Assembly: GCA_012295275.1 (NCBI GenBank)
Contig: CM022665.1
Location: forward strand, 327,471-391,470
From: Chrysomallon squamiferum
Lineage: Eukaryota; Mollusca; Gastropoda; Neomphalida; Peltospiridae
DNA: 64,000 bases
Direction: 5' to 3'
In this document: in pieces, positions 1 to 64,000 of the stretch
How positions within the stretch are numbered: position 1 is the stretch's first letter
Layout of the letters: every line of letters begins with the position of its first letter
Position numbers and translations under genes: made by a program
The notes under the pieces: generated by a model
What the model was told of the DNA's origin: nothing
Databases searched by the model: none
Seen by the model: the letters and a program-made list of their open reading frames with translations, nothing else

Positions 1-156
1 AGGGGAGAAGAAGTGCTGAACTTAATTCATCATTGCATTGCATACCTACCAACTCCATCTGCAAGGAAACTGAAGAATCATCCATTGATATTCAATGATG
101 TTTTCCAGGGAATAAATCAAATCATAAAATCAAAACAAAACTATCAACATGTTTAA
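1..156 (+). other. Open frame at window edge, unrecognised
   Basis: A reading frame without an ATG is open from base 2 to a TAA at about 154-156, about 50 codons, with coding-like composition (it reads EEVLNLIHHCIAYLPTP near its start). From about base 85 onward the DNA is homologous to the sequence just upstream of the intact IAP repeat exon (about 45,805-45,935), where the frame is not open, so the downstream half is probably intronic. It may be the last bases of an exon or transposon remnant cut by the window edge. No family recognised. Confidence 0.2.
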
Positions 157-239
157 CCTATAGTATTGTACGTTTATCAGACATAGAGAGTATTTTAAAT
201 TTTACATTAACTTTTTATCTTATAGACAAGTCAGCAATG

Positions 240-743
240 AGAAGTGATGAGAGAGAACAGCTGAGAAGTGATAAAACGGAACAGCTGAGAAGAGATGAGA
301 CAGAACAGTTGAGAAGTAATGAGACAGAACAGCTGAGAAGTGATAAGACAGAACAACTGAGAAGCAATGAGACAGAACAGCTGAGAAGTGAAGAGACAGA
401 ACAACTGAGAAGTGATGAGACAGAACAACTGAGAAGTGATAAAGCAGAGCAACAGAGAGGTAATGAGACAGAACAGTTGAGAAGTGAAGAGACAGAACAA
501 CTGAGAAGTGACGAGACAGAACAGCGGAGAAGTAATGAGAGAGAACAGTTGAGAAGTGATGAGACAAAACAACTGAGAAGTGACGAGACAGAACAGCGGA
601 GAAGTAATGAGAGAGAACAGTTGAGAAGTGATGAGACAGAGCAGTTGAGAAGAGATGAGACAAAACAACTGACAAGTGATGAGACACAAGAGTTGAGAAG
701 TGATGAGACAGAACAGCTGAGATATGATGAAACAGGACAGTGG
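240..743 (+). repeat. 24-bp octapeptide repeat, 21 copies
   Basis: Twenty-one 24-base units encode variants of R-S-D-E-T-E-Q-L, with substitutions such as RSNE, RSEE and RSDK. The units are more diverged than those of the 86-copy array at 45,952. The repeat lacks stops in several frames on both strands, so long antisense open frames here are shadows. Confidence 0.9.
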
Positions 744-1692
744 AGAAGTTGTCGATATGATAACGCATTTACTCTAGAGAATCTGGCATATAATTATCAA
801 TTTAAATTGCGCGAATCCACCTGTGACAGGACTTCAGACAGTAGCGAAGGAACTGAATCGGAAGATGCGAGCACTGGTTACAGTCAGTCAGAAGCTGCAA
901 CTATTGATATAAATGAATCAGAACTGATGAGTAGTGACATAACAGGATCGTTTTTTTTTTAAACAAGAGAAGTAATACATGGAGATATTTATGAGAATGA
1001 AGTAGAACAGGCGGGTTTCATGGAAACAGAATCAGAAATTACTGATGATGAGAGAAATCAAACTGGAATGACGAGAAATGATGAATTAGGGACAGAACAT
1101 TTACACACTGTCAGATACAGGAGGGAGTGGGACAGATATGCGTCTTAGTTACAATTTTCTCTAACCTCAGCCTGGCCAAGTCGTCTTGCAGCTGCTGGAT
1201 TCTACTTTACTGGGACTGGTGATCGCGTTGTCTGCTTCAGCTGTGGTCAGAGCTATGATCAGTGGAGAGCCGCAGATAACCCAATGGAAATTCACAGACA
1301 AATCTCACCAAGCTGCAGATTTGTCCTGCGAGAGGAAGAAAATGAATCGATTAGGCTAAGTGATAATGATGAGCAGACTGTACAAGCATTCCTGGGCAGA
1401 TTATCTGTACCAGTGTCGGAATCTTCTGCTATTCAAAGTGAAACACTTCGTAATCGGAGCGAGTCTGAAAGTTCAGTTAGTGACAATGAACTGTTTGGAG
1501 TTTCTGAAACACCAAGAAATAACGTCGATAACATCGTTACCTCTGTTGGTCATGAAAATATTGTCGTATCTGCCGTTAGTTTGACTGGTACTGTAGCATC
1601 AGCTACTAATACCAGCTGTATGCCTACATTTACTGGTAATATTTGTAGTATACCCTCATGCACTTTTTCATCTACATCTACTGTAGACCTGA

Positions 1693-1800
1693 GATAACCC
1701 AATGGAAATTCATGGACAAATCTCACCAAGCTGCAGATTTGTCCTGGGAGAGGAAGAAAGTGAACCGATTGGGCTAAGTGATAATGATGAGCAGAGACTA
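1693..1800 (+). repeat. Partial tandem duplication of the BIR second half
   Basis: Bases about 1693-1800 closely match about 1276-1380 (the stretch from the conserved DNPMEIH to LSDNDEQ) but lie in a different reading frame, about 417 bases downstream. The duplicate carries H and C zinc ligands without the CxxC half, so it cannot form a BIR alone. It adds to the evidence that this copy is decaying. Confidence 0.75.
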
Positions 1801-1978
1801 CAAGAATTAAATCTGAAGAAACGAGTGGTGAATTTACTGACGCAAAAAATAGTACAAAGTGCGCATCTGAAGGTATATTGTAGTTTTATTTCACTACATT
1901 TTATTAATTTATTTATTTATTGATCTTGTTATTACTATAGTTACATTATTGCTATATTTGTTCTTGTTCTCGTTGTTC

Positions 1979-2013
<35 letters not shown>

Positions 2014-2365
2014 ACCATTATTACGTTTTATTAATTTATTTTCTATTTTTATTTATTTATTCAGTAATTCATTCATTCATTCATTTATTATGTTGTAACT
2101 ATTGTTATGGTTGCTGTCATTAATGTTACTGGTGATGCTATTATCATCATCATCATCATCATCATCATTATTATTATTATTATTACCTGATACATTTCGA
2201 TAACAAAAAGGTAACGTAAGGAAGAACGAAAGGTACAACATTTTAATAAATAGATAAAACATTTTGAAGAGTCAAAGTTACTTTTGTGATTGTGTCAAAG
2301 ATTTTATACTTCAACGTATATAACTTTTTTATAACTAAAGAAGTATTTGAAAAATTGTGTTGCAA

Positions 2366-2367
<2 letters not shown>

Positions 2368-2417
<50 letters not shown>
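2368..2417 (+). repeat. (GA)n microsatellite
   Basis: Pure GA dinucleotide run in the intron before the RING exon of the broken IAP copy. Comparable CT or GA runs lie at 5729-5772 and about 57,979-58,017. Confidence 0.95.
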
Positions 2418-2419
<2 letters not shown>

Positions 2420-2674
2420 CATAGAACTAATTGTTTCAAACATTTTGTGTAGCAAAGTACACACATTAATATTATTATTATTATTAATATTATTATTATT
2501 ACTTTAAAACGAATTTTCTTGTTTCAAAGTTTATATCCTTCAAACTATACAAATTGTTTGATTTTAAAACTATATTGTTTATTTTATTAGTTTCAAAATA
2601 TACGTAATATTTGACGTACAAAATTATCTTATTTTTATAACATACTTTTTGATATTTAATACATTCCTTCTCAG

Positions 2675-2841
2675 ATGACAATGAAGAATTCATCTGCAAA
2701 ATTTGTCTTGAAAACAGGGTCAGAATAATGTTCCTACCCTGCGGTCATATTTGTTGCTGTGAAGATTGTACACCCAGACTGCGAAGATGTCCACTTTGTA
2801 GAGAGATAATCCAAGCCACTGTGCGAGCTTTCTTGTGTTAA
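2675..2841 (+). CDS. RING-finger last exon of the first IAP copy
   Basis: The acceptor AG is at 2673-2674 and the exon opens in phase 1 with a split GAT codon. It encodes CKICLENRV, then FLPCGHICCCEDC, then RCPLC, the C3HC4 RING of IAP proteins, and ends about 11 residues after the last zinc cysteine (ATVRAFLC then TAA). All eight ligand positions are present. RING domains of IAPs bind E2 enzymes and catalyse ubiquitin transfer. The exon itself is intact even though upstream exons of this copy are broken. Confidence 0.85.
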
Positions 2842-3984
2842 TCTGATTCTGATCATTTTTATTATAATATGTTTTAAAGATGATGATGTGATGAACTTTG
2901 ATTCACCGGAGAAAGTTGTAACAAACAGTATGAATAGATTTGTTTGAGTTTCGCACTAACAATTTGAGAAATATGATTTGTGACTGTTACCCTAGATAAT
3001 ATGTCTGAGCTATTTGTTTATGACTGTTTTATAATGTACATGAATACTAAGTGTGTGTAGTACAGTGATTTAGTTTATGAACAAAATACGCAAACAGTGT
3101 AAACAATGTCGAAAACCCAAAGTTAAAAATATATAACCCCAAAGTAAGTACATTACAGTACGCATTATGGCCTTCACATTATTAGAAAACTATGACTTTG
3201 CTTTTTTAAATACTTGGGGAAATGTTGCGATTCCATAAAATTAACAATTTTTTTACCTTCATTATTTTTATTTTTTTTAAATATTTAAATAAACAAAACA
3301 ACAACAACAACAACAACAAAAAGTAAAAAAAAAATAAATAAAATAAATAACACTGATTAATTATCTGGAATTTCAAAATTAATATTATCCGATATGTACA
3401 ATAGAAACGAATAAACCAGTGGCATTACGGATTATGACAATTAATTCATTGTTTCTGCCCATTTATATTATAAAATGTTTTTGATTATTATTATTATTAT
3501 TTTTATATGACGACGTGATGAATTTTTATTTACTACTACTATTACTATCAGTATGTCTATGACAGTTAACAGAAATAGACAATTTATATATTCCGTTACT
3601 GTCACAAGGAGAAATTTTGTACATTAAATTATAAACATAAACAAAGACTGGTTAAAACCTGCCTCTGTCAAAATTATCAGAAACAGTACAATTTATAATC
3701 CATTCTGACATAACAGTTAGGAGTTCAATATGTAATAAACATGGCAAAAGCTTCATAAATTATTACAGCACAAAGAAATAATAGCAATTAAACATATAAC
3801 AAAGAAATATTCACTTAGAATTCTGTCGTGTACACCGAGGCTGTGCGCATTACAACATGGTGGAAGTTTGAAGAAAATTAGCTGCAGTATTTTATATCTT
3901 GTTTTTAAATATTTTAATATAAATACGGTTAAAACAAATTATTATTAATACATGACATCTTATATGACAAAATAACCTGGATCT
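2842..3984 (+). other. 3' flank of the first IAP copy
   Basis: AT-rich non-coding DNA. About 2842-3200 matches the 3' flank of the second IAP copy (50,002 onward, resuming about 51,810-52,040 after a LINE insertion), so the flank was duplicated with the gene. Simple A/T and ATT runs are frequent. No further gene seen. Confidence 0.6.
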
Positions 3985-4437
3985 ATGCCAGCAAATAAGA
4001 AGAAGGGACGGAAGAAGAAAGAAAACAATCACAAGCGGATAAAAATGAAAGAAAAGATGGTGACACCTTCTCCAACTATTGCGTCCAATACACAGTCACA
4101 CATTTTATTTAACACAGTATTCACTCGCTCGCCTGAATACAGAAATACCAAGTTCTGCCTTTGTTTCAAAAGCAAATTCCATCGTGGACCAACCAGATAT
4201 TTCAGAAATTGAATGAAATATCAAATACACTTCTTGCCATTTAGGAGAAGAAAAGTATTGAGAAACCATTACAAATTATTGAAACCAGTGTCAATAATTT
4301 TAAAATCAAACTGCATGAAAGTAACAAGAAAATCTCTGAGTTAGAAAAATCTATAAATTTTGTAAACACTAGTTTTGAAGAAGCCCGTACGGAAAGAAAT
4401 AATATCTTAGTTGCTCAGGTTGAATATTATAAAATGT
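3985..4437 (+). mobile_element. L1-like LINE ORF1 fragment
   Basis: Begins with ATG and a lysine-rich stretch (MPANKKKGRKKKENNHK). After frame changes it continues as a coiled-coil-like stretch (NKKISELEKSINFV at about 4325-4366), the pattern of the N-terminal basic region and coiled coil of L1-type ORF1 RNA-binding proteins. The first frame stops at 4212 and the coiled-coil part is in another frame, so it is a dead fragment. No ORF2 follows. The family call rests on pattern recognition. Confidence 0.5.
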
Positions 4438-4757
4438 AAAACATAACAAATTTTTTAGTATTTATAAATTAAGAAGAATCTTTATTAAATATAATTTACT
4501 TTCTGAACAAGCATTTAATTTTTCCATTGCTATTAATATTAATGAAATATGTAACTTGGTTTATTGATTGTTACTGTAGCTAGCTCTTTCTGATATCAGG
4601 ATTTCCACACAAAAAAAAAGTGATTTGGAAAATGAGACATACAGTTTGGTTTTACCATTTTTGTGGAAATGTTATAGCATTGTTCTGTAAGATATCTATA
4701 TTCCTATAATAAAAAATGTTTTTTTTTAAAAATGTCTGAACATTTTTTTGATTTTAG

Positions 4758-4829
4758 GATGTTGCATGGAAATTGAATAACTTGTCTGAATAACATCATC
4801 CTTACCAAAACACCCAAACTTAGATTACT
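4758..4829 (+). pseudogene. Decayed leucine-rich-repeat exon
   Basis: Exactly 72 bases between TTTTAG and GTGAGT. Its frame gives a leucine-rich-repeat pattern (L-H-G-N-stop-I-T, ending PKLRLL) with a TGA where a variable residue would sit. A 72-base exon, one 24-residue LRR, with the same split-codon phase as the exon at 5314, is the classic structure of extracellular LRR genes. The internal stop marks it as dead. Confidence 0.6.
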
Positions 4830-5313
4830 GTGAGTATTTTGTTTTTTTTTATCTGTTTTATAAAAATCTTATAAATCTTATTGTTTCTTTATTTTTAACA
4901 GATACACACACACACAGAGGATGTAACTGTTATAGTCTAAATATCAGCTTTATCCTGTGAAGGTTAGAATGCTGAATTGAAGCAAGTCTCTCCCAAAATA
5001 TTTCTTTTATCCTGCAATCCTAAATAATACCAAAATTAATTTCATTTCTCAAATCACCCACAATGAGACTAGTAAATTCACACAATTAGGTGCAAAAGAA
5101 GTAAATTTGAATAATATATATGTAAACAGCAAGCAATTTATCAAAGTGCAGAGTTCTATCCCATGAACCATTTGGTCAGTACCCCAAATAAACACACACA
5201 TTAATAAATGGTCCATGTTCAAAATGTCCTAACATTTGTAAAACATTCCACATAGATTACGAAAATAAAGTAAAAAGTACAGTTAAACAGCTTGTTAATA
5301 TTTTTATTTTCAG

Positions 5314-5385
5314 CTCTCTCTATGCTAACCAGATCAGATGTATAACCCAGGAAGCTTTTGACAGACTTCATTACCTGTTAACACT
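5314..5385 (+). CDS. Leucine-rich-repeat exon (of a broken gene)
   Basis: A 72-base exon between TTTTCAG and GTAAGT. It encodes one full LRR, SLYANQIRCITQEAFDRL followed by HYLLTL, matching LxxNxIxxIxxxAFxxLxxLxxL of typical extracellular LRR proteins. It starts with one base and ends with two bases of split codons, matching its neighbours. It is open, but the exons on either side carry a stop or frameshifts, so the gene is probably a pseudogene fragment. Confidence 0.65.
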
Positions 5386-5725
5386 GTAAGTAGAACAAGA
5401 TACTCTCTGTTTATCCATCAGCAGAGTCACTCTCTTTCTCTTCAGTTCTAACTGGTCATCTTCATTAAATCTTTTATCTCTTATAAATATCTAATTACAA
5501 CTGTTCGAATTATTCTCTGTCTGAAGCTTTTTGACTGACGAACATTTGTGTTAAAATTGTAAATAATTTTGTCATAATATGTTTGTGGCTAGGTTGTTAC
5601 AAAATGCAGGAGAATTTCATTTATTGAATTATACTTGTTATTTTGTGTAAGAATTTATTAAATAGGTGATGATTGATCAGAAGTGACTTGATTTTGTAGG
5701 AACAGAAAAGTTAAATAAAAAAATG

Positions 5726-5779
<54 letters not shown>

Positions 5780-5857
5780 TCTTATGATCATTAGATCAAT
5801 TTTATATTCCCAATTAACAAATGAAGAATTTTTATTATAAAATGTTCTTTGTTTCAG

Positions 5858-6010
5858 AAATCTGACAAAATCCATTCAACTGTAACTGTCATCTGGGCTG
5901 GCTGGATGAGTGGTAGATACGTCATAACCAGAATGCCCACTTCATGCCCCCCCCACAGTCTGGAAAACACACCCATTCAGGACTTGAAACAGAAAGATTT
6001 TGTTTGTGAA
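5858..6010 (+). pseudogene. LRR C-terminal cap exon, frameshifted
   Basis: After a TTTCAG acceptor, one frame reads NPFNCNCHLGWLDEW, the start of an LRRCT cap. A shifted frame then gives CPPHSLENTPIQDLKQK followed by DFVCE, the second half (C-x2-P...I-x-DL...F-x-C). All cap cysteines can be found, but only across frame changes. Together with 4758-4829 and 5314-5385 this is the 3' end of a decayed LRR gene (Slit-, TLR- or LRR-receptor-like; cannot be narrowed). Confidence 0.65.
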
Positions 6011-6496
6011 AAAATAAAGCATAAAATTATTTTTAATTTCTGTCATTTCTTTCGTAAAAAGAATGTTATTTGTTATTTTTTATAGCTATAAATATCAATT
6101 TAACTAAAATAAAAAGAAAAAAGTAAAAGAAAAATAAAATAAAAATAATGAAAACAAATAAAATAAAATAGAATAAAATAAATGAAACATTTTTATACTC
6201 TATTGAAGTTTTAATTTTTGTCAGAAATGTCATATTGAATGTAGAAAAGAAATAATTGTAATTTTATATTTTGTCATAAAATAAAAGAAAGAAAATGAAA
6301 TAAAATAAAATAAAATAAAGAAATAAGAATAAATAAAGGATCAAAATAAAATTAGTTTTCTCTGTATTGTTTAAAATAATAAAATATGAACTGTATACTA
6401 TAAAAATGGAAACTATAAAAAATAATTTTTGTTATCATAAACTGTCAGTATCCTACATGCACTGTATCTAAATAATAAAATAAATAATATATAAAA
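6011..6496. other. A/T-rich low-complexity stretch
   Basis: Dominated by AAATA and AAAATA runs up to the assembly gap. No gene or recognisable repeat family seen. Confidence 0.6.
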
Positions 6497-6696
6497 NNNN
6501 NNNNNNNNNNNNNNNNNNNNNNNNNNNNNNNNNNNNNNNNNNNNNNNNNNNNNNNNNNNNNNNNNNNNNNNNNNNNNNNNNNNNNNNNNNNNNNNNNNNN
6601 NNNNNNNNNNNNNNNNNNNNNNNNNNNNNNNNNNNNNNNNNNNNNNNNNNNNNNNNNNNNNNNNNNNNNNNNNNNNNNNNNNNNNNNNNNNNNNNN
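6497..6696. other. Assembly gap (200 N)
   Basis: A run of exactly 200 undetermined bases, probably a scaffold join of conventional size; the true distance is unknown. Confidence 0.99.
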
Positions 6697-7739
6697 TTTA
6701 TATTTATCTATCAGAAAATCTTTCTAGAGGGATTTAAAGTAATAAAAATAGAATTAATATTATAATAACAACTTTTAGAAAAATGCTTTATTCATTTTAT
6801 TCGTCTTATTAATACACAAGAAAGTTCAAATATAAACAATATACCTAGTTATAAATGATCAATATTTATTAACTAGAATATATAAATAAATAAAATTAAA
6901 TAAGTAAGTAGTTAACAAATAAAATACTTAAATAGATAATGAAATGAACATATAAACAAAGAAATAAAATAAAATAAACAATTGTTGTCTAGAGTATCAA
7001 ATTTTTCCATGGATATTTAGCTAACTTTTACTTAGAACAAATAGTATTCAACAAAATATAAACAAAATAAATAAATAAGTAATAAAATAGAAAATGTTTT
7101 GTCTGCTATGAGATTATTCTAAACAGCAGCAGTTAGGATTTGGAATGTTACCAAGTTGATTTTGTGCTTTAGAAATTGAGACACGTAATCCATTAATATA
7201 GTCAGAACAACCCGTATACGTTTTTTATTTTCTGTTTTTAATATATCAGAGAGTTTGAGGCTGTCTTTATAGAAACAATGTTACTAGGAAATTTAAGTAA
7301 GTTTAAAAAAAAAAAAAAAAAAAATAAAGGAGTTTTCATTCATTTAATTTATATCTATAAATATACATTTATCTCTGCAGAGATATTTAAATTTTTAAAT
7401 GCATGACACTAATTTTAACATTACCATTGTTTATGTTGTATAAAAATTTCATAGCTATTCTCTGTCCATTTTGTTGATTCAGTGAGTCATGTAAAAACAT
7501 ACTTAGACACTGATTTAGTTACAGAGTTTAATAACATGACCAGTATTTGAAATAATAATTATGTTTTAACATATTAAACTTCTATGACAGAGATACTGAT
7601 CTTAATGAAAATAGAAGATGTCACGTTATGTTATTAGAAAAGTGTAGGTTTACCAAAAAAACATTAGACACATCGCATAGCCCAATATCGGAATATCACA
7701 AACAAATTTGAAGATAGAAATATTGAAGAATGTTACGTC

Positions 7740-7882
7740 CCAGAAAATGATATTTTAAAATGGAGTTCAGTGTCAACAGAATTAAAATTTACAAAAATCT
7801 TATTTCATTTTATTCACAAATCTGAAGGACGGAGTTTGCGTTCTAAGTGAAACAACAAGAAACACAGAACGTGCCACTGTAG
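7740..7882 (+). pseudogene. IAP linker-exon remnant, frameshifted
   Basis: The last 60 or so bases and the donor (GGTATATTG) match the BIR-to-RING linker exon of the IAP genes (donors at 1873 and 49,283). The intron after it also matches IAP intron 3 at about 49,675. Compared with the open copy at about 22,256-22,464 this one has single-base insertions that break the frame. No RING exon follows. Confidence 0.5.
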
Positions 7883-8344
7883 GTATATTGTAGATTTATT
7901 TCATTGTACTTGATTTATTTATCTCGTTAGTTAGTTTTCTTTTCTTCGTCTTCTTCTTTTTTTTTTTGTCTGTATTTTTCTTTACTATTGTTATCGTTAT
8001 TATTATTATTATTATTATTATTGTTGTGTTGTTGTTGTTATTTACTGTTCTATTATTGATCTTGTCATTACTGTTATTATTATTGTTATTATTAGTTATT
8101 ATTGTTGATGTTATTGCAGTTATTATTGTTAAATTCATAAAACGATGTAAAAGTTATTTTTATGAAAGTCTACAAACCATTTGTTTCAAAAGTTAGGTGA
8201 AGCAAAGTATGCATATTATTATTATTATTATAAAACACACACACACACACAAAAAATCACAAACACACACGAATACATGTCTAAAATTATTAGTTTTACG
8301 TTGCTAACATTATAAAATATTTCCGTGTACTTCTTTTCTTTTGT

Positions 8345-8356
8345 GAAACTGAAACC
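8345..8356 (+). promoter_or_regulatory. ISRE-type site (GAAACTGAAACC)
   Basis: Exact match to the IRF-binding core GAAANNGAAAC. It lies in a cassette that follows the decayed IAP linker at 7740-7882. The same site in the duplicated block is at 22,922. Confidence 0.5.
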
Positions 8357-9052
8357 TCTGTTATTTGTGACAAGGTTAAAAATGCAGTAAAAGGCACACC
8401 TACAAAAACACGCCGATAAAAGCGGGCCAACATAATAGCTGTGTCAGTGCGCCGTTAGTACGTACAGGTCAAACTTTTGATCAAACTTTAATCCTGGCAC
8501 AAAAGGAATCTGTGATAGGTTTTGACACTATTGTGAACCACTGTCAAAACTGTTATTTGTGATCATGAAGTTTAAAATAAAAGCACACCTTCATAAGAAT
8601 CCCGACATGACTGCATAGCCTTTTTTGCTTATTATTATTATTATTATGCAGTTTTTAACTTTACTATTTTGTTTAACATTGTTAACATTTTCACAGCTAA
8701 TAATGAAGGTTTTCTCGTCGATTTTATTAAATTCATTGGCTCATGTGAAACATGCATAGACCTTGGATTTAGTTTTAAGAAAGGTTTAATAATAAAACTA
8801 GTATTTTAAATAATGATTACGTTTTATCCTGTTTTACTATATTCATGTAATAGAGAAAAATGATTTTCTTTTGTATTTGTTACGAGCGACAACGAGAAGG
8901 TCACAAATATTTGTGTCTCCCACTTCTTGAATATCGTTCTCAATAACTGTTAGAAGTGTACAGAGTAAATAAGTGTTAAGACAAATATTTAAAATTATTA
9001 GATTTATGTTGCTAACATTATAAAGTATTTCTTTTTTCTTTCTCTCCTTCGT

Positions 9053-9063
9053 GAAACTGAAAG
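9053..9063 (+). promoter_or_regulatory. ISRE-like site (GAAACTGAAAG)
   Basis: GAAANNGAAA core kept, final C lost. It sits in a diverged second cassette about 700 bases after the site at 8345; the counterpart is at 23,631. Confidence 0.4.
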
Positions 9064-10347
9064 CTCTACTTTTAGAATTGAAGACCTGCTATTCCTGACA
9101 ACATTTCAGTTAAAATTGTCAAAAAACAATAACATTTGGACATTTTTAAATTTATTTTTACTACTACTATTATTATTATTATATACAGTAAAATATACAA
9201 GACAAATCAGTTAGCTAAGAATAAAATGTAAAAACAAACTAATAAACAAACAAACAAACAAACAAACAAAAAGAAAAGAAAAGAAAAGAAAATATACCTA
9301 CGAATATGTCGAAATTCTACTGGTATCTTATAATTTAGATATAATTTTTATTTAATTATTTATGAGAGCGTATGAGGAAAACTTTTTACCAGTTTTCACA
9401 GGGCGATAACAAAAGTTACTGTTAGACACAAAATGAAAAGTTTACAGTTTTGCAAGTCGACTCTGTATATTCAGAATATTATACAGAATCAGTTTTTTTT
9501 TTTATGTGCCACCATTTAGATCAGTTTTATTCCTGTCAGAGTTGGTTTTATGTATAATATATAGGAAAATCCAAAGATTCCAAATTGACTCCTGTTTAAT
9601 AACGAGTATTCAAAATAAAAATAAATATATATATATATATAGAATACTCTAATATTAATAAATATTAGTGTATTTGTACTGTAATTAAAGAAATATATTT
9701 TAATATTATTATTTTAATCTACTGAGTACATGAAAATATTATAAATGTTTGTATTTGTCTATCAGAAAATATTTCTAGATTTATGAAGAGTAAGTTAAAG
9801 TAATAAAATGGAACTCATTTAAAAATAACAACATTTAGAAATTGTTTATTCAAATCTTAGTTGGTCTTATTAAGGCATAAGACATAGGAAGTTATTATAT
9901 GAGAAAAGTTTATGAACATTTTAATAACAGTTTTCTATATATAGTAATTTATGTCTGTAAATATTCATTTATGTCTATAGATATATGTCTATTTTGTAAA
10001 TGTATGAAACTGGTTTCAATATTACTTTCTTGTTTACACTGTGTAAATTTTCACAGCTAATAACGATTTAATTTAGACCTTCGATTTAATTTAGTGAAAA
10101 GAGTTTAATAACATGACCAGTGTTTGAAATATTTATTAACATATTTCATTATATTCAGATAAAAGAGAAAACAAACGTTTTTTTTATTTATTATAAACGA
10201 CAACCAACAGGTCGCAAATACTGAAGTATCTCATTATCACCCTTCTTCAGTATCGTGTATAGAGTGAGTGTTCAGACAAACATTTAAAATTGTCAGCTTT
10301 ATTTTGATAACATTAGGAAATATTTCCGTGTTGTTTCTTTTTTTTCC

Positions 10348-10359
10348 GAAACCGAAACC
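10348..10359 (+). promoter_or_regulatory. ISRE-type site (GAAACCGAAACC)
   Basis: Perfect GAAANNGAAAC core. About 25 bases downstream is a decayed STAT-type site (TTCCGGTAA at 10,382) and an HSF half-site pair (TTCGAGAA at 10,393). This is the same order as the intact composites at 28,580 and 60,585. Confidence 0.5.
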
Positions 10360-10737
10360 TCTATTTTTACGACTAAAATATTTCCGGTAACGTTCGAGAA
10401 AAATCAAAGGGAAAAATCGATGTGTTTATCAGTGTGTTTGAGCTGTCATTTACATAAGTCATCTGATTAGGAATTTAGGTAAGTTAATAAACATTTTAAT
10501 GTTTTCTTCATCCAGTAAAGAGATATTAATGAAACTAATTTTAATTTTTCTTCCAAGTTTCATAGCACATATCGAAGCTTTTCTAGTCGATTTCATTCAA
10601 TACAAACACTTATATAAAAAGCACATTCGATTTAGTTGAAGGAGATGAATAACAGGACCAATATATGAAATAAAAATTACACATTTACCTACCTTCAAAT
10701 CGACATTATTTTGTATTTGTTAGGAGCGACAACGAAA

Positions 10738-10755
10738 AGGTCACAAATATTGACC
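10738..10755 (+). promoter_or_regulatory. Inverted AGGTCA/TGACC pair, 7-base spacer
   Basis: AGGTCA and TGACC face each other across seven bases, the half-sites used by nuclear receptors. The same arrangement and spacing occurs at 20,685, 28,384 and 60,429, each about 150-200 bases before an ISRE. Whether any receptor uses a 7-base inverted spacing here is unknown. Confidence 0.35.
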
Positions 10756-10894
10756 CGTTTGTGTCGCCCACTTCTTGAATATTTTTCTCGGTAACTTAGG
10801 AGTGTATAGAGTAAGTACTAAGACAAATATTTAAAATATTTAGCTTTTTGTTACTAACATTATAAAATATTTCCGTGTTATTCTTTTCTTTTGT

Positions 10895-10906
10895 GAAACT
10901 GAAACC
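10895..10906 (+). promoter_or_regulatory. ISRE-type site (GAAACTGAAACC)
   Basis: Perfect core, 140 bases after the inverted AGGTCA pair. No STAT- or HSF-type site follows. Confidence 0.5.
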
Positions 10907-11186
10907 TGTATTATGCCTAACAAGATTTAAGTTAACAGTGTAGAAAGCATTTGATAATTTTTTTAAATTAAATTTTATTTAATTAATTATTTTATCTAGT
11001 TTTGTTTATATGTATCTTTCTAAATAAATTATATTTTATTCTACAAAAAATGCACATATTTTATTTAAATTACGACTAAGTACATCATTTACATGACAAA
11101 AGTTCTTGTATATAATTTTCCTATATGAATAAAACGTATTCAGATTTCAATAAACATTTTTTAAGTCTTTTTATTATGACATTTTC

Positions 11187-11379
11187 TTATTGGGCGGTGA
11201 GAAAAGCTGCTGTTAGACACAATATAAACAGTTTACAATTTAGCAGGTAGGTTCTGTATATTCAGAATTGCATACATAATCTCTTATTGGGCGGTGAGAA
11301 AAACTGCTGTTAGACACAATATAAACAGTTTACAATTTTGCAGGTAGGCTCTGTATATTCAGAATTGCATACATAATCT
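11187..11379 (+). repeat. Local tandem duplication of about 96 bp
   Basis: Two adjacent copies of a segment containing TTATTGGGCGGTGAGAAAA, near-identical. Single copies of the same segment occur in other cassettes (about 9,400, 21,000, 23,980 and 27,300). Confidence 0.8.
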
Positions 11380-11766
11380 CTTCTTGTTATTGTGATCAGT
11401 TGTATTCCTGTCAGAATTGGTTTTATGGACAATGTACAGGAAATTCCAAAGATTCGAACCTGAATATTCAAACAAAACAAACTGCAATAGCTGTAATAAA
11501 AATAAAGATTAGTGTATGTTTATTATAATTAAAGTAATATATTTTAATATTATTATATTTTATACACGGCAAATGAGTATGCTGTAAATGAAAATAATAA
11601 AATATTTATATTTGTCTATTCAGCAAACTATAGATAAATCAATAGTTTAATAAATAAATAAATAAATAACATAATGTGTGTTGCGTGTATTGTGATATTT
11701 ATCTGATTAGCGGTTCAGCGGAAAGTCGCCCAGTTTATTTATAACCCTTTTTTCAACGTTACTTGA

Positions 11767-11776
11767 GTCACGTGAT
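11767..11776 (+). promoter_or_regulatory. E-box palindrome GTCACGTGAT
   Basis: TCACGTGA palindrome, bHLH-zip type (USF/MITF/TFEB-like). Copies at 20,010, 27,968 and 59,741 sit in the same position of the cassette, about 80-110 bases before a TTTGATTxGGAATTT block that in three copies ends in a perfect GTAAGT donor. Confidence 0.4.
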
Positions 11777-12203
11777 CGTTACAATATAGTGACGACCCGG
11801 AAACGTTTTTTTGTCTGTTTTTAATATATCGATGTGTTTGAGTCGTTCTTTACGGAAATATTTCGATTAGTTAAGTTAATAAAAAAAAATAATGTATGAA
11901 AGGGATTTGAATATTACTTCCTTGTTTACGTTGTGCAAATTTTCGAAGATAATAACGAAATTTCTCTCGGCGATTTTTGAAATAGTAATTAGCTTTTAAA
12001 TAGTTCTTCTATCTTCAGATAATACATAAAATAACCTTCTTTTATATTTATTACGAGCGACAACGTAAAAGTAACACACTTCTTCAGTATCGTTTTTAAT
12101 AATAGTTTTGAGTGTATAAAATAAGCGGTAAAACAAATATTTAAAGTTACTAGCTTTCTGTTGCTAAAGTTATAAAATATTCCGCGTTGTTTCGATCTTT
12201 TGT

Positions 12204-12215
12204 GAAACTGAAACT
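12204..12215 (+). promoter_or_regulatory. ISRE-type site ahead of the small-exon cluster
   Basis: GAAACTGAAACT, perfect core, 113 bases before the first small exon at 12,328. The STAT/HSF module found downstream of the ISRE at 28,580 and 60,585 is replaced by a (TTTA)n run. Confidence 0.5.
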
Positions 12216-12250
12216 TGTACGGACGAAAATACTACACGAAATTTATATAT

Positions 12251-12285
<35 letters not shown>

Positions 12286-12327
12286 TATCATGGTAGATCA
12301 GATAATTTATTAACATCAGAATTACAG

Positions 12328-12408
12328 GTTTAATCCGTGAACTGATGAAAATCATGGTACAGAGAACTTGTTCGCCATTAAATGCACTTGAAAACATCAG
12401 AATAGAAG
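12328..12408 (+). CDS. Micro-exon B-type, old copy 1
   Basis: 81 bases between ATTACAG and GTGCGG, phase 1 at both ends, open throughout: GLIRELMKIMVQRTC, then 12 further residues ending IRIE. Homologous to exon B of the 29-45 kb array (consensus GLTxELxxIM) but clearly diverged, as are its introns. Length remains a multiple of three, which suggests coding constraint. Function unknown; the peptide looks helical. Confidence 0.6.
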
Positions 12409-12697
12409 GTGCGGACAATAGAATTTTCTTTCTACAAATTTGTAAATTTAATAGTTATCGAAAGATGATGAAAGATAACATAAAGTTGTAACAAGGAAAC
12501 ACATTATTACACGATTAAACCTTAGTAGTTTAGTTTCATACCTTATGTAACAAGTTCATCACCTGTTTCATTTAAATAAAATTACTGAAAAATGCATTAC
12601 CTGTTTCTAATGTAAAATCATAATAGTGTGACGAACCACACTTCACAGATGTTAATTATTAAATGTTTGTTTTAATATCATGTTACTGAACTTACAG

Positions 12698-12748
12698 AGC
12701 CAAGTGATAAGCAGGTGAACATGACTGACAAGAACATTGAGTCGTCAG
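12698..12748 (+). CDS. Micro-exon A-type, old copy
   Basis: 51 bases between CTTACAG and GTACTT, phase 1 at both ends: E then PSDKQVNMTDKNIESS. Corresponds to array exon A, sharing SDKQV and the donor. It is 9 bases shorter because the acceptor has moved into what is the start of exon A in the array. Frame is preserved. Confidence 0.6.
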
Positions 12749-12921
12749 GTACTTTTTTACCTTGTTTAACGTAAATGATAAAATGATTGTCATAAAATTA
12801 ATCTTCTAATCTCAGTGAGTGCTACATAAATATAATGGGGAAGAAATAATTATTTTGTTAGAAACGTAAGGTGATGTTAATTTTTCACATTTTATTTGTA
12901 TTCATTTTTCTGAAATTACAG

Positions 12922-13002
12922 GTTTAACCCGTGAACTACTGAAAATCATGCTTCAGAAAATTCGTTCTCTATTACATTCGGTTGGAAACATCACAATAGA
13001 AG
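12922..13002 (+). CDS. Micro-exon B-type, old copy 2
   Basis: 81 bases between AATTACAG and GTATAT, phase 1 at both ends, open: GLTRELLKIMLQKIRS, then further residues ending NITIE. With the exons at 12,328 and 12,698 it forms a B-A-B series that could splice in frame. No BIR or RING follows, but an IAP-like 3' tail appears at about 13,564, so this may be a gene whose 3' half was deleted. Confidence 0.6.
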
Positions 13003-13100
13003 GTATATAAAATTTAAATTTTATATATATACATATATATTATGTTTTTTTAAAGAATTCAAAATAATTAACCGATGTTTTTTTTTAATGTTAAAATTAC

Positions 13101-13144
<44 letters not shown>

Positions 13145-13289
13145 GAAAAGGCTTAACATGAAATATATTAATAATTTATACATTGTGCAAAATAATATAA
13201 CTTTTATCCTCACTGTCATCATAAGATTATTCAAGTTTTATATGAAAACCTTCTTCAGGTAAGTAGATAATTAAATTTAACCATAATGC

Positions 13290-13370
13290 TAAACCTCACC
13301 CTAACAGTAACCCTAACACTAAACATAACCCTGATGCTAACATTAACCCTAAACCTTACCCTAGATATAA
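13290..13370 (+). repeat. Telomere-like minisatellite, single unit
   Basis: CCCTAA/CTAACA-rich unit containing CCCTGATGCTAAC once. The partner locus at 53,440-54,060 has nine such units. Confidence 0.8.
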
Positions 13371-13563
13371 TCTTACTTCTAGCAATATGATAAATTGACC
13401 AATGTTATACCAACAATCCTAATAAACTTTCCCAAGTTAATATTTTGAAATAAAAGTTGTTTTAATTTTTACACCATGTTATATACGAAAACTCCATTGA
13501 GGTAAACAGATAATTTAATTTAACCCTATTGCTAACCCTAATCCTAATAGATAATCTAATCCT

Positions 13564-13690
13564 AACCCTAGCTGTGTTAATCTGTTTTAAAATGTTTTAA
13601 CGATGAGATGAACTTTAATTCACCTGGGAATCATGTAACAAAGAATATGAGTTGATTTGTTTGAGTTTCACACTAAGAATTTCAAGTTTC
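13564..13690 (+). pseudogene. Remnant of an IAP 3' tail
   Basis: From AGCTGTGTTAATCTG onward this matches the end of the RING exon and the 3' flank of the IAP copies (GTGTTAATCTG at 2836 and 49,996, then the flank to ATTTGTTTGAGTTTC at about 2939). It implies that an IAP gene once ended here, downstream of the micro-exons at 12.3-13.0 kb. Confidence 0.45.
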
Positions 13691-14484
13691 TTTCGTTTTT
13701 TAGTTACATGCTCAGGTCTAGCATTTTAGTTTAGTATTTCATAGAACAACTAATTAATTTTGAAATACAATTTTAAAATAATAATAATAATAATAGAAAT
13801 GTATATATAGATATACACATTAAAAGAGTAGGTAATACATATTTTCTTTACTGTGTCCAAACCAATAATAAAGATAACTATTGTTGTTCAGTCAAGTTTT
13901 TGTCGACTGGTAAAATAAATTTTTGAACAGTTTTATGATAAACCGTATTGTCATAGATAACAACTTTTGTAAATTATTTCATTCGGCAGTTTAGTTCTCT
14001 TATATTAAAAAAATAATAATAACCATCTAAATTATATTTATTTGCAGAGTAATAATTTGTTTAAAATATTGTTTTACTGTTGTTCATTGTAGACATTTTT
14101 CCAAAGAAATAAACTATTAAACCAATGAAATCATATTTTTCAGTTATTATCTATGTTAGACTATCTATGTAAAAATCTAAATTACATAATCATCTAAGCT
14201 TATGGGAAATTCTCAATAACTGTGTATTTAGGAATGAATATTCTGCTCTATCAGATCAAGTCTCATTATATTAATTCCGTCTGCACGAATCTAAAGGTTT
14301 TTGTCACAGAGAGAAAGAAAAATATTCGTAAAATTAACTTCGCTTTCTGCAAACCTGTTACTAAATCCATTATAAAGTAAATATCAGCATATGAAAAATT
14401 ATTCAGATTAACGTGACCCAAACTGTTTCATTCTTAGTAAATCTGGTCGAACATCTTAGCCATTTGACATCTATATTGGCATTT

Positions 14485-14623
<139 letters not shown>

Positions 14624-14818
14624 CACATTTTGTCCTGTTACGTTTTGTCATATGCGATTCCACTTGAACAAACCTGATTCGTGGATCGGATTTAAGGAAA
14701 GGGTTGAAGGTTAATGATCTTATCATTAGTAGAGTATAATCTTACAACAGTATGTACGGATAATAAAGCGGTTATTTCAGAAACAAGGTTACAGGATACG
14801 CCGAGACATTTTCCCAGC

Positions 14819-14924
14819 ATGGCTAACAGCTGTGTGAGTGGGTGGTGCTGGTCTGGTATGACTGCAGCCTTCTTGTCCGTCGTTGTCGTCTTTTCTGTCC
14901 ACTTCAAAGGCAACGAATTGAATA

Positions 14925-14929
<5 letters not shown>
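14819..14929 (+). CDS. Possible 36-residue membrane peptide
   Basis: ATG frame beginning MANSCVSGWCW, with a hydrophobic stretch GMTAAFLSVVVVFSVHF and a TAA just before a (TAA)n run. The duplicate at 55,432-55,542 is the same but for one Ser-to-Phe change. The hydrophobic core fits one transmembrane helix. The opposite strand is also open in both copies, so strand and coding status are uncertain. Confidence 0.2.
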
Positions 14930-14988
<59 letters not shown>

Positions 14989-15373
14989 GTTTTAAATATT
15001 TGCGACACTTATTTTTAACGTAACCTAAACATATTTAATGACGAGTTGAATTTAAAAAGTTGTATAAAATATACAAAATATACTTAGAAATGTTGATTTT
15101 TCAAATATCACTATAAGGTAATGCCGGCTAACTTTTAAATGCTCCGTATATGTTGCATACACGGTACATGTTTTCATTCAGTATATGAAATTTTAATATT
15201 AATTTTTATACGTGCTGAAACAACAGAACCCTAAAAATGATAAATTAATGTCCTGTTTGAGTGATGCAGGATCAATGAGAGAGAGCTCAAAAGCTGGGAC
15301 TGTCCTTTACAGAATATCGTGTCAACAGACGTTGATATGCGGATATTCAGCGTTCTTTTCACTGACTACTACT

Positions 15374-15374
15374 T

Positions 15375-15448
<74 letters not shown>

Positions 15449-15449
15449 G
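15374..15449 (+). repeat. (CTA)n microsatellite
   Basis: ACT/CTA triplet run; duplicate at about 56,031-56,097. Flanked by ATT/AAT runs. Confidence 0.95.
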
Positions 15450-16253
15450 AAGATGATGATAATAATAATAATAGTAATAAAAAATAATAATAAAAACAAT
15501 AATAGTAAGATGAAGAAGAAGAAGAAATAATAGTAGTAGTAATACTGTTAGTAGCAATAACGGTAATAACAATAATAATAATAATAACAACAACAATTTA
15601 AAAATACAAAATTTAACTATCGATTTTCTCTTCATATAAAAATTAGTATTTAAAATTGGATTTGCTGAACTCTTACATTATCTGGGTACAAATAAAGTGA
15701 CAGCTAATCATGACATCCTTCTGTTTTGTGTGGAAGTTTTCAAGCTGCTATTGGCAATCTGATATATGTACACATACAAACTGTTTTTTCTAAAGCGGTT
15801 TTCATTGTTTTTCTGTTTATTCTCAGCTCAGTCTTTCGTAAATAAAAAAGTAGGGTACAAAAGGTAAGTTCACATATACAGCTAACAAATAGCCTGGCTT
15901 ACAATAACGTAGTTGTGACATTGAAAATGTTACTATCATAATCGCAAAACAGCGGAGTTGTTTTCGGCACAAATACAATAGTTTAACGGAAAGGTTAGCG
16001 TTTAGTCGTCACAGTTCATAATCACATTCATTAAAACTGTTCATAGCCTTAAAATTAACTTTTAAAAATTTCATACCAGTAGCTACCTTCTAATTTGTTA
16101 ATATTTTGTAAAATTGACTACAACCGCTTAATATAGTTCGTATTCTGTTTACCTCATATTTCGATCAACCACTGCAAAGCAAATGACGTGTTTTTAAGTA
16201 TAAATTTTAATTTTAATTTTAGGAATTATGCTGCAATTATCAAACGTCCGTAA

Positions 16254-16400
16254 GTTAGATACGATCCATATACTCAGTCTGTGCAGAAGCTGAACAACAA
16301 GGACATGTTACACTGCGTGGCACGTAATCTCAAAGGAGAACTCGAAGTACTCCAACACGCCATCGATCGGATACAGTCGTTTAACCTCGACTCCCGATGA
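16254..16400 (+). CDS. Conserved short terminal reading frame, unrecognised
   Basis: Open from 16,254 to a TGA at 16,398-16,400; the best part begins KLNNKDMLHCVARNLKG and ends NLDSR. Composition and a predicted amphipathic helix look coding. In the duplicate (56,9xx-57,014) only two changes occur in that part (His-to-Leu, Ser-to-Phe), but a codon upstream is a stop. It could be the last exon of an unrelated gene; no start or acceptor is convincing. Confidence 0.3.
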   Translation, partial: VRYDPYTQSVQKLNNKDMLHCVARNLKGELEVLQHAIDRIQSFNLDSR

Positions 16401-16405
16401 CGTCA
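16398..16405 (+). promoter_or_regulatory. Perfect CRE (TGACGTCA), first of a pair
   Basis: Full CREB/ATF palindrome overlapping the stop of the short frame. A second is at 16,488. Both are conserved in the duplicate at 57,013 and 57,102. Confidence 0.45.
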
Positions 16406-16487
16406 CTGGACGTAACATCCCGGAGATATCTCATCTACGTCACTGGATATGTTTTATTATATCTCCATTAACAGACAGATACGTAGA

Positions 16488-16495
16488 TGACGTCA
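16488..16495 (+). promoter_or_regulatory. Perfect CRE (TGACGTCA), second of a pair
   Basis: Lies 90 bases from the first CRE; the spacing in the duplicate is 89. No TATA box or clear start was found nearby. Confidence 0.4.
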
Positions 16496-16799
16496 TGAGA
16501 AAAACATCCAAATTACAAACATCGAGCGTATAAATATGCATATTGTTGTTGTTTCCTATAATATTATTATCATAGTTTTGTTTTAAGGATAACATTTATT
16601 CATTAAAATACTAGATTGAATACGTAGATTTACAGAGAGTGTGTAAATAAACAGTGATTTTATGTATGATGTTTGTCTAATTGTAATTCAATACACACTG
16701 CATAGCTACTTCACATACACACCCACACATTTTCATATATTCATTTATATCTACCTATATTTACCACCATAAAAAAGTATACATACATTCAGATAAAAC

Positions 16800-16813
16800 T
16801 GTTTATATATATA

Positions 16814-16878
<65 letters not shown>

Positions 16879-18663
16879 TACATACATGTTGCATATTACT
16901 ATAAATATATATTTAATCTGTATGTTATTTATAGTGGGACACAACACTAAAACCACGCATGAAACTGCCTAATAAATTATTTACTTTAAATTAACTGCAC
17001 ACGAAGACACACGCGCACATACATACAAACATACAGCCACATACCCTTATTATTTTACATTTACGTATAAGATGTAACTTCCTTTGAATAACCTGGAGTT
17101 GTTTTATTGTTATCATATTTTATTATTAATAAAGAATGAGAACCACTGAACAATCGTGTCGACACATATTTGATTACATATTTTCATGGCAAATTAAATA
17201 TATTAAAGCATTTGGTTTGTACTGCCATGGGTTCATTCTAGTAAGATAATCTCTTGTAAATGTACGATGTACATAATTATATAGCAGTGGATTTATTCGT
17301 TAACCCACGTACCCTCTTTAACAGTAAACAAAAAAATGTACGAGAAATTAATACAGATATACATGCGAGACCCCACAGTACAAAGCATTCATGACCCATT
17401 GAAATGTATATCTCTCAAATCAGTAGAAGTCTACTTTAACATAATAGGTTATAAATATATACAGCAGTGTATTCAAAACAATAATAAAAGTAACTACTGG
17501 TGTTCAGTCAAGTGTTTGTTCACTGGTAGATTTAATTTTTGAATAGTTTTATGATAAGAATGATACATTGCAAAAAGTATTATTTTAGTGTTGTTCATTG
17601 TAGAAAACTGTAACAAGAAATAAAATAGTTTGAAAAAATAAAAATGTCGTGTTCTTATGTTACGAATGATATATTTCTATGTTATTATTTCCCTCATCAT
17701 TATCATAATTATTATTATTATTGTTAACAAAAATTAACATTATTATTGTAATTGTTGTTGCTATTGTTATTATTATTATCGTTATTGTTATTGTTGATAC
17801 TTGATGTACCTTACATACATTACTGAATAGTGTGCGTGTGTGTGTGTGCGTGTGTGTGAGAAAGAGATAATAAATTATATGATCACGCTAACTAACTTTA
17901 TGTATTTGTTTGTTTGTTATTTTAAGTGTTTTACAATTACAGTTAAAATGGTTTTATTTTATAAATTACAAATGATTATGAGGATGGGAAACCGGGCTCT
18001 TTTATAAAAAAGCTAAGTTCTTTGTTGTTTTTCTTATTTTCTTTTTACTTCCTTTCTGCCCTAAAAATGTGTCGCATTAATCACTTTTATTTTTCTTTAC
18101 TTCTCTGATTTATTGTTATTATTATTATTATTATAATTTTATTTTATTTTATGTTGTTCGTCTTCCTTTTTAAATTTTCTTTCGTTGAAGATGTCACAAT
18201 TAAAAATAATTAACCGATATTTTTAAAACAAGTTCAAATTAAATACAATAAGGAGAGAATACAGTTGTCAGTATATAGGTTCTAATTTAATCAATACAAA
18301 CCATCATCATAATTATTATTATTATGGTTGTTGTTGTTATCGTTATTGCTGTTGTTCTTGTTGTTGTTATTTTTGTTATTATTATTATTATTGTTATTGC
18401 TATTGTTATTATTGCTGTTGTTGTAGTTGTTGCTGTTACCAGGGTCGTATCTAGGATTCATAAATTGCGCTGATGTTAAGATCAGGTAACTTTACCATAA
18501 AATCAGCTCAGAAATATCAATGAAGTTTAATAGAAAGTGCTCCGTGGGCCCCACCCTTCAGGCTACGCCCTGTGCACGTGCGATACTTGATACACCTTAC
18601 ATACATTATTGAGTATTATTTTTGTGTATGTTCTTGTGTGTGTATGTATCTATGTATGTGCGT

Positions 18664-18705
<42 letters not shown>

Positions 18706-18896
18706 TAATAAATTACATGACCAAGCTAAATAACTTTATATATTTGTTTGTTTATTTCAAAATGTTTATTTGTTTGTTTTTTTTTATTATATTTTCTTTT
18801 TCCTTGTTTTCTACCTTAAAAATGACTCCTGTTAATTAGATACCTTTTTATTTTCCTTTAATTCTCTTATTTATTATTATTAACATTATTATTAAC

Positions 18897-18929
<33 letters not shown>

Positions 18930-18960
18930 TTATTATTATTATTATTATTATTATTTTAAT
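16800..18960. repeat. Microsatellite-rich stretch
   Basis: Contains (TG)n/(TA)n/(CA)n at about 16,817-16,876, ATT runs at about 17,705-17,790 and 18,310-18,430, and (TG)n at about 18,669-18,703. A frame at 17,336-17,542 is also open at 57,228-57,503, but it overlaps a dispersed repeat and has many amino-acid changes; I do not call it a gene. Confidence 0.7.
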
Positions 18961-20009
18961 ACTTGGTCAAGAGACGTGTTTATTTTTGCTGTTCGTCTTC
19001 CTTTTAAAATTTCTTTCGTTGGGGAAAATGTCGAAATTAAGAATAATTAACCAATGTTTTTAAAACAAGTTAAAACTGCAATACATATAATAAGGAGAGA
19101 ATATCTTGTGAATATATATGGTTCTAATTTAAACAATACAAAGTTGTTGTTGTTTTTTTCAACATATTTTAGACTGTACTGAACAATTCAACAAAATAAT
19201 ATATGATATGTAACGATTTTAATTTGGTACTAACTATACAAACTTACTTACCTATAAACCATCTGAAATCACAACAAAAAATTACTAAGAACTTGAAAGT
19301 ACACGATTTAAAAGATCTATTGAGAAAACTGTATTCTAATCTTCTAAAATAAAAAAAGAATATCAGTAACAAGAAAAAAAGAACTTTTAAAAAGCTATAC
19401 TAGACTTATCATCTAGCAATCTGATGTACAAAAAGTGTAACAGAAAATAATTATCATTTGGTCGTCTCGGTTATACTTTTAAATTTAAACTTTAGTCAAT
19501 TTAAAAAAGATGAAGTAGAGTGGAAATTTAATAACTTATTATTATTAATTCTTTGTTAAATAAATAAAAGGAAAAAAAAACAACAAAAAACAATAAAATA
19601 AAAATAACGAGTTTGTACGCGGTGCCAGTCTATAACTTAGAAGACTTTGCAACCCCGAAAAATGAAATCAAGTTTTCAATCAAAAATCATTTCAGAAATG
19701 TTGCTAATGTAAATAAGAGCATACATTCATCTTTCTCTGTATTTAAGAAAAAGAAAAAAAGAAGTAAATATAAATAAATAAATAAATAATGTTTGCGCCT
19801 ACGTCAACTTTTACTAGAATAAAATATAATGTACTCAGGTAAATAAATAAATAAATAAATAAATAATAAGTTAAGTTAAATTAAATTAAATTAAATTAAA
19901 CTAAACTAAATTAAATTAAATAATGTTTGTTAACTCGATTATGATATTTTTCTTATTAGCGGTTCAAAGTCGCCAAGTTTATTTATATCACTTTGTACAC
20001 GTAATTTCA

Positions 20010-20019
20010 GTCACGTGAT
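20010..20019 (+). promoter_or_regulatory. E-box palindrome GTCACGTGAT with downstream donor
   Basis: Same cassette position as 11,767. About 80 bases on, GGAATTTAG is followed by a perfect GTAAGT (donor at 20,102), so this may be the promoter of a non-coding first exon. Confidence 0.4.
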
Positions 20020-20684
20020 CGTTACGACATAGAAACGACCCATCTAACGTATCGGTGTGTCTGAGCTGTTCTTTACGGAAATAATTTGATTCGGAATTTA
20101 GGTAAGTTTACAAAACATTTAATAACGGTGTTATGTACCTAGTAAGTTATGAGATTATTCTTAATAGCAGTTAGATTTCTGGAATTTACCAAGTTTATTT
20201 ATATCACTTTTGTACACGTAATTTGAGAACGTGATCGTTACGAGGTCGAGAAAACCAGTATACACTGCGTTGTGTATATTTTAATATATAGAAGAGTTTG
20301 AGCTGTTCTTTACAGAAACAAGGTTACTAGGAATTTAAGCAAGTTTATAAATATTTTAATAAAAGTTTTCTCTATCTAATAATTTATGCCTGTAAATATA
20401 TATTTATTTCGGTAGATAGATTTATGTTTTTTGGAAATGTATGAAACTGATTTTAACATTACTTCCTTGTTTACTTTGTGTAAATTTTCACAGCTAATAA
20501 CGAAGCTTTTCTCGTCGATTTTATTCGATTCAGTGAGTGAGGTAAATTATGCGATTTTATAGGTAATAGGCACGTGGACCTTGGATTTAGTTAATAGTTT
20601 AATAACATGACCTGTGTTTGAAATAATAATTAGGTTTTAACATATATTATTATATTCAGATAATTTGTTACAAACGGCACCAGA

Positions 20685-20702
20685 AGGTCATAAATATTGA
20701 CC
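20685..20702 (+). promoter_or_regulatory. Inverted AGGTCA/TGACC pair, 7-base spacer
   Basis: AGGTCA-N7-TGACC, 150 bases before the ISRE at 20,835. Confidence 0.35.
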
Positions 20703-20834
20703 CGTTTCTGTCCCTACACTTTTGAATATCATTTTATAGGAGTTTATAGCGTAAATGCTAAAACAAATATTTAATATTATTAGATTTATGTTGCTAACTT
20801 TATAAAATATTTCCGTGTTATTTCTTTCGTTTCT

Positions 20835-20846
20835 GAAACCGAAACT
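20835..20846 (+). promoter_or_regulatory. ISRE-type site (GAAACCGAAACT)
   Basis: Perfect core, followed by a decayed STAT-type site (TTCCTGTAA) and TTCGAGAAC. The duplicate at 60,585 has an extended ISRE and intact STAT/HSF sites. Confidence 0.5.
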
Positions 20847-21456
20847 TATATTTATGACGAAAATATTTCCTGTAACGTTCGAGAACATAGTACATACTTA
20901 TACGAGAAATTTAAATTATTAGAATTATATATGTAATGGTTTATTATAATTTATAGACATGTACATTTTATGTATATTTTATTTATGGGACACAATACAA
21001 ACAGTTTAATGCTTTGCAACTGGGCTCTATATATTCAGACTATCATACATAATCTGTTCTTGTTATTGTTCTACCATTTAGATCAGTTTTATTCCTGTCG
21101 CCGTTGGTATTATGTATAATATATAAGAAAATCCGAAGATTTAATCGCTGTTGAATAGCAAGTGTATTTAAAGAAAAGAAACTGCAATTCTGTAATATAA
21201 ATAAAGATAAGTGTATTTACTGTAATGAAAATAACATATTATTATATTTTATACGTGTCAAATTAGTCCACTGAGTATGAAATACATGAAAATATCACAA
21301 ATATTTATATTTGTCTGTCAGAAAACCTTTCTACATTTATGAAGAGAAAGTTAAAGTAATACAAATATAAGTAATATTATAATAACAACTTTTATTAAGG
21401 CAAAAAAAAGTTCACCATTTAAACAATAAAGCTGGTTAATATTTAGTTAAGTAGAA

Positions 21457-21491
<35 letters not shown>

Positions 21492-22255
21492 GTAAGTTAA
21501 TAAATAAAATACTTAAATAGATAATGAAATGAAATATATAAACAAAGAAATAAAATAAAATAAATGTTTGTTGTCTAGAGTATCAAATTTTTCTGATGGA
21601 TAATATTTAGCTAACTTTTACTAGAACAAAATAGAATGTATTCAACAAAATATAAACAAATAAAATAAATAAGTAATAAAATGAAAAATGGTTGTAGCCT
21701 AAGTTATGAGATTATTCTAAACAGCAGTTAGATTTCTGGAATGTTACCAAGTTGATTTTGTACACGTAAATTGAGACACGTAATCATTACGAGGTCGAAA
21801 CAACCCGTATACGTTTTATTTTCTGTTTTTAATATATCGAAGAGTTTGAGCTGTTCTTTATAGAAACAATGTTACTAGGAATTTAAGTAAGTTTACAAAA
21901 AAAAAATATTAACAGTTTTCTCTATCTAGTTATTTATGTCTATAAATATACATTTATTTCTGCAGAGATATTTAAACTTTTTAAATGTATGACACTAATT
22001 TAACATTACTTCATTGTTTACGTTGTATAAAATTTCATAGCTATTCTCGTCCATTTTGTTGGATTCAGTGAGTCATGTAAAACATACTTAGACACTGGAT
22101 TTAGTTACAGAGTTTAATAACATGACCAGTATTTGAAATAATAATTACGTTTTAACATATTAAACTTCTATGAAAGAGATATTGATCTTAATGAAAATAG
22201 AAGATGTTACGGTATGTTATTAGAAAAGTATAGGTTTACCAAAAAAACATTAGAC

Positions 22256-22464
22256 ACATCGCATAGCCCAATATCGGAATATCACAAACAAATTTGAAGA
22301 TAGAAATATTGAAGAATTTTACGTCCCAGAAAATGATATTTTAAATGAGTTCGTGTCAACAGAATTAAAATTTACAAAAATCTTATTTCATTTTATTCAC
22401 AAATCTGAAGGACGGAGTTGCGTTCTAAGTGAAACAACAAGAAACACAGAACGTGCAACTGTAG
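22256..22464 (+). CDS. Open exon-like frame ending at an IAP linker donor
   Basis: Open for about 70 codons without an ATG; it contains RNIEEFYVPENDILNEFV and ends TTRNTERATV at a GGTATATTG donor in phase 1, exactly as the IAP linker exon that splices to the RING. The last 20 codons are homologous to that linker (ETTRN-E motif). A possible acceptor CCCAG at 22,329 would give a 135-base phase 1-1 exon. No RING exon follows in the cassette, so this is a remnant or an exon used with a distant RING. The copy at 7740-7882 is frameshifted. Confidence 0.35.
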
Positions 22465-22921
22465 GTATATTGTAGATTTATTTCATTGTACTTGATTTAT
22501 TTATCTGGTTAGTTAGTTTTCTTTTCTTCGTCTTCTTTTTTTTCGTTTTTTTTTTCTGTTATATTTTTCTTTACTATTGTTATCGTTATTATTATTATTA
22601 TTATTATTATTGTGTTGTTGTTGTTGTTACTGTTATATTATTGATCTTGTCATTACCGTTATTATTATTGTTATTATTAGTTATTATTGTTGATGTTATT
22701 GCAGTTATTATTGTTAAATTCATAAAAGGATGTAAAATTATTTTTATGAAAGTCTACAAACCATTTGTTTCAAAAGTTAGGTGAAGCAAAGTATGCATAT
22801 TATTATTATTATTATTATAAAACACACACACACACACACAAAAACACAAATACATGTCTAAAATTATTAGTTTTACGTTGTTAACTTTATAAAATATTTC
22901 CGTGTACGTCTTTTCTTTTGT

Positions 22922-22933
22922 GAAACTGAAACC
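22922..22933 (+). promoter_or_regulatory. ISRE-type site (GAAACTGAAACC)
   Basis: Duplicate of the 8345 site; core unchanged. Confidence 0.5.
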
Positions 22934-23222
22934 TCTGTTATTTGTGACAAGGTTAAAAATGCAGTAAAAGGCACACCTACAAAAACACGCCGATAAAAGC
23001 AAGCCGACATAATAGCTGTGTCAGTGCGCCGTTAGTACGTACAGGTCAAAACTTTGATCAAACTTTAATCCTGACACAAAAGGAATCTGTGATAGGTTTT
23101 GACACTATTGTGAACCACTGTCAAAACTGTTATTTGTGATCATGAAGTTTAAAATAAAAGCACGCCTTCATAAGAATCCCGACATGACTGCACAGCCTTT
23201 TTTTATTATTATTATTATTATT

Positions 23223-23387
23223 ATGCAGTTTTTAACTTTACTTTTTTGTTTAACATTGTTAACATTTTTCACAGCTAATAATGAAGGTTTTCTCGTCGAT
23301 TTTATTAAATTTATTGGCTCATGTGAAACATGCATAGACCTTGGATTTAGTTTTAAGAAAGGTTTAATAATAAAACTAGTATTTTAA
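23223..23387 (+). CDS. Possible small secreted peptide
   Basis: ATG frame with a hydrophobic leader (MQFLTLLFCLTLLTFF, then TANNEG) resembling a signal peptide, then about 30 residues with two cysteines. In the copy at about 8,647 one T is missing and the frame is lost. Other cassettes have a similar leader (MKLILTLLPCLLC, then VNFHS) that stops at once. Probably a chance frame; recorded because the leader recurs. Confidence 0.12.
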   Translation: MQFLTLLFCLTLLTFFTANNEGFLVDFIKFIGSCETCIDLGFSFKKGLIIKLVF

Positions 23388-23630
23388 ATAATGATTACGT
23401 TTTATCCTGTTTTACTATATTCATGTAATAGAGAAAAACGACTTTCTTTTGTATTTGTTACGAGCGACAACGAGAAGGTCACAAAGATTTGTGTCTCCCA
23501 CTTCTTGAATATCGTTCTCAATAACTGTTAGAAGTGTACAGAGTAAGTAAGTGTTAAGACAAATATTTAAAATTATTACATTTATGTTGCTAACATTATA
23601 AAGTATTTCTTTTTTCTTTCTCTCCTTCAT

Positions 23631-23641
23631 GAAACTGAAAG
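23631..23641 (+). promoter_or_regulatory. ISRE-like site (GAAACTGAAAG)
   Basis: Copy of the 9053 site; GAAANNGAAA kept. Confidence 0.4.
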
Positions 23642-25208
23642 CTCTATTTTTAGAATTGAAGACCTACTATTCCTGACAACATTTCAGTTAAAAATGTCAA
23701 AAAACAATAACATTTGGACATTTTTAAATTTATTTTTACTACTACTACTATTATTATTATTATTATTATATACAGTAAAATATACAAGACAAATCAGTTA
23801 GCTAAGAATAAAATGTAAAAACAAGCTAATAAACAAACAAATAAACAAACAAAAATAAAAGAAAAGAAAATATACCTACGAATATGTCGAAATTCTACTG
23901 GTATCTTATAATTTAGATATAATTTTTATTTATTTATTTATGAGAGCGTATCAGTAAAACTTTTCACCAGTTTTCACAGGGCGATAACAAAAGTTACTGT
24001 TAGACACAAAATGAAAAGTTTACAGTTTTGCAAGTCGACTCTGTATATTCAGAATATTATACAGAATCAGTTTTTGTTATGTGCCACCATTTAGATCAGT
24101 TTTATTCCTGTCAGAGTTGGTTTTATGTATAATATATAGGAAAATCCAAAGATTCCAAATTGACCGCTGTTTAATAACAAGAATATTCAAATAAAATAAA
24201 ATATAGAATACTCTAATATTAATAAATATTAGTGTATTTGTACTGTAATGAAAGAAATATATTTTAATATTATTATTTTAGTCTACTGAGTACTTGAAAA
24301 TATTATAAATGTTTGTATTTGTCTATCAGAAAATATTTCTAGATTTATGAAGAGTAAGTTAAAGTAATAAAATGGAACTAATTTAAAAATAACAACATTT
24401 AGAAATTGTTTATTCAAATCTTAGTTGGTCTTATTAAGGCATAAGACATAGGAAGTTATTATATGAGAAAGGTTTCTTTTACTATAAGAAAAAAAACCAT
24501 TGTATTCAACAAACTGTAAATAAATAAAATAAAATAAAATAAAATAAAATAAAACACATCAATAAATAAATGAAATGAAATATATAAACAAGCAAACAAA
24601 CAAACAAATAAAAAATGAAAAGATTTGTGGCTAAGATTATGAGCAGTTCAATGGTTTGCTAAGTTTATTTCTATCGTTACGACGTAGTGACCATCCATAA
24701 ATATTTTGTTGTCAGTTTTTAATTCACCGATGTTCTTTACAGAAATAATTTGATCTGGAATTTTTAGAAGTTTATAAACATTTTAATAACAGTTTTCTAT
24801 ATCTAGTAATTTATGTCTGTAAATATACATTTAAGTCTATAGATATATGTATATTTTTTAAATGTATGAAACTGGTTTCAACATTACTTCCTTGTTTACA
24901 CTGTGTAAATTTTCACAGCTAATAACGATTTAATTTAGACCTTCGATTTAATTTAGTGAAAAGAGTTTAATAACATGACCAGTGTTTGAAATATTTATTA
25001 ACATATTTCATTATATTCAGATAACAGAGAAAACAACCGTTTTTGTATTTATTATAAACGACAACCAAAAGGTCGCAAATACTGAAGTATCTCATTATCA
25101 CCCTTCTTCAGTATCGTGTATAGAGTGAATGTTCAGACAAACATTTAAAATTGTCAGCTTTATTTTGATACCATTAGGAAATATTTCCGTGTTCATTCTT
25201 TCTTTTCT

Positions 25209-25220
25209 GAAACCGAAACC
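25209..25220 (+). promoter_or_regulatory. ISRE-type site (GAAACCGAAACC)
   Basis: Perfect core; the downstream STAT-type site is decayed (TTTCGGTAA) and the HSF half-pair is TTCGAGAAC. Confidence 0.5.
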
Positions 25221-25734
25221 TCTATTTTTACAACGGACTAAAATATTTTCGGTAACGTTCGAGAACAGAGCATAATTATACGAGAAAAATCAAAGGAAAC
25301 ATCGATGTGTTTTTCAGTGTGTTTGAGCTGTTATTTACATAAGTAATATTGATTAGGAATATAGGTAAATTAATAAACATTTTAATAAGTTTTCTTCATC
25401 AAGTAATCAGATATTAATGTCCGTAAATATTCTGATACTTTTCAAATATATTAAACTCATTTTAACTTTACTTCCTTGTTTAACTTCGTGTAAATTTCTT
25501 AGTAAATATCGAAACTTTTCTGGTCGATTTTATTCATTACAAGCATTCACGTAAAAAGCACACTGGATTTAATTGAAGAAGAGGAATAACAGGACTAATA
25601 TTTGAAATAAAAATTACGTTTTAATATATTTGACTATCTTCAAATCGACATTCTTTTGTATTTGTTACTTGCGATAACGAAAAGGTCACAAACCATTTGT
25701 TTGAAAGATTAGGTGAAGCAAAGTATGCATATTA

Positions 25735-25779
<45 letters not shown>

Positions 25780-25949
25780 ACACACACACACAAATCACAC
25801 ACCCACACGAATACATGTCTAAAATCTTTAGCTTTTTGTTGCTAACATTATAAAATATTTCCGTATACTTCTTTTCTTTAGTGAATCTGAAACCTCTATT
25901 ATGCCTGACAAGATTCAAATTAAAATATATAGAAAATATTTGATTTAAA

Positions 25950-26406
25950 AAAAAAATTAAATTGTATTTAATTAGTTATTTTATTTAGTTTTGTTTGTTT
26001 ATTTATATATCTTTCTGAATAAATTATATTTTATTGTAGTAAAAATGCATATATATATTTTTTAAATTTAAATTACAACTAAGTAAATGCAAATATTGTA
26101 TGATTTTCCTCTTTTTGTATTTGATATAAACGACAACCAAAAGGTTTACAAATAAAAATAAACGTTCTTGTATATTTTTTCCTATATGCTTGATATTAAA
26201 AACGTACCCAGATTTGAATAAATATTTTCTAAATCTTTTGTTATGATATTTTTCTACTGGGCGGTAACAAAAGTTGCTGTTAGGAAATAAAATAGTCTGA
26301 AAAAATAAAAATGTCGTGTTCAGTAGAATTATATATTTGTATGTCATTTCCATCATCATCACCATCTTAATTATTATTATTGTTGCTGTTGTTGTTGTTG
26401 TTGCTG

Positions 26407-26438
<32 letters not shown>

Positions 26439-27900
26439 CTGAATTGTATATATGAATGTATGTACGTATGTATGTATATATGTATGTATGTATATATGTA
26501 TGTATGTATGTATGTATTTATGTATGCATAAGTATATATGAATGTATGTACGTATGTATGTATGTGTGTATGTATGTATCTATGTTTGTATGTATGTATG
26601 TATGCATGAGTATATATGAATGTATGTACGTATGTATGTATGTGTGCTTGCGTGTGTGCTTGCGTGTGTGCATGCGTGCATGTATATGAATGTATGCATA
26701 TTTATATGTATGTATTTGTGTGTGTGAATATGTATGTTTGTATATATGAACGTATGTCTGTGTATAAATGCACGTACATATGTATGTTCCGATGTATGTA
26801 TGTTTATGTGTATAGGCCTATGTATGTGCATTTGTATGGATGAATGTATGTACGTACGTATGTATATATGTGCATGTATGTATATATTTAATATTCTAAA
26901 TTACATGACCAAGCCAGATAACTTTATATGTTTGTTTGTTTGTTTGTTAAGATCAGATAACTTTTCAATGGAGTTTAATAGACAGTGCTCTGTGAACCAC
27001 ACCCCTGAAGCTACGACCTGGACTCGTGCGATATTTGATGTACCTTCTTTGTTAAATAAGTAAAAAGAAAACATTAAGAAAAATAAAGAGTCTGTAAGCG
27101 GTATTAGTCTATAACTCAGAACATTTAGAAATGTTACTAATGTGAATGAGAGCTTAAGTATATCTCAGTCTGTGTTTAAGAAAAAAAATAGAAAATATAA
27201 ATAAAAAAATAAATAATGTTTGAGGCTAAGTTATAAGACTTTTGTCATTTTTTAATTTATTTGTTTCTTCTCCTTTTTATAAGAAACCTGTGATATTTTT
27301 CTACGGGGCGGTAACAAAAGCTTCTGTTAGACACAATATAAACAGTTTACAGTTTTGCAAGTCTCCTCTGTGTTTTCAGAATATCGTCAATAATCTGTTT
27401 TTGGTATTGTGTCACCATTTAGATCAGTTTTATTCGTGTCAAAGTTGGTTTTATGGACAACGTACAGGAAAATCGAAAAATTCAAAATTAACCACATTTA
27501 ACAGCAAGCGTATTCAAACAAAATAAATTGCAGTAACTGTAATATAAATAAAGATTAGTGTATTTTTCCTGTAATAAAAGTAATATATTTTAATATTATA
27601 TTTTATGCGTGGCAAATTAGTCCACTGAGTATAACGTACATGAAAATATTACAAATATTTATATTTGTTTATCAGAAAATCTTTCTAGATTTATGAAACG
27701 AGAGTTAAAGTAATAAAAATGGAATTATAATAACAACATCTAGAAAATGTTTATTCAATTGTGAGTTCGTCTTATTAAGGCATAAGAAAGTTCACCATGT
27801 AAACAATATACCTAGTTGTAGTACTATTAATATTTAGTTAACTAGGATATAAATAAATAAAATGAAGTGAAATGAAATGAAATAAAATAAAATAAAATGA
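25950..27900. other. Cassette filler and tetranucleotide repeat
   Basis: A degenerate ISRE (GAATCTGAAACC) is at about 25,883. A long (GTAT)n-type run with variants covers about 26,450-26,890. The segment at about 27,290-27,500 is the dispersed GGGCGGTAACAAAAG repeat seen in other cassettes. Open frames here are repeat-derived. No gene recognised. Confidence 0.6.
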
Positions 27901-27967
27901 GATTTTTCCGTATCAGTGGTTCAATGGAAAGTCGCCATGTTTATGTCACTTTGTACACGTAATTTGA

Positions 27968-27977
27968 GTCACGTGAT
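27968..27977 (+). promoter_or_regulatory. E-box palindrome GTCACGTGAT upstream of the array
   Basis: Fourth-cassette copy; a GTAAGT donor (28,078) follows GGAATTTGG. It is the nearest such element upstream of the candidate start exon at 28,985. Confidence 0.4.
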
Positions 27978-28383
27978 CGTTACCACGCAGAGACGACCTG
28001 TATGTTTTGTTTTCTCTTTTTAACATATTGATGTGTTTGGGTCGTTCTTTACAGAAATAATTTGATTAGGAATTTGGGTAAGTCGATAAACATTGTAATA
28101 ACAGTTTTCTATATCCAGTAATCAGATATTTATGTTTGTAAATACGCTGATTTTTTCAAACAGATTCTAACATTACTTCCTCTTTGTAAATTTTATATCA
28201 AATATTGAAGTGGTTTTATTCGATTCAAACACTCCAGTAAAATGGACATGGACCTTACATTTAGTTAAAGAGCTTATTAACATGACAGTTTATGAAATAA
28301 TGATTACGTTTTAACCTGTTTTACCACATTCAGATAACAGAAAAAACGACCTTCCTTTGTATTTGTTACGAGCGACAACGAAA

Positions 28384-28401
28384 AGGTCACAAATATTGAC
28401 C
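28384..28401 (+). promoter_or_regulatory. Inverted AGGTCA/TGACC pair, 7-base spacer
   Basis: AGGTCA-N7-TGACC, about 195 bases before the ISRE at 28,580; the extra distance is a T/C-rich expansion. Confidence 0.35.
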
Positions 28402-28579
28402 CGTTTGTGTCGCCCATTCTTGAATATCGTTTTCAGTAACAGTTAAAAGTTCATAGACTACGTGCTAAAACAAATATTTAAAATTATTAGTTTTGTGTTG
28501 CTTTATATTATAAAATATTTCCGTGTTTTAGTTTCTTTCTTTTTTTTTTTTCTTCTTCTTCTTTTTTTGGTTTCTTTAT

Positions 28580-28627
28580 GAAACTGAAACTTGTATGAAC
28601 GAAAATATTTCCGAGAATGTTCGAGAA
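28580..28627 (+). promoter_or_regulatory. Composite ISRE + STAT-type + heat-shock-type element
   Basis: Within 48 bases are GAAACTGAAACT (ISRE core, 28,580-28,591), TTCCGAGAA (TTCN3GAA, STAT/GAS consensus, 28,609-28,617) and GAATGTTCGAGAA (three alternating nGAAn units, HSF consensus, 28,615-28,627, overlapping the STAT site). It is the last cassette before the candidate start exon and the A/B exon array that leads to the intact IAP. No TATA box is evident. Motif identities are seen; factor binding is inferred. Confidence 0.5.
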
Positions 28628-28984
28628 GACTTAACTGCCTGCAGTGGTAGTAGCTAGATTTGAATAAACATTAGTAGTTCTGTAAAAGATAAATTTGTTA
28701 GTTTAATGATTTCTTAACTGTGATGAAAGAACACAACATTTTGTTTGATGTTTTAATTGATTGACTGAATGTTATCAGATTAAACTTTGGTAAAGTTCAT
28801 ACTTACATCAGACTACATGTATAGTACATGTTATTTTATTTCTTGAGGTCAGTAATCAATATAGAATCAGTTTGTCTACAAATTTAACACGTTCCAGTGT
28901 TTTATTAATAATTATACTCAAATTAAATTTATTTAAATTTAGAAACTGCTTAAATTGTCAAAGTAAAAGACACAGTCAGAAAGA

Positions 28985-29021
28985 ATGAAGAGAAACTTGA
29001 ATCTATTTATAGAGCAATCTG
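28985..29021 (+). CDS. Candidate start exon of the array/IAP gene
   Basis: ATG followed by 11 sense codons (MKRNLNLFIEQS) and one base before a GTGCGT donor at 29,022, so it ends in phase 1, the phase needed by every exon A and B and by the IAP repeat exon. The 5' part of the exon may begin after TTTAG at 28,942. It lies 360 bases downstream of the composite regulatory element. A related stretch at about 62,070 has an ATG without a matching donor, so conservation is weak. Confidence 0.35.
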
Positions 29022-30035
29022 GTGCGTAACAGAGATTTTCCTTGTATTAACCTTTGTTACTTCAGTTTTATGTCTGATAACATCACACTTTATTTATTTG
29101 TATCTGGGATAATACGCATTAAATGTAAATGAGCAGTACAATCATGAAAACGTAGATTATCAGAAGTATTAATTTCTGCGTGGTGTTTTAGAAAACAAAA
29201 TATCGTCTCCAGATCACGAGATGAATCATCAATATATTAAGACATTTCATAAGCGTGGAGTTTCATTAATGTCCTGGTTTCGTTTTCAAATAGTTTTTCT
29301 GTCTGTGATTTTGTGCATTTTTATAATCTGAATGACTACTACATGAATATAATAGGTGAAAAAGAATTATTTTCTTACAAACGTTAGCTGATATTAATTT
29401 TACACATTTTATGTTTATCGATATTTCTGAAATTACAAATTGGAAGATGATGAAAGAACACAGACAGTAGTAAAAAATAAAAATATCGTTATATGATTAA
29501 ACCTTGTTTGTTTAGTGTCATTCTTTATTTAACATGTGACGCTCGTTTTATTAAAACTTAATTTGCATGGTCACCCTCCGTAATGATGTCTGACTTGAGG
29601 GTATTCGTAAAGTTCTTGTTGTTTTTTTGTTTTTTTCTAATCTTTATTTTTATTTATTTGTTTGTTTATTTATTACTGTTATTATTATTAAAAGGAGCAG
29701 TATTTAATAGATCCGTAAGCTCTGTTTCTGACAGTTATTTGCAGATACGGAGAAACACTTTTTGCATTTTGTATTGTAAGTGAAACGCGTACTCATCTGA
29801 GGAAAACGCTGAAATTTCTATCTCGATGTCGTCTGTGGATGCTTAGAACAATTCATCCTTACAACTCAAAATCTCGGTTCTAGATTGGCGAGAAAAATCA
29901 CGAATATAACTGATCCTTTTAAAAAAAATTAGTGAAAACTGCATCGCCTATATCTAATGTAAAATCATAACAGTGTGACGAACCACACTTCACAGATGTT
30001 AATTTTAAAATGTTTGTTTTGATTTCATCTTACAG

Positions 30036-30728
30036 AACTTACAGAGCTAAGTGATAAGCAGGTGAAGATGATAAAGAGGATCTTACATCCTTTAGGTACT
30101 TTTACACCTTCTTGAACGTAACTTATAAAGTCACTGTCATATACTTAATCTACTGATGTTTTGTTTGGTAAACAACCTGTTTTTAAGTATTTATTTCTTA
30201 ATCAATACCTGTAAAAAAAAAGAAATAATTGCCTGTACATCCAATTATTTAGTACGGCTATAAAATATTGATATATAGTAATTTCAGTAGCTGATAGAGC
30301 CCTATCCTGATTTTACCTCACTCATGCCTTTCAATGAATATACGAACATCAACATCTATTATTTATTTTAATTAGTGAACGTTTGTCAGTGATTTTGAAT
30401 TATTGCAAGTCAGACAAATGTCTCCTTTATTTCCTGGTTTTAAAAATTATCCCAAAAGATAAGCGTGGAGTTTCATTAATGTCCTGGTTTCGTTTTCAAA
30501 TAGTTTTTCTGTCTGTGATTTTGTGCATTTTTTATAATCTGAATGACTACTACATGAATATAATAGGTGAAAAAATTATTTTCTTACAAACGTTAGCTGA
30601 TATTAATTTTACACATTTTATGTTTATCCATATTTCTGAAATTACAGGTTTAACCTATGAAACAACGGAAATCATGTGTCACAAAACTTGTTCAACTTTA
30701 AGTGAAGTTGAAAACAGCACAATAAAAG
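30036..30728 (+). CDS. Array unit 0: exon A + exon B
   Basis: Exon A is 30,036-30,095 (60 bases; ELTELSDKQVKMIKRILHPL, donor GTACTT). Exon B is 30,648-30,728 (81 bases; GLTYETTEIMCHKTC, then SEVENSTIK at its end, donor GTATGT). Both are open and phase 1-1, adding 47 residues together. Exon B is also read through from its upstream intron as a long open frame, which I consider incidental. Confidence 0.6.
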
Positions 30729-31383
30729 GTATGTACAATTTAATTTGTTTTGTTTTTTTTACAATTTTTTAAATTAAATATTTTTGGAAGATGATGAAAG
30801 AACACAGACAGTAGTAAAAAATAAAAATATCGTTATATGATTAAACCTTGTTTGTTTAGTGTCATTCTTTATGTAACATGTGACGCTCGTTTTATTAAAA
30901 CGTAATTTGCATGGTCACCCTCCGTAATGATGTCTGACTTGAGGGTATTCGTAAAGTTCTTGTTGTTTTTGTGTTTTTTTCTAATCTTTATTTTTATTTA
31001 TTTGTTTGTTTGTTTATTTATTACTGTTATTATTATTAAAAGGAGCAGTATTTAATAGATCCGTAAGCTCTGTTTCTGACAGTTATTTGCAGATACGGAG
31101 AAACACTTTTTGCATTTTGTATTGTAAGTGAAACGCGTACTCATCTGAGGAAAACACTGAAATTTCTATCTCGATGTCGTCTGTGGATGCTTAGAACAAT
31201 TCGTCCTTACAACTCAAAATCTCGGTTCTAGATTGGCGAGAAAAATCACGAATATAACTGATCCTTTTAAACAAAATTAGTGAAAACTGCATCGCCTATA
31301 TCTAATGTAAAATCATAACAGTGTGACGAACCACACTTCACAGATGTTAATTTTAAAATGTTTGTTTTGATTTCATCTTACAG

Positions 31384-32080
31384 AACTTACAGAGCTAAGT
31401 GATAAGCAGGTGAAGATCATAAAGAGTAACATTCAGTCATCAGGTACTTTTACACCTTCTTGAACGTAACTTATAAAGTCACTGTCATATACTTAATCTA
31501 CTGATGTTTTGTTTGGTAAACAACCTGTTTTTAAGTATTTATTTCTTAATCAATACCTGGAAAGCAAAGAAATAATTGCCTGTACATCCAATTATTTAGT
31601 ACGGCTATAAAATATTGATATATAGTAATTTCAGTAGCTGATAGAGCCCTATCCTGATTTTACCTCACTCATGCCTTTCAATGAATATACGAACATCAAC
31701 ATCTATTATTTATTTTAATTAGTGAACGTTTGTCAGTGATTTTGAATTATTGCAAGTCAGACAAATGTCTCCTTTATTTCCTGGTTTTAAAAATTATCCC
31801 AAAAGATAAGCGTGGAGTTTCATTAATGTCCTGGTTTCGTTTTCAAATAGTTTTTCTGTCTGTGATTTTGTGCATTTTTATAATCTGAATGACTACTACA
31901 TGAATATAATAGGTGAAAAAAAGAATTATTTTCTTACAAACGTTAGCTGATATTAATTTTACACATTTTATGTTTATCCATATTTCTGAAATTACAGGTT
32001 TAACCTATGAAACAACGGAAATCATGTGTCACAAAAAACTTGTTCAACTTTAAGTGAAGTTGAAAACAGCACAATAAAAG
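31384..32080 (+). CDS. Array unit 1: exon A + frameshifted exon B
   Basis: Exon A is 31,384-31,443 and ends SNIQSS, like the old copy at 12,698 (KNIESS), unlike the other array units (R-I-x-x-x-L). Exon B is 31,998-32,080, 83 bases, because an A run after TGTCAC is two bases longer; its inclusion would break the frame. It may be skipped, or the assembly may be wrong at the homopolymer. Confidence 0.5.
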
Positions 32081-32732
32081 GTATGTACAATTTAATTTGT
32101 TTTGTTTTTTTTTTACAATTTTTAAATTAAATATTTTTGGAAGATGATGAAAGAACACAGACAGTAGTAAAAAAAAAAAATATCGTTATATGATTAAACC
32201 TTGTTTGTTTAGTGTCATTCTTTATGTAACATGTGACGCTCGTTTTATTAAAACGTAATTTGCATGGTCACCCTCCGTAATGATGTCTGACTTGAGGGTA
32301 TTCGTAAAGTTCTTGTTGTTTTTGTGTTTTTTTCTAATCTTTATTTTTATTTATTTGTTTGTTTATTTATTACTGTTATTATTATTAAAAGGGAGCAGTA
32401 TTTAATAGATCCGTAAGCTCTGTTTCTGACAGTTATTTGCAGATACGGAGAAACACTTTTGCATTTTGTATTGAAAGTGAAACGCGTACTCATCTAAGGA
32501 AAACGCTGAAATTTCTATCTCGATGTCGTCTGTGGATGCTTAGAACAATTCATCCTTACAACTCAAAATCTCGGTTCTAGATTGGCGAGAAAAATCACGA
32601 ATATAACTGATCCTTTTAAACAAAATTAGTGAAAACTGCATCGCCTATATCTAATGTAAAATCATAACAGTGTGACGAACCACACTTCACAGATGTTAAT
32701 TTTAAAATGTTTGTTTTGATTTCATCTTACAG

Positions 32733-33423
32733 AACTTACAGAGCTAAGTGATAAGCAGGTGAAGATGATAAAGAGGATCTTTCATGCTTTACGTACTTTT
32801 ACACCTTCTTGAACGTAACTTATAAAGTCACTGTCATATACTTAATCTACTGATGTTTTGTTTGGTAAACAACCTGTTTTTAAGTATTTATTTCTTAATC
32901 AATACCTGGAAAGCAAAGAAATAATTGCCTGTACATCCAATTATTTAGTACGGCTATAAAATATTGATATATAGTAATTTCAGTAGCTGATAGAGCCCTA
33001 TCCTGATTTTACCTCACTCATGCCTTTCAATGAATATACGAACATCAACATCTATTATTTATTTTAATTAGTGAACGTTTGTCAGTGATTTCGAATTATT
33101 GCAAGTCAGACAAATGTCTCCTTTATTTCCTGGTTTTAAAAATTATACCAAAAGATAAGCGTGGAGTTTCATTAATGTCCTGGTTTCGTTTTCAAATAGT
33201 TTTTCTGTCTGTGATTTTGTGCATTTTTATAATCTGAATGACTACTACATGAATATAATAGGTGAAAAAATTATTTTCTTACAAACGTTAGCTGATATTA
33301 ATTTTACACATTTTATGTTTATCCATATTTCTGAAATTACAGGTTTAACCTATGAAACAACGGAAATCATGTGTCACAAAACTTGTTCAACTTTAAGTGA
33401 AGTTGAAAACAGCACAATAAAAG
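32733..33423 (+). CDS. Array unit 2: exon A + exon B
   Basis: Exon A is 32,733-32,792, ending in C rather than G before GTACTT (split codon CGT or similar). Exon B is 33,343-33,423, 81 bases, open, matching unit 0. Confidence 0.6.
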
Positions 33424-34075
33424 GTATGTACAATTTAATTTGTTTTGTTTTTTTTACAATTTTTTAAATTAAATATTTTTGGAAGATGATGAAAGAACAC
33501 AGACAGTAGTAAAAAATAAAAATATCGTTATATGATTAAACCTTGTTTGTTTAGTGTCATTCTTTATGTAACATGTGACGCTCGTTTTATTAAAACGTAA
33601 TTTGCATGGTCACCCTCCGTAATGATGTCTGACTTGAGGGTATTCGTAAAGTTCTTGTTGTTTTTGTGTTTTTTTCTAATCTTTATTTTTATTTATTTGT
33701 TTGTTTATTTATTACTGTTATTATTATTAAAAGGAGCAGTATTTAATAGATCCGTAAGCTCTGTTTCTGACAGTTATTTGCAGATACGGAGAAACACTTT
33801 TTGCATTTTGTATTGAAAGTGAAACGCGTACTCATCTAAGGAAAACGCTGAAATTTCTATCTCGATGTCGTCTGTGGATGCTTAGAACAATTCATCCTTA
33901 CAACTCAAAATCTCGGTTCTAGATTGGCGAGAAAAATCACGAATATAACTGATCCTTTTAAACAAAATTAGTGAAAACTGCATCGCCTATATCTAATGTA
34001 AAATCATAACAGTGTGACGAACCACACTTCACAGATGTTAATTTTAAAATGTTTGTTTTTGATTTCATCTTACAG

Positions 34076-34763
34076 AACTTACAGAGCTAAGTGATAAGCA
34101 GGTGAAGATGATAAAGAGGATCTTTCATGCTTTACGTACTTTTACACCTTCTTGAACGTAACTTATAAAGTCACTGTCATATACTTAATCTACTGATGTT
34201 TTGTTTGGTAAACAACCTGTTTTTAAGTATTTATTTCTTAATCAATACCTGGAAAGCAAAGAAATAATTGCCTGTACATCCAATTATTTAGTACGGCTAT
34301 AAAATATTGATATATAGTAATTTCAGTAGCTGATAGAGCCCTATCCTGATTTTACCTCCTCATGCCTTTCAATGAATATACGAACATCAACATCTATTAT
34401 TTATTTTAATTAGTGAACGTTTGTCAGTGATTTCGAATTATTGCAAGTCAGACAAATGTCTCCTTTATTTCCTGGTTTTAAAAATTATCCCAAAAGATAA
34501 GCGTGGAGTTTCATTAATGTCCTGGTTTCGTTTTCAAATAGTTTTTCTGTCTGTGATTTTGTGCATTTTTATAATCTGAATGACTACTACATGAATATAA
34601 TAGGTGAAAAATTATTTTCTTACAAACGTTAGCTGATATTAATTTTACACATTTTATGTTTTCCATATTTCTGAAATTACAGGTTTAACCTATGAAACAA
34701 CGGAAATCATGGCACAAAAACTTGTTCCACTTTAAAGTGAAGTTGAAAACAGCACAATAAAAG
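34076..34763 (+). CDS. Array unit 3: exon A + broken exon B
   Basis: Exon A is 34,076-34,135, open. Exon B is 34,683-34,763, 81 bases long, but compensating indels put a TAA in frame after about 17 codons. The unit is intermediate between the two subtypes (ATGGCACA as in units 4-11, length as in units 0-2). Confidence 0.5.
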
Positions 34764-35413
34764 GTATGTACAATTTAATTTGTTTTGTTTTTTTTACAAT
34801 TTTTTAAATTAAATATTTTTGGAAGATGATGAAAGAACACAGACAGTAGTAAAAAATAAAAATATCTTATTACATGATTAAACCTTGTTTGTTTAGTGTC
34901 ATTCTTTATGTAACACGTCACGCTCGTTTTATTAAAACGTAATTTGCATAGTCCCTCCGTAATGATGTCTGACTTGAGGGTATTCGTAAAGTTCTTGTTG
35001 TTTTTGTGTTTTTTTCTAATCTTTATTTTTATTTATTTGTTTGTTTATTTATTACTGTTATTATTATTAAATGGGCACCATTTAATATATCCGTAAGCTC
35101 TGTTTCTGACAGTCATTTGCAGATACGGAGAAACGCTTTTTGCATTTTGTATTGTAAGTGAAACGGGTACTCATCTAAGGAAAACGCTGAAATTTGTACC
35201 TCGATGTCGTCTGTCGATTCTTAGAACAACTCATCCTCACAACTCATAATCTAGATTTTAGATTGGCGAGATAAATCATGAATATAATTGATCCTTTTAA
35301 ACAAAATTACTGAAAACTGCATCGCCTATATCTAATGTAAAATCATAACAGTGTGACGAACCACACTTCACAGATGTTAATTTTTAAATGTTTGTTTTAA
35401 TTTCATCTTACAG

Positions 35414-36079
35414 AACTTAAAGAGCTAAGTGATAAGCAGGTGAAGATGATAAAGAGGATCTTTCAGCCTTTAGGTACTTTTACACGTTCTTGAACCTAAC
35501 TTATCAAGTGATTGTCATGTATTTAATCTTCTGTACTTTTATGTGGTAAAGAACTCTGTTTTATTCTTTATCAACAATACCTGTGAAGCAAAGAAATAAT
35601 TGCCTATACATTCACTTATTTAGTACGCAATATAATATTGATATATCGTAATTTCAGTAGCTCACAGGACCCTACCCTGATTTTACCTCACTCATACCTT
35701 GCAATTAATATACGAACGTCAACATCTATTGTTTATTTTAATTAGTGAATGTTTGTCAGTGATTTGGAATTATTGCAAGTGAGACAAATTTCCCTTCGTT
35801 TCCCAGTTTTAAGAATTATCCCAAAAGATAAGCGTGGAGTTTCATTAATGTCCTGGTTTCGTTTTCAAATAGTTTATCTGTCTGTGACTTTGTGCATTTT
35901 TATAATCTGAATGACAACTACATGAATATATTACATGAATAATTACTTTCTTATAAACGTTAGCTGATGTTAATTTTACACATTTTATGTTTTCTGTATT
36001 TCTGAAATTACAGGTTTAACCTATGAACTAACGGAAATCATGGCACAGAAAACTTGTCCCACATTAAGCACAATAAAAG
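35414..36079 (+). CDS. Array unit 4: exon A + short exon B
   Basis: Exon A is 35,414-35,473 (ELKELSDKQVKMIKRIFQPL). Exon B is 36,014-36,079, 66 bases (GLTYELTEIMAQK, then TCPTLSTIK); the 15-base loss relative to units 0-2 is in frame. This is the type unit of the recent subtype, encoding 42 residues. A third exon-like frame is at 35,807-35,910 (see findings). Confidence 0.6.
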
Positions 36080-36699
36080 GTATGTACAATTTAATTTATT
36101 TTGTTTTTACAATTTTGTAAATTTAGTAATTTTGGAAAGATGATGAAAGAACACAGAAAGTAGTAAAAAATAAATATATTATTACATGATTAAACCTTCT
36201 TAGATTAGAGTCATGCTTTATGTAACACGTCGCGCTCGTTTTATTAAAATCTAATTTGGGTAGTCCCCCTCCATAATGTCTGACTTGAGGGTATCCGTAA
36301 AGTTCTTGGTTTTTTGTGTTTTAATTGTTTGTTTGTTTATTATTGTTATTATTAAAATGGGCACCATTTGATATATCCGTATGCTGTTTTTCTGACAGTT
36401 ATTTGCAGATACGGAGAAACGCTTTTTGCATTTTGTATTGTAAGTGAAACGGGTACTCATCTAAGGAAAACGCTGAAATTTCTACCTCGATGTCGTCTGT
36501 CGATTCTTACAACAACTCATCCTCACAACTCATAATCTAGATTTTAGATTGGCGAGATAAATCATGAATATAATTGATCCTTTTAAACAAAATTACTGAA
36601 AACTGCATCGCCTATATCTAATGTAAAATCATAACAGTGTGACGAACCACACTTCACAGATGTTAATTTTTAAATGTTTGTTTTAATTTCATCTTACAG

Positions 36700-37365
36700 A
36701 ACTTAAAGAGCTAAGTGATAAGCAGGTGAAGATGATAAAGAGGATCTTTCAGCCTTTAGGTACTTTTACACGTTATTGAACCTAACTTATCAAGTGATTG
36801 TCATGTATTTAATCTTCTGTACTTTTATGTGGTAAAGAACTCTGTTTTATTCTTTATCAACAATACCTGTGAAGCAAAGAAATAATTGCCTATACATTCA
36901 CTTATTTAGTACGCAATATAATATTGATATATCGTAATTTCAGTAGCTCACAGGACCCTACCCTGATTTTACCTCACTCATACCTTGCAATTAATATACG
37001 AACGTCAACATCTATTGTTTATTTTAATTAGTGAATGTTTGTCAGTGATTTGGAATTATTGCAAGTGAGACAAATTTCCCCTTCGTTTCCCAGTTGTAAG
37101 AATTATCCCAAAAGATAAGCGTGGAGTTTCATTAATGTCCTGGTTTCGTTTTCAAATAGTTTATCTGTCTGTGACTTTGTGCATTTTATAATCTGAATGA
37201 CAACTACATGAATATATTACATGAATAATTACTTTCTTATAAACGTTAGCTGATGTTAATTTTACACATTTTATGTTTTCTGTATTTCTGAAATTACAGG
37301 TTTAACCTATGAACTAACGGAAATCATGGCACAGAAAACTTGTCCCACATTAAGCACAATAAAAG
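36700..37365 (+). CDS. Array unit 5: exon A + short exon B
   Basis: Exons 36,700-36,759 and 37,300-37,365; both open and identical in sequence to unit 4. Confidence 0.6.
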
Positions 37366-37985
37366 GTATGTACAATTTAATTTATTTTGTTTTTACAATT
37401 TTGTAAATTTAGTAATTTTGGAAAGATGATGAAAGAACACAGAAAGTAGTAAAAAATAAATATATTATTACATGATTAAACCTTCTTAGATTAGAGTCAT
37501 GCTTTATGTAACACGTCACGCTCGTTTTATTAAAATCTAATTTGGGTAGTCCCCCTCCATAATGTCTGACTTGAGGGTATCCGTAAAGTTCTTGGTTTTT
37601 TGTGTTTTAATTGTTTGTTTGTTTATTATTGTTATTATTAAAATGGGCACTATTTCATATATCCGTAAGCTGTGTTTCTGACTATTATTTGCAGATACGA
37701 AGAAACGCTTTTTGCATTTTGTATTCTAAGTGAAACGGGTACTCATCTAAGGAAAACGCTGAAATTTCTACCTCGATGTCGTCTGTCGATTCTTAGAACA
37801 ACTCATCCTCACAACTCATAATCTAGATTTCAGATGGGCGAGATAAATCATGAATATAATTGATCCTTTTAAACAAAATTACTGAAAACTGCATCGCCTA
37901 TATCTAATGTAAAATCATAACAGTGTGACGAACCACACTTCACAGATGTCAATTTTTAAATGTTTGTTTTAATTTCATCTTACAG

Positions 37986-38652
37986 AACTTAAAGAGCTAA
38001 GTGATAAGCAGGTGAAGATGATAAAGAGGATCTTTCAGCCTTTAGGTACTTTTACACGTTATTGAACCTAACTTATCAAGTGATTGTCATGTATTTAATC
38101 TTCTGTACTTTTATGTGGTAAAGAACTCTGTTTTATTCTTTATCAACAATACCTGTGAAGCAAAGAAATAATTGCCTATACATTCACTTATTTAGTACGC
38201 AATATAATATTGATATATCGTAATTTCAGTAGCTCACAGGACCCTACCCTGATTTTACCTCACTCATACCTTGCAATTAATATACGAACGTCAACATCTA
38301 TTGTTTATTTTAATTAGTGAATGTTTGTCAGTGATTTGGAATTATTGCAAGTGAGACAAATTTCCCCTTCGTTTCCCAGTTTTAAGAATTATCCCAAAAG
38401 ATAAGCGTGGAGTTTCATTAATGTCCTGGTTTCGTTTTCAAATAGTTTATCTGTCTGTGACTTTGTGCATTTTTATAATCTGAATGACAACTACATGAAT
38501 ATATTACATGAATAATTACTTTCTTATAAACGTTAGCTGATGTTCATTTTACACATTTTATGTTTTCTGTATTTCTGAAATTACAGGTTTAACCTATGAA
38601 CTAACGGAAATCATGGCACAGAAAACTTGTCCCACATTAAGCACAATAAAAG
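37986..38652 (+). CDS. Array unit 6: exon A + short exon B
   Basis: Exons 37,986-38,045 and 38,587-38,652; open, identical to unit 4 at the protein level. Confidence 0.6.
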
Positions 38653-39272
38653 GTATGTACAATTTAATTTATTTTTGTTTTTACAATTTTGTAAATTTAG
38701 TAATTTTGGAAAGATGATGAAAGAACACAGAAAGTAGTAAAAAATAAATATATTATTACATGATTAAACCTTCTTAGATTAGAGTCATGCTTTATGTAAC
38801 ACGTCGCGCTCGTTTTATTAAAATCTAATTTGGGTAGTCCCCCTCCATAATGTCTGACTTGAGGGTATCCGTAAAGTTCTTGGTTTTTTGTGTTTTAATT
38901 GTTTGTTTGTTTATTATTGTTATTATTAAAATGGGCACCATTTGATATATCCGTATGCTGTTTTTCTGACAGTTATTTGCAGATACGAAGAAACGCTTTT
39001 GCATTTTGTATTGTAAGTGAAACGGGTACTCATCTAAGGAAAACGCTGAAATTTCTACCTCGATGTCGTCTGTCGATTCTTACAACAACTCATCCTCACA
39101 ACTCATAATCTAGATTTTAGATTGGCGAGATAAATCATGAATATAATTGATCCTTTTAAACAAAATTACTGAAAACTGCATCGCCTATATCTAATGTAAA
39201 ATCATAACAGTGTGACGAACCACACTTCACAGATGTCAATTTTTAAATGTTTGTTTTAATTTCATCTTACAG

Positions 39273-39939
39273 AACTTAAAGAGCTAAGTGATAAGCAGGT
39301 GAAGATGATAAAGAGGATCTTTCAGCCTTTAGGTACTTTTACACGTTCGTGAACCTAACTTACCAAGCGATTGTCATATATTTAATCTTCTGTACGTTTA
39401 TGTGGTAAAGAACTCTGTTTTATTCTTTATCAACAATACCTGTGAAGCAAAGAAGTAATTGCCTATACATTCACTTATTTAGTATGCAATATAATATTGA
39501 TATATCGTAATTTCAGTAGCTCACACGAGCCTACCCTGATTTTACCTCACTCATACCTTTCAATTAATATACGAACGTCAACATCTATTGTTCATTTTAA
39601 TTAGTGAATGTTTGTCAGTGATTTGGAATTATTGCAAGTGAGACAAATTTCCCCTTCGTTTCCCAGTTTTAAGAATTATCCCAAAAGATAAGCGTGGAGT
39701 TTCATTAATGTCCTGGTTTCGTTTTCAAATAGTTTATCTGTCTGTGACTTTGTGCATTTTTATAATCTGAATGACAACTACATGAATATATTACATGAAT
39801 AATTACTTTCTTATAAACGTTAGCTGATGTTCATTTTACACATTTTATGTTTTCTGTATTTCTGAAATTACAGGTTTAACCTATGAACTAACGGAAATCA
39901 TGGCACAGAAAACTTGTCCCACATTAAGCACAATAAAAG
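39273..39939 (+). CDS. Array unit 7: exon A + short exon B
   Basis: Exons 39,273-39,332 and 39,874-39,939; open. Intron variants (CGTTCGTGAACC after the donor) are shared with units 8 and 9, showing block-wise copying. Confidence 0.6.
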
Positions 39940-40560
39940 GTATGTACAATTTAATTTATTTTTGTTTTTACAATTTTGTAAATTTAGTGATTTTGGAAAG
40001 ATGATGAAAGAACACAGAAAGTAGTAAAAAATAAATATATTATTACATGATTAAACCTTCTTAGATTAGAGTCATGCTTTATGTAACACGTCGCGCTCGT
40101 TTTATTAAAATCTAATTTGGGTAGTCCCCCTCCATAATGTCTGACTTGAGGGTATCCGTAAAGTTCTTGGTTTTTTGTGTTTTAATTGTTTGTTTGTTTA
40201 TTATTGTTATTATTAAAATGGGCACCATTTGATATATCCGTATGCTGTTTTTCTGACAGTTATTTGCAGATACGGAGAAACGCTTTTTGCATTTTGTATT
40301 GTAAGTGAAACGGGTACTCATCTAAGGAAAACGCTGAAATTTCTACCTCGATGTCGTCTGTCGATTCTTAGAACAACTCATCCTCACAACTCATAATCTA
40401 GATTTTAGATTGGCGAGATAAATCATGAATATAATTGATCCTTTTAAACAAAATTACTGAAAACTGCATCGCCTATATCTAATGTAAAATCATAACAGTG
40501 TGACGAACCACACTTCACAGATGTCAATTTTTAAATGTTTGTTTTAATTTCATCTTACAG

Positions 40561-41229
40561 AACTTAAAGAGCTAAGTGATAAGCAGGTGAAGATGATAAA
40601 GAGGATCTTTCAGCCTTTAGGTACTTTTACACGTTCGTGAACCTAACTTATCAAGCGATTGTCATATATTTAATCTTCTGTACTTTTATGTGGTAAAGAA
40701 CTCTGTTTTATTCTTTATCAACAATACCTGTGAAGCAAAAAGAAATAATTGCCTATACATTCACTTATTTAGTATGCAATATAATATTGATATATCGTAA
40801 TTTCAGTAGCTCACACGAGCCTACCCTGATTTTACCTCACTCATACCTTTCAATTAATATACGAACGTCAACATCTATTGTTTATTTTAATTAGTGAATG
40901 TTTGTCAGTGATTTGGAATTATTGCAAGTGAGACAAATTTCCCCTTCGTTTCCCAGTTTTAAGAATTATCCCAAAAGATAAGCGTGGAGTTTCATTAATG
41001 TCCTGGTTTCGTTTTCAAATAGTTTATCTGTCTGTGACTTTGTGCATTTTTATAATCTGAATGACAACTACATGAATATATTACATGAATAATTACTTTC
41101 TTATAAACGTTAGCTGATGTTAATTTTACACATTTTATGTTTTCTGTATTTCTGAAATTACAGGTTTAACCTATGAACTAACGGAAATCATGGCACAGAA
41201 AACTTGTCCCACATTAAGCACAATAAAAG
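40561..41229 (+). CDS. Array unit 8: exon A + short exon B
   Basis: Exons 40,561-40,620 and 41,164-41,229; open. Confidence 0.6.
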
Positions 41230-41849
41230 GTATGTACAATTTAATTTATTTTTGTTTTTACAATTTTGTAAATTTAGTAATTTTGGAAAGATGATGAAAG
41301 AACACAGAAAGTAGTAAAAAATAAATATATTATTACATGATTAAACCTTCTTAGATTAGAGTCATGCTTTATGTAACACGTCACGCTCGTTTTATTAAAA
41401 TCTAATTTGGGTAGTCCCCCTCCATAATGTCTGACTTGAGGGTATCCGTAAAGTTCTTGGTTTTTTGTGTTTTAATTGTTTGTTTGTTTATTATTGTTAT
41501 TATTAAAATGGGCACCATTTGATATATCCGTATGCTGTTTTTCTGACAGTTATTTGCAGATACGGAGAAACGCTTTTTGCATTTTGTATTGTAAGTGAAA
41601 CGGGTACTCATCTAAGGAAAACGCTGAAATTTCTACCTCGATGTCGTCTGTCGATTCTTAGAACAACTCATCCTCACAACTCATAATCTAGATTTTAGAT
41701 TGGCGAGATAAATCATGAATATAATTGATCCTTTTAAACAAAATTACTGAAAACTGCATCGCCTATATCTAATGTAAAATCATAACAGTGTGACGAACCA
41801 CACTTCACAGATGTCAATTTTTAAATGTTTGTTTAATTTCATCTTACAG

Positions 41850-42516
41850 AACTTAAAGAGCTAAGTGATAAGCAGGTGAAGATGATAAAGAGGATCTTTC
41901 AGCCTTTAGGTACTTTTACACGTTCGTGAACCTAACTTACCAAGCGATTGTCATATATTTAATCTTCTGTACGTTTATGTGGTAAAGAACTCTGTTTTAT
42001 TCTTTATCAACAATACCTGTGAAGCAAAGAAATAATTGCCTATACATTCACTTATTTAGTACGCAATATAATATTGATATATCGTAATTTCAGTAGCTCA
42101 CACGAGCCTACCCTGATTTTACCTCACTCATACCTTTCAATTAATATACGAACGTCAACATCTATTGTTCATTTTAATTAGTGAATGTTTGTCAGTGATT
42201 TGGAATTATTGCAAGTGAGACAAATTTCCCCTTCGTTTCCCAGTTTTAAGAATTATCCCAAAAGATAAGCGTGGAGTTTCATTAATGTCCTGGTTTCGTT
42301 TTCAAATAGTTTATCTGTCTGTGACTTTGTGCATTTTTATAATCTGAATGACAACTACATGAATATATTACATGAATAATTACTTTCTTATAAACGTTAG
42401 CTGATGTTAATTTTACACATTTTATGTTTTCTGTATTTCTGAAATTACAGGTTTAACCTATGAACTAACGGAAATCATGGCACAGAAAACTTGTCCCACA
42501 TTAAGCACAATAAAAG
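41850..42516 (+). CDS. Array unit 9: exon A + short exon B
   Basis: Exons 41,850-41,909 and 42,451-42,516; open. One T is missing in the intron before exon A. Confidence 0.6.
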
Positions 42517-43136
42517 GTATGTACAATTTAATTTATTTTGTTTTTACAATTTTGTAAATTTAGTAATTTTGGAAAGATGATGAAAGAACACAGAAAGTAG
42601 TAAAAAATAAATATATTATTACATGATTAAACCTTCTTAGATTAGAGTCATGCTTTATGTAACACGTCACGCTCGTTTTATTAAAATCTAATTTGGGTAG
42701 TCCCCCTCCATAATGTCTGACTTGAGGGTATCCGTAAAGTTCTTGGTTTTTTGTGTTTTAATTGTTTGTTTGTTTATTATTGTTATTATTAAAATGGGCA
42801 CCATTTAATATATCCGTATGCTGTTTTTCTGAAAGTTATTTGCAGATACGGAGAAACGCTTTTTCCATTTTGTATTGTAAGTGAAACGGGTACTCATCTA
42901 AGGAAAACGCTGAAATTTCTACCTCGATGTCGTCTGTCGATTCTTACAACAACTCATCCTCACAACTCATAATCTAGATTTTAGATGGGCGAGATAAATC
43001 ATGAATATAATTGATCCTTTTAAACAAAATTACTGAAAACTGCATCGCCTATATCTAATGTAAAATCATAACAGTGTGACGAACCACACTTCACAGATGT
43101 CAATTTTTAAATGTTTGTTTTAATTTCATCTTACAG

Positions 43137-43803
43137 AACTTAAAGAGCTAAGTGATAAGCAGGTGAAGATGATAAAGAGGATCTTTCAGCCTTTAGGTAC
43201 TTTTACACGTTCTTGAACCTAACTTATCAAGTGATTGTCATGTATTTAATCTTCTGTACTTTTATGTGGTAAAGAACTCTGTTTTATTCTTTATCAACAA
43301 TACCTGTGAAGCAAAGAAATAATTGCCTATACATTCACTTATTTAGTACGCAATATAATATTGATATATCGTAATTTCAGTAGCTCACACGAGCCTACCC
43401 TGATTTTACCTCACTCATACCTTTCAATTAATATACGAACGTCAACATCTATTGTTTATTTTAATTAGTGAATGTTTGTCAGTGATTTGGAATTATTGCA
43501 AGTGAGACAAATTTCCCCTTCGTTTCCCAGTTTTAAGAATTATCCCAAAAGATAAGCGTGGAGTTTCATTAATGTCCTGGTTTCGTTTTCAAATAGTTTA
43601 TCTGTCTGTGACTTTGTGCATTTTTATAATCTGAATGACAACTACATGAATATATTACATGAATAATTACTTTCTTATAAACGTTAGCTGATGTTAATTT
43701 TACACATTTTATGTTTTCTGTATTTCTGAAATTACAGGTTTAACCTATGAACTAACGGAAATCATGGCACAGAAAACTTGTCCCACATTAAGCACAATAA
43801 AAG
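43137..43803 (+). CDS. Array unit 10: exon A + short exon B
   Basis: Exons 43,137-43,196 and 43,738-43,803; open. Confidence 0.6.
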
Positions 43804-44423
43804 GTATGTACAATTTAATTTATTTTGTTTTTACAATTTTGTAAATTTAGTAATTTTGGAAAGATGATGAAAGAACACAGAAAGTAGTAAAAAATAAATA
43901 TATTATTACATGATTAAACCTTCTTAGATTAGAGTCATGCTTTATGTTACACGTCACGCTCGTTTTATTAAAACCTAATTTGGGTAGTCCCCCTCCATAA
44001 TGTCTGACTTGAGGGTATCCGTAAAGTTCTTGGTTTTTTGTGTTTTAATTGTTTGTTTGTTTATTATTGTTATTATTAAAATGGGCACCATTTAATATAT
44101 CCGTATGCTGTTTTTCTGAAAGTTATTTGCAGATACGGAGAAACGCTTTTTCCATTTTGTATTGTAAGTGAAACGCGTACTCGTCTAAGGAAAACGCTGA
44201 AATTTCTACCTCGATGTCGTCTGTCGATTCTTAGAACAACTCATCCTCACAACTCATAATCTAGATTTTAGATGGGCGAGATAAATCATGAATATAATTG
44301 ATCCTTTTAAACAAAATTACTGAAAACTGCATCGCCTATATCTAATGTAAAATCATAACAGTGTGACGAACCACACTTCACAGATGTCAATTTTTAAATG
44401 TTTGTTTTAATTTCATCTTACAG

Positions 44424-45077
44424 AACTTAAAGAGCTAAGTGATAAGCAGGTGAAGATGATAAAGAGGATCTTTCAGCCTTTAGGTACTTTTACACGTTCT
44501 TGAACCTAACTTATCAAGTGATTGTCATGAATTTAATCTTCTGTACTTTTATGTGGTAAAGAACTCTGTTTTATTCTTTATCAACAATACCTGTGAAGCA
44601 AAGAAGTAATTCACTTATTTAGTACGCAATAAAATATTGACATATCGTAATTTCAGTGTCTCACAGGACCCTACCCTGATTTTACTACACTCATACCTTT
44701 CAATTAATATACAAACGTCAACATCTATTGTTTATTTTAATTAGTGAATGTTTGTCAGTGATTTGGGATTATTGCAAGTGAGACAAATTTCCCCTTCGTT
44801 TCCCAGTTTTAAGAATTATCCCAAAAGATAAGCGTGGAGTTTCATTAATGTCCTGGTTTCGTTTTCAAATAGTTTATCTGTCTGTGAGTGTGCATTTTTA
44901 TAATCTGAATGACAACTACATAAATATATTACATTAATAATTACTTTCTCATAAACGTTAGCTGATGTTAATTTTACACATTTTATGTTTTCTGTATTTC
45001 TGAAATTACAGGTTTAACCTATGAACTAACGGAAATCATGGCACAGAAAACTTGTCCCACATTAAGCACAATAAAAG
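44424..45077 (+). CDS. Array unit 11 (last): exon A + short exon B
   Basis: Exons 44,424-44,483 and 45,012-45,077; open. The unit is the most divergent of the recent subtype in its introns. Its exon B donor at 45,078 ends in phase 1 and the next acceptor in phase is that of the IAP repeat exon at 45,938, about 860 bases on. Confidence 0.6.
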
Positions 45078-45330
45078 GTATGTACAATTTAATTTATTTT
45101 GTTTTTACAATTTTGTAAATTTAGTAATTTTGGAAAGATGATGAAAGAACACAGAAAGTAGTAAAAAATAAATATATTATTACATGATTAAACCTTCTTA
45201 GATTAGAGTCATGCTTTATGTAACACGTCACGCTCGTTTTATTAAAACCTAATTTGGGTATTCGTCATCATCCGTAATGACTTTTGACTTGAGGGTTTTC
45301 GTAAATTTGTTGTTGTTTTTCTAAACTTTA

Positions 45331-45937
45331 TATATATATATATATATGTATATTTTTATATTTAATTTTTTTTTTAATTTCTGTTCGTTCAATAATTTTG
45401 TATCTACGATTAAAGATCACAGTGTTTGTATTTGAAATATTATTTTTTAATAAAATGATTATAATGAGAATAAACTTTGTTAATTTTGTTTCATGTCTTC
45501 GACAATTTATTTATTAATAAGAAGATAATTATCTAAGTCTTACTTTGGATCTTGAACAGTTTTATTTTTTGCCTCTCGTCTATTTTCTGCTTAACTGACT
45601 ATTCCTGACGTTCTCATGTACTCTGATGAATGCTACTTCTTTAGAAGAGAAATAATTTTTCTATCTTCTTGTTGTAAAAAATCATTTAAAACATAAACGC
45701 TTAATTTTCTATCTGAAAATGATCTGCGAATGAAAAATGTTTTCAAGATTGTAAATGAAATTTAAAATGAACATCCATCTTAAAATGAACTTCCTTACCA
45801 CTGATATTCAATGATGTTTTCCAGGGAATAAATCATATAAAATGAAAACAAAACTCTCAACATGATTAACCTATAGTTTGTAAGTCTATCAGACACACAG
45901 AATATTTTAAATTTTACATAAATGTTTTATCTTATAG
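45331..45937 (+). other. Presumed intron between array and IAP
   Basis: AT-rich, no open frame of interest. The last 130 bases match the sequence ahead of the repeat exon in the broken copy (about 85-225). Confidence 0.5.
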
Positions 45938-48262
45938 ACACGTCAGCAATGAGAAGTGATGAGAGAGAACAGCTGAGAAGTGATGAGAGAGAACAGTTGA
46001 GAAGTGATGAGAGAGAACAGAGTAGAAGTGATGAGAGAGAACAGTTGAGAAGTGATGAGACAGAACAGTGGAGAAGTGATCAAAGAGAACAGCTGAGAAG
46101 TGATGAGAGAGAACAGTTGAGAAGTGATGAGACAGAACAACTGAGAAGTGATGAGATAGAACAGCTGAGAAGTGATGCGATAGAACAGTTGAGAAGTGAT
46201 GAGACAGAACAGTTGAGAAGTGATGAGACAGAACAGTTGAGAAGTGATGAGACAGAACAGGTGAGAAATGATGAGACAGAACAGCTGAGAAGTGATGAGA
46301 TAGAACAGCTGAGAAGTGATGAAATAGAACAGTTGAGAAGTGATGAGACAGAACAGTTGAGAAGTGATGAGACAGAACAGTGGAGAAGTGATGAGACAGA
46401 ACAGTTGAGAAGTGATGAGACAGAACAGTTGAGAAGTGATGAGACAGAACAGTGGAGAAGTGATGAGACAGAACAGTTGAGAAGTGATGAGAGAGAACAG
46501 TTGAGAAGTGATGAGACAGAACAGTGGAGAAGTGATGAGACAGAACAGTTGAGAAGTGATGAGACAGAACAGTGGAGAAGTGATGAGACAAAACAGTGGA
46601 GAAGTGATGAGACAGAACATTTGAGAAGTGATGTGAGAGAACAGTTGAGAAGTGATGAGACAGAACAGTGGAGAAGTAATGAGACAGAACAGTTGAAAAG
46701 TGATGAGAGAGAACAGCTGAGAAGTGATGTGAGAGAACAATTGAGAAGTGATGAGAAAGAACAGCTGAGAAGTGATGAGAGAGAACAGTTGAGAAGTTAT
46801 GAGACAGAACAGTTGAGAGGTGATGAGACAGAACAGTGGAGAAGTGATGAGACAGAACAGCTGAGAAGTGATGAGACAAAACAGTGGAGAGGTGATGAGA
46901 CAAAACAGTGGAGAGGTGATGAGACAGAACAGTGGAGAAGTGATGAGAGAGAACAGCTGAGAAGTGATGAGAGAGAACAGTTGAGAAGTGATGAGAGAGA
47001 ACAGAGTAGAAGTGATGAGAGAGAACAGTTGAGAAGTGATGAGACAGAACAGTGGAGAAGTGATCAAAGAGAACAGCTGAGAAGTGATGAGAGAGAACAG
47101 TTGAGAAGTGATGAGACAGAACAACTGAGAAGTGATGAGATAGAACAGCTGAGAAGTGATGCGATAGAACAGTTGAGAAGTGATGAGACAGAACAGTTGA
47201 GAAGTGATGAGACAGAACAGTTGAGAAGTGATGAGACAGAACAGGTGAGAAATGATGAGACAGAACAGCTGAGAAGTGATGAGATAGAACAGCTGAGAAG
47301 TGATGAAATAGAACAGTTGAGAAGTGATGAGACAGAACAGTTGAGAAGTGATGAGACAGAACAGTGGAGAAGTGATGAGACAGAACAGTTGAGAAGTGAT
47401 GAGACAGAACAGTTGAGAAGTGATGAGACAGAACAGTGGAGAAGTGATGAGACAGAACAGTTGAGAAGTGATGAGAGAGAACAGTTGAGAAGTGATGAGA
47501 CAGAACAGTGGAGAAGTGATGAGACAGAACAGTTGAGAAGTGATGAGACAGAACAGTGGAGAAGTGATGAGACAAAACAGTGGAGAAGTGATGAGACAGA
47601 ACATTTGAGAAGTGATGTGAGAGAACAGTTGAGAAGTGATGAGACAGAACAGTGGAGAAGTAATGAGACAGAACAGTTGAAAAGTGATGAGAGAGAACAG
47701 CTGAGAAGTGATGTGAGAGAACAATTGAGAAGTGATGAGAAAGAACAGCTGAGAAGTGATGAGAGAGAACAGTTGAGAAGTTATGAGACAGAACAGTTGA
47801 GAGGTGATGAGACAGAACAGTGGAGAAGTGATGAGACAGAACAGCTGAGAAGTGATGAGACAAAACAGTGGAGAGGTGATGAGACAAAACAGTGGAGAGG
47901 TGATGAGACAGAACAGTGGAGAAGTGATGAGAGAGAACAGTTGAGAAGTGATGAGACAAAACAGTGGAGAGGTGATGAGACAAAACAGTGGAGAGGTGAT
48001 GAGACAGAACAGTGGAGAAGTGATGTTGCCTCTAATGATTCTCATCAAAGTTCTTCACAGCTCAGTCTCAGTAATTTACCAATCCTTCAGCTGTCCGGTT
48101 TTATGTCTGGAAGCTCCTCTACATCAGCCCCGACACTGCATGCACTACGTCACAGCGACTACTTCAACGTACAACGAAGTATTTCGTCTTTTGAACACCG
48201 ATGGGCACATCCTGACATCCGGTCTCTGAGAGAGCTGGCAGAAGCCGGTTTCTTCATCTCTG
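45938..48262 (+). CDS. IAP exon 1: octapeptide stalk and first half of BIR
   Basis: 2325 bases, phase 1 at both ends. After DTSAM come 86 uninterrupted copies of an R-S-D-E-x-E-Q-x octapeptide (45,952-48,015), then about 45 Ser/Thr/His-rich residues and the BIR start ([19 protein letters not shown], then EAGFFISG). The intron splits the BIR just before its first zinc cysteines. The stalk is highly charged and, with an 8-residue period, does not fit a heptad coiled coil; likely an extended or helical spacer. Confidence 0.85.
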
Positions 48263-50001
48263 GTTAGTGTTACTGCTGTTTAATTAGAAATCTTCACATT
48301 TTAGTAATCATTTGCAAATCTTCTTCGACTGCTCTATATTTTTTATCATTTACATTTTAAGTCTTTTACATTTTAATGTTCATTTGCTAATAAGACTTGA
48401 AATTACTGACATTTTACCTGACGTTTTAATATTGATATAGTCATTTCAGAATTTTGAGACTGATTTTGAATTTGGGTATTTTGACAGTCATCTGAAATCT
48501 CTGAAAGATCGATTGCAACATCATACATTAAGTTTTATGTATATGTATGTATTTCTATATGTGTGTATTTCTATGTGAGTGTCCATCTATGTGTGTATGT
48601 GTTTGTGTGTCAGTATTAGCAGAGTTTTGGTGGATGTATGTGTCACAGGAAATGTATACAGTTATGAACAAGTACATTCATGTATAAACAGGCAATTCAC
48701 GTGATAGCACGTCCTGCTTTTACTGCGGAGGAGGACTTAGAAATTGGAAGCAGGGAGATAACCCTTACGTGGAACACGCCAGATGGTTTCCACGATGTGA
48801 TTTCATCAGACAGGTGAAGGGAGACAGTTTTGTTGATTTAGTTCAAGAAATGAATGAAAATGAAGAGGAGGTAACTAGTTGACATTTTTAATTTTACCAT
48901 GAAATTATTAAACTTGTGTAACTACATATATTTGTGTTTTCACAAGGATTTGAACAGTTTCTTAAATTTAATTTATATTTTGTAATCTTTATTTTCTCTT
49001 TCCTTGGATATTTTGTTTATTATTTGCTTATTTAATTAGTTAAGTTAGTTTTAAAATTTCGGTTATCTTATGTTTTTGTGTCATTATTATTATTACAATT
49101 ATTATTTATGTTCTTTTTTTAGTACTACTACTGCTGGTACTATTGTCATTATTGTTGCTGTTGTTGTTGTTATTATATCATTAATCTATTTTAGAGCAAC
49201 TGTAACACAGATATTAATCTACATGGAGAAACGAGTGACGAATTTATCGAAACAACAAGAAACAGAGAACTTGGAGCTTCAGGTATATTGTTGTTTTATT
49301 TCATTCATTTTATTATTTTCATTTTATAAGTATTGTTGTTATTTCTTCTTTTTTTTTTTTTTTTTTGCTGTTGATATTAGTATTGTTATTAATGTTATTG
49401 TTACAATTATCATGACTACTCGTTTTGTTTTGGTTGTTGTTGTTATTATTATTATTATTATTATTACTACAATTACATTTTATTCATTTATTTTTGTATT
49501 ATTATTTATTTATTTATTACTGATGTTGTTATTATTGTTATTGTTGTTGTCATTGATGTTAGCTGTAATGAAATTATTATTATTATTATTATTATCATTA
49601 TTATTATTACTGTTGTTGTTGTAACATGATATATTTAAGAAAGAAAGAAATACATAAACATTTTTTGTATATTCGTCTACAAATTATTTGTTTCAAAGGT
49701 TATGTGTAATAAACATTTCAAGTTATTTGATTTATTTTAAACTGTCCTTTGTTACAAAATACACACATTATTTAACGTATAAGAATTATATTGTTCTTAA
49801 TACGTTATCTGATATTTAACAGATTCCTTGCCGGGTGGTAATGAGGAACTCATCTGCAAAGTTTGTCTTGAAAAGAAGGTCAGAATAGTTTTCCTGCCCT
49901 GCGGTCATCTTTGTTGCTGTGAAGATTGTGCGCCCAGACTGCGAATATGTCCACTCTGTAGAGAGATAATCCTAGCCACTGTGCGAGCTTTCTTGTGTTA
50001 A
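45938..50001 (+). CDS. Inhibitor of apoptosis protein, BIR + RING, apparently intact 3' half
   Basis: Four exons (45,938-48,262; 48,692-48,870; 49,195-49,282; 49,823-50,001) join with matching phases (1, 0, 1) and AG/GT boundaries into one open frame of 923 residues ending in TAA. Order: 86 charged octapeptides, a Ser/Thr-rich stretch, one BIR domain, a linker and a C-terminal RING. BIR domains of this family bind caspases or IAP-binding motifs; the RING makes it an E3 ubiquitin ligase, acting in the cytosol in apoptosis or immune signalling. The first exon opens in phase 1, so an upstream coding exon is required: the A/B micro-exons on the same strand have exactly that phase. An ATG at 45,922 lies in the intron; another at 45,949 opens the repeat and could be an internal start. 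Single-BIR architecture resembles BIRC7-like proteins, with an unusual repeat stalk. Confidence 0.8.
45952..48015 (+). repeat. 24-bp octapeptide array, 86 units, with 984-bp higher-order repeat
   Basis: Unit AGAAGTGATGAGACAGAACA plus four bases. A landmark variant (unit ending EQS, at 46,021) recurs at 47,005, exactly 984 bases or 41 units later, and the variants between them recur in the same order. So the array consists of two near-identical 41-unit blocks plus a few end units. All copies stay in frame. Very long open frames on the opposite strand (about 680-700 codons) arise because the unit lacks stops there. Confidence 0.95.
48692..48870 (+). CDS. IAP exon 2: zinc-binding half of BIR
   Basis: Acceptor AG at 48,690-48,691, donor GTAACT at 48,871; phase 1 in, 0 out. 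Encodes [11 protein letters not shown], then [14 protein letters not shown], the canonical C-x2-C-x16-H-x6-C BIR zinc site with the conserved G, W and D-x-P. It ends in an acidic stretch (MNENEEE). Confidence 0.9.
49195..49282 (+). CDS. IAP exon 3: BIR-RING linker
   Basis: 88 bases, phase 0 in and 1 out, between TTTTAG and GTATAT. Encodes [17 protein letters not shown], then a [10 protein letters not shown] tail. Homologues of its end occur at about 1810-1872, 7820-7882 and 22,400-22,464, always followed by the same donor and T-rich intron. Confidence 0.75.
49823..50001 (+). CDS. IAP exon 4: RING finger and stop
   Basis: Acceptor AG at 49,821-49,822, phase 1. Encodes [19 protein letters not shown], then [13 protein letters not shown], then CPLCREI and ATVRAFLC. 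Eight C3HC4 ligands are present, and the tail is the same as in the first copy. Differences from the copy at 2675 are mostly conservative. Confidence 0.9.
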
Positions 50002-50129
50002 TCTGATTCTAACCATTTTTATTATAATTTATTTTTATTTTTCTATTTTATAATAATTATTACTATTATTATTATTATTATTTTTTTTTTTTTTTTTTTT
50101 TTTTTAAGATGACGATATGTTGAATTTTA

Positions 50130-51480
50130 ATTCATTTTAATTTGGTGTCAGTGGACAGTTTACTCGCGAGATTGTGGAACGCAGAAAACGTTTATGGGCA
50201 AAGCTTACTGAAAACATGGACTGCGTGTGACATTAGTGGTTGACAGACTTTTTATTGAAGGAAGTCAATGGTGCTTAGATACTCAGACACAAGACAGACA
50301 TCACGAATCGAACATCCACAGATTACAAATTGTAAATCCAAAAGCCGGAGATCGACACTGGCGACAATCAAGATGAACTGACTGAAATATCTAACAACCA
50401 CTGTCACACAATTACAGTTAACACTCTGATCTGTAAATATTGTATTTTTAAATCTCTGCGGCTTGAAAACTAAACTGTATATACCAGAATTTTAAAACGT
50501 TTTTAATCAGTATGATATTTTGTGTTTAGTAGAAACAAAACTTGATGATACTGATAAGGTAGAAATACCAGATTATACAGTAAATACAAATAATAGAATT
50601 GGAAAATCATGTGCTAAATCGGGCGGCACGTGTCTAGCTGTCAAAAGTAATATCAGTTCAAAAGTACAAGATTGTAATAACAATATCTGAATATGTATTA
50701 TGGTTTAAATTTAAATCTAGAAAAACATCTACTATATTTTCTGGTGTTGTATATATACCACCTAAAGTCTCTCGCTATTTTAACAGTGATACTTTTAACG
50801 TGTTGCAAGAGGAACTTAATAACATACCTGCTGAAAACTAGAAACATGTTATATACACAAGCACAGAAGGGATTGCATTCAATTCTACAACAAGGAAGAT
50901 GTCATAATATTTCTATTCAGTGTCAACTAAAATTATTTTAACGCGTGGTTCTACCAGTTCTCCTGCATGGTAGCGAAATTTGGGAATTTGAAAATGTGTC
51001 ATTACTTGAAAAATTACATTACCGGTTTATGAAATTGTTATTACCAGTAAGGAAATCTGCTCTGTTGTACTCATTAAATGGAGAACTTGGACTTATCCAG
51101 TATATACTGCTGTAAAAGTAAAAGGTATTATTTACTAGTATCGAATGATCACGGGAAAGCAGTCTAAGTTTATATTACTAGTGTACAGACTATTGCTGAA
51201 TGTTAACAATAACACTTTCAATCACAAATGGATATTATTTAACTCTAAAAAAGCTGGTGTCTTTAGAGAACTTTCTATTTTCTGTAATCTAATCATGAAT
51301 TTTTTCAAATTCTCTGGTTCATATATTGATATATTATAAAGCTTTTTTTAATATGTACATTACTGTAAATCCATCATCTTGTTATAATTATTATAATTAT
51401 ATTAAATTTTGTATGAATGTATTTTCATAAGCCGTACATTACGGTCTGAGTGTAAATACAGTTCAGTTCAGGTGGTTACG
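50130..51480 (+). mobile_element. Internally deleted L1-like LINE
   Basis: Four remnants in order. (a) ORF1 C-terminus, about 50,170-50,375 (EIVERRKRLWAKLTEN, then after a frameshift TLVVDRLFIEGSQW). (b) ORF2 endonuclease, 50,511-50,841 (DILCLVETKLDDTDK, SGGTCLAVKSNI, VVYIPP), with one frameshift. (c) A junction at about 50,842 where the rest of the endonuclease and the whole reverse transcriptase are missing. (d) ORF2 C-terminus, about 50,846-51,115 (VVLPVLLHGSEIWEFE, LEKLHYRFMKLL). It interrupts the IAP 3' flank, whose homology to the first copy resumes at about 51,810. Inactive. Confidence 0.75.
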
Positions 51481-53200
51481 TAACCGCTGTAAAATAGTTT
51501 AATAAAAGAACTGAGAACGTAATGAAAAAATCAGTTTCCACTACAAAGTAATTCCAGACGTTGTTATTTTCTAGATGTGCGTTTTATAACTAATTTTCAT
51601 TTGATTTTATTATGTTGATATATGCTTTGATATTATGTGTTTATATTAGACTGCTTACTTAATCTAATACATTACTATAAACCATAGATTATTGTAAGAA
51701 ACATGACAGATGAATAACATTTATGAAATACAAAAGATAAAGAAACTTAATTATGTAGATGATGTCACAATTTAAAACAGAGTATTTAAAATACGATTTT
51801 GTCGCATTCAGAGAAATGTGAGTTATTACTGTTACTCTGATGATGTGTTTGAGGTATTTCTTGATGATTGTTTTATAATGTACCTGAATACTGAACGTGT
51901 GTAGTACACTTATTTAGCTTATGAACCAAATACGCGAAATATAATGTGTGAACAATGTCGAATACCAATAGGAAAAATATATAACACCTAAGGTAAATAC
52001 AATGCAATATGCATTATGACCCTCACATTATTAGAAAACTAATAACAGAACATATAAAAGATATATATATATATATATATGCCCATCCTGTGTATCATTA
52101 TATAATTTTCCATACTGTAATGACTATAAACAGTCGCTAGATAAAAAGAAATAATGTACTAGATATATTTATAAATTATAGGTTTTTCGGAGGGAATTGT
52201 ATTTGCTTTATTTGTTTATAATATTATTTTACTCGTGTTCGTTTAAAAGAAATCTTTACAAATAAAATAGTTTGGAAAAGAATAATAACAATAAAAACAT
52301 GTGTCATTATTATTAATGTTTTCATGTATACATTTGTGTGTGTATGTGTGTGTGTGTCTGTATAAACATATTTATATATTTACATGAGTATGTATCTATG
52401 TGTGTATGTATGTATGTATGAATACATGTATATATGAATGTCGGAATGTATGTCAGATTCTAAATTATATTACCATCTAAGCAAGCGGTAAATTCAAATC
52501 GTTAAATAACTATTTTTATATTTATTTGTTTGAGTCTACTCACATACATTTTTATTTGTCTACATAATTACCTTTTTATTTGTGTCTACTTAATTTCCTT
52601 TTATTTGTATCTACTTAATTACTTTTTTTATTAGTATTAACGTGATTACATCTCTCTCTATAACCTTATAGATAAGAACTTTGTAAGTAATTTCATTCAG
52701 CAGATTCGTTCTTTTATGCCAAAAAAAGGTAATAATTGTTAAAGTCATATTTATTTTCAGAACCACGGTTTTAAAAAAATATAATTTTTGTGTTGTTCAC
52801 TGCAGAAATCTAACAAAAAATAAAATAGTTTGAAATGAGGTATTCTGTTGTCACTAAAGATATTTGCGTGTCATTATTATTATACTTATTATCATCATTG
52901 TCGTCGTGGTTGTCATAATCATCATCATCATCATTCTTAATGTTTATATCTATACATGCATGTGAAACTCAAAATACAAAGTAACTTTCTTTGTTAGTTC
53001 GTTCGTTCATTTATTTGTTCATTAATTTATTCATTCATTTATTAATTTATTTATTCATTCATTCATTCATTCAGTTACCTACTTTTATCATTAAGTCCCT
53101 TCTACTTACTTACTGCTGCAAAAATGTCTACTCTTAATTAGCTTACACATTCTTCTTTTCCCTTCTGTAATTTTCTTTCGCTGGAGAAATGCTGAAATTC
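51480..53200. other. IAP 3' flank and AT-rich filler
   Basis: About 51,810-52,040 matches the 3' flank of the first IAP copy (about 2966-3200). The rest holds TG/TATG and ATTC runs. No gene recognised. Confidence 0.6.
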
Positions 53201-53241
53201 AAAATAATTAACCGATGTTTTTTTTTTAATGTTAAAATTAC

Positions 53242-53285
<44 letters not shown>

Positions 53286-53439
53286 AAAAAAAAAAAGGCT
53301 TAACATGAAATATATTAATAATATCTTGATATATACATAGTGCAAAATAATATAAATTTTATCCTCACTGTCATCATAAGATTACTCAAGTTTTACATGA
53401 AAACCTTCTTCAGGTAAGTAGATAATTAAATCTAACCAT

Positions 53440-54060
53440 AATGCTAAACCTCACCCTAACAGTAAACCTAACACTAACACTAAACATAACCCTGATGCTA
53501 ACATTAACCCTAAACCTCACCCTAACACTAACACTAACACTAACACTAAACATAACCCTGATGCTAACATTAACCCTAAACCTCATCCTAACACTAACAC
53601 TAACACTAAACATAACCCTGATGCTAACATTAACCCTAAACCTCATCCTAACACTAACACTAACACTAAACATAACCCTGATGCTAACATTAACCCTAAA
53701 CCTCACCCTAACAGTAAACCTAACACTAACACTAAACATAGCCCTGATGCTAACATTAACCCTAAACCTCACCCTAACACTAACGCTAACACTAAACATA
53801 ACCCTGATGCTAACATTAACCCTAAACCTCAACACTAAACATAACCCTAACACTAACACTAACACTAACACTAAACATAACCCTGATGCTAACATTAACC
53901 CTAAACCTCATCCTAACACTAACACTAACACTAAACATAACCCTGATGCTAACATTAACCCTAAACCTCATCCTAACATTAACCCTAAACCTCATCCTAA
54001 CACTAACACTAACACTAAACATAACCCTGATGCTAACATTAACCCTAAACCTTACCCTAG
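53440..54060 (+). repeat. Telomere-like minisatellite, nine units
   Basis: CCCTGATGCTAAC occurs nine times at spacings of about 60-80 bases, separated by CTAACA/CCCTAA tracts. The long open frames on both strands (T-L-N or S-V-R repeats) are artefacts of the repeat. Confidence 0.9.
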
Positions 54061-54255
54061 ATATCATATTACTTCTAGCAATATGATAAATTAACCAATG
54101 TTATACCAACAATCCTAATAAACTTTCCCAAGTTAATATTTTGAAATAAAAGTTGTTTTAATTTTTACACCAGGTTATAAAACTCCATTGCGGTAAACAG
54201 ATAATTTAATTTAACCCTATTGCTAACCCTAATCCTAATAGATAATCTAACCCTA

Positions 54256-54390
54256 ACCCTAGCTGTGTTAATCTGTTTTAAACTGTTTTAAAGATGACGA
54301 TGAGATGAACTTTAATTCGCCTGTGAATCATGTAACAAAGAGTATGAGTTGATTTGTTTGAGTTTCACACTAAGAATTTCAAGTTTCTTT
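54256..54390 (+). pseudogene. Remnant of an IAP 3' tail
   Basis: Duplicate of 13,564-13,690: AGCTGTGTTAATCTG followed by sequence matching the IAP 3' flank. No RING coding sequence remains. Confidence 0.45.
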
Positions 54391-55139
54391 CGTTTTTTAT
54401 ATTACATGCTCAGGTCTATCACTTTAGTTTAGTATTTCATAGAATAACTAATTTTAAAATAATAATAATAATAATAATAATAATAGAAATGTATATATAG
54501 ATATACACAGTAAAAGAGTAGGTAATACATATTTTTGTTTAGTGTGTCCAAACCAATAATAAAGATAATTATTGTTGTTCAGTCAAGCTTTTGTCGACTG
54601 GTAAAATTAATTTTTGAACAGTTTTATGATAAACCGTATTGTCATAGATAACAACTTTTATAAATTATTTTATTTGGCAGTTTAGTTCTTTTATATCAAA
54701 AAATAATAATAACCATCTAAATTATATTTATTTATATTTGTTTAAAATATTGTTTTACTGTTGTTCACTGTAGACATTTCTCAAAAGAAATACATTAATA
54801 AACAAATGAAATCATATTTGTCAGTTATTATCTATGTATGTCTGTATCTATGTAAAAATCTAAATGACATAATCATCTAAGCTTATGGGAAATTCTCAAT
54901 AACTGTGTATTTAGGAATGAATTTTCTACTCAGATCAAGTCCGATTATATTAATTCCGTCTGCACGAATCTAAAGGATTTTCTCACAGAGAGAAAGAAAA
55001 ATATCTGTAAAATTTTATTAACTTCGCTTTCTGCAAACCTGTTACTAAATCTATTATAAAGTAAATATCAGCATATGAAAAATTATTCAGATTAACGTAA
55101 CCCAAATTGTCTTAGCCATTTGACATCTATATTGGCATT

Positions 55140-55142
<3 letters not shown>

Positions 55143-55224
<82 letters not shown>
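55143..55224 (+). repeat. (CT)n microsatellite, about 41 units
   Basis: Duplicate of the run at 14,487-14,617, about 24 units shorter. Confidence 0.95.
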
Positions 55225-55227
<3 letters not shown>

Positions 55228-55537
55228 ATAAAAGATTAACTAAGGTCCTGTTACGTTTTGTGATATGCGATTCCACTTGAGCAAACCTGACCCGTGGATC
55301 GGATTTAAGGAAAGGGTTGAAGGTTAATAATCTTATCATTAGTAGAGTATAATCTTACAACAGTATGTATCGATAATAAAGCGGTTACTTCAGAAACAAG
55401 GTTACAGGATACGCCGAGACATTTTCCCAGCATGGCTAACAGCTGTGTGAGTGGGTGGTGCTGGTTTGGTATGACTGCAGCCTTCTTGTCCGTCGTTGTC
55501 GTCTTTTCTGTCCACTTCAAAGGCAACGAATTGAATA

Positions 55538-55590
<53 letters not shown>

Positions 55591-56032
55591 CAATAATAAT
55601 AATAAGAAGAAGAAGAAGAAGAAGAAAAACATTTTTAAATATTTGCGACATTTATTTCTAATTTAAACTAAAGCATATTTAATGACGAGTTGAATTATAA
55701 AAAGTTGTATAAAATATACAAAATATACTTAGAAATGTTGATTTTTCAAATATCACTATAATGTAATGCCGGCTAATTTTTAAATGCTCCGTATATGCTG
55801 CATACACGATACATGTTTTCATACAGTAAAAATAAAGATCTGAACGAAATTAATATTAATTATTATTCGTGCTGAAACAACAGAACCCTAAAAATGATAA
55901 ATTAATGTCCTGTTTGAGTGATGCAGGATCAATGAGAGAGAGCTCAACAGCTGGGACTGTCCTTTACAGAATATCGTGTCAACCAGACGTTGATATGCGG
56001 ATATTCAGCGTTCTTTTCACTGACTACTCCTT

Positions 56033-56097
<65 letters not shown>

Positions 56098-57012
56098 GAT
56101 GATGATAATAATAATAGTAATACAAAATAATAATAAAAACAATAAGAATAATAAGAAGAAGAAGAAATAATAGTAGTAGTAATAGAGTTAGTAACAATAA
56201 CAGTAATAACAATAATAATAATAATAATAATAACAACAATTTAAAAATACAAAATACAGTCGATTCTCTCTTCATATAAAAATTACTATTTAAAAATTGG
56301 ATTTGCTGAACTCTTACTTTATCTGGGTACAGATAAAGTCACAGCTAATCATCACATCCTTCTCTTTTGTGTGGAAGTTTTCAAACTGCTATTGGCAATC
56401 TGATATATGTACACATACAAACTGTTTTTTCTAAAGCGGTTTTCTTTGCTTTTCTGTTTATTCTCAGCTCAGTCTTTCGTAAATAAAAAAGTAGGGTACA
56501 AAAGGGAAGTTCACATATACAGCTAACAAATAGTCTGGCTTGCAATAATGCAGTTGTGACATTGTGAAATGTTACTATCATAATCGCAAAACAGCGGAGT
56601 TGTTGTCGGCACAAATACAATAGTTTAACGGAAAGGTTAGCGTTTAGTCGTCACAGTTCATAATCACATTCATTAAAACTGTTCATAGCCTTAAAACGTT
56701 TCATACCAGTAGCTACCTTCTAATTTGTTAATAGTTAGTAAAACTGACTACAACCGCTTAATATAGTTCGTATTCTGTTTACGTCTTATTTCGACCAACT
56801 ATTACAAAGCAAATGACGTGTTTTAAGTATAAATTTTAATATTAGGAATTATGCTGCAACTATCAAAAGTTAGATCCGATCCATATACTCAGTCTGTGTA
56901 GAAGCTGAACAACAAGGACATGTTACACTGCGTGGCACGTAATCTCAAAGGAGAACTCGAGGTACTGCAACTCGCCATCGATCGGATACAGTCGTTTAAC
57001 CTCGACTTCCGA

Positions 57013-57109
57013 TGACGTCACTGGATGTAACATCCCGGAGATATCTCAGCTACGTCACTGGATATGTTTATTATATCTCCATTAACAGACAGATACTTAG
57101 ATGACGTCA
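57013..57109 (+). promoter_or_regulatory. Paired perfect CREs, duplicate
   Basis: TGACGTCA at 57,013-57,020 and 57,102-57,109; both palindromes are unchanged from 16,398 and 16,488 although the DNA between them has substitutions. Confidence 0.45.
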
Positions 57110-57639
57110 TGAGACAAACATCCAAGTTACAAACATCAAGCGTACAATATGCATATTGTTGTTGTTTGCTATAATATTATTATCATTGTTTTCTTTTAAG
57201 GATAACATTTATTCATTAAACTTCTAGATGTACATAATTATATGGCAGTATATTTATTCGTTATCCCACGAACCCTCTTTAACAGTAAACAAAAAAATGT
57301 ACGAGAAAATAATACAGATATACATGCGAGATCCCATAGTACATAACATACATGACACATCGAAATGTATATCGATCAAATCAGAAGAAGTCTTCTTTAA
57401 CATAATAGGTTATAAATATATACAGCAGTGTATTCAAAACAATAATAAAAGTAACTACTGGTGTTCAGTCAAGTGTTTGTTCACTGGTAGATTTAATTTT
57501 TGAACAGTTTTATGATAAGAATGATACATTGTATTATTTTAGTGTTGTTCATTGTAGAAAACTGTAACAAGAAATAAAATAGTTTGAAAAAATTAAAATG
57601 TCGTGTTCTTATGTTACGAATAATATATTTCTATGTTAT

Positions 57640-57961
57640 TATTTCCATCATCATTTTCATAATTATTATTATTATTGTTAACAAAAATTAACATTATTAT
57701 TGTAATTGTTGTTGCTACTGTTATTATTATTATCGTTATTGTTATTGTTGTTGTTGTTGATGTTATTATTGTTATTGTTGTTGCTATTGTTATTATTGTT
57801 GTTGTTTTTATTATTGTTATCAAGGACGTATCAGATAACTTTACCATAAAATCAGCTCAGAGATATCAATGGAGTTTAACAGAAAGTGATTCCTGGGCCC
57901 ACCCTTCAGGCTACGCCCTGCGATACTTGATATACCTTACATACATTACTGAACAGTGTGC

Positions 57962-58021
<60 letters not shown>

Positions 58022-58287
58022 AAATTACATGATCACGCTAACTAACTTTATGTATTTTGTTTGTTTGTTATTTTAAGTGTTTTACAATTACAGTTAAAAT
58101 GGTTTTATTTTATAAATTACAAATGATTATGAGGACGGGAAAGCGGGCCCATTTATCAAAAAGCTAAGTTGTTTGTTGTATTTTACATTTTATTTTTACT
58201 TCCTTTCTGCCCAAAAAATGTGTCGCATTAATCACTTTTATTTTTCTTTACTTCTCTGATTTATTGTTCTTATTACTATTGTTGTTG

Positions 58288-58343
<56 letters not shown>

Positions 58344-58497
58344 GTTATTGTTATTATTATTATTATTATTATAATTTTAATACTTTATTTTATGTTGTTC
58401 GTCTTTCTTTTTAAATTTTCTTTCGTTGGAGATGTCACAATTAAAAATAATTAACCGATATTTTTAAAACAAGTTCAAATTACATACAATTATGTAC

Positions 58498-58529
<32 letters not shown>

Positions 58530-58724
58530 TAATAAATTACATGACCAAGCTAAATAACTTTATATATTTGTTTGTTTGTTTATTTCAAAAGGTTTACTTG
58601 TTTGTTTTTTCCTATTATATTTTCTTTTTCCTTGCTTTCTACCTTAAAAATGACTCATGTTTTTTAGTTACCTTTTTACTTTCCTTTAATTCTCTTATTT
58701 ATTATTATTAACATTATTATTAAC

Positions 58725-58769
<45 letters not shown>

Positions 58770-58960
58770 TTAATACTTGGTCAAGAAACGTGTTTATTTT
58801 ATATTGTTCGTCTTCCTTTTAAAAATGTTTTCGTTGGGGAAAATGTCGAAATTAAGAATAATTAACCGATGTTTTTAAAACAAGTTAAAACTGCAATACA
58901 TATAACAAGGAGAGAATATCTTGTGAATATATATGGTTCTAATTTAAACAATACAAAGTT
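57640..58960. repeat. ATT/TG/GA microsatellite-rich stretch
   Basis: ATT-type runs at about 57,660-57,830, 58,280-58,380 and 58,690-58,770, a TG-GA compound run at about 57,959-58,017, and TG at about 58,500-58,527. Open frames are repeat-derived. Confidence 0.8.
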
Positions 58961-59740
58961 GTTGTTGTTGTGACGATTTTAACCATCTGAAATCACAACT
59001 AAAAATTACCAAGAACTTGAAATTATATGATTTAAAAGATCTATTTACAAAACTGTATTCTAATCTTCTAAAATAAAAAAAAATAAAAAGAAAAAAGGAA
59101 GAAGAAGAAAAGAAAAAGGAAACTCAGTAACAATAAAAACTTTTAAAAAAGCTATACTAGACTTATTATCTAACAATCTGATGTACAAAAAGTGTAACAG
59201 AAAATAATTATCACTTGGTCGTCTCGGTTATACTTTTAAATTTAAACTTTAGTCAATTTAAAAGAGATGAAGTAGAGTGGGAATTTAATTATTCTTTATT
59301 ATTAATTATTTATTATATAAGTAAAAAGAAAACAGAAAGCAATAAGAAAAATAACGAGTCTGTACGCTGTGCCAGTCTATAACTTAGAAGACTTAGATTT
59401 GCAACCCCGAAAGATTATAACAAGTTTTCTATCAAAAGTCAATTTAGAAATATTACTAATGTAAATAAGAGCGTAAGCTCATCTTTATCTGTATTTAAGA
59501 AAAAAAAAAAAATAATAAAATATAAATAAATAAATAATGTTTGCGCCTACGTCAACTTTTACTAGAATAAAATATAATGTACTCAGGTAAATAAAAAAAT
59601 AAAAAAAATAAGTTAAGTTAAATTAAATTAAATTAAACTAAATTAAATTAAATTATATTTGTTGCCTAGATTATGATATTTTCTTACTAGCGGTTCAAAG
59701 TCGCCAAGTTTGTTTATATCACTTTGTACACGTAATTTCA

Positions 59741-59750
59741 GTCACGTGAT
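59741..59750 (+). promoter_or_regulatory. E-box palindrome GTCACGTGAT with downstream donor
   Basis: Copy of 20,010; a GTAAGT donor follows at 59,852. Confidence 0.4.
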
Positions 59751-60428
59751 CGTTCCGACATAGAAACGACCGACACACATAGAAACGACCCATCTAATGA
59801 ATCGAGGTGTCTGAGCTGTTCTTTACGGAAATAATTTGATTCGGAATTTAGGTAAGTTTACAAAAAATTTAATAACGGGTTTATGTATCTAGTAAGTTAT
59901 GATATTATTCTCTATAGCAGTTAGATTTCTGGAATGTTAACAAGTTTATTTATATCACTTTTGTACACGTAATTTGAAAACGTGATCGTTACGAGGTCGA
60001 GAAAACCCGTATACATTGTGTTGTCATTTTTAATATATCGAAGAGTTTGAGCTGTTCTTTATAGAAACAATGTTACTAGGAATTTAAGTAAGTTTACAAA
60101 ACTTTTAACAACAGTTTTCTGTAATAATTTATGCCTGTAAATATATATTTATTTCGGTAGATAGATTTATGTTTTTTTTAAATGTATGAAACTGATTTTA
60201 ACTTTACTTCCTTGTTTACTTTGTGTAAATTTCCACAGCTAATAACGAAGCTTTTCTCGTCGATTTTATTCGATTCAGTGAGTGACGTAAAACATGTGTT
60301 TTAAAGGTAATAGGCACGTAGAACTTGGATTTAGTTAATAGTTTAATAACATGACCTGTGCTTGAAATAATAATTAGGTTTTAACATATATTATTATATT
60401 CAGATAATTTGTTACAAACGGCACTAGA

Positions 60429-60446
60429 AGGTCATAACTTTTGACC
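60429..60446 (+). promoter_or_regulatory. Inverted AGGTCA/TGACC pair, 7-base spacer
   Basis: Half-sites and spacing are kept although the spacer sequence (TAACTTT) differs from the other copies. Confidence 0.4.
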
Positions 60447-60584
60447 CGTTTCTGTCCCTAGACTTTTGAATATCATTTTTTATTAATAGGAGTTTATAGT
60501 GTAAATGCTAAGACAAATATTTAATATTATTAGATTAATGTTGCTAACTTTATAAAATATTTCCGTGTTATTTCTTTCGTTTCT

Positions 60585-60660
60585 GAAACCGAAACCGAAA
60601 CCTCTGTTGCTTACAACGGACTAAAATATTTCCGGGAACGTTCGAGAACTGTGTATATAA
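60585..60660 (+). promoter_or_regulatory. Composite promoter: extended ISRE + STAT-type + HSF-type + TATA
   Basis: GAAACCGAAACCGAAACC (60,585-60,602, two overlapping ISRE cores), TTCCGGGAA (STAT/GAS, 60,630-60,638), GAACGTTCGAGAA (HSF three-unit site, 60,636-60,648) and TATATAA (60,654-60,660). A start site about 25-30 bases later would precede the exons from 60,674 on. It is the most complete promoter-like element in the window. Confidence 0.55.
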
Positions 60661-60673
60661 TTATTTACCACAG

Positions 60674-60756
60674 ATTTAATTCATTTGAAAGGAACCCATC
60701 TTCTCCTGCAGGAATTTTCTGAGCTTGTCAGTGACATTCTCCGACAAACAAAGTAA
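60674..60756 (+). CDS. Exon-like frame with stop downstream of the composite promoter
   Basis: After ACCACAG, a phase-1 frame reads DLIHLKGTHLLLQEFSEL, then VSDILRQTK and TAA (60,754-60,756). The homologue at 63,821-63,894 has the same layout and also ends in TAA. It looks like a terminal coding exon, yet it lies where the 5' leader of a transcript from the TATA box would be; it may belong to another isoform or be a relic. Confidence 0.3.
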
Positions 60757-60931
60757 GACGAGTCAGATAAATATGTATTCATTTGAATATCAGATTCAAG
60801 ATCTCAAACAGAAAATTTGTGAATAATATTTACAGCTATAAAATGTCAGTAGTACAATGCTAAACAGGCTAGCTGGAAATAGGCTCCATTGATGTTAATT
60901 TTATAATGTTTATTTTAATTTCATATTACAG

Positions 60932-61045
60932 AACGTAGAGATCTAAAAGATAAACAGAGGAAAATGGGAATATCAAACTGTCCGTGGACGCTGCACTACA
61001 GTACAAAGTCACTAAAAATGAAAAACACAAGAGATTCATCTAGAG
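60932..61045 (+). CDS. Long A-type exon, copy 1
   Basis: 114 bases between ATTACAG and GTAAAT, phase 1-1, open: E then RRDLKDKQRKMGISNCPW, later TKSLKMKNTRDSSR. The start (x-L-x-DKQ-x-K) and acceptor match array exon A (ELSDKQVKM), so it is a longer member of the same micro-exon family. Confidence 0.55.
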
Positions 61046-62256
61046 GTAAATTTTTTAGTTTAATGTTTTCTTAACTGTGATGAAAGAACACATTGTTTTG
61101 TTTGATAAATTGTAATTTATAAACTGAATGTTATCAGATCAAACTGGTAGTCATTTCAGCAGCAATTTACTTTTGAATAAGAACATAACTGTCTAATTTT
61201 ACTCTGGAAGGATGTCTTAGTTGAGGACCGTTAAGGGTTTCTTCTGTTGTCTACTTTGTTTTTAAATGTAAAACTTAGTTTTTGATGAAAATTATTTCAT
61301 TTATTTGATTTTGTTTTTGTATCTTATTAATTTGATAAGACATGTACCACACAAACATTTAATTTTGTGCGTAGAAATCCTTTCTAAATAATAAAAGGCC
61401 TCAGTTTTAATCATCAAACTTAAAATCACTGCTGGCTTCTTTTAATATGAATGTTTTTATTTTTAAATTTGCCATATTCAACATGTTTAAATTAAATATG
61501 TATCTTAATTATACATTCACATGTACTGAACTTTACAGTATATGTTTATCTTAGAATTTTATTAATTCAGCAATGACATTTGGATGTAGGTGCTTAATGA
61601 CAAATAGTTGTATCAGGATTGAATATCACCTCTAAATTGTTGATAATTTATGAAAAACTTCATTTACATGAATAATAATAAACAAACGCTCAGTCTATTT
61701 TGTTTTCAACTGAGCTCTGATACTTTAGAAGTATCTTAATTATTCATTCACGTTTCGAAATTTATAGAAAATGTTCATCTTACAGATTTATTAATTCAGC
61801 AGTGACATCTGCACGTAACTGCTTAATGGCAAATAGCTGTATCAGTTGCAGGAGTAGTTGCTAAATACGCTAGTTAGCTACTTCTAAAAAAGGTTGAGAA
61901 GTAAATCTTTGCTACAAAGTGGTTTTCTCACTTTTTCTATGGAATATTTAGTTAGCTGTTTTTAACAACACATGACTGTTAAAGACAGCAGTTTTGGAAG
62001 TATCATATCGGGATGTATTCATTGTCTTCTCAAGAAATGTTTGTCAATTTGTCAAAGTGAAAACTTCCAGTAAAGAATGAAAATCAACCAAAACAAATAC
62101 GAACATTCGTATTAGTTTTAGCGACTTATTTTAGTGAAAATTTGTAAATAATCTTTACTGCGATAAAATGTCAGTAGTACAATGCTAAACAGGCTAGCTG
62201 GAAATAGGCTCCATTGATGTTAATTTTATAATGTTTATTTTAATTTCATATTACAG
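61046..62256 (+). other. Intron of the long A-type exon duplication
   Basis: AT-rich, no gene. Together with the exon it forms a 1325-base unit repeated at 62,371-63,480. The first part (TTTTTTAGTTTAATG and onward) is also found at about 28,700, upstream of the big array. Confidence 0.6.
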
Positions 62257-62370
62257 AACGTAGAGATCTAAAAGATAAACAGAGGAAAATGGGAATATCA
62301 AACTGTCCGTGGACGCTGCACTACAGTACAAAGTCACTAAAAATGAAAAACACAAGAGATTCATCTAGAG
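62257..62370 (+). CDS. Long A-type exon, copy 2
   Basis: Identical to the exon at 60,932 over all 114 bases, with the same boundaries, 1325 bases downstream. Introns differ at scattered positions. Confidence 0.55.
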
Positions 62371-63556
62371 GTAAATTTTTTAGTTTAATGTTTTCTTAAC
62401 TGTGATGAAAGAACACATTGTTTTGTTTGATAAATTGTAATTTATAAACTGAATGTTATCAGATCAAACTGGTAGTAATTTCAGCAGCAATTTACTTTTG
62501 AACAAGAACATAACTGTCTAATTCTACTCTGGAAGGATGTCTTAGTTGAGGACCGTTAAGGGTTTCTTCTGTTGTCTACTTTGTTTTTAAATGTAAAACT
62601 TAGTTTTTGATGAAAATTATTTCATTTATTTGATTTTGTTTTTGTATCTTATTAATTTGATAAGACATGTACCACACAAACATTTAATTTTGTGCGTAGA
62701 AATCCTTTCTAAATAATAAAAGGCCTCAGTTTTAATCATCAAACTTAAAATCACTGCTGGCTTCTTTTAATATGAATGTTTTTATTTTTAAATTTGCCAT
62801 ATTCAACATGTTTAAATTAAATATGTATCTTAATTATACATTCACATGTACTGAACTTTACAGTATATGTTTATCTTAGAATTTTATTAATTCAGCAATG
62901 ACATTTGGATGTAGGTGCTTAATGACAAATAGTTGTATCAGGATTGAATATCACCTCTAAATTGTTGATAATTTATGAAAAACTTCATTTACATGAATAA
63001 TAATAAACAAACGCTCAGTCTATTTTGTTTTCAACTGAGCTCTGATACTTTAGAAGTATCTTAATTATTCATTCACGTTTCGAAATTTATAGAAAATGTT
63101 CATCTTACAGATTTATTAATTCAGCAGTGACATCTGCACGTAACTGCTTAATGGCAAATAGCTGTATCAGTTGCAGGAATGGTTGCTAAATACGCTAGTT
63201 AGCTACTTCTAAAAAAGGTTGAGAAGTAAATCTTTGCTACAAAGTGGTTTTCTCACTTTTTCTATGGAATATTTAGTTAGCTGTTTTTAACAACACATGA
63301 CTGTTAAAGACAGCAGTTTTGGAAGTATCATATCGGGATGTATTTATTGTCTTCTCAAGAAATGTTTGTCAATTTGTCAAAGTGAAAACTTCTAGTAAAG
63401 AAAGAAAACCAAGCAATACAAATAGAGCATTCGTATTAGTTTTAGCGACATATTTTAGTGAAAATTTGTAAATAATCTTTACTGCGATAAAAAACCAATA
63501 ATGATACTCGACAATGCAAAAAATGTTTATCTTTATTTATGTTACTGAAATTACAG

Positions 63557-63594
63557 ATGTAACAGAGGAATCAGTAAAGCGACAGTTGATCTGA
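63557..63594 (+). CDS. Short B-like exon with stop
   Basis: After CTGAAATTACAG, the same acceptor context as exon B, a phase-1 frame encodes DVTEESVKRQLI then TGA. It could be the last exon of a short transcript from the 60.6 kb promoter, or a B exon that lost its frame. Confidence 0.3.
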
Positions 63595-63820
63595 ACTATT
63601 GTAAAAAGTTAGAAAGTGTGAAAGACTGGTGTAAATAACATATATATATAATTATTTGTTAACTTTCTTTTCTAACTGCGGTAAAACAACGTACTTGCTG
63701 GTGAATGGGTGTTACTTTAATATTTTAAGCAAAACTCTAATGATTTTCAATAATAATGTCTAAAACAAGTCACGAACAAGTTTATGTTTATTAATAAAAT
63801 GACAGAAGAATGCAAATCAG

Positions 63821-63894
63821 GTTTAATCAATTTCAAAGGAATCCAATGTCTCCTGAAGGAATTAAGTAAACTTGTCAGAGAAATTATCCAATAA
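63821..63894 (+). CDS. B-like exon with stop at window edge
   Basis: After AAATCAG, a phase-1 frame encodes GLINFKGIQCLLKELSK, then LVREIIQ and TAA. Its GLI start resembles exon B and its body is homologous to 60,674-60,756. The gene may continue beyond the window. Confidence 0.3.
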
Positions 63895-64000
63895 AAAAAG
63901 AAAATCGAGTAATATAAATTTGATTCATAAAATATGGATAGGTATTAATTTCAATATCTTGTATAGTTTATCAGATCCAAGATATCAAACAGAAAATTTG

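What the first reader, a model, noticed from the sequence alone, without database searches (positions are those of the whole stretch)
28985..50001. Candidate IAP gene fed by an array of 24 frame-neutral micro-exons
Seen: 12 exon A and 12 exon B copies on the same strand as an intact IAP 3' half, every one bounded by AG/GT, and all but one 60, 66 or 81 bases long, phase 1 at both ends. The IAP repeat exon at 45,938 also opens in phase 1 and lacks its own start, and a candidate start exon at 28,985 ends in phase 1. Known: symmetric-phase exons can be added or skipped without frame change. Inferred: one gene in which micro-exon number sets the length of an N-terminal helical module (up to about 470 residues from intact copies) before the stalk, BIR and RING. 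I know of no IAP with this build.
Basis: partly seen in the sequence, partly recalled or inferred. Interest (0 to 1): 0.9.

Follow-up and report, generated by a model that had tools for sequence, protein, structure and literature searches.

The report
Mollusc apoptosis gene with repeated exons
A mollusc gene related to cell-death inhibitors sits behind a row of 24 small, nearly interchangeable exons, and several sister genes in the same genome have similar rows, which suggests a protein family whose front end is built from a variable number of changing pieces.

Summary
In detail: 12 A and 12 B small exons lie at 30,036-45,077, + strand, all with AG/GT ends; 22 of 24 are open and phase 1 at both ends. 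Two B copies are broken, so all 24 cannot be translated together.

The genome is a mollusc's. A search with the A-B unit listed 47 matches (40 of 82 candidates scored); 45 of 47, in 8 of 10 clusters, lie within 25 kb upstream of a BIR exon on the same strand. The proposed start exon has 10 matches, all same-strand and upstream of BIR exons. Neighbouring IAP genes carry other phase-1 small-exon families. Array exons show more amino-acid-changing than silent differences (140:20 pooled) relative to BIR/RING exons (116:55). With intact exons the model is one open frame.

Best explanation: an IAP family with a modular, diversifying N-terminal region encoded by tandem symmetric exons, ahead of a long predicted-helical stalk, BIR and RING. 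Splicing and expression are not shown. "Micro-exon" is loose (60-81 bases). No such IAP appeared in the papers and proteins searched.

The parts
28985..29021 (+). candidate start exon (ATG, 37 bases, ends in phase 1; an in-frame stop lies upstream of the ATG)
   Evidence: 10 matches in the genome, all upstream of BIR exons on the same strand; ATG and phase-1 end kept in 4 of 6 copies read
29249..29943 (+). truncated first A-B unit whose B exon is deleted (the two flanks match B-flanking introns of paralogues)
   Evidence: 29,249-29,437 matches up to the B acceptor, 29,423-29,943 matches the intron after B
30036..34763 (+). older part of the array: 4 A exons (60 bases) and 4 B exons (81, 83, 81, 81); B 31,998-32,080 frame-shifted, B 34,683-34,763 with a stop
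35414..45077 (+). young part of the array: 8 A (60 bases) and 8 B (66 bases) exons, exon sequences identical, flanking introns 1.9% (around A) and 3.3% (around B) different
45938..48262 (+). large exon: 24-base ([12 protein letters not shown], 8-residue) repeats, then linker and first part of the BIR; phase 1 at both ends
   Evidence: the first 200 residues predicted as one helix, pLDDT 90.7, without an alignment
48692..48870 (+). exon with the zinc-binding second part of the BIR (phase 1 to 0)
49195..49282 (+). linker exon (phase 0 to 1)
49823..50001 (+). RING exon with stop codon
12328..13002 (+). orphan B, A, B exons (the A has lost its first acceptor), about 16 kb upstream of the start exon; probably a relic

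Best explanation
The window holds one member of a molluscan IAP gene family whose N-terminal coding region is a tandem array of small exons, phase 1 at both ends, between a short start exon and a large exon that opens in phase 1. Shown: the exons, their frame, their linkage to IAP genes at several loci, and an excess of amino-acid-changing over silent differences in them when exon families are pooled. Inferred: the exons are spliced into the IAP mRNA in varying number (broken copies skipped), giving a variable N-terminal region of 20-27-residue modules carried on a long helical stalk in front of BIR and RING. Inferred with less support: the array is the variable, selected part of the protein (a binding surface, for instance for a microbial or host partner that the RING then marks with ubiquitin), renewed by unequal exchange and conversion between arrays, while BIR and RING are more constrained.
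For: DNA search of the genome with the A-B unit: 47 matches listed, 40 of 82 first-look candidates scored; 45 of 47 and 8 of 10 clusters lie within 25 kb upstream of a BIR exon on the same strand (1.4-21.6 kb); a random place and strand does so with chance 0.7% on C1 and 19% inside the BIR-rich stretch C1:40-812 kb (8 of 10 at 19% gives about 5e-5). Start exon: 10 of 10 matches (10 of 10 candidates scored) are upstream of BIR exons, same strand; two on C15 lie less than 1.8 kb from a BIR and one search lists no A-B match between, as if they were the gene without an array. Frame: the first acceptor-like site of the large exon is phase 1 in 7 of 7 loci with the 8-residue repeat. Other loci have other exon families, also phase 1 (84 of 91 sense triples in 12 stretches). 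Selection: N:S changes on minimum spanning trees, A 35:3, B of 81 bases 72.2:12.8, 78-base exon of locus G1 32.5:3.5, against BIR second part 55.5:28.5 and RING 60.3:26.7; pooled 140:20 against 116:55, Fisher p 2e-5, and p 0.002 or 8e-5 against expected N fractions of 0.776 or 0.745. The four older A copies differ 9.2% in the exon but 1.4% in flanking introns. Length differences among the intact exons aligned are 3, 12 and 15 bases. The joined model is one open frame of 1,405 residues with the 22 intact exons.
Against: No RNA evidence was available. Loci are related by duplication, so linkage and frame are partly inherited, not independent. Of 92 A/B hits in the fetched DNA 17 are broken and 12 could not be parsed; five of the broken A copies have lost the acceptor and carry a stop. 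ATG is missing in 2 of 6 start-exon copies. Selection is not uniform: A exons differ equally at all three codon positions (0.182, 0.183, 0.185); over all 12 A copies of this gene the exon differs less than the introns (4.7% against 7.2%); in the G1 array the upstream intron is as diverged as the exon (15-22%), only the downstream one is not. Each family alone is weak (p 0.014 to 0.15) and the 63-base exon of G1 (1:0) was left out of the pool. The excess may partly reflect a few multi-base exchanges in the 3' half of exon A. BIR1 and the first BIR2 part also run near neutral (99:26, 124.2:39.8), so the contrast with all four C-terminal exons is smaller (p 3e-4). No credible Pfam, PDB or protein-database relative of the array peptide.
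Confidence: 0.7

Rival explanations
1. Array exons are alternatives, of which one or a few are chosen per transcript (Dscam-like), so the array gives sequence choice and not length.
For: Broken copies stay in the array; exon peptides differ between copies in the older part and in the G1 array; tandem arrays of near-equal exons are the form that exclusive splicing uses (recalled; a Dscam paper, PMC3364881, was seen only as a listing with the start of its abstract).
Against: The young half of this array (8 A, 8 B) encodes identical peptides, so choice among them changes nothing. The intact exons are multiples of three and phase 1, so nothing in the frame forces exclusion. I did not search for docking/selector RNA structures.
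Confidence: 0.2
2. The arrays are decaying or never-used exon-like repeats that travel with IAP genes in segmental duplications; the IAPs start from elsewhere.
For: 17 of 92 hits broken and 12 unparsed; loci include recent duplicates (26,284-29,252 is 99% identical to C1:313,067-310,110); the window has relic copies at 12.3-13.0 kb, and the matches at C1:71,019 and C1:266,471 have no same-strand BIR downstream within 25 kb. Codon positions of A diverge equally.
Against: 63 of 92 hits are intact in splice sites and frame; no stop in phase 1 in 12 A copies compared, against 46 and 27 stops in the other two phases (these 12 had been picked as intact, so this mainly shows which frame is coding); the length differences among intact exons are multiples of three; pooled amino-acid-changing differences exceed neutral expectation.
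Confidence: 0.18
3. The array belongs to a separate gene that shares the neighbourhood, with its own end exon.
For: The large exon and 3' half could in principle have another promoter in the 860 bases between 45,077 and 45,938; this was not tested.
Against: The large exon opens in the array's phase in 7 of 7 loci; the start exon occurs near BIR exons even where no A-B match was listed. I noticed no other terminal coding exon between array and large exon but made no dedicated search.
Confidence: 0.05

Closest known systems
Inhibitor of apoptosis proteins (BIR-RING IAPs), expanded in bivalves (PMC7831173, PMC8917759; passages read)
   Same: BIR split over two exons (last part of one, first part of the next), a following exon between phase 0 and phase 1 (or 2) introns, RING in the last exon, tandem clusters on one chromosome: the hard clam paper describes this layout.
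   Different: The passages read mention no array of small exons and no octapeptide stalk before the BIR. In hard clam most IAPs have an initial BIR over the first two exons; here up to 24 small exons and a repeat-bearing large exon come first.
Schistosome micro-exon genes (MEG; PMC3961193, passages read)
   Same: Tandem, symmetric exons in multiples of three, thought to vary the protein by exon skipping.
   Different: MEG exons are 6-36 bases and belong to parasite genes whose products are found in secretions (PMC4350168, start of abstract); here 60-81 bases in a presumably intracellular E3 ligase.
Aphid bicycle genes (PMC9168663, passages read)
   Same: Many small internal exons of one phase; fast evolution with raised dN/dS.
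   Different: Phase 2, not phase 1; unrelated proteins; no conserved BIR-RING end (last point recalled).
Dscam-hv exon clusters (recalled; PMC3364881 seen as a search listing only)
   Same: Tandem exon duplicates that can diversify one gene's product.
   Different: Dscam uses mutually exclusive choice; exclusivity is not shown here and frame-neutral addition is possible.

Membership tests
IAP (BIR-RING) | BIR domain with CX2CX16HX6C zinc ligands | tested here: met
   Pfam BIR E 4.1e-13 on the second BIR exon; ligands C-2-C-16-H-6-C read directly in 48,692-48,870 (motif recalled)
IAP (BIR-RING) | C-terminal C3HC4 RING | tested here: met
   zf-C3HC4_3 E 3.8e-14, last exon 49,823-50,001
IAP (BIR-RING) | binds caspases or IBM peptides; ubiquitin ligase | not testable with these tools
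   needs biochemistry
Schistosome-type micro-exon gene (MEG) | tandem symmetric exons in multiples of three | tested here: met
   22 of 24 exons open and symmetric, 23 of 24 a multiple of three
Schistosome-type micro-exon gene (MEG) | exons of 6-36 bases | tested here: not met
   60, 66, 81 (one 83) bases; also above the 51-base limit given in the abstracts of PMC4317164 and PMC6600660 (listings)
Aphid bicycle gene | internal exons of phase 2 | tested here: not met
   phase 1
Dscam-type exclusive exon cluster | only one exon of a cluster per transcript | not testable with these tools
   no transcripts available
Transposable element | copies scattered without regard to a host gene | tested here: inconclusive
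   45 of 47 listed A-B matches lie upstream of BIR exons on the same strand, which speaks against it, but only 40 of 82 candidates were scored

The most novel reading that the evidence does not exclude
A cytosolic, germline-diversified recognition system: a molluscan IAP/E3-ligase family in which arrays of phase-1 exons, amplified and in part rewritten faster than their own introns, encode a variable sensing or target-binding region whose composition is further varied by splicing, coupled to BIR and RING effectors. This would be an invertebrate immune-type receptor repertoire built on apoptosis inhibitors.
Probability: 0.2. Interest if true: 0.92.

Novelty: new variant of a known kind. Interest (0 to 1): 0.7.

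Why it matters
IAP genes are strongly expanded in molluscs, and why is an open question. A front end made of interchangeable, frame-neutral and diversifying exons would give a concrete, testable reason: these IAPs may meet a changing partner. It also gives a natural case of exon arrays growing and shrinking in one gene family, with young (identical) and old (diverged) arrays side by side in one genome.

Tried and rejected
Pfam hit Gp5_trimer_C on the large exon (3.6e-27): rejected, no stretch passes on its own and the sequence is a charged octad repeat predicted as a helix. Pfam rows for the joined array peptide: 24 unrelated families for one protein, a few even above their cut-off, most with no stretch passing alone; taken as an effect of repetition. 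Antisense phase-1 exons (11): one 48-base intron element copied with the array. The first B run of N:S held one copy read out of register; replaced. An out-of-frame peptide for the linker exon was used only to locate exons. Organism: the PF00379 search did not complete and was not repeated; PF14830 placed it in molluscs; species unknown. The parts of contig ends that I read showed no plain telomere repeat. An earlier count gave 91 hits and 11 unparsed; the printed table adds up to 92 and 12. An upstream control with IAP genes of other clades could not be fetched. A pattern search for the core of exon A, meant to check the capped list, did not complete.

Full report
WHAT IS THERE. The window is C1:327,471-391,470 of a 404.6 Mb genome in 22 contigs. 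A search with the molluscan haemocyanin beta-sandwich family gave 27 matches in one 70 kb cluster on C6, so the organism is a mollusc; the species is not known. Between 30,036 and 45,077 there are 12 A and 12 B exons in strict alternation on the + strand. Every one has AG before and GT after. A exons are 60 bases, B exons 81 (three), 83 (one) or 66 (eight). 22 of 24 are open in phase 1; B 31,998 is frame-shifted and B 34,683 has an in-frame stop. The eight young units have identical exons and introns that differ by 1.9% around A and 3.3% around B. Downstream come the large exon 45,938-48,262, the BIR exon 48,692-48,870, a linker exon 49,195-49,282 and the RING exon 49,823-50,001. Upstream is the start-exon candidate 28,985-29,021.

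DOES THE FRAME WORK. Joined in silico, the start exon, the 22 intact exons and the four 3' exons read as one frame of 1,405 residues; it also stays open with no array exon, with A exons only and with only the 8 young pairs. With all 24 the frame ends at codon 98. So the number can vary freely, but two copies must be skipped or the protein is cut short.

DOES THE ARRAY BELONG TO THE IAP. I compared them with 66 of the 144 BIR places (those of C1 and C15, close repeats thinned; that search had scored 150 of 184 candidates). 45 of 47 lie within 25 kb upstream of a BIR exon on the same strand, at 1.4-21.6 kb. Grouped into 10 clusters, 8 do; the unit taken for each is 2.6-9.5 kb from the BIR. The two exceptions, C1:71,019 and C1:266,471, are single fragments. 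The eight clusters are at C1 88-90 kb, 253-264 kb, 297-310 kb, 357-373 kb (this window), 801-803 kb, 21.51 Mb, 21.53 Mb, and C15 23.12 Mb. The start-exon stretch (28,900-29,080) has 10 matches (10 of 10 candidates scored), each upstream of a BIR exon on the same strand, from less than 1.8 to 26 kb away. Two of them, on C15, lie less than 1.8 kb from a BIR exon and one search lists nothing between: this looks like the gene without an array, but their letters were not read. Of the six start-exon copies that I read, four keep the ATG and a phase-1 end (this gene, two at the C1:310 kb locus, one at C1:21.51 Mb) and two have lost the ATG.

OTHER ARRAYS. A strict scan for acceptor, 42-123 bases and donor in 12 IAP-upstream stretches gave 91 sense triples, 84 open in phase 1, 5 in phase 0, 3 in phase 2. 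One stretch (G7) gave none and G2 one. The families differ by locus: seven 78-base exons and three 63-base ones ahead of the gene at C1:154-160 kb (G1), 114- and 108-base exons ahead of the gene at C1:394-399 kb (G9), 51-base exons at C15. Sixteen antisense triples include 11 open in phase 1; all 11 are one intron element copied with the A-B arrays. In six stretches against control DNA the counts are 69 of 73 (of 102 pairs) in 120,106 bases against 2 of 12 (of 41 pairs) in 96,408 bases, both strands (some edges overlap). The large exon's first acceptor-like site is phase 1 in 7 of 7 loci that have the octapeptide repeat (G1, G2, G5, G7, G8, G9, L031); in three loci with another exon front (G3, L029, L032) the acceptor is not clear.

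HOW IT EVOLVES. The 5' flank 26,284-29,252 is 99% identical to that of the inverted locus at C1:310-313 kb, while 48,010-50,574 matches C1:249,617-247,056 over its whole length at 86%; pieces of it match the C1:281-287 kb loci at 74-94%. The gene thus looks like a chimera of neighbours. It has only one BIR; neighbours carry a first BIR in the large exon, missing here between the repeats and the linker. Selection, both ways: aligned A copies (18 chosen) differ more in the 3' half of the exon (27%) than in the 5' half (10%) or flanking introns (17-23%), but equally at the three codon positions; B copies (15 chosen) differ more at positions 1 and 2 (24%, 22%) than at 3 (13%), with introns at 16% and 30%. 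In this gene the four older A copies differ 9.2% in the exon and 1.4% in introns, yet over all 12 copies it is 4.7% against 7.2%; in the G1 array the exon (20%) matches the upstream intron and exceeds the downstream one (2-3%). Counting changes along minimum spanning trees of distinct intact exons gives N:S of 35:3 (A of 60 bases, 11 of 29 distinct), 72.2:12.8 (B of 81 bases, 10 of 24), 32.5:3.5 (78-base exon, 6 of 7) and 1:0 (63-base exon, 2 of 3), against 55.5:28.5 (BIR second part), 60.3:26.7 (RING), 99:26 (BIR1) and 124.2:39.8 (BIR first part). Single tests on the first three are weak (p 0.014 to 0.15, by family and kappa). Pooled (140:20, without the 63-base exon) they exceed an expected N fraction of 0.776 (p 0.002) or 0.745 (p 8e-5) and differ from BIR+RING (p 2e-5) and from all four C-terminal exons (p 3e-4). 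Only intact copies of those exact lengths entered; the changes are not all independent, since the 3' half of A looks exchanged in blocks. I read this as good evidence for more constraint on BIR/RING than on the array and as suggestive evidence for diversifying selection on the array.

THE STALK. The large exon holds about 86 copies of a 24-base repeat. The first 200 residues fold, without an alignment, as a single helix with mean pLDDT 90.7. At the C1:287-293 kb locus the repeat runs to 247 copies but is split into two open frames.

WHAT IS KNOWN. Full-text searches for IAP together with mollusc, tandem, micro-exon, tandem exon duplication, gastropod, diversifying selection and variable N-terminus showed no paper on such an IAP among the rows listed (15 of 98, 10 of 66); most subscription journals and preprints are not held. 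The two bivalve IAP papers, read as passages only, describe the same BIR/RING exon layout but no such array. Protein searches found only distant IAPs (best 41% over 19%) for the BIR part of a neighbouring gene and nothing for the joined array peptide. Related gene designs are schistosome MEGs and aphid bicycle genes; each fails a defining feature (exon size, phase). At 60-81 bases these are small exons, not micro-exons in the strict sense (51 bases or fewer in the abstracts of PMC4317164 and PMC6600660, seen in listings).

VERDICT. Real, and part of an IAP gene family with good comparative support; mode of splicing and function unproven.

Noticed in passing
G000:C1:49,163,702-49,207,655 (outside the window): Near the other end of the same contig half-BIR exons recur about every 1.58 kb on one strand (seven from 49.1637 Mb and four from 49.2028 Mb), so exon amplification there seems to act on the BIR exon.
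   Followed up: no
window 1-3,000: Another IAP of this family with 24-base repeats, a first BIR (1,167) and a RING (2,665); no second BIR match was listed between them and the strict scan found no small exons upstream.
   Followed up: partly
window 60,904-64,000 and on to C1:398,890: First exons (114 bases, phase 1) of the next IAP gene, whose body lies beyond the window.
   Followed up: partly
window 12,328-13,002: Orphan B-A-B exons between two IAP genes; the A has lost its first acceptor.
   Followed up: partly
exon A, e.g. 30,036-30,044: Most A exons outside the young half begin AACTTACAG, a second acceptor 9 bases in; in C15 copies where the first acceptor is lost the scan finds 51-base exons starting there, so a 60/51 choice is possible.
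   Followed up: partly
45,938-48,262 and exon A: The 24-base stalk repeat resembles the start of exon A with its acceptor; the stalk may have arisen from an array exon. Seen by eye only.
   Followed up: no
G000:C1:287,569-293,494: Stalk repeat of 247 copies in a paralogue, about 5.9 kb, in two open frames of 561 and 1,660 codons.
   Followed up: no
window 53,444-53,978: Tandem repeat of period 60 rich in CTAACxCT-like words, of unknown nature.
   Followed up: no
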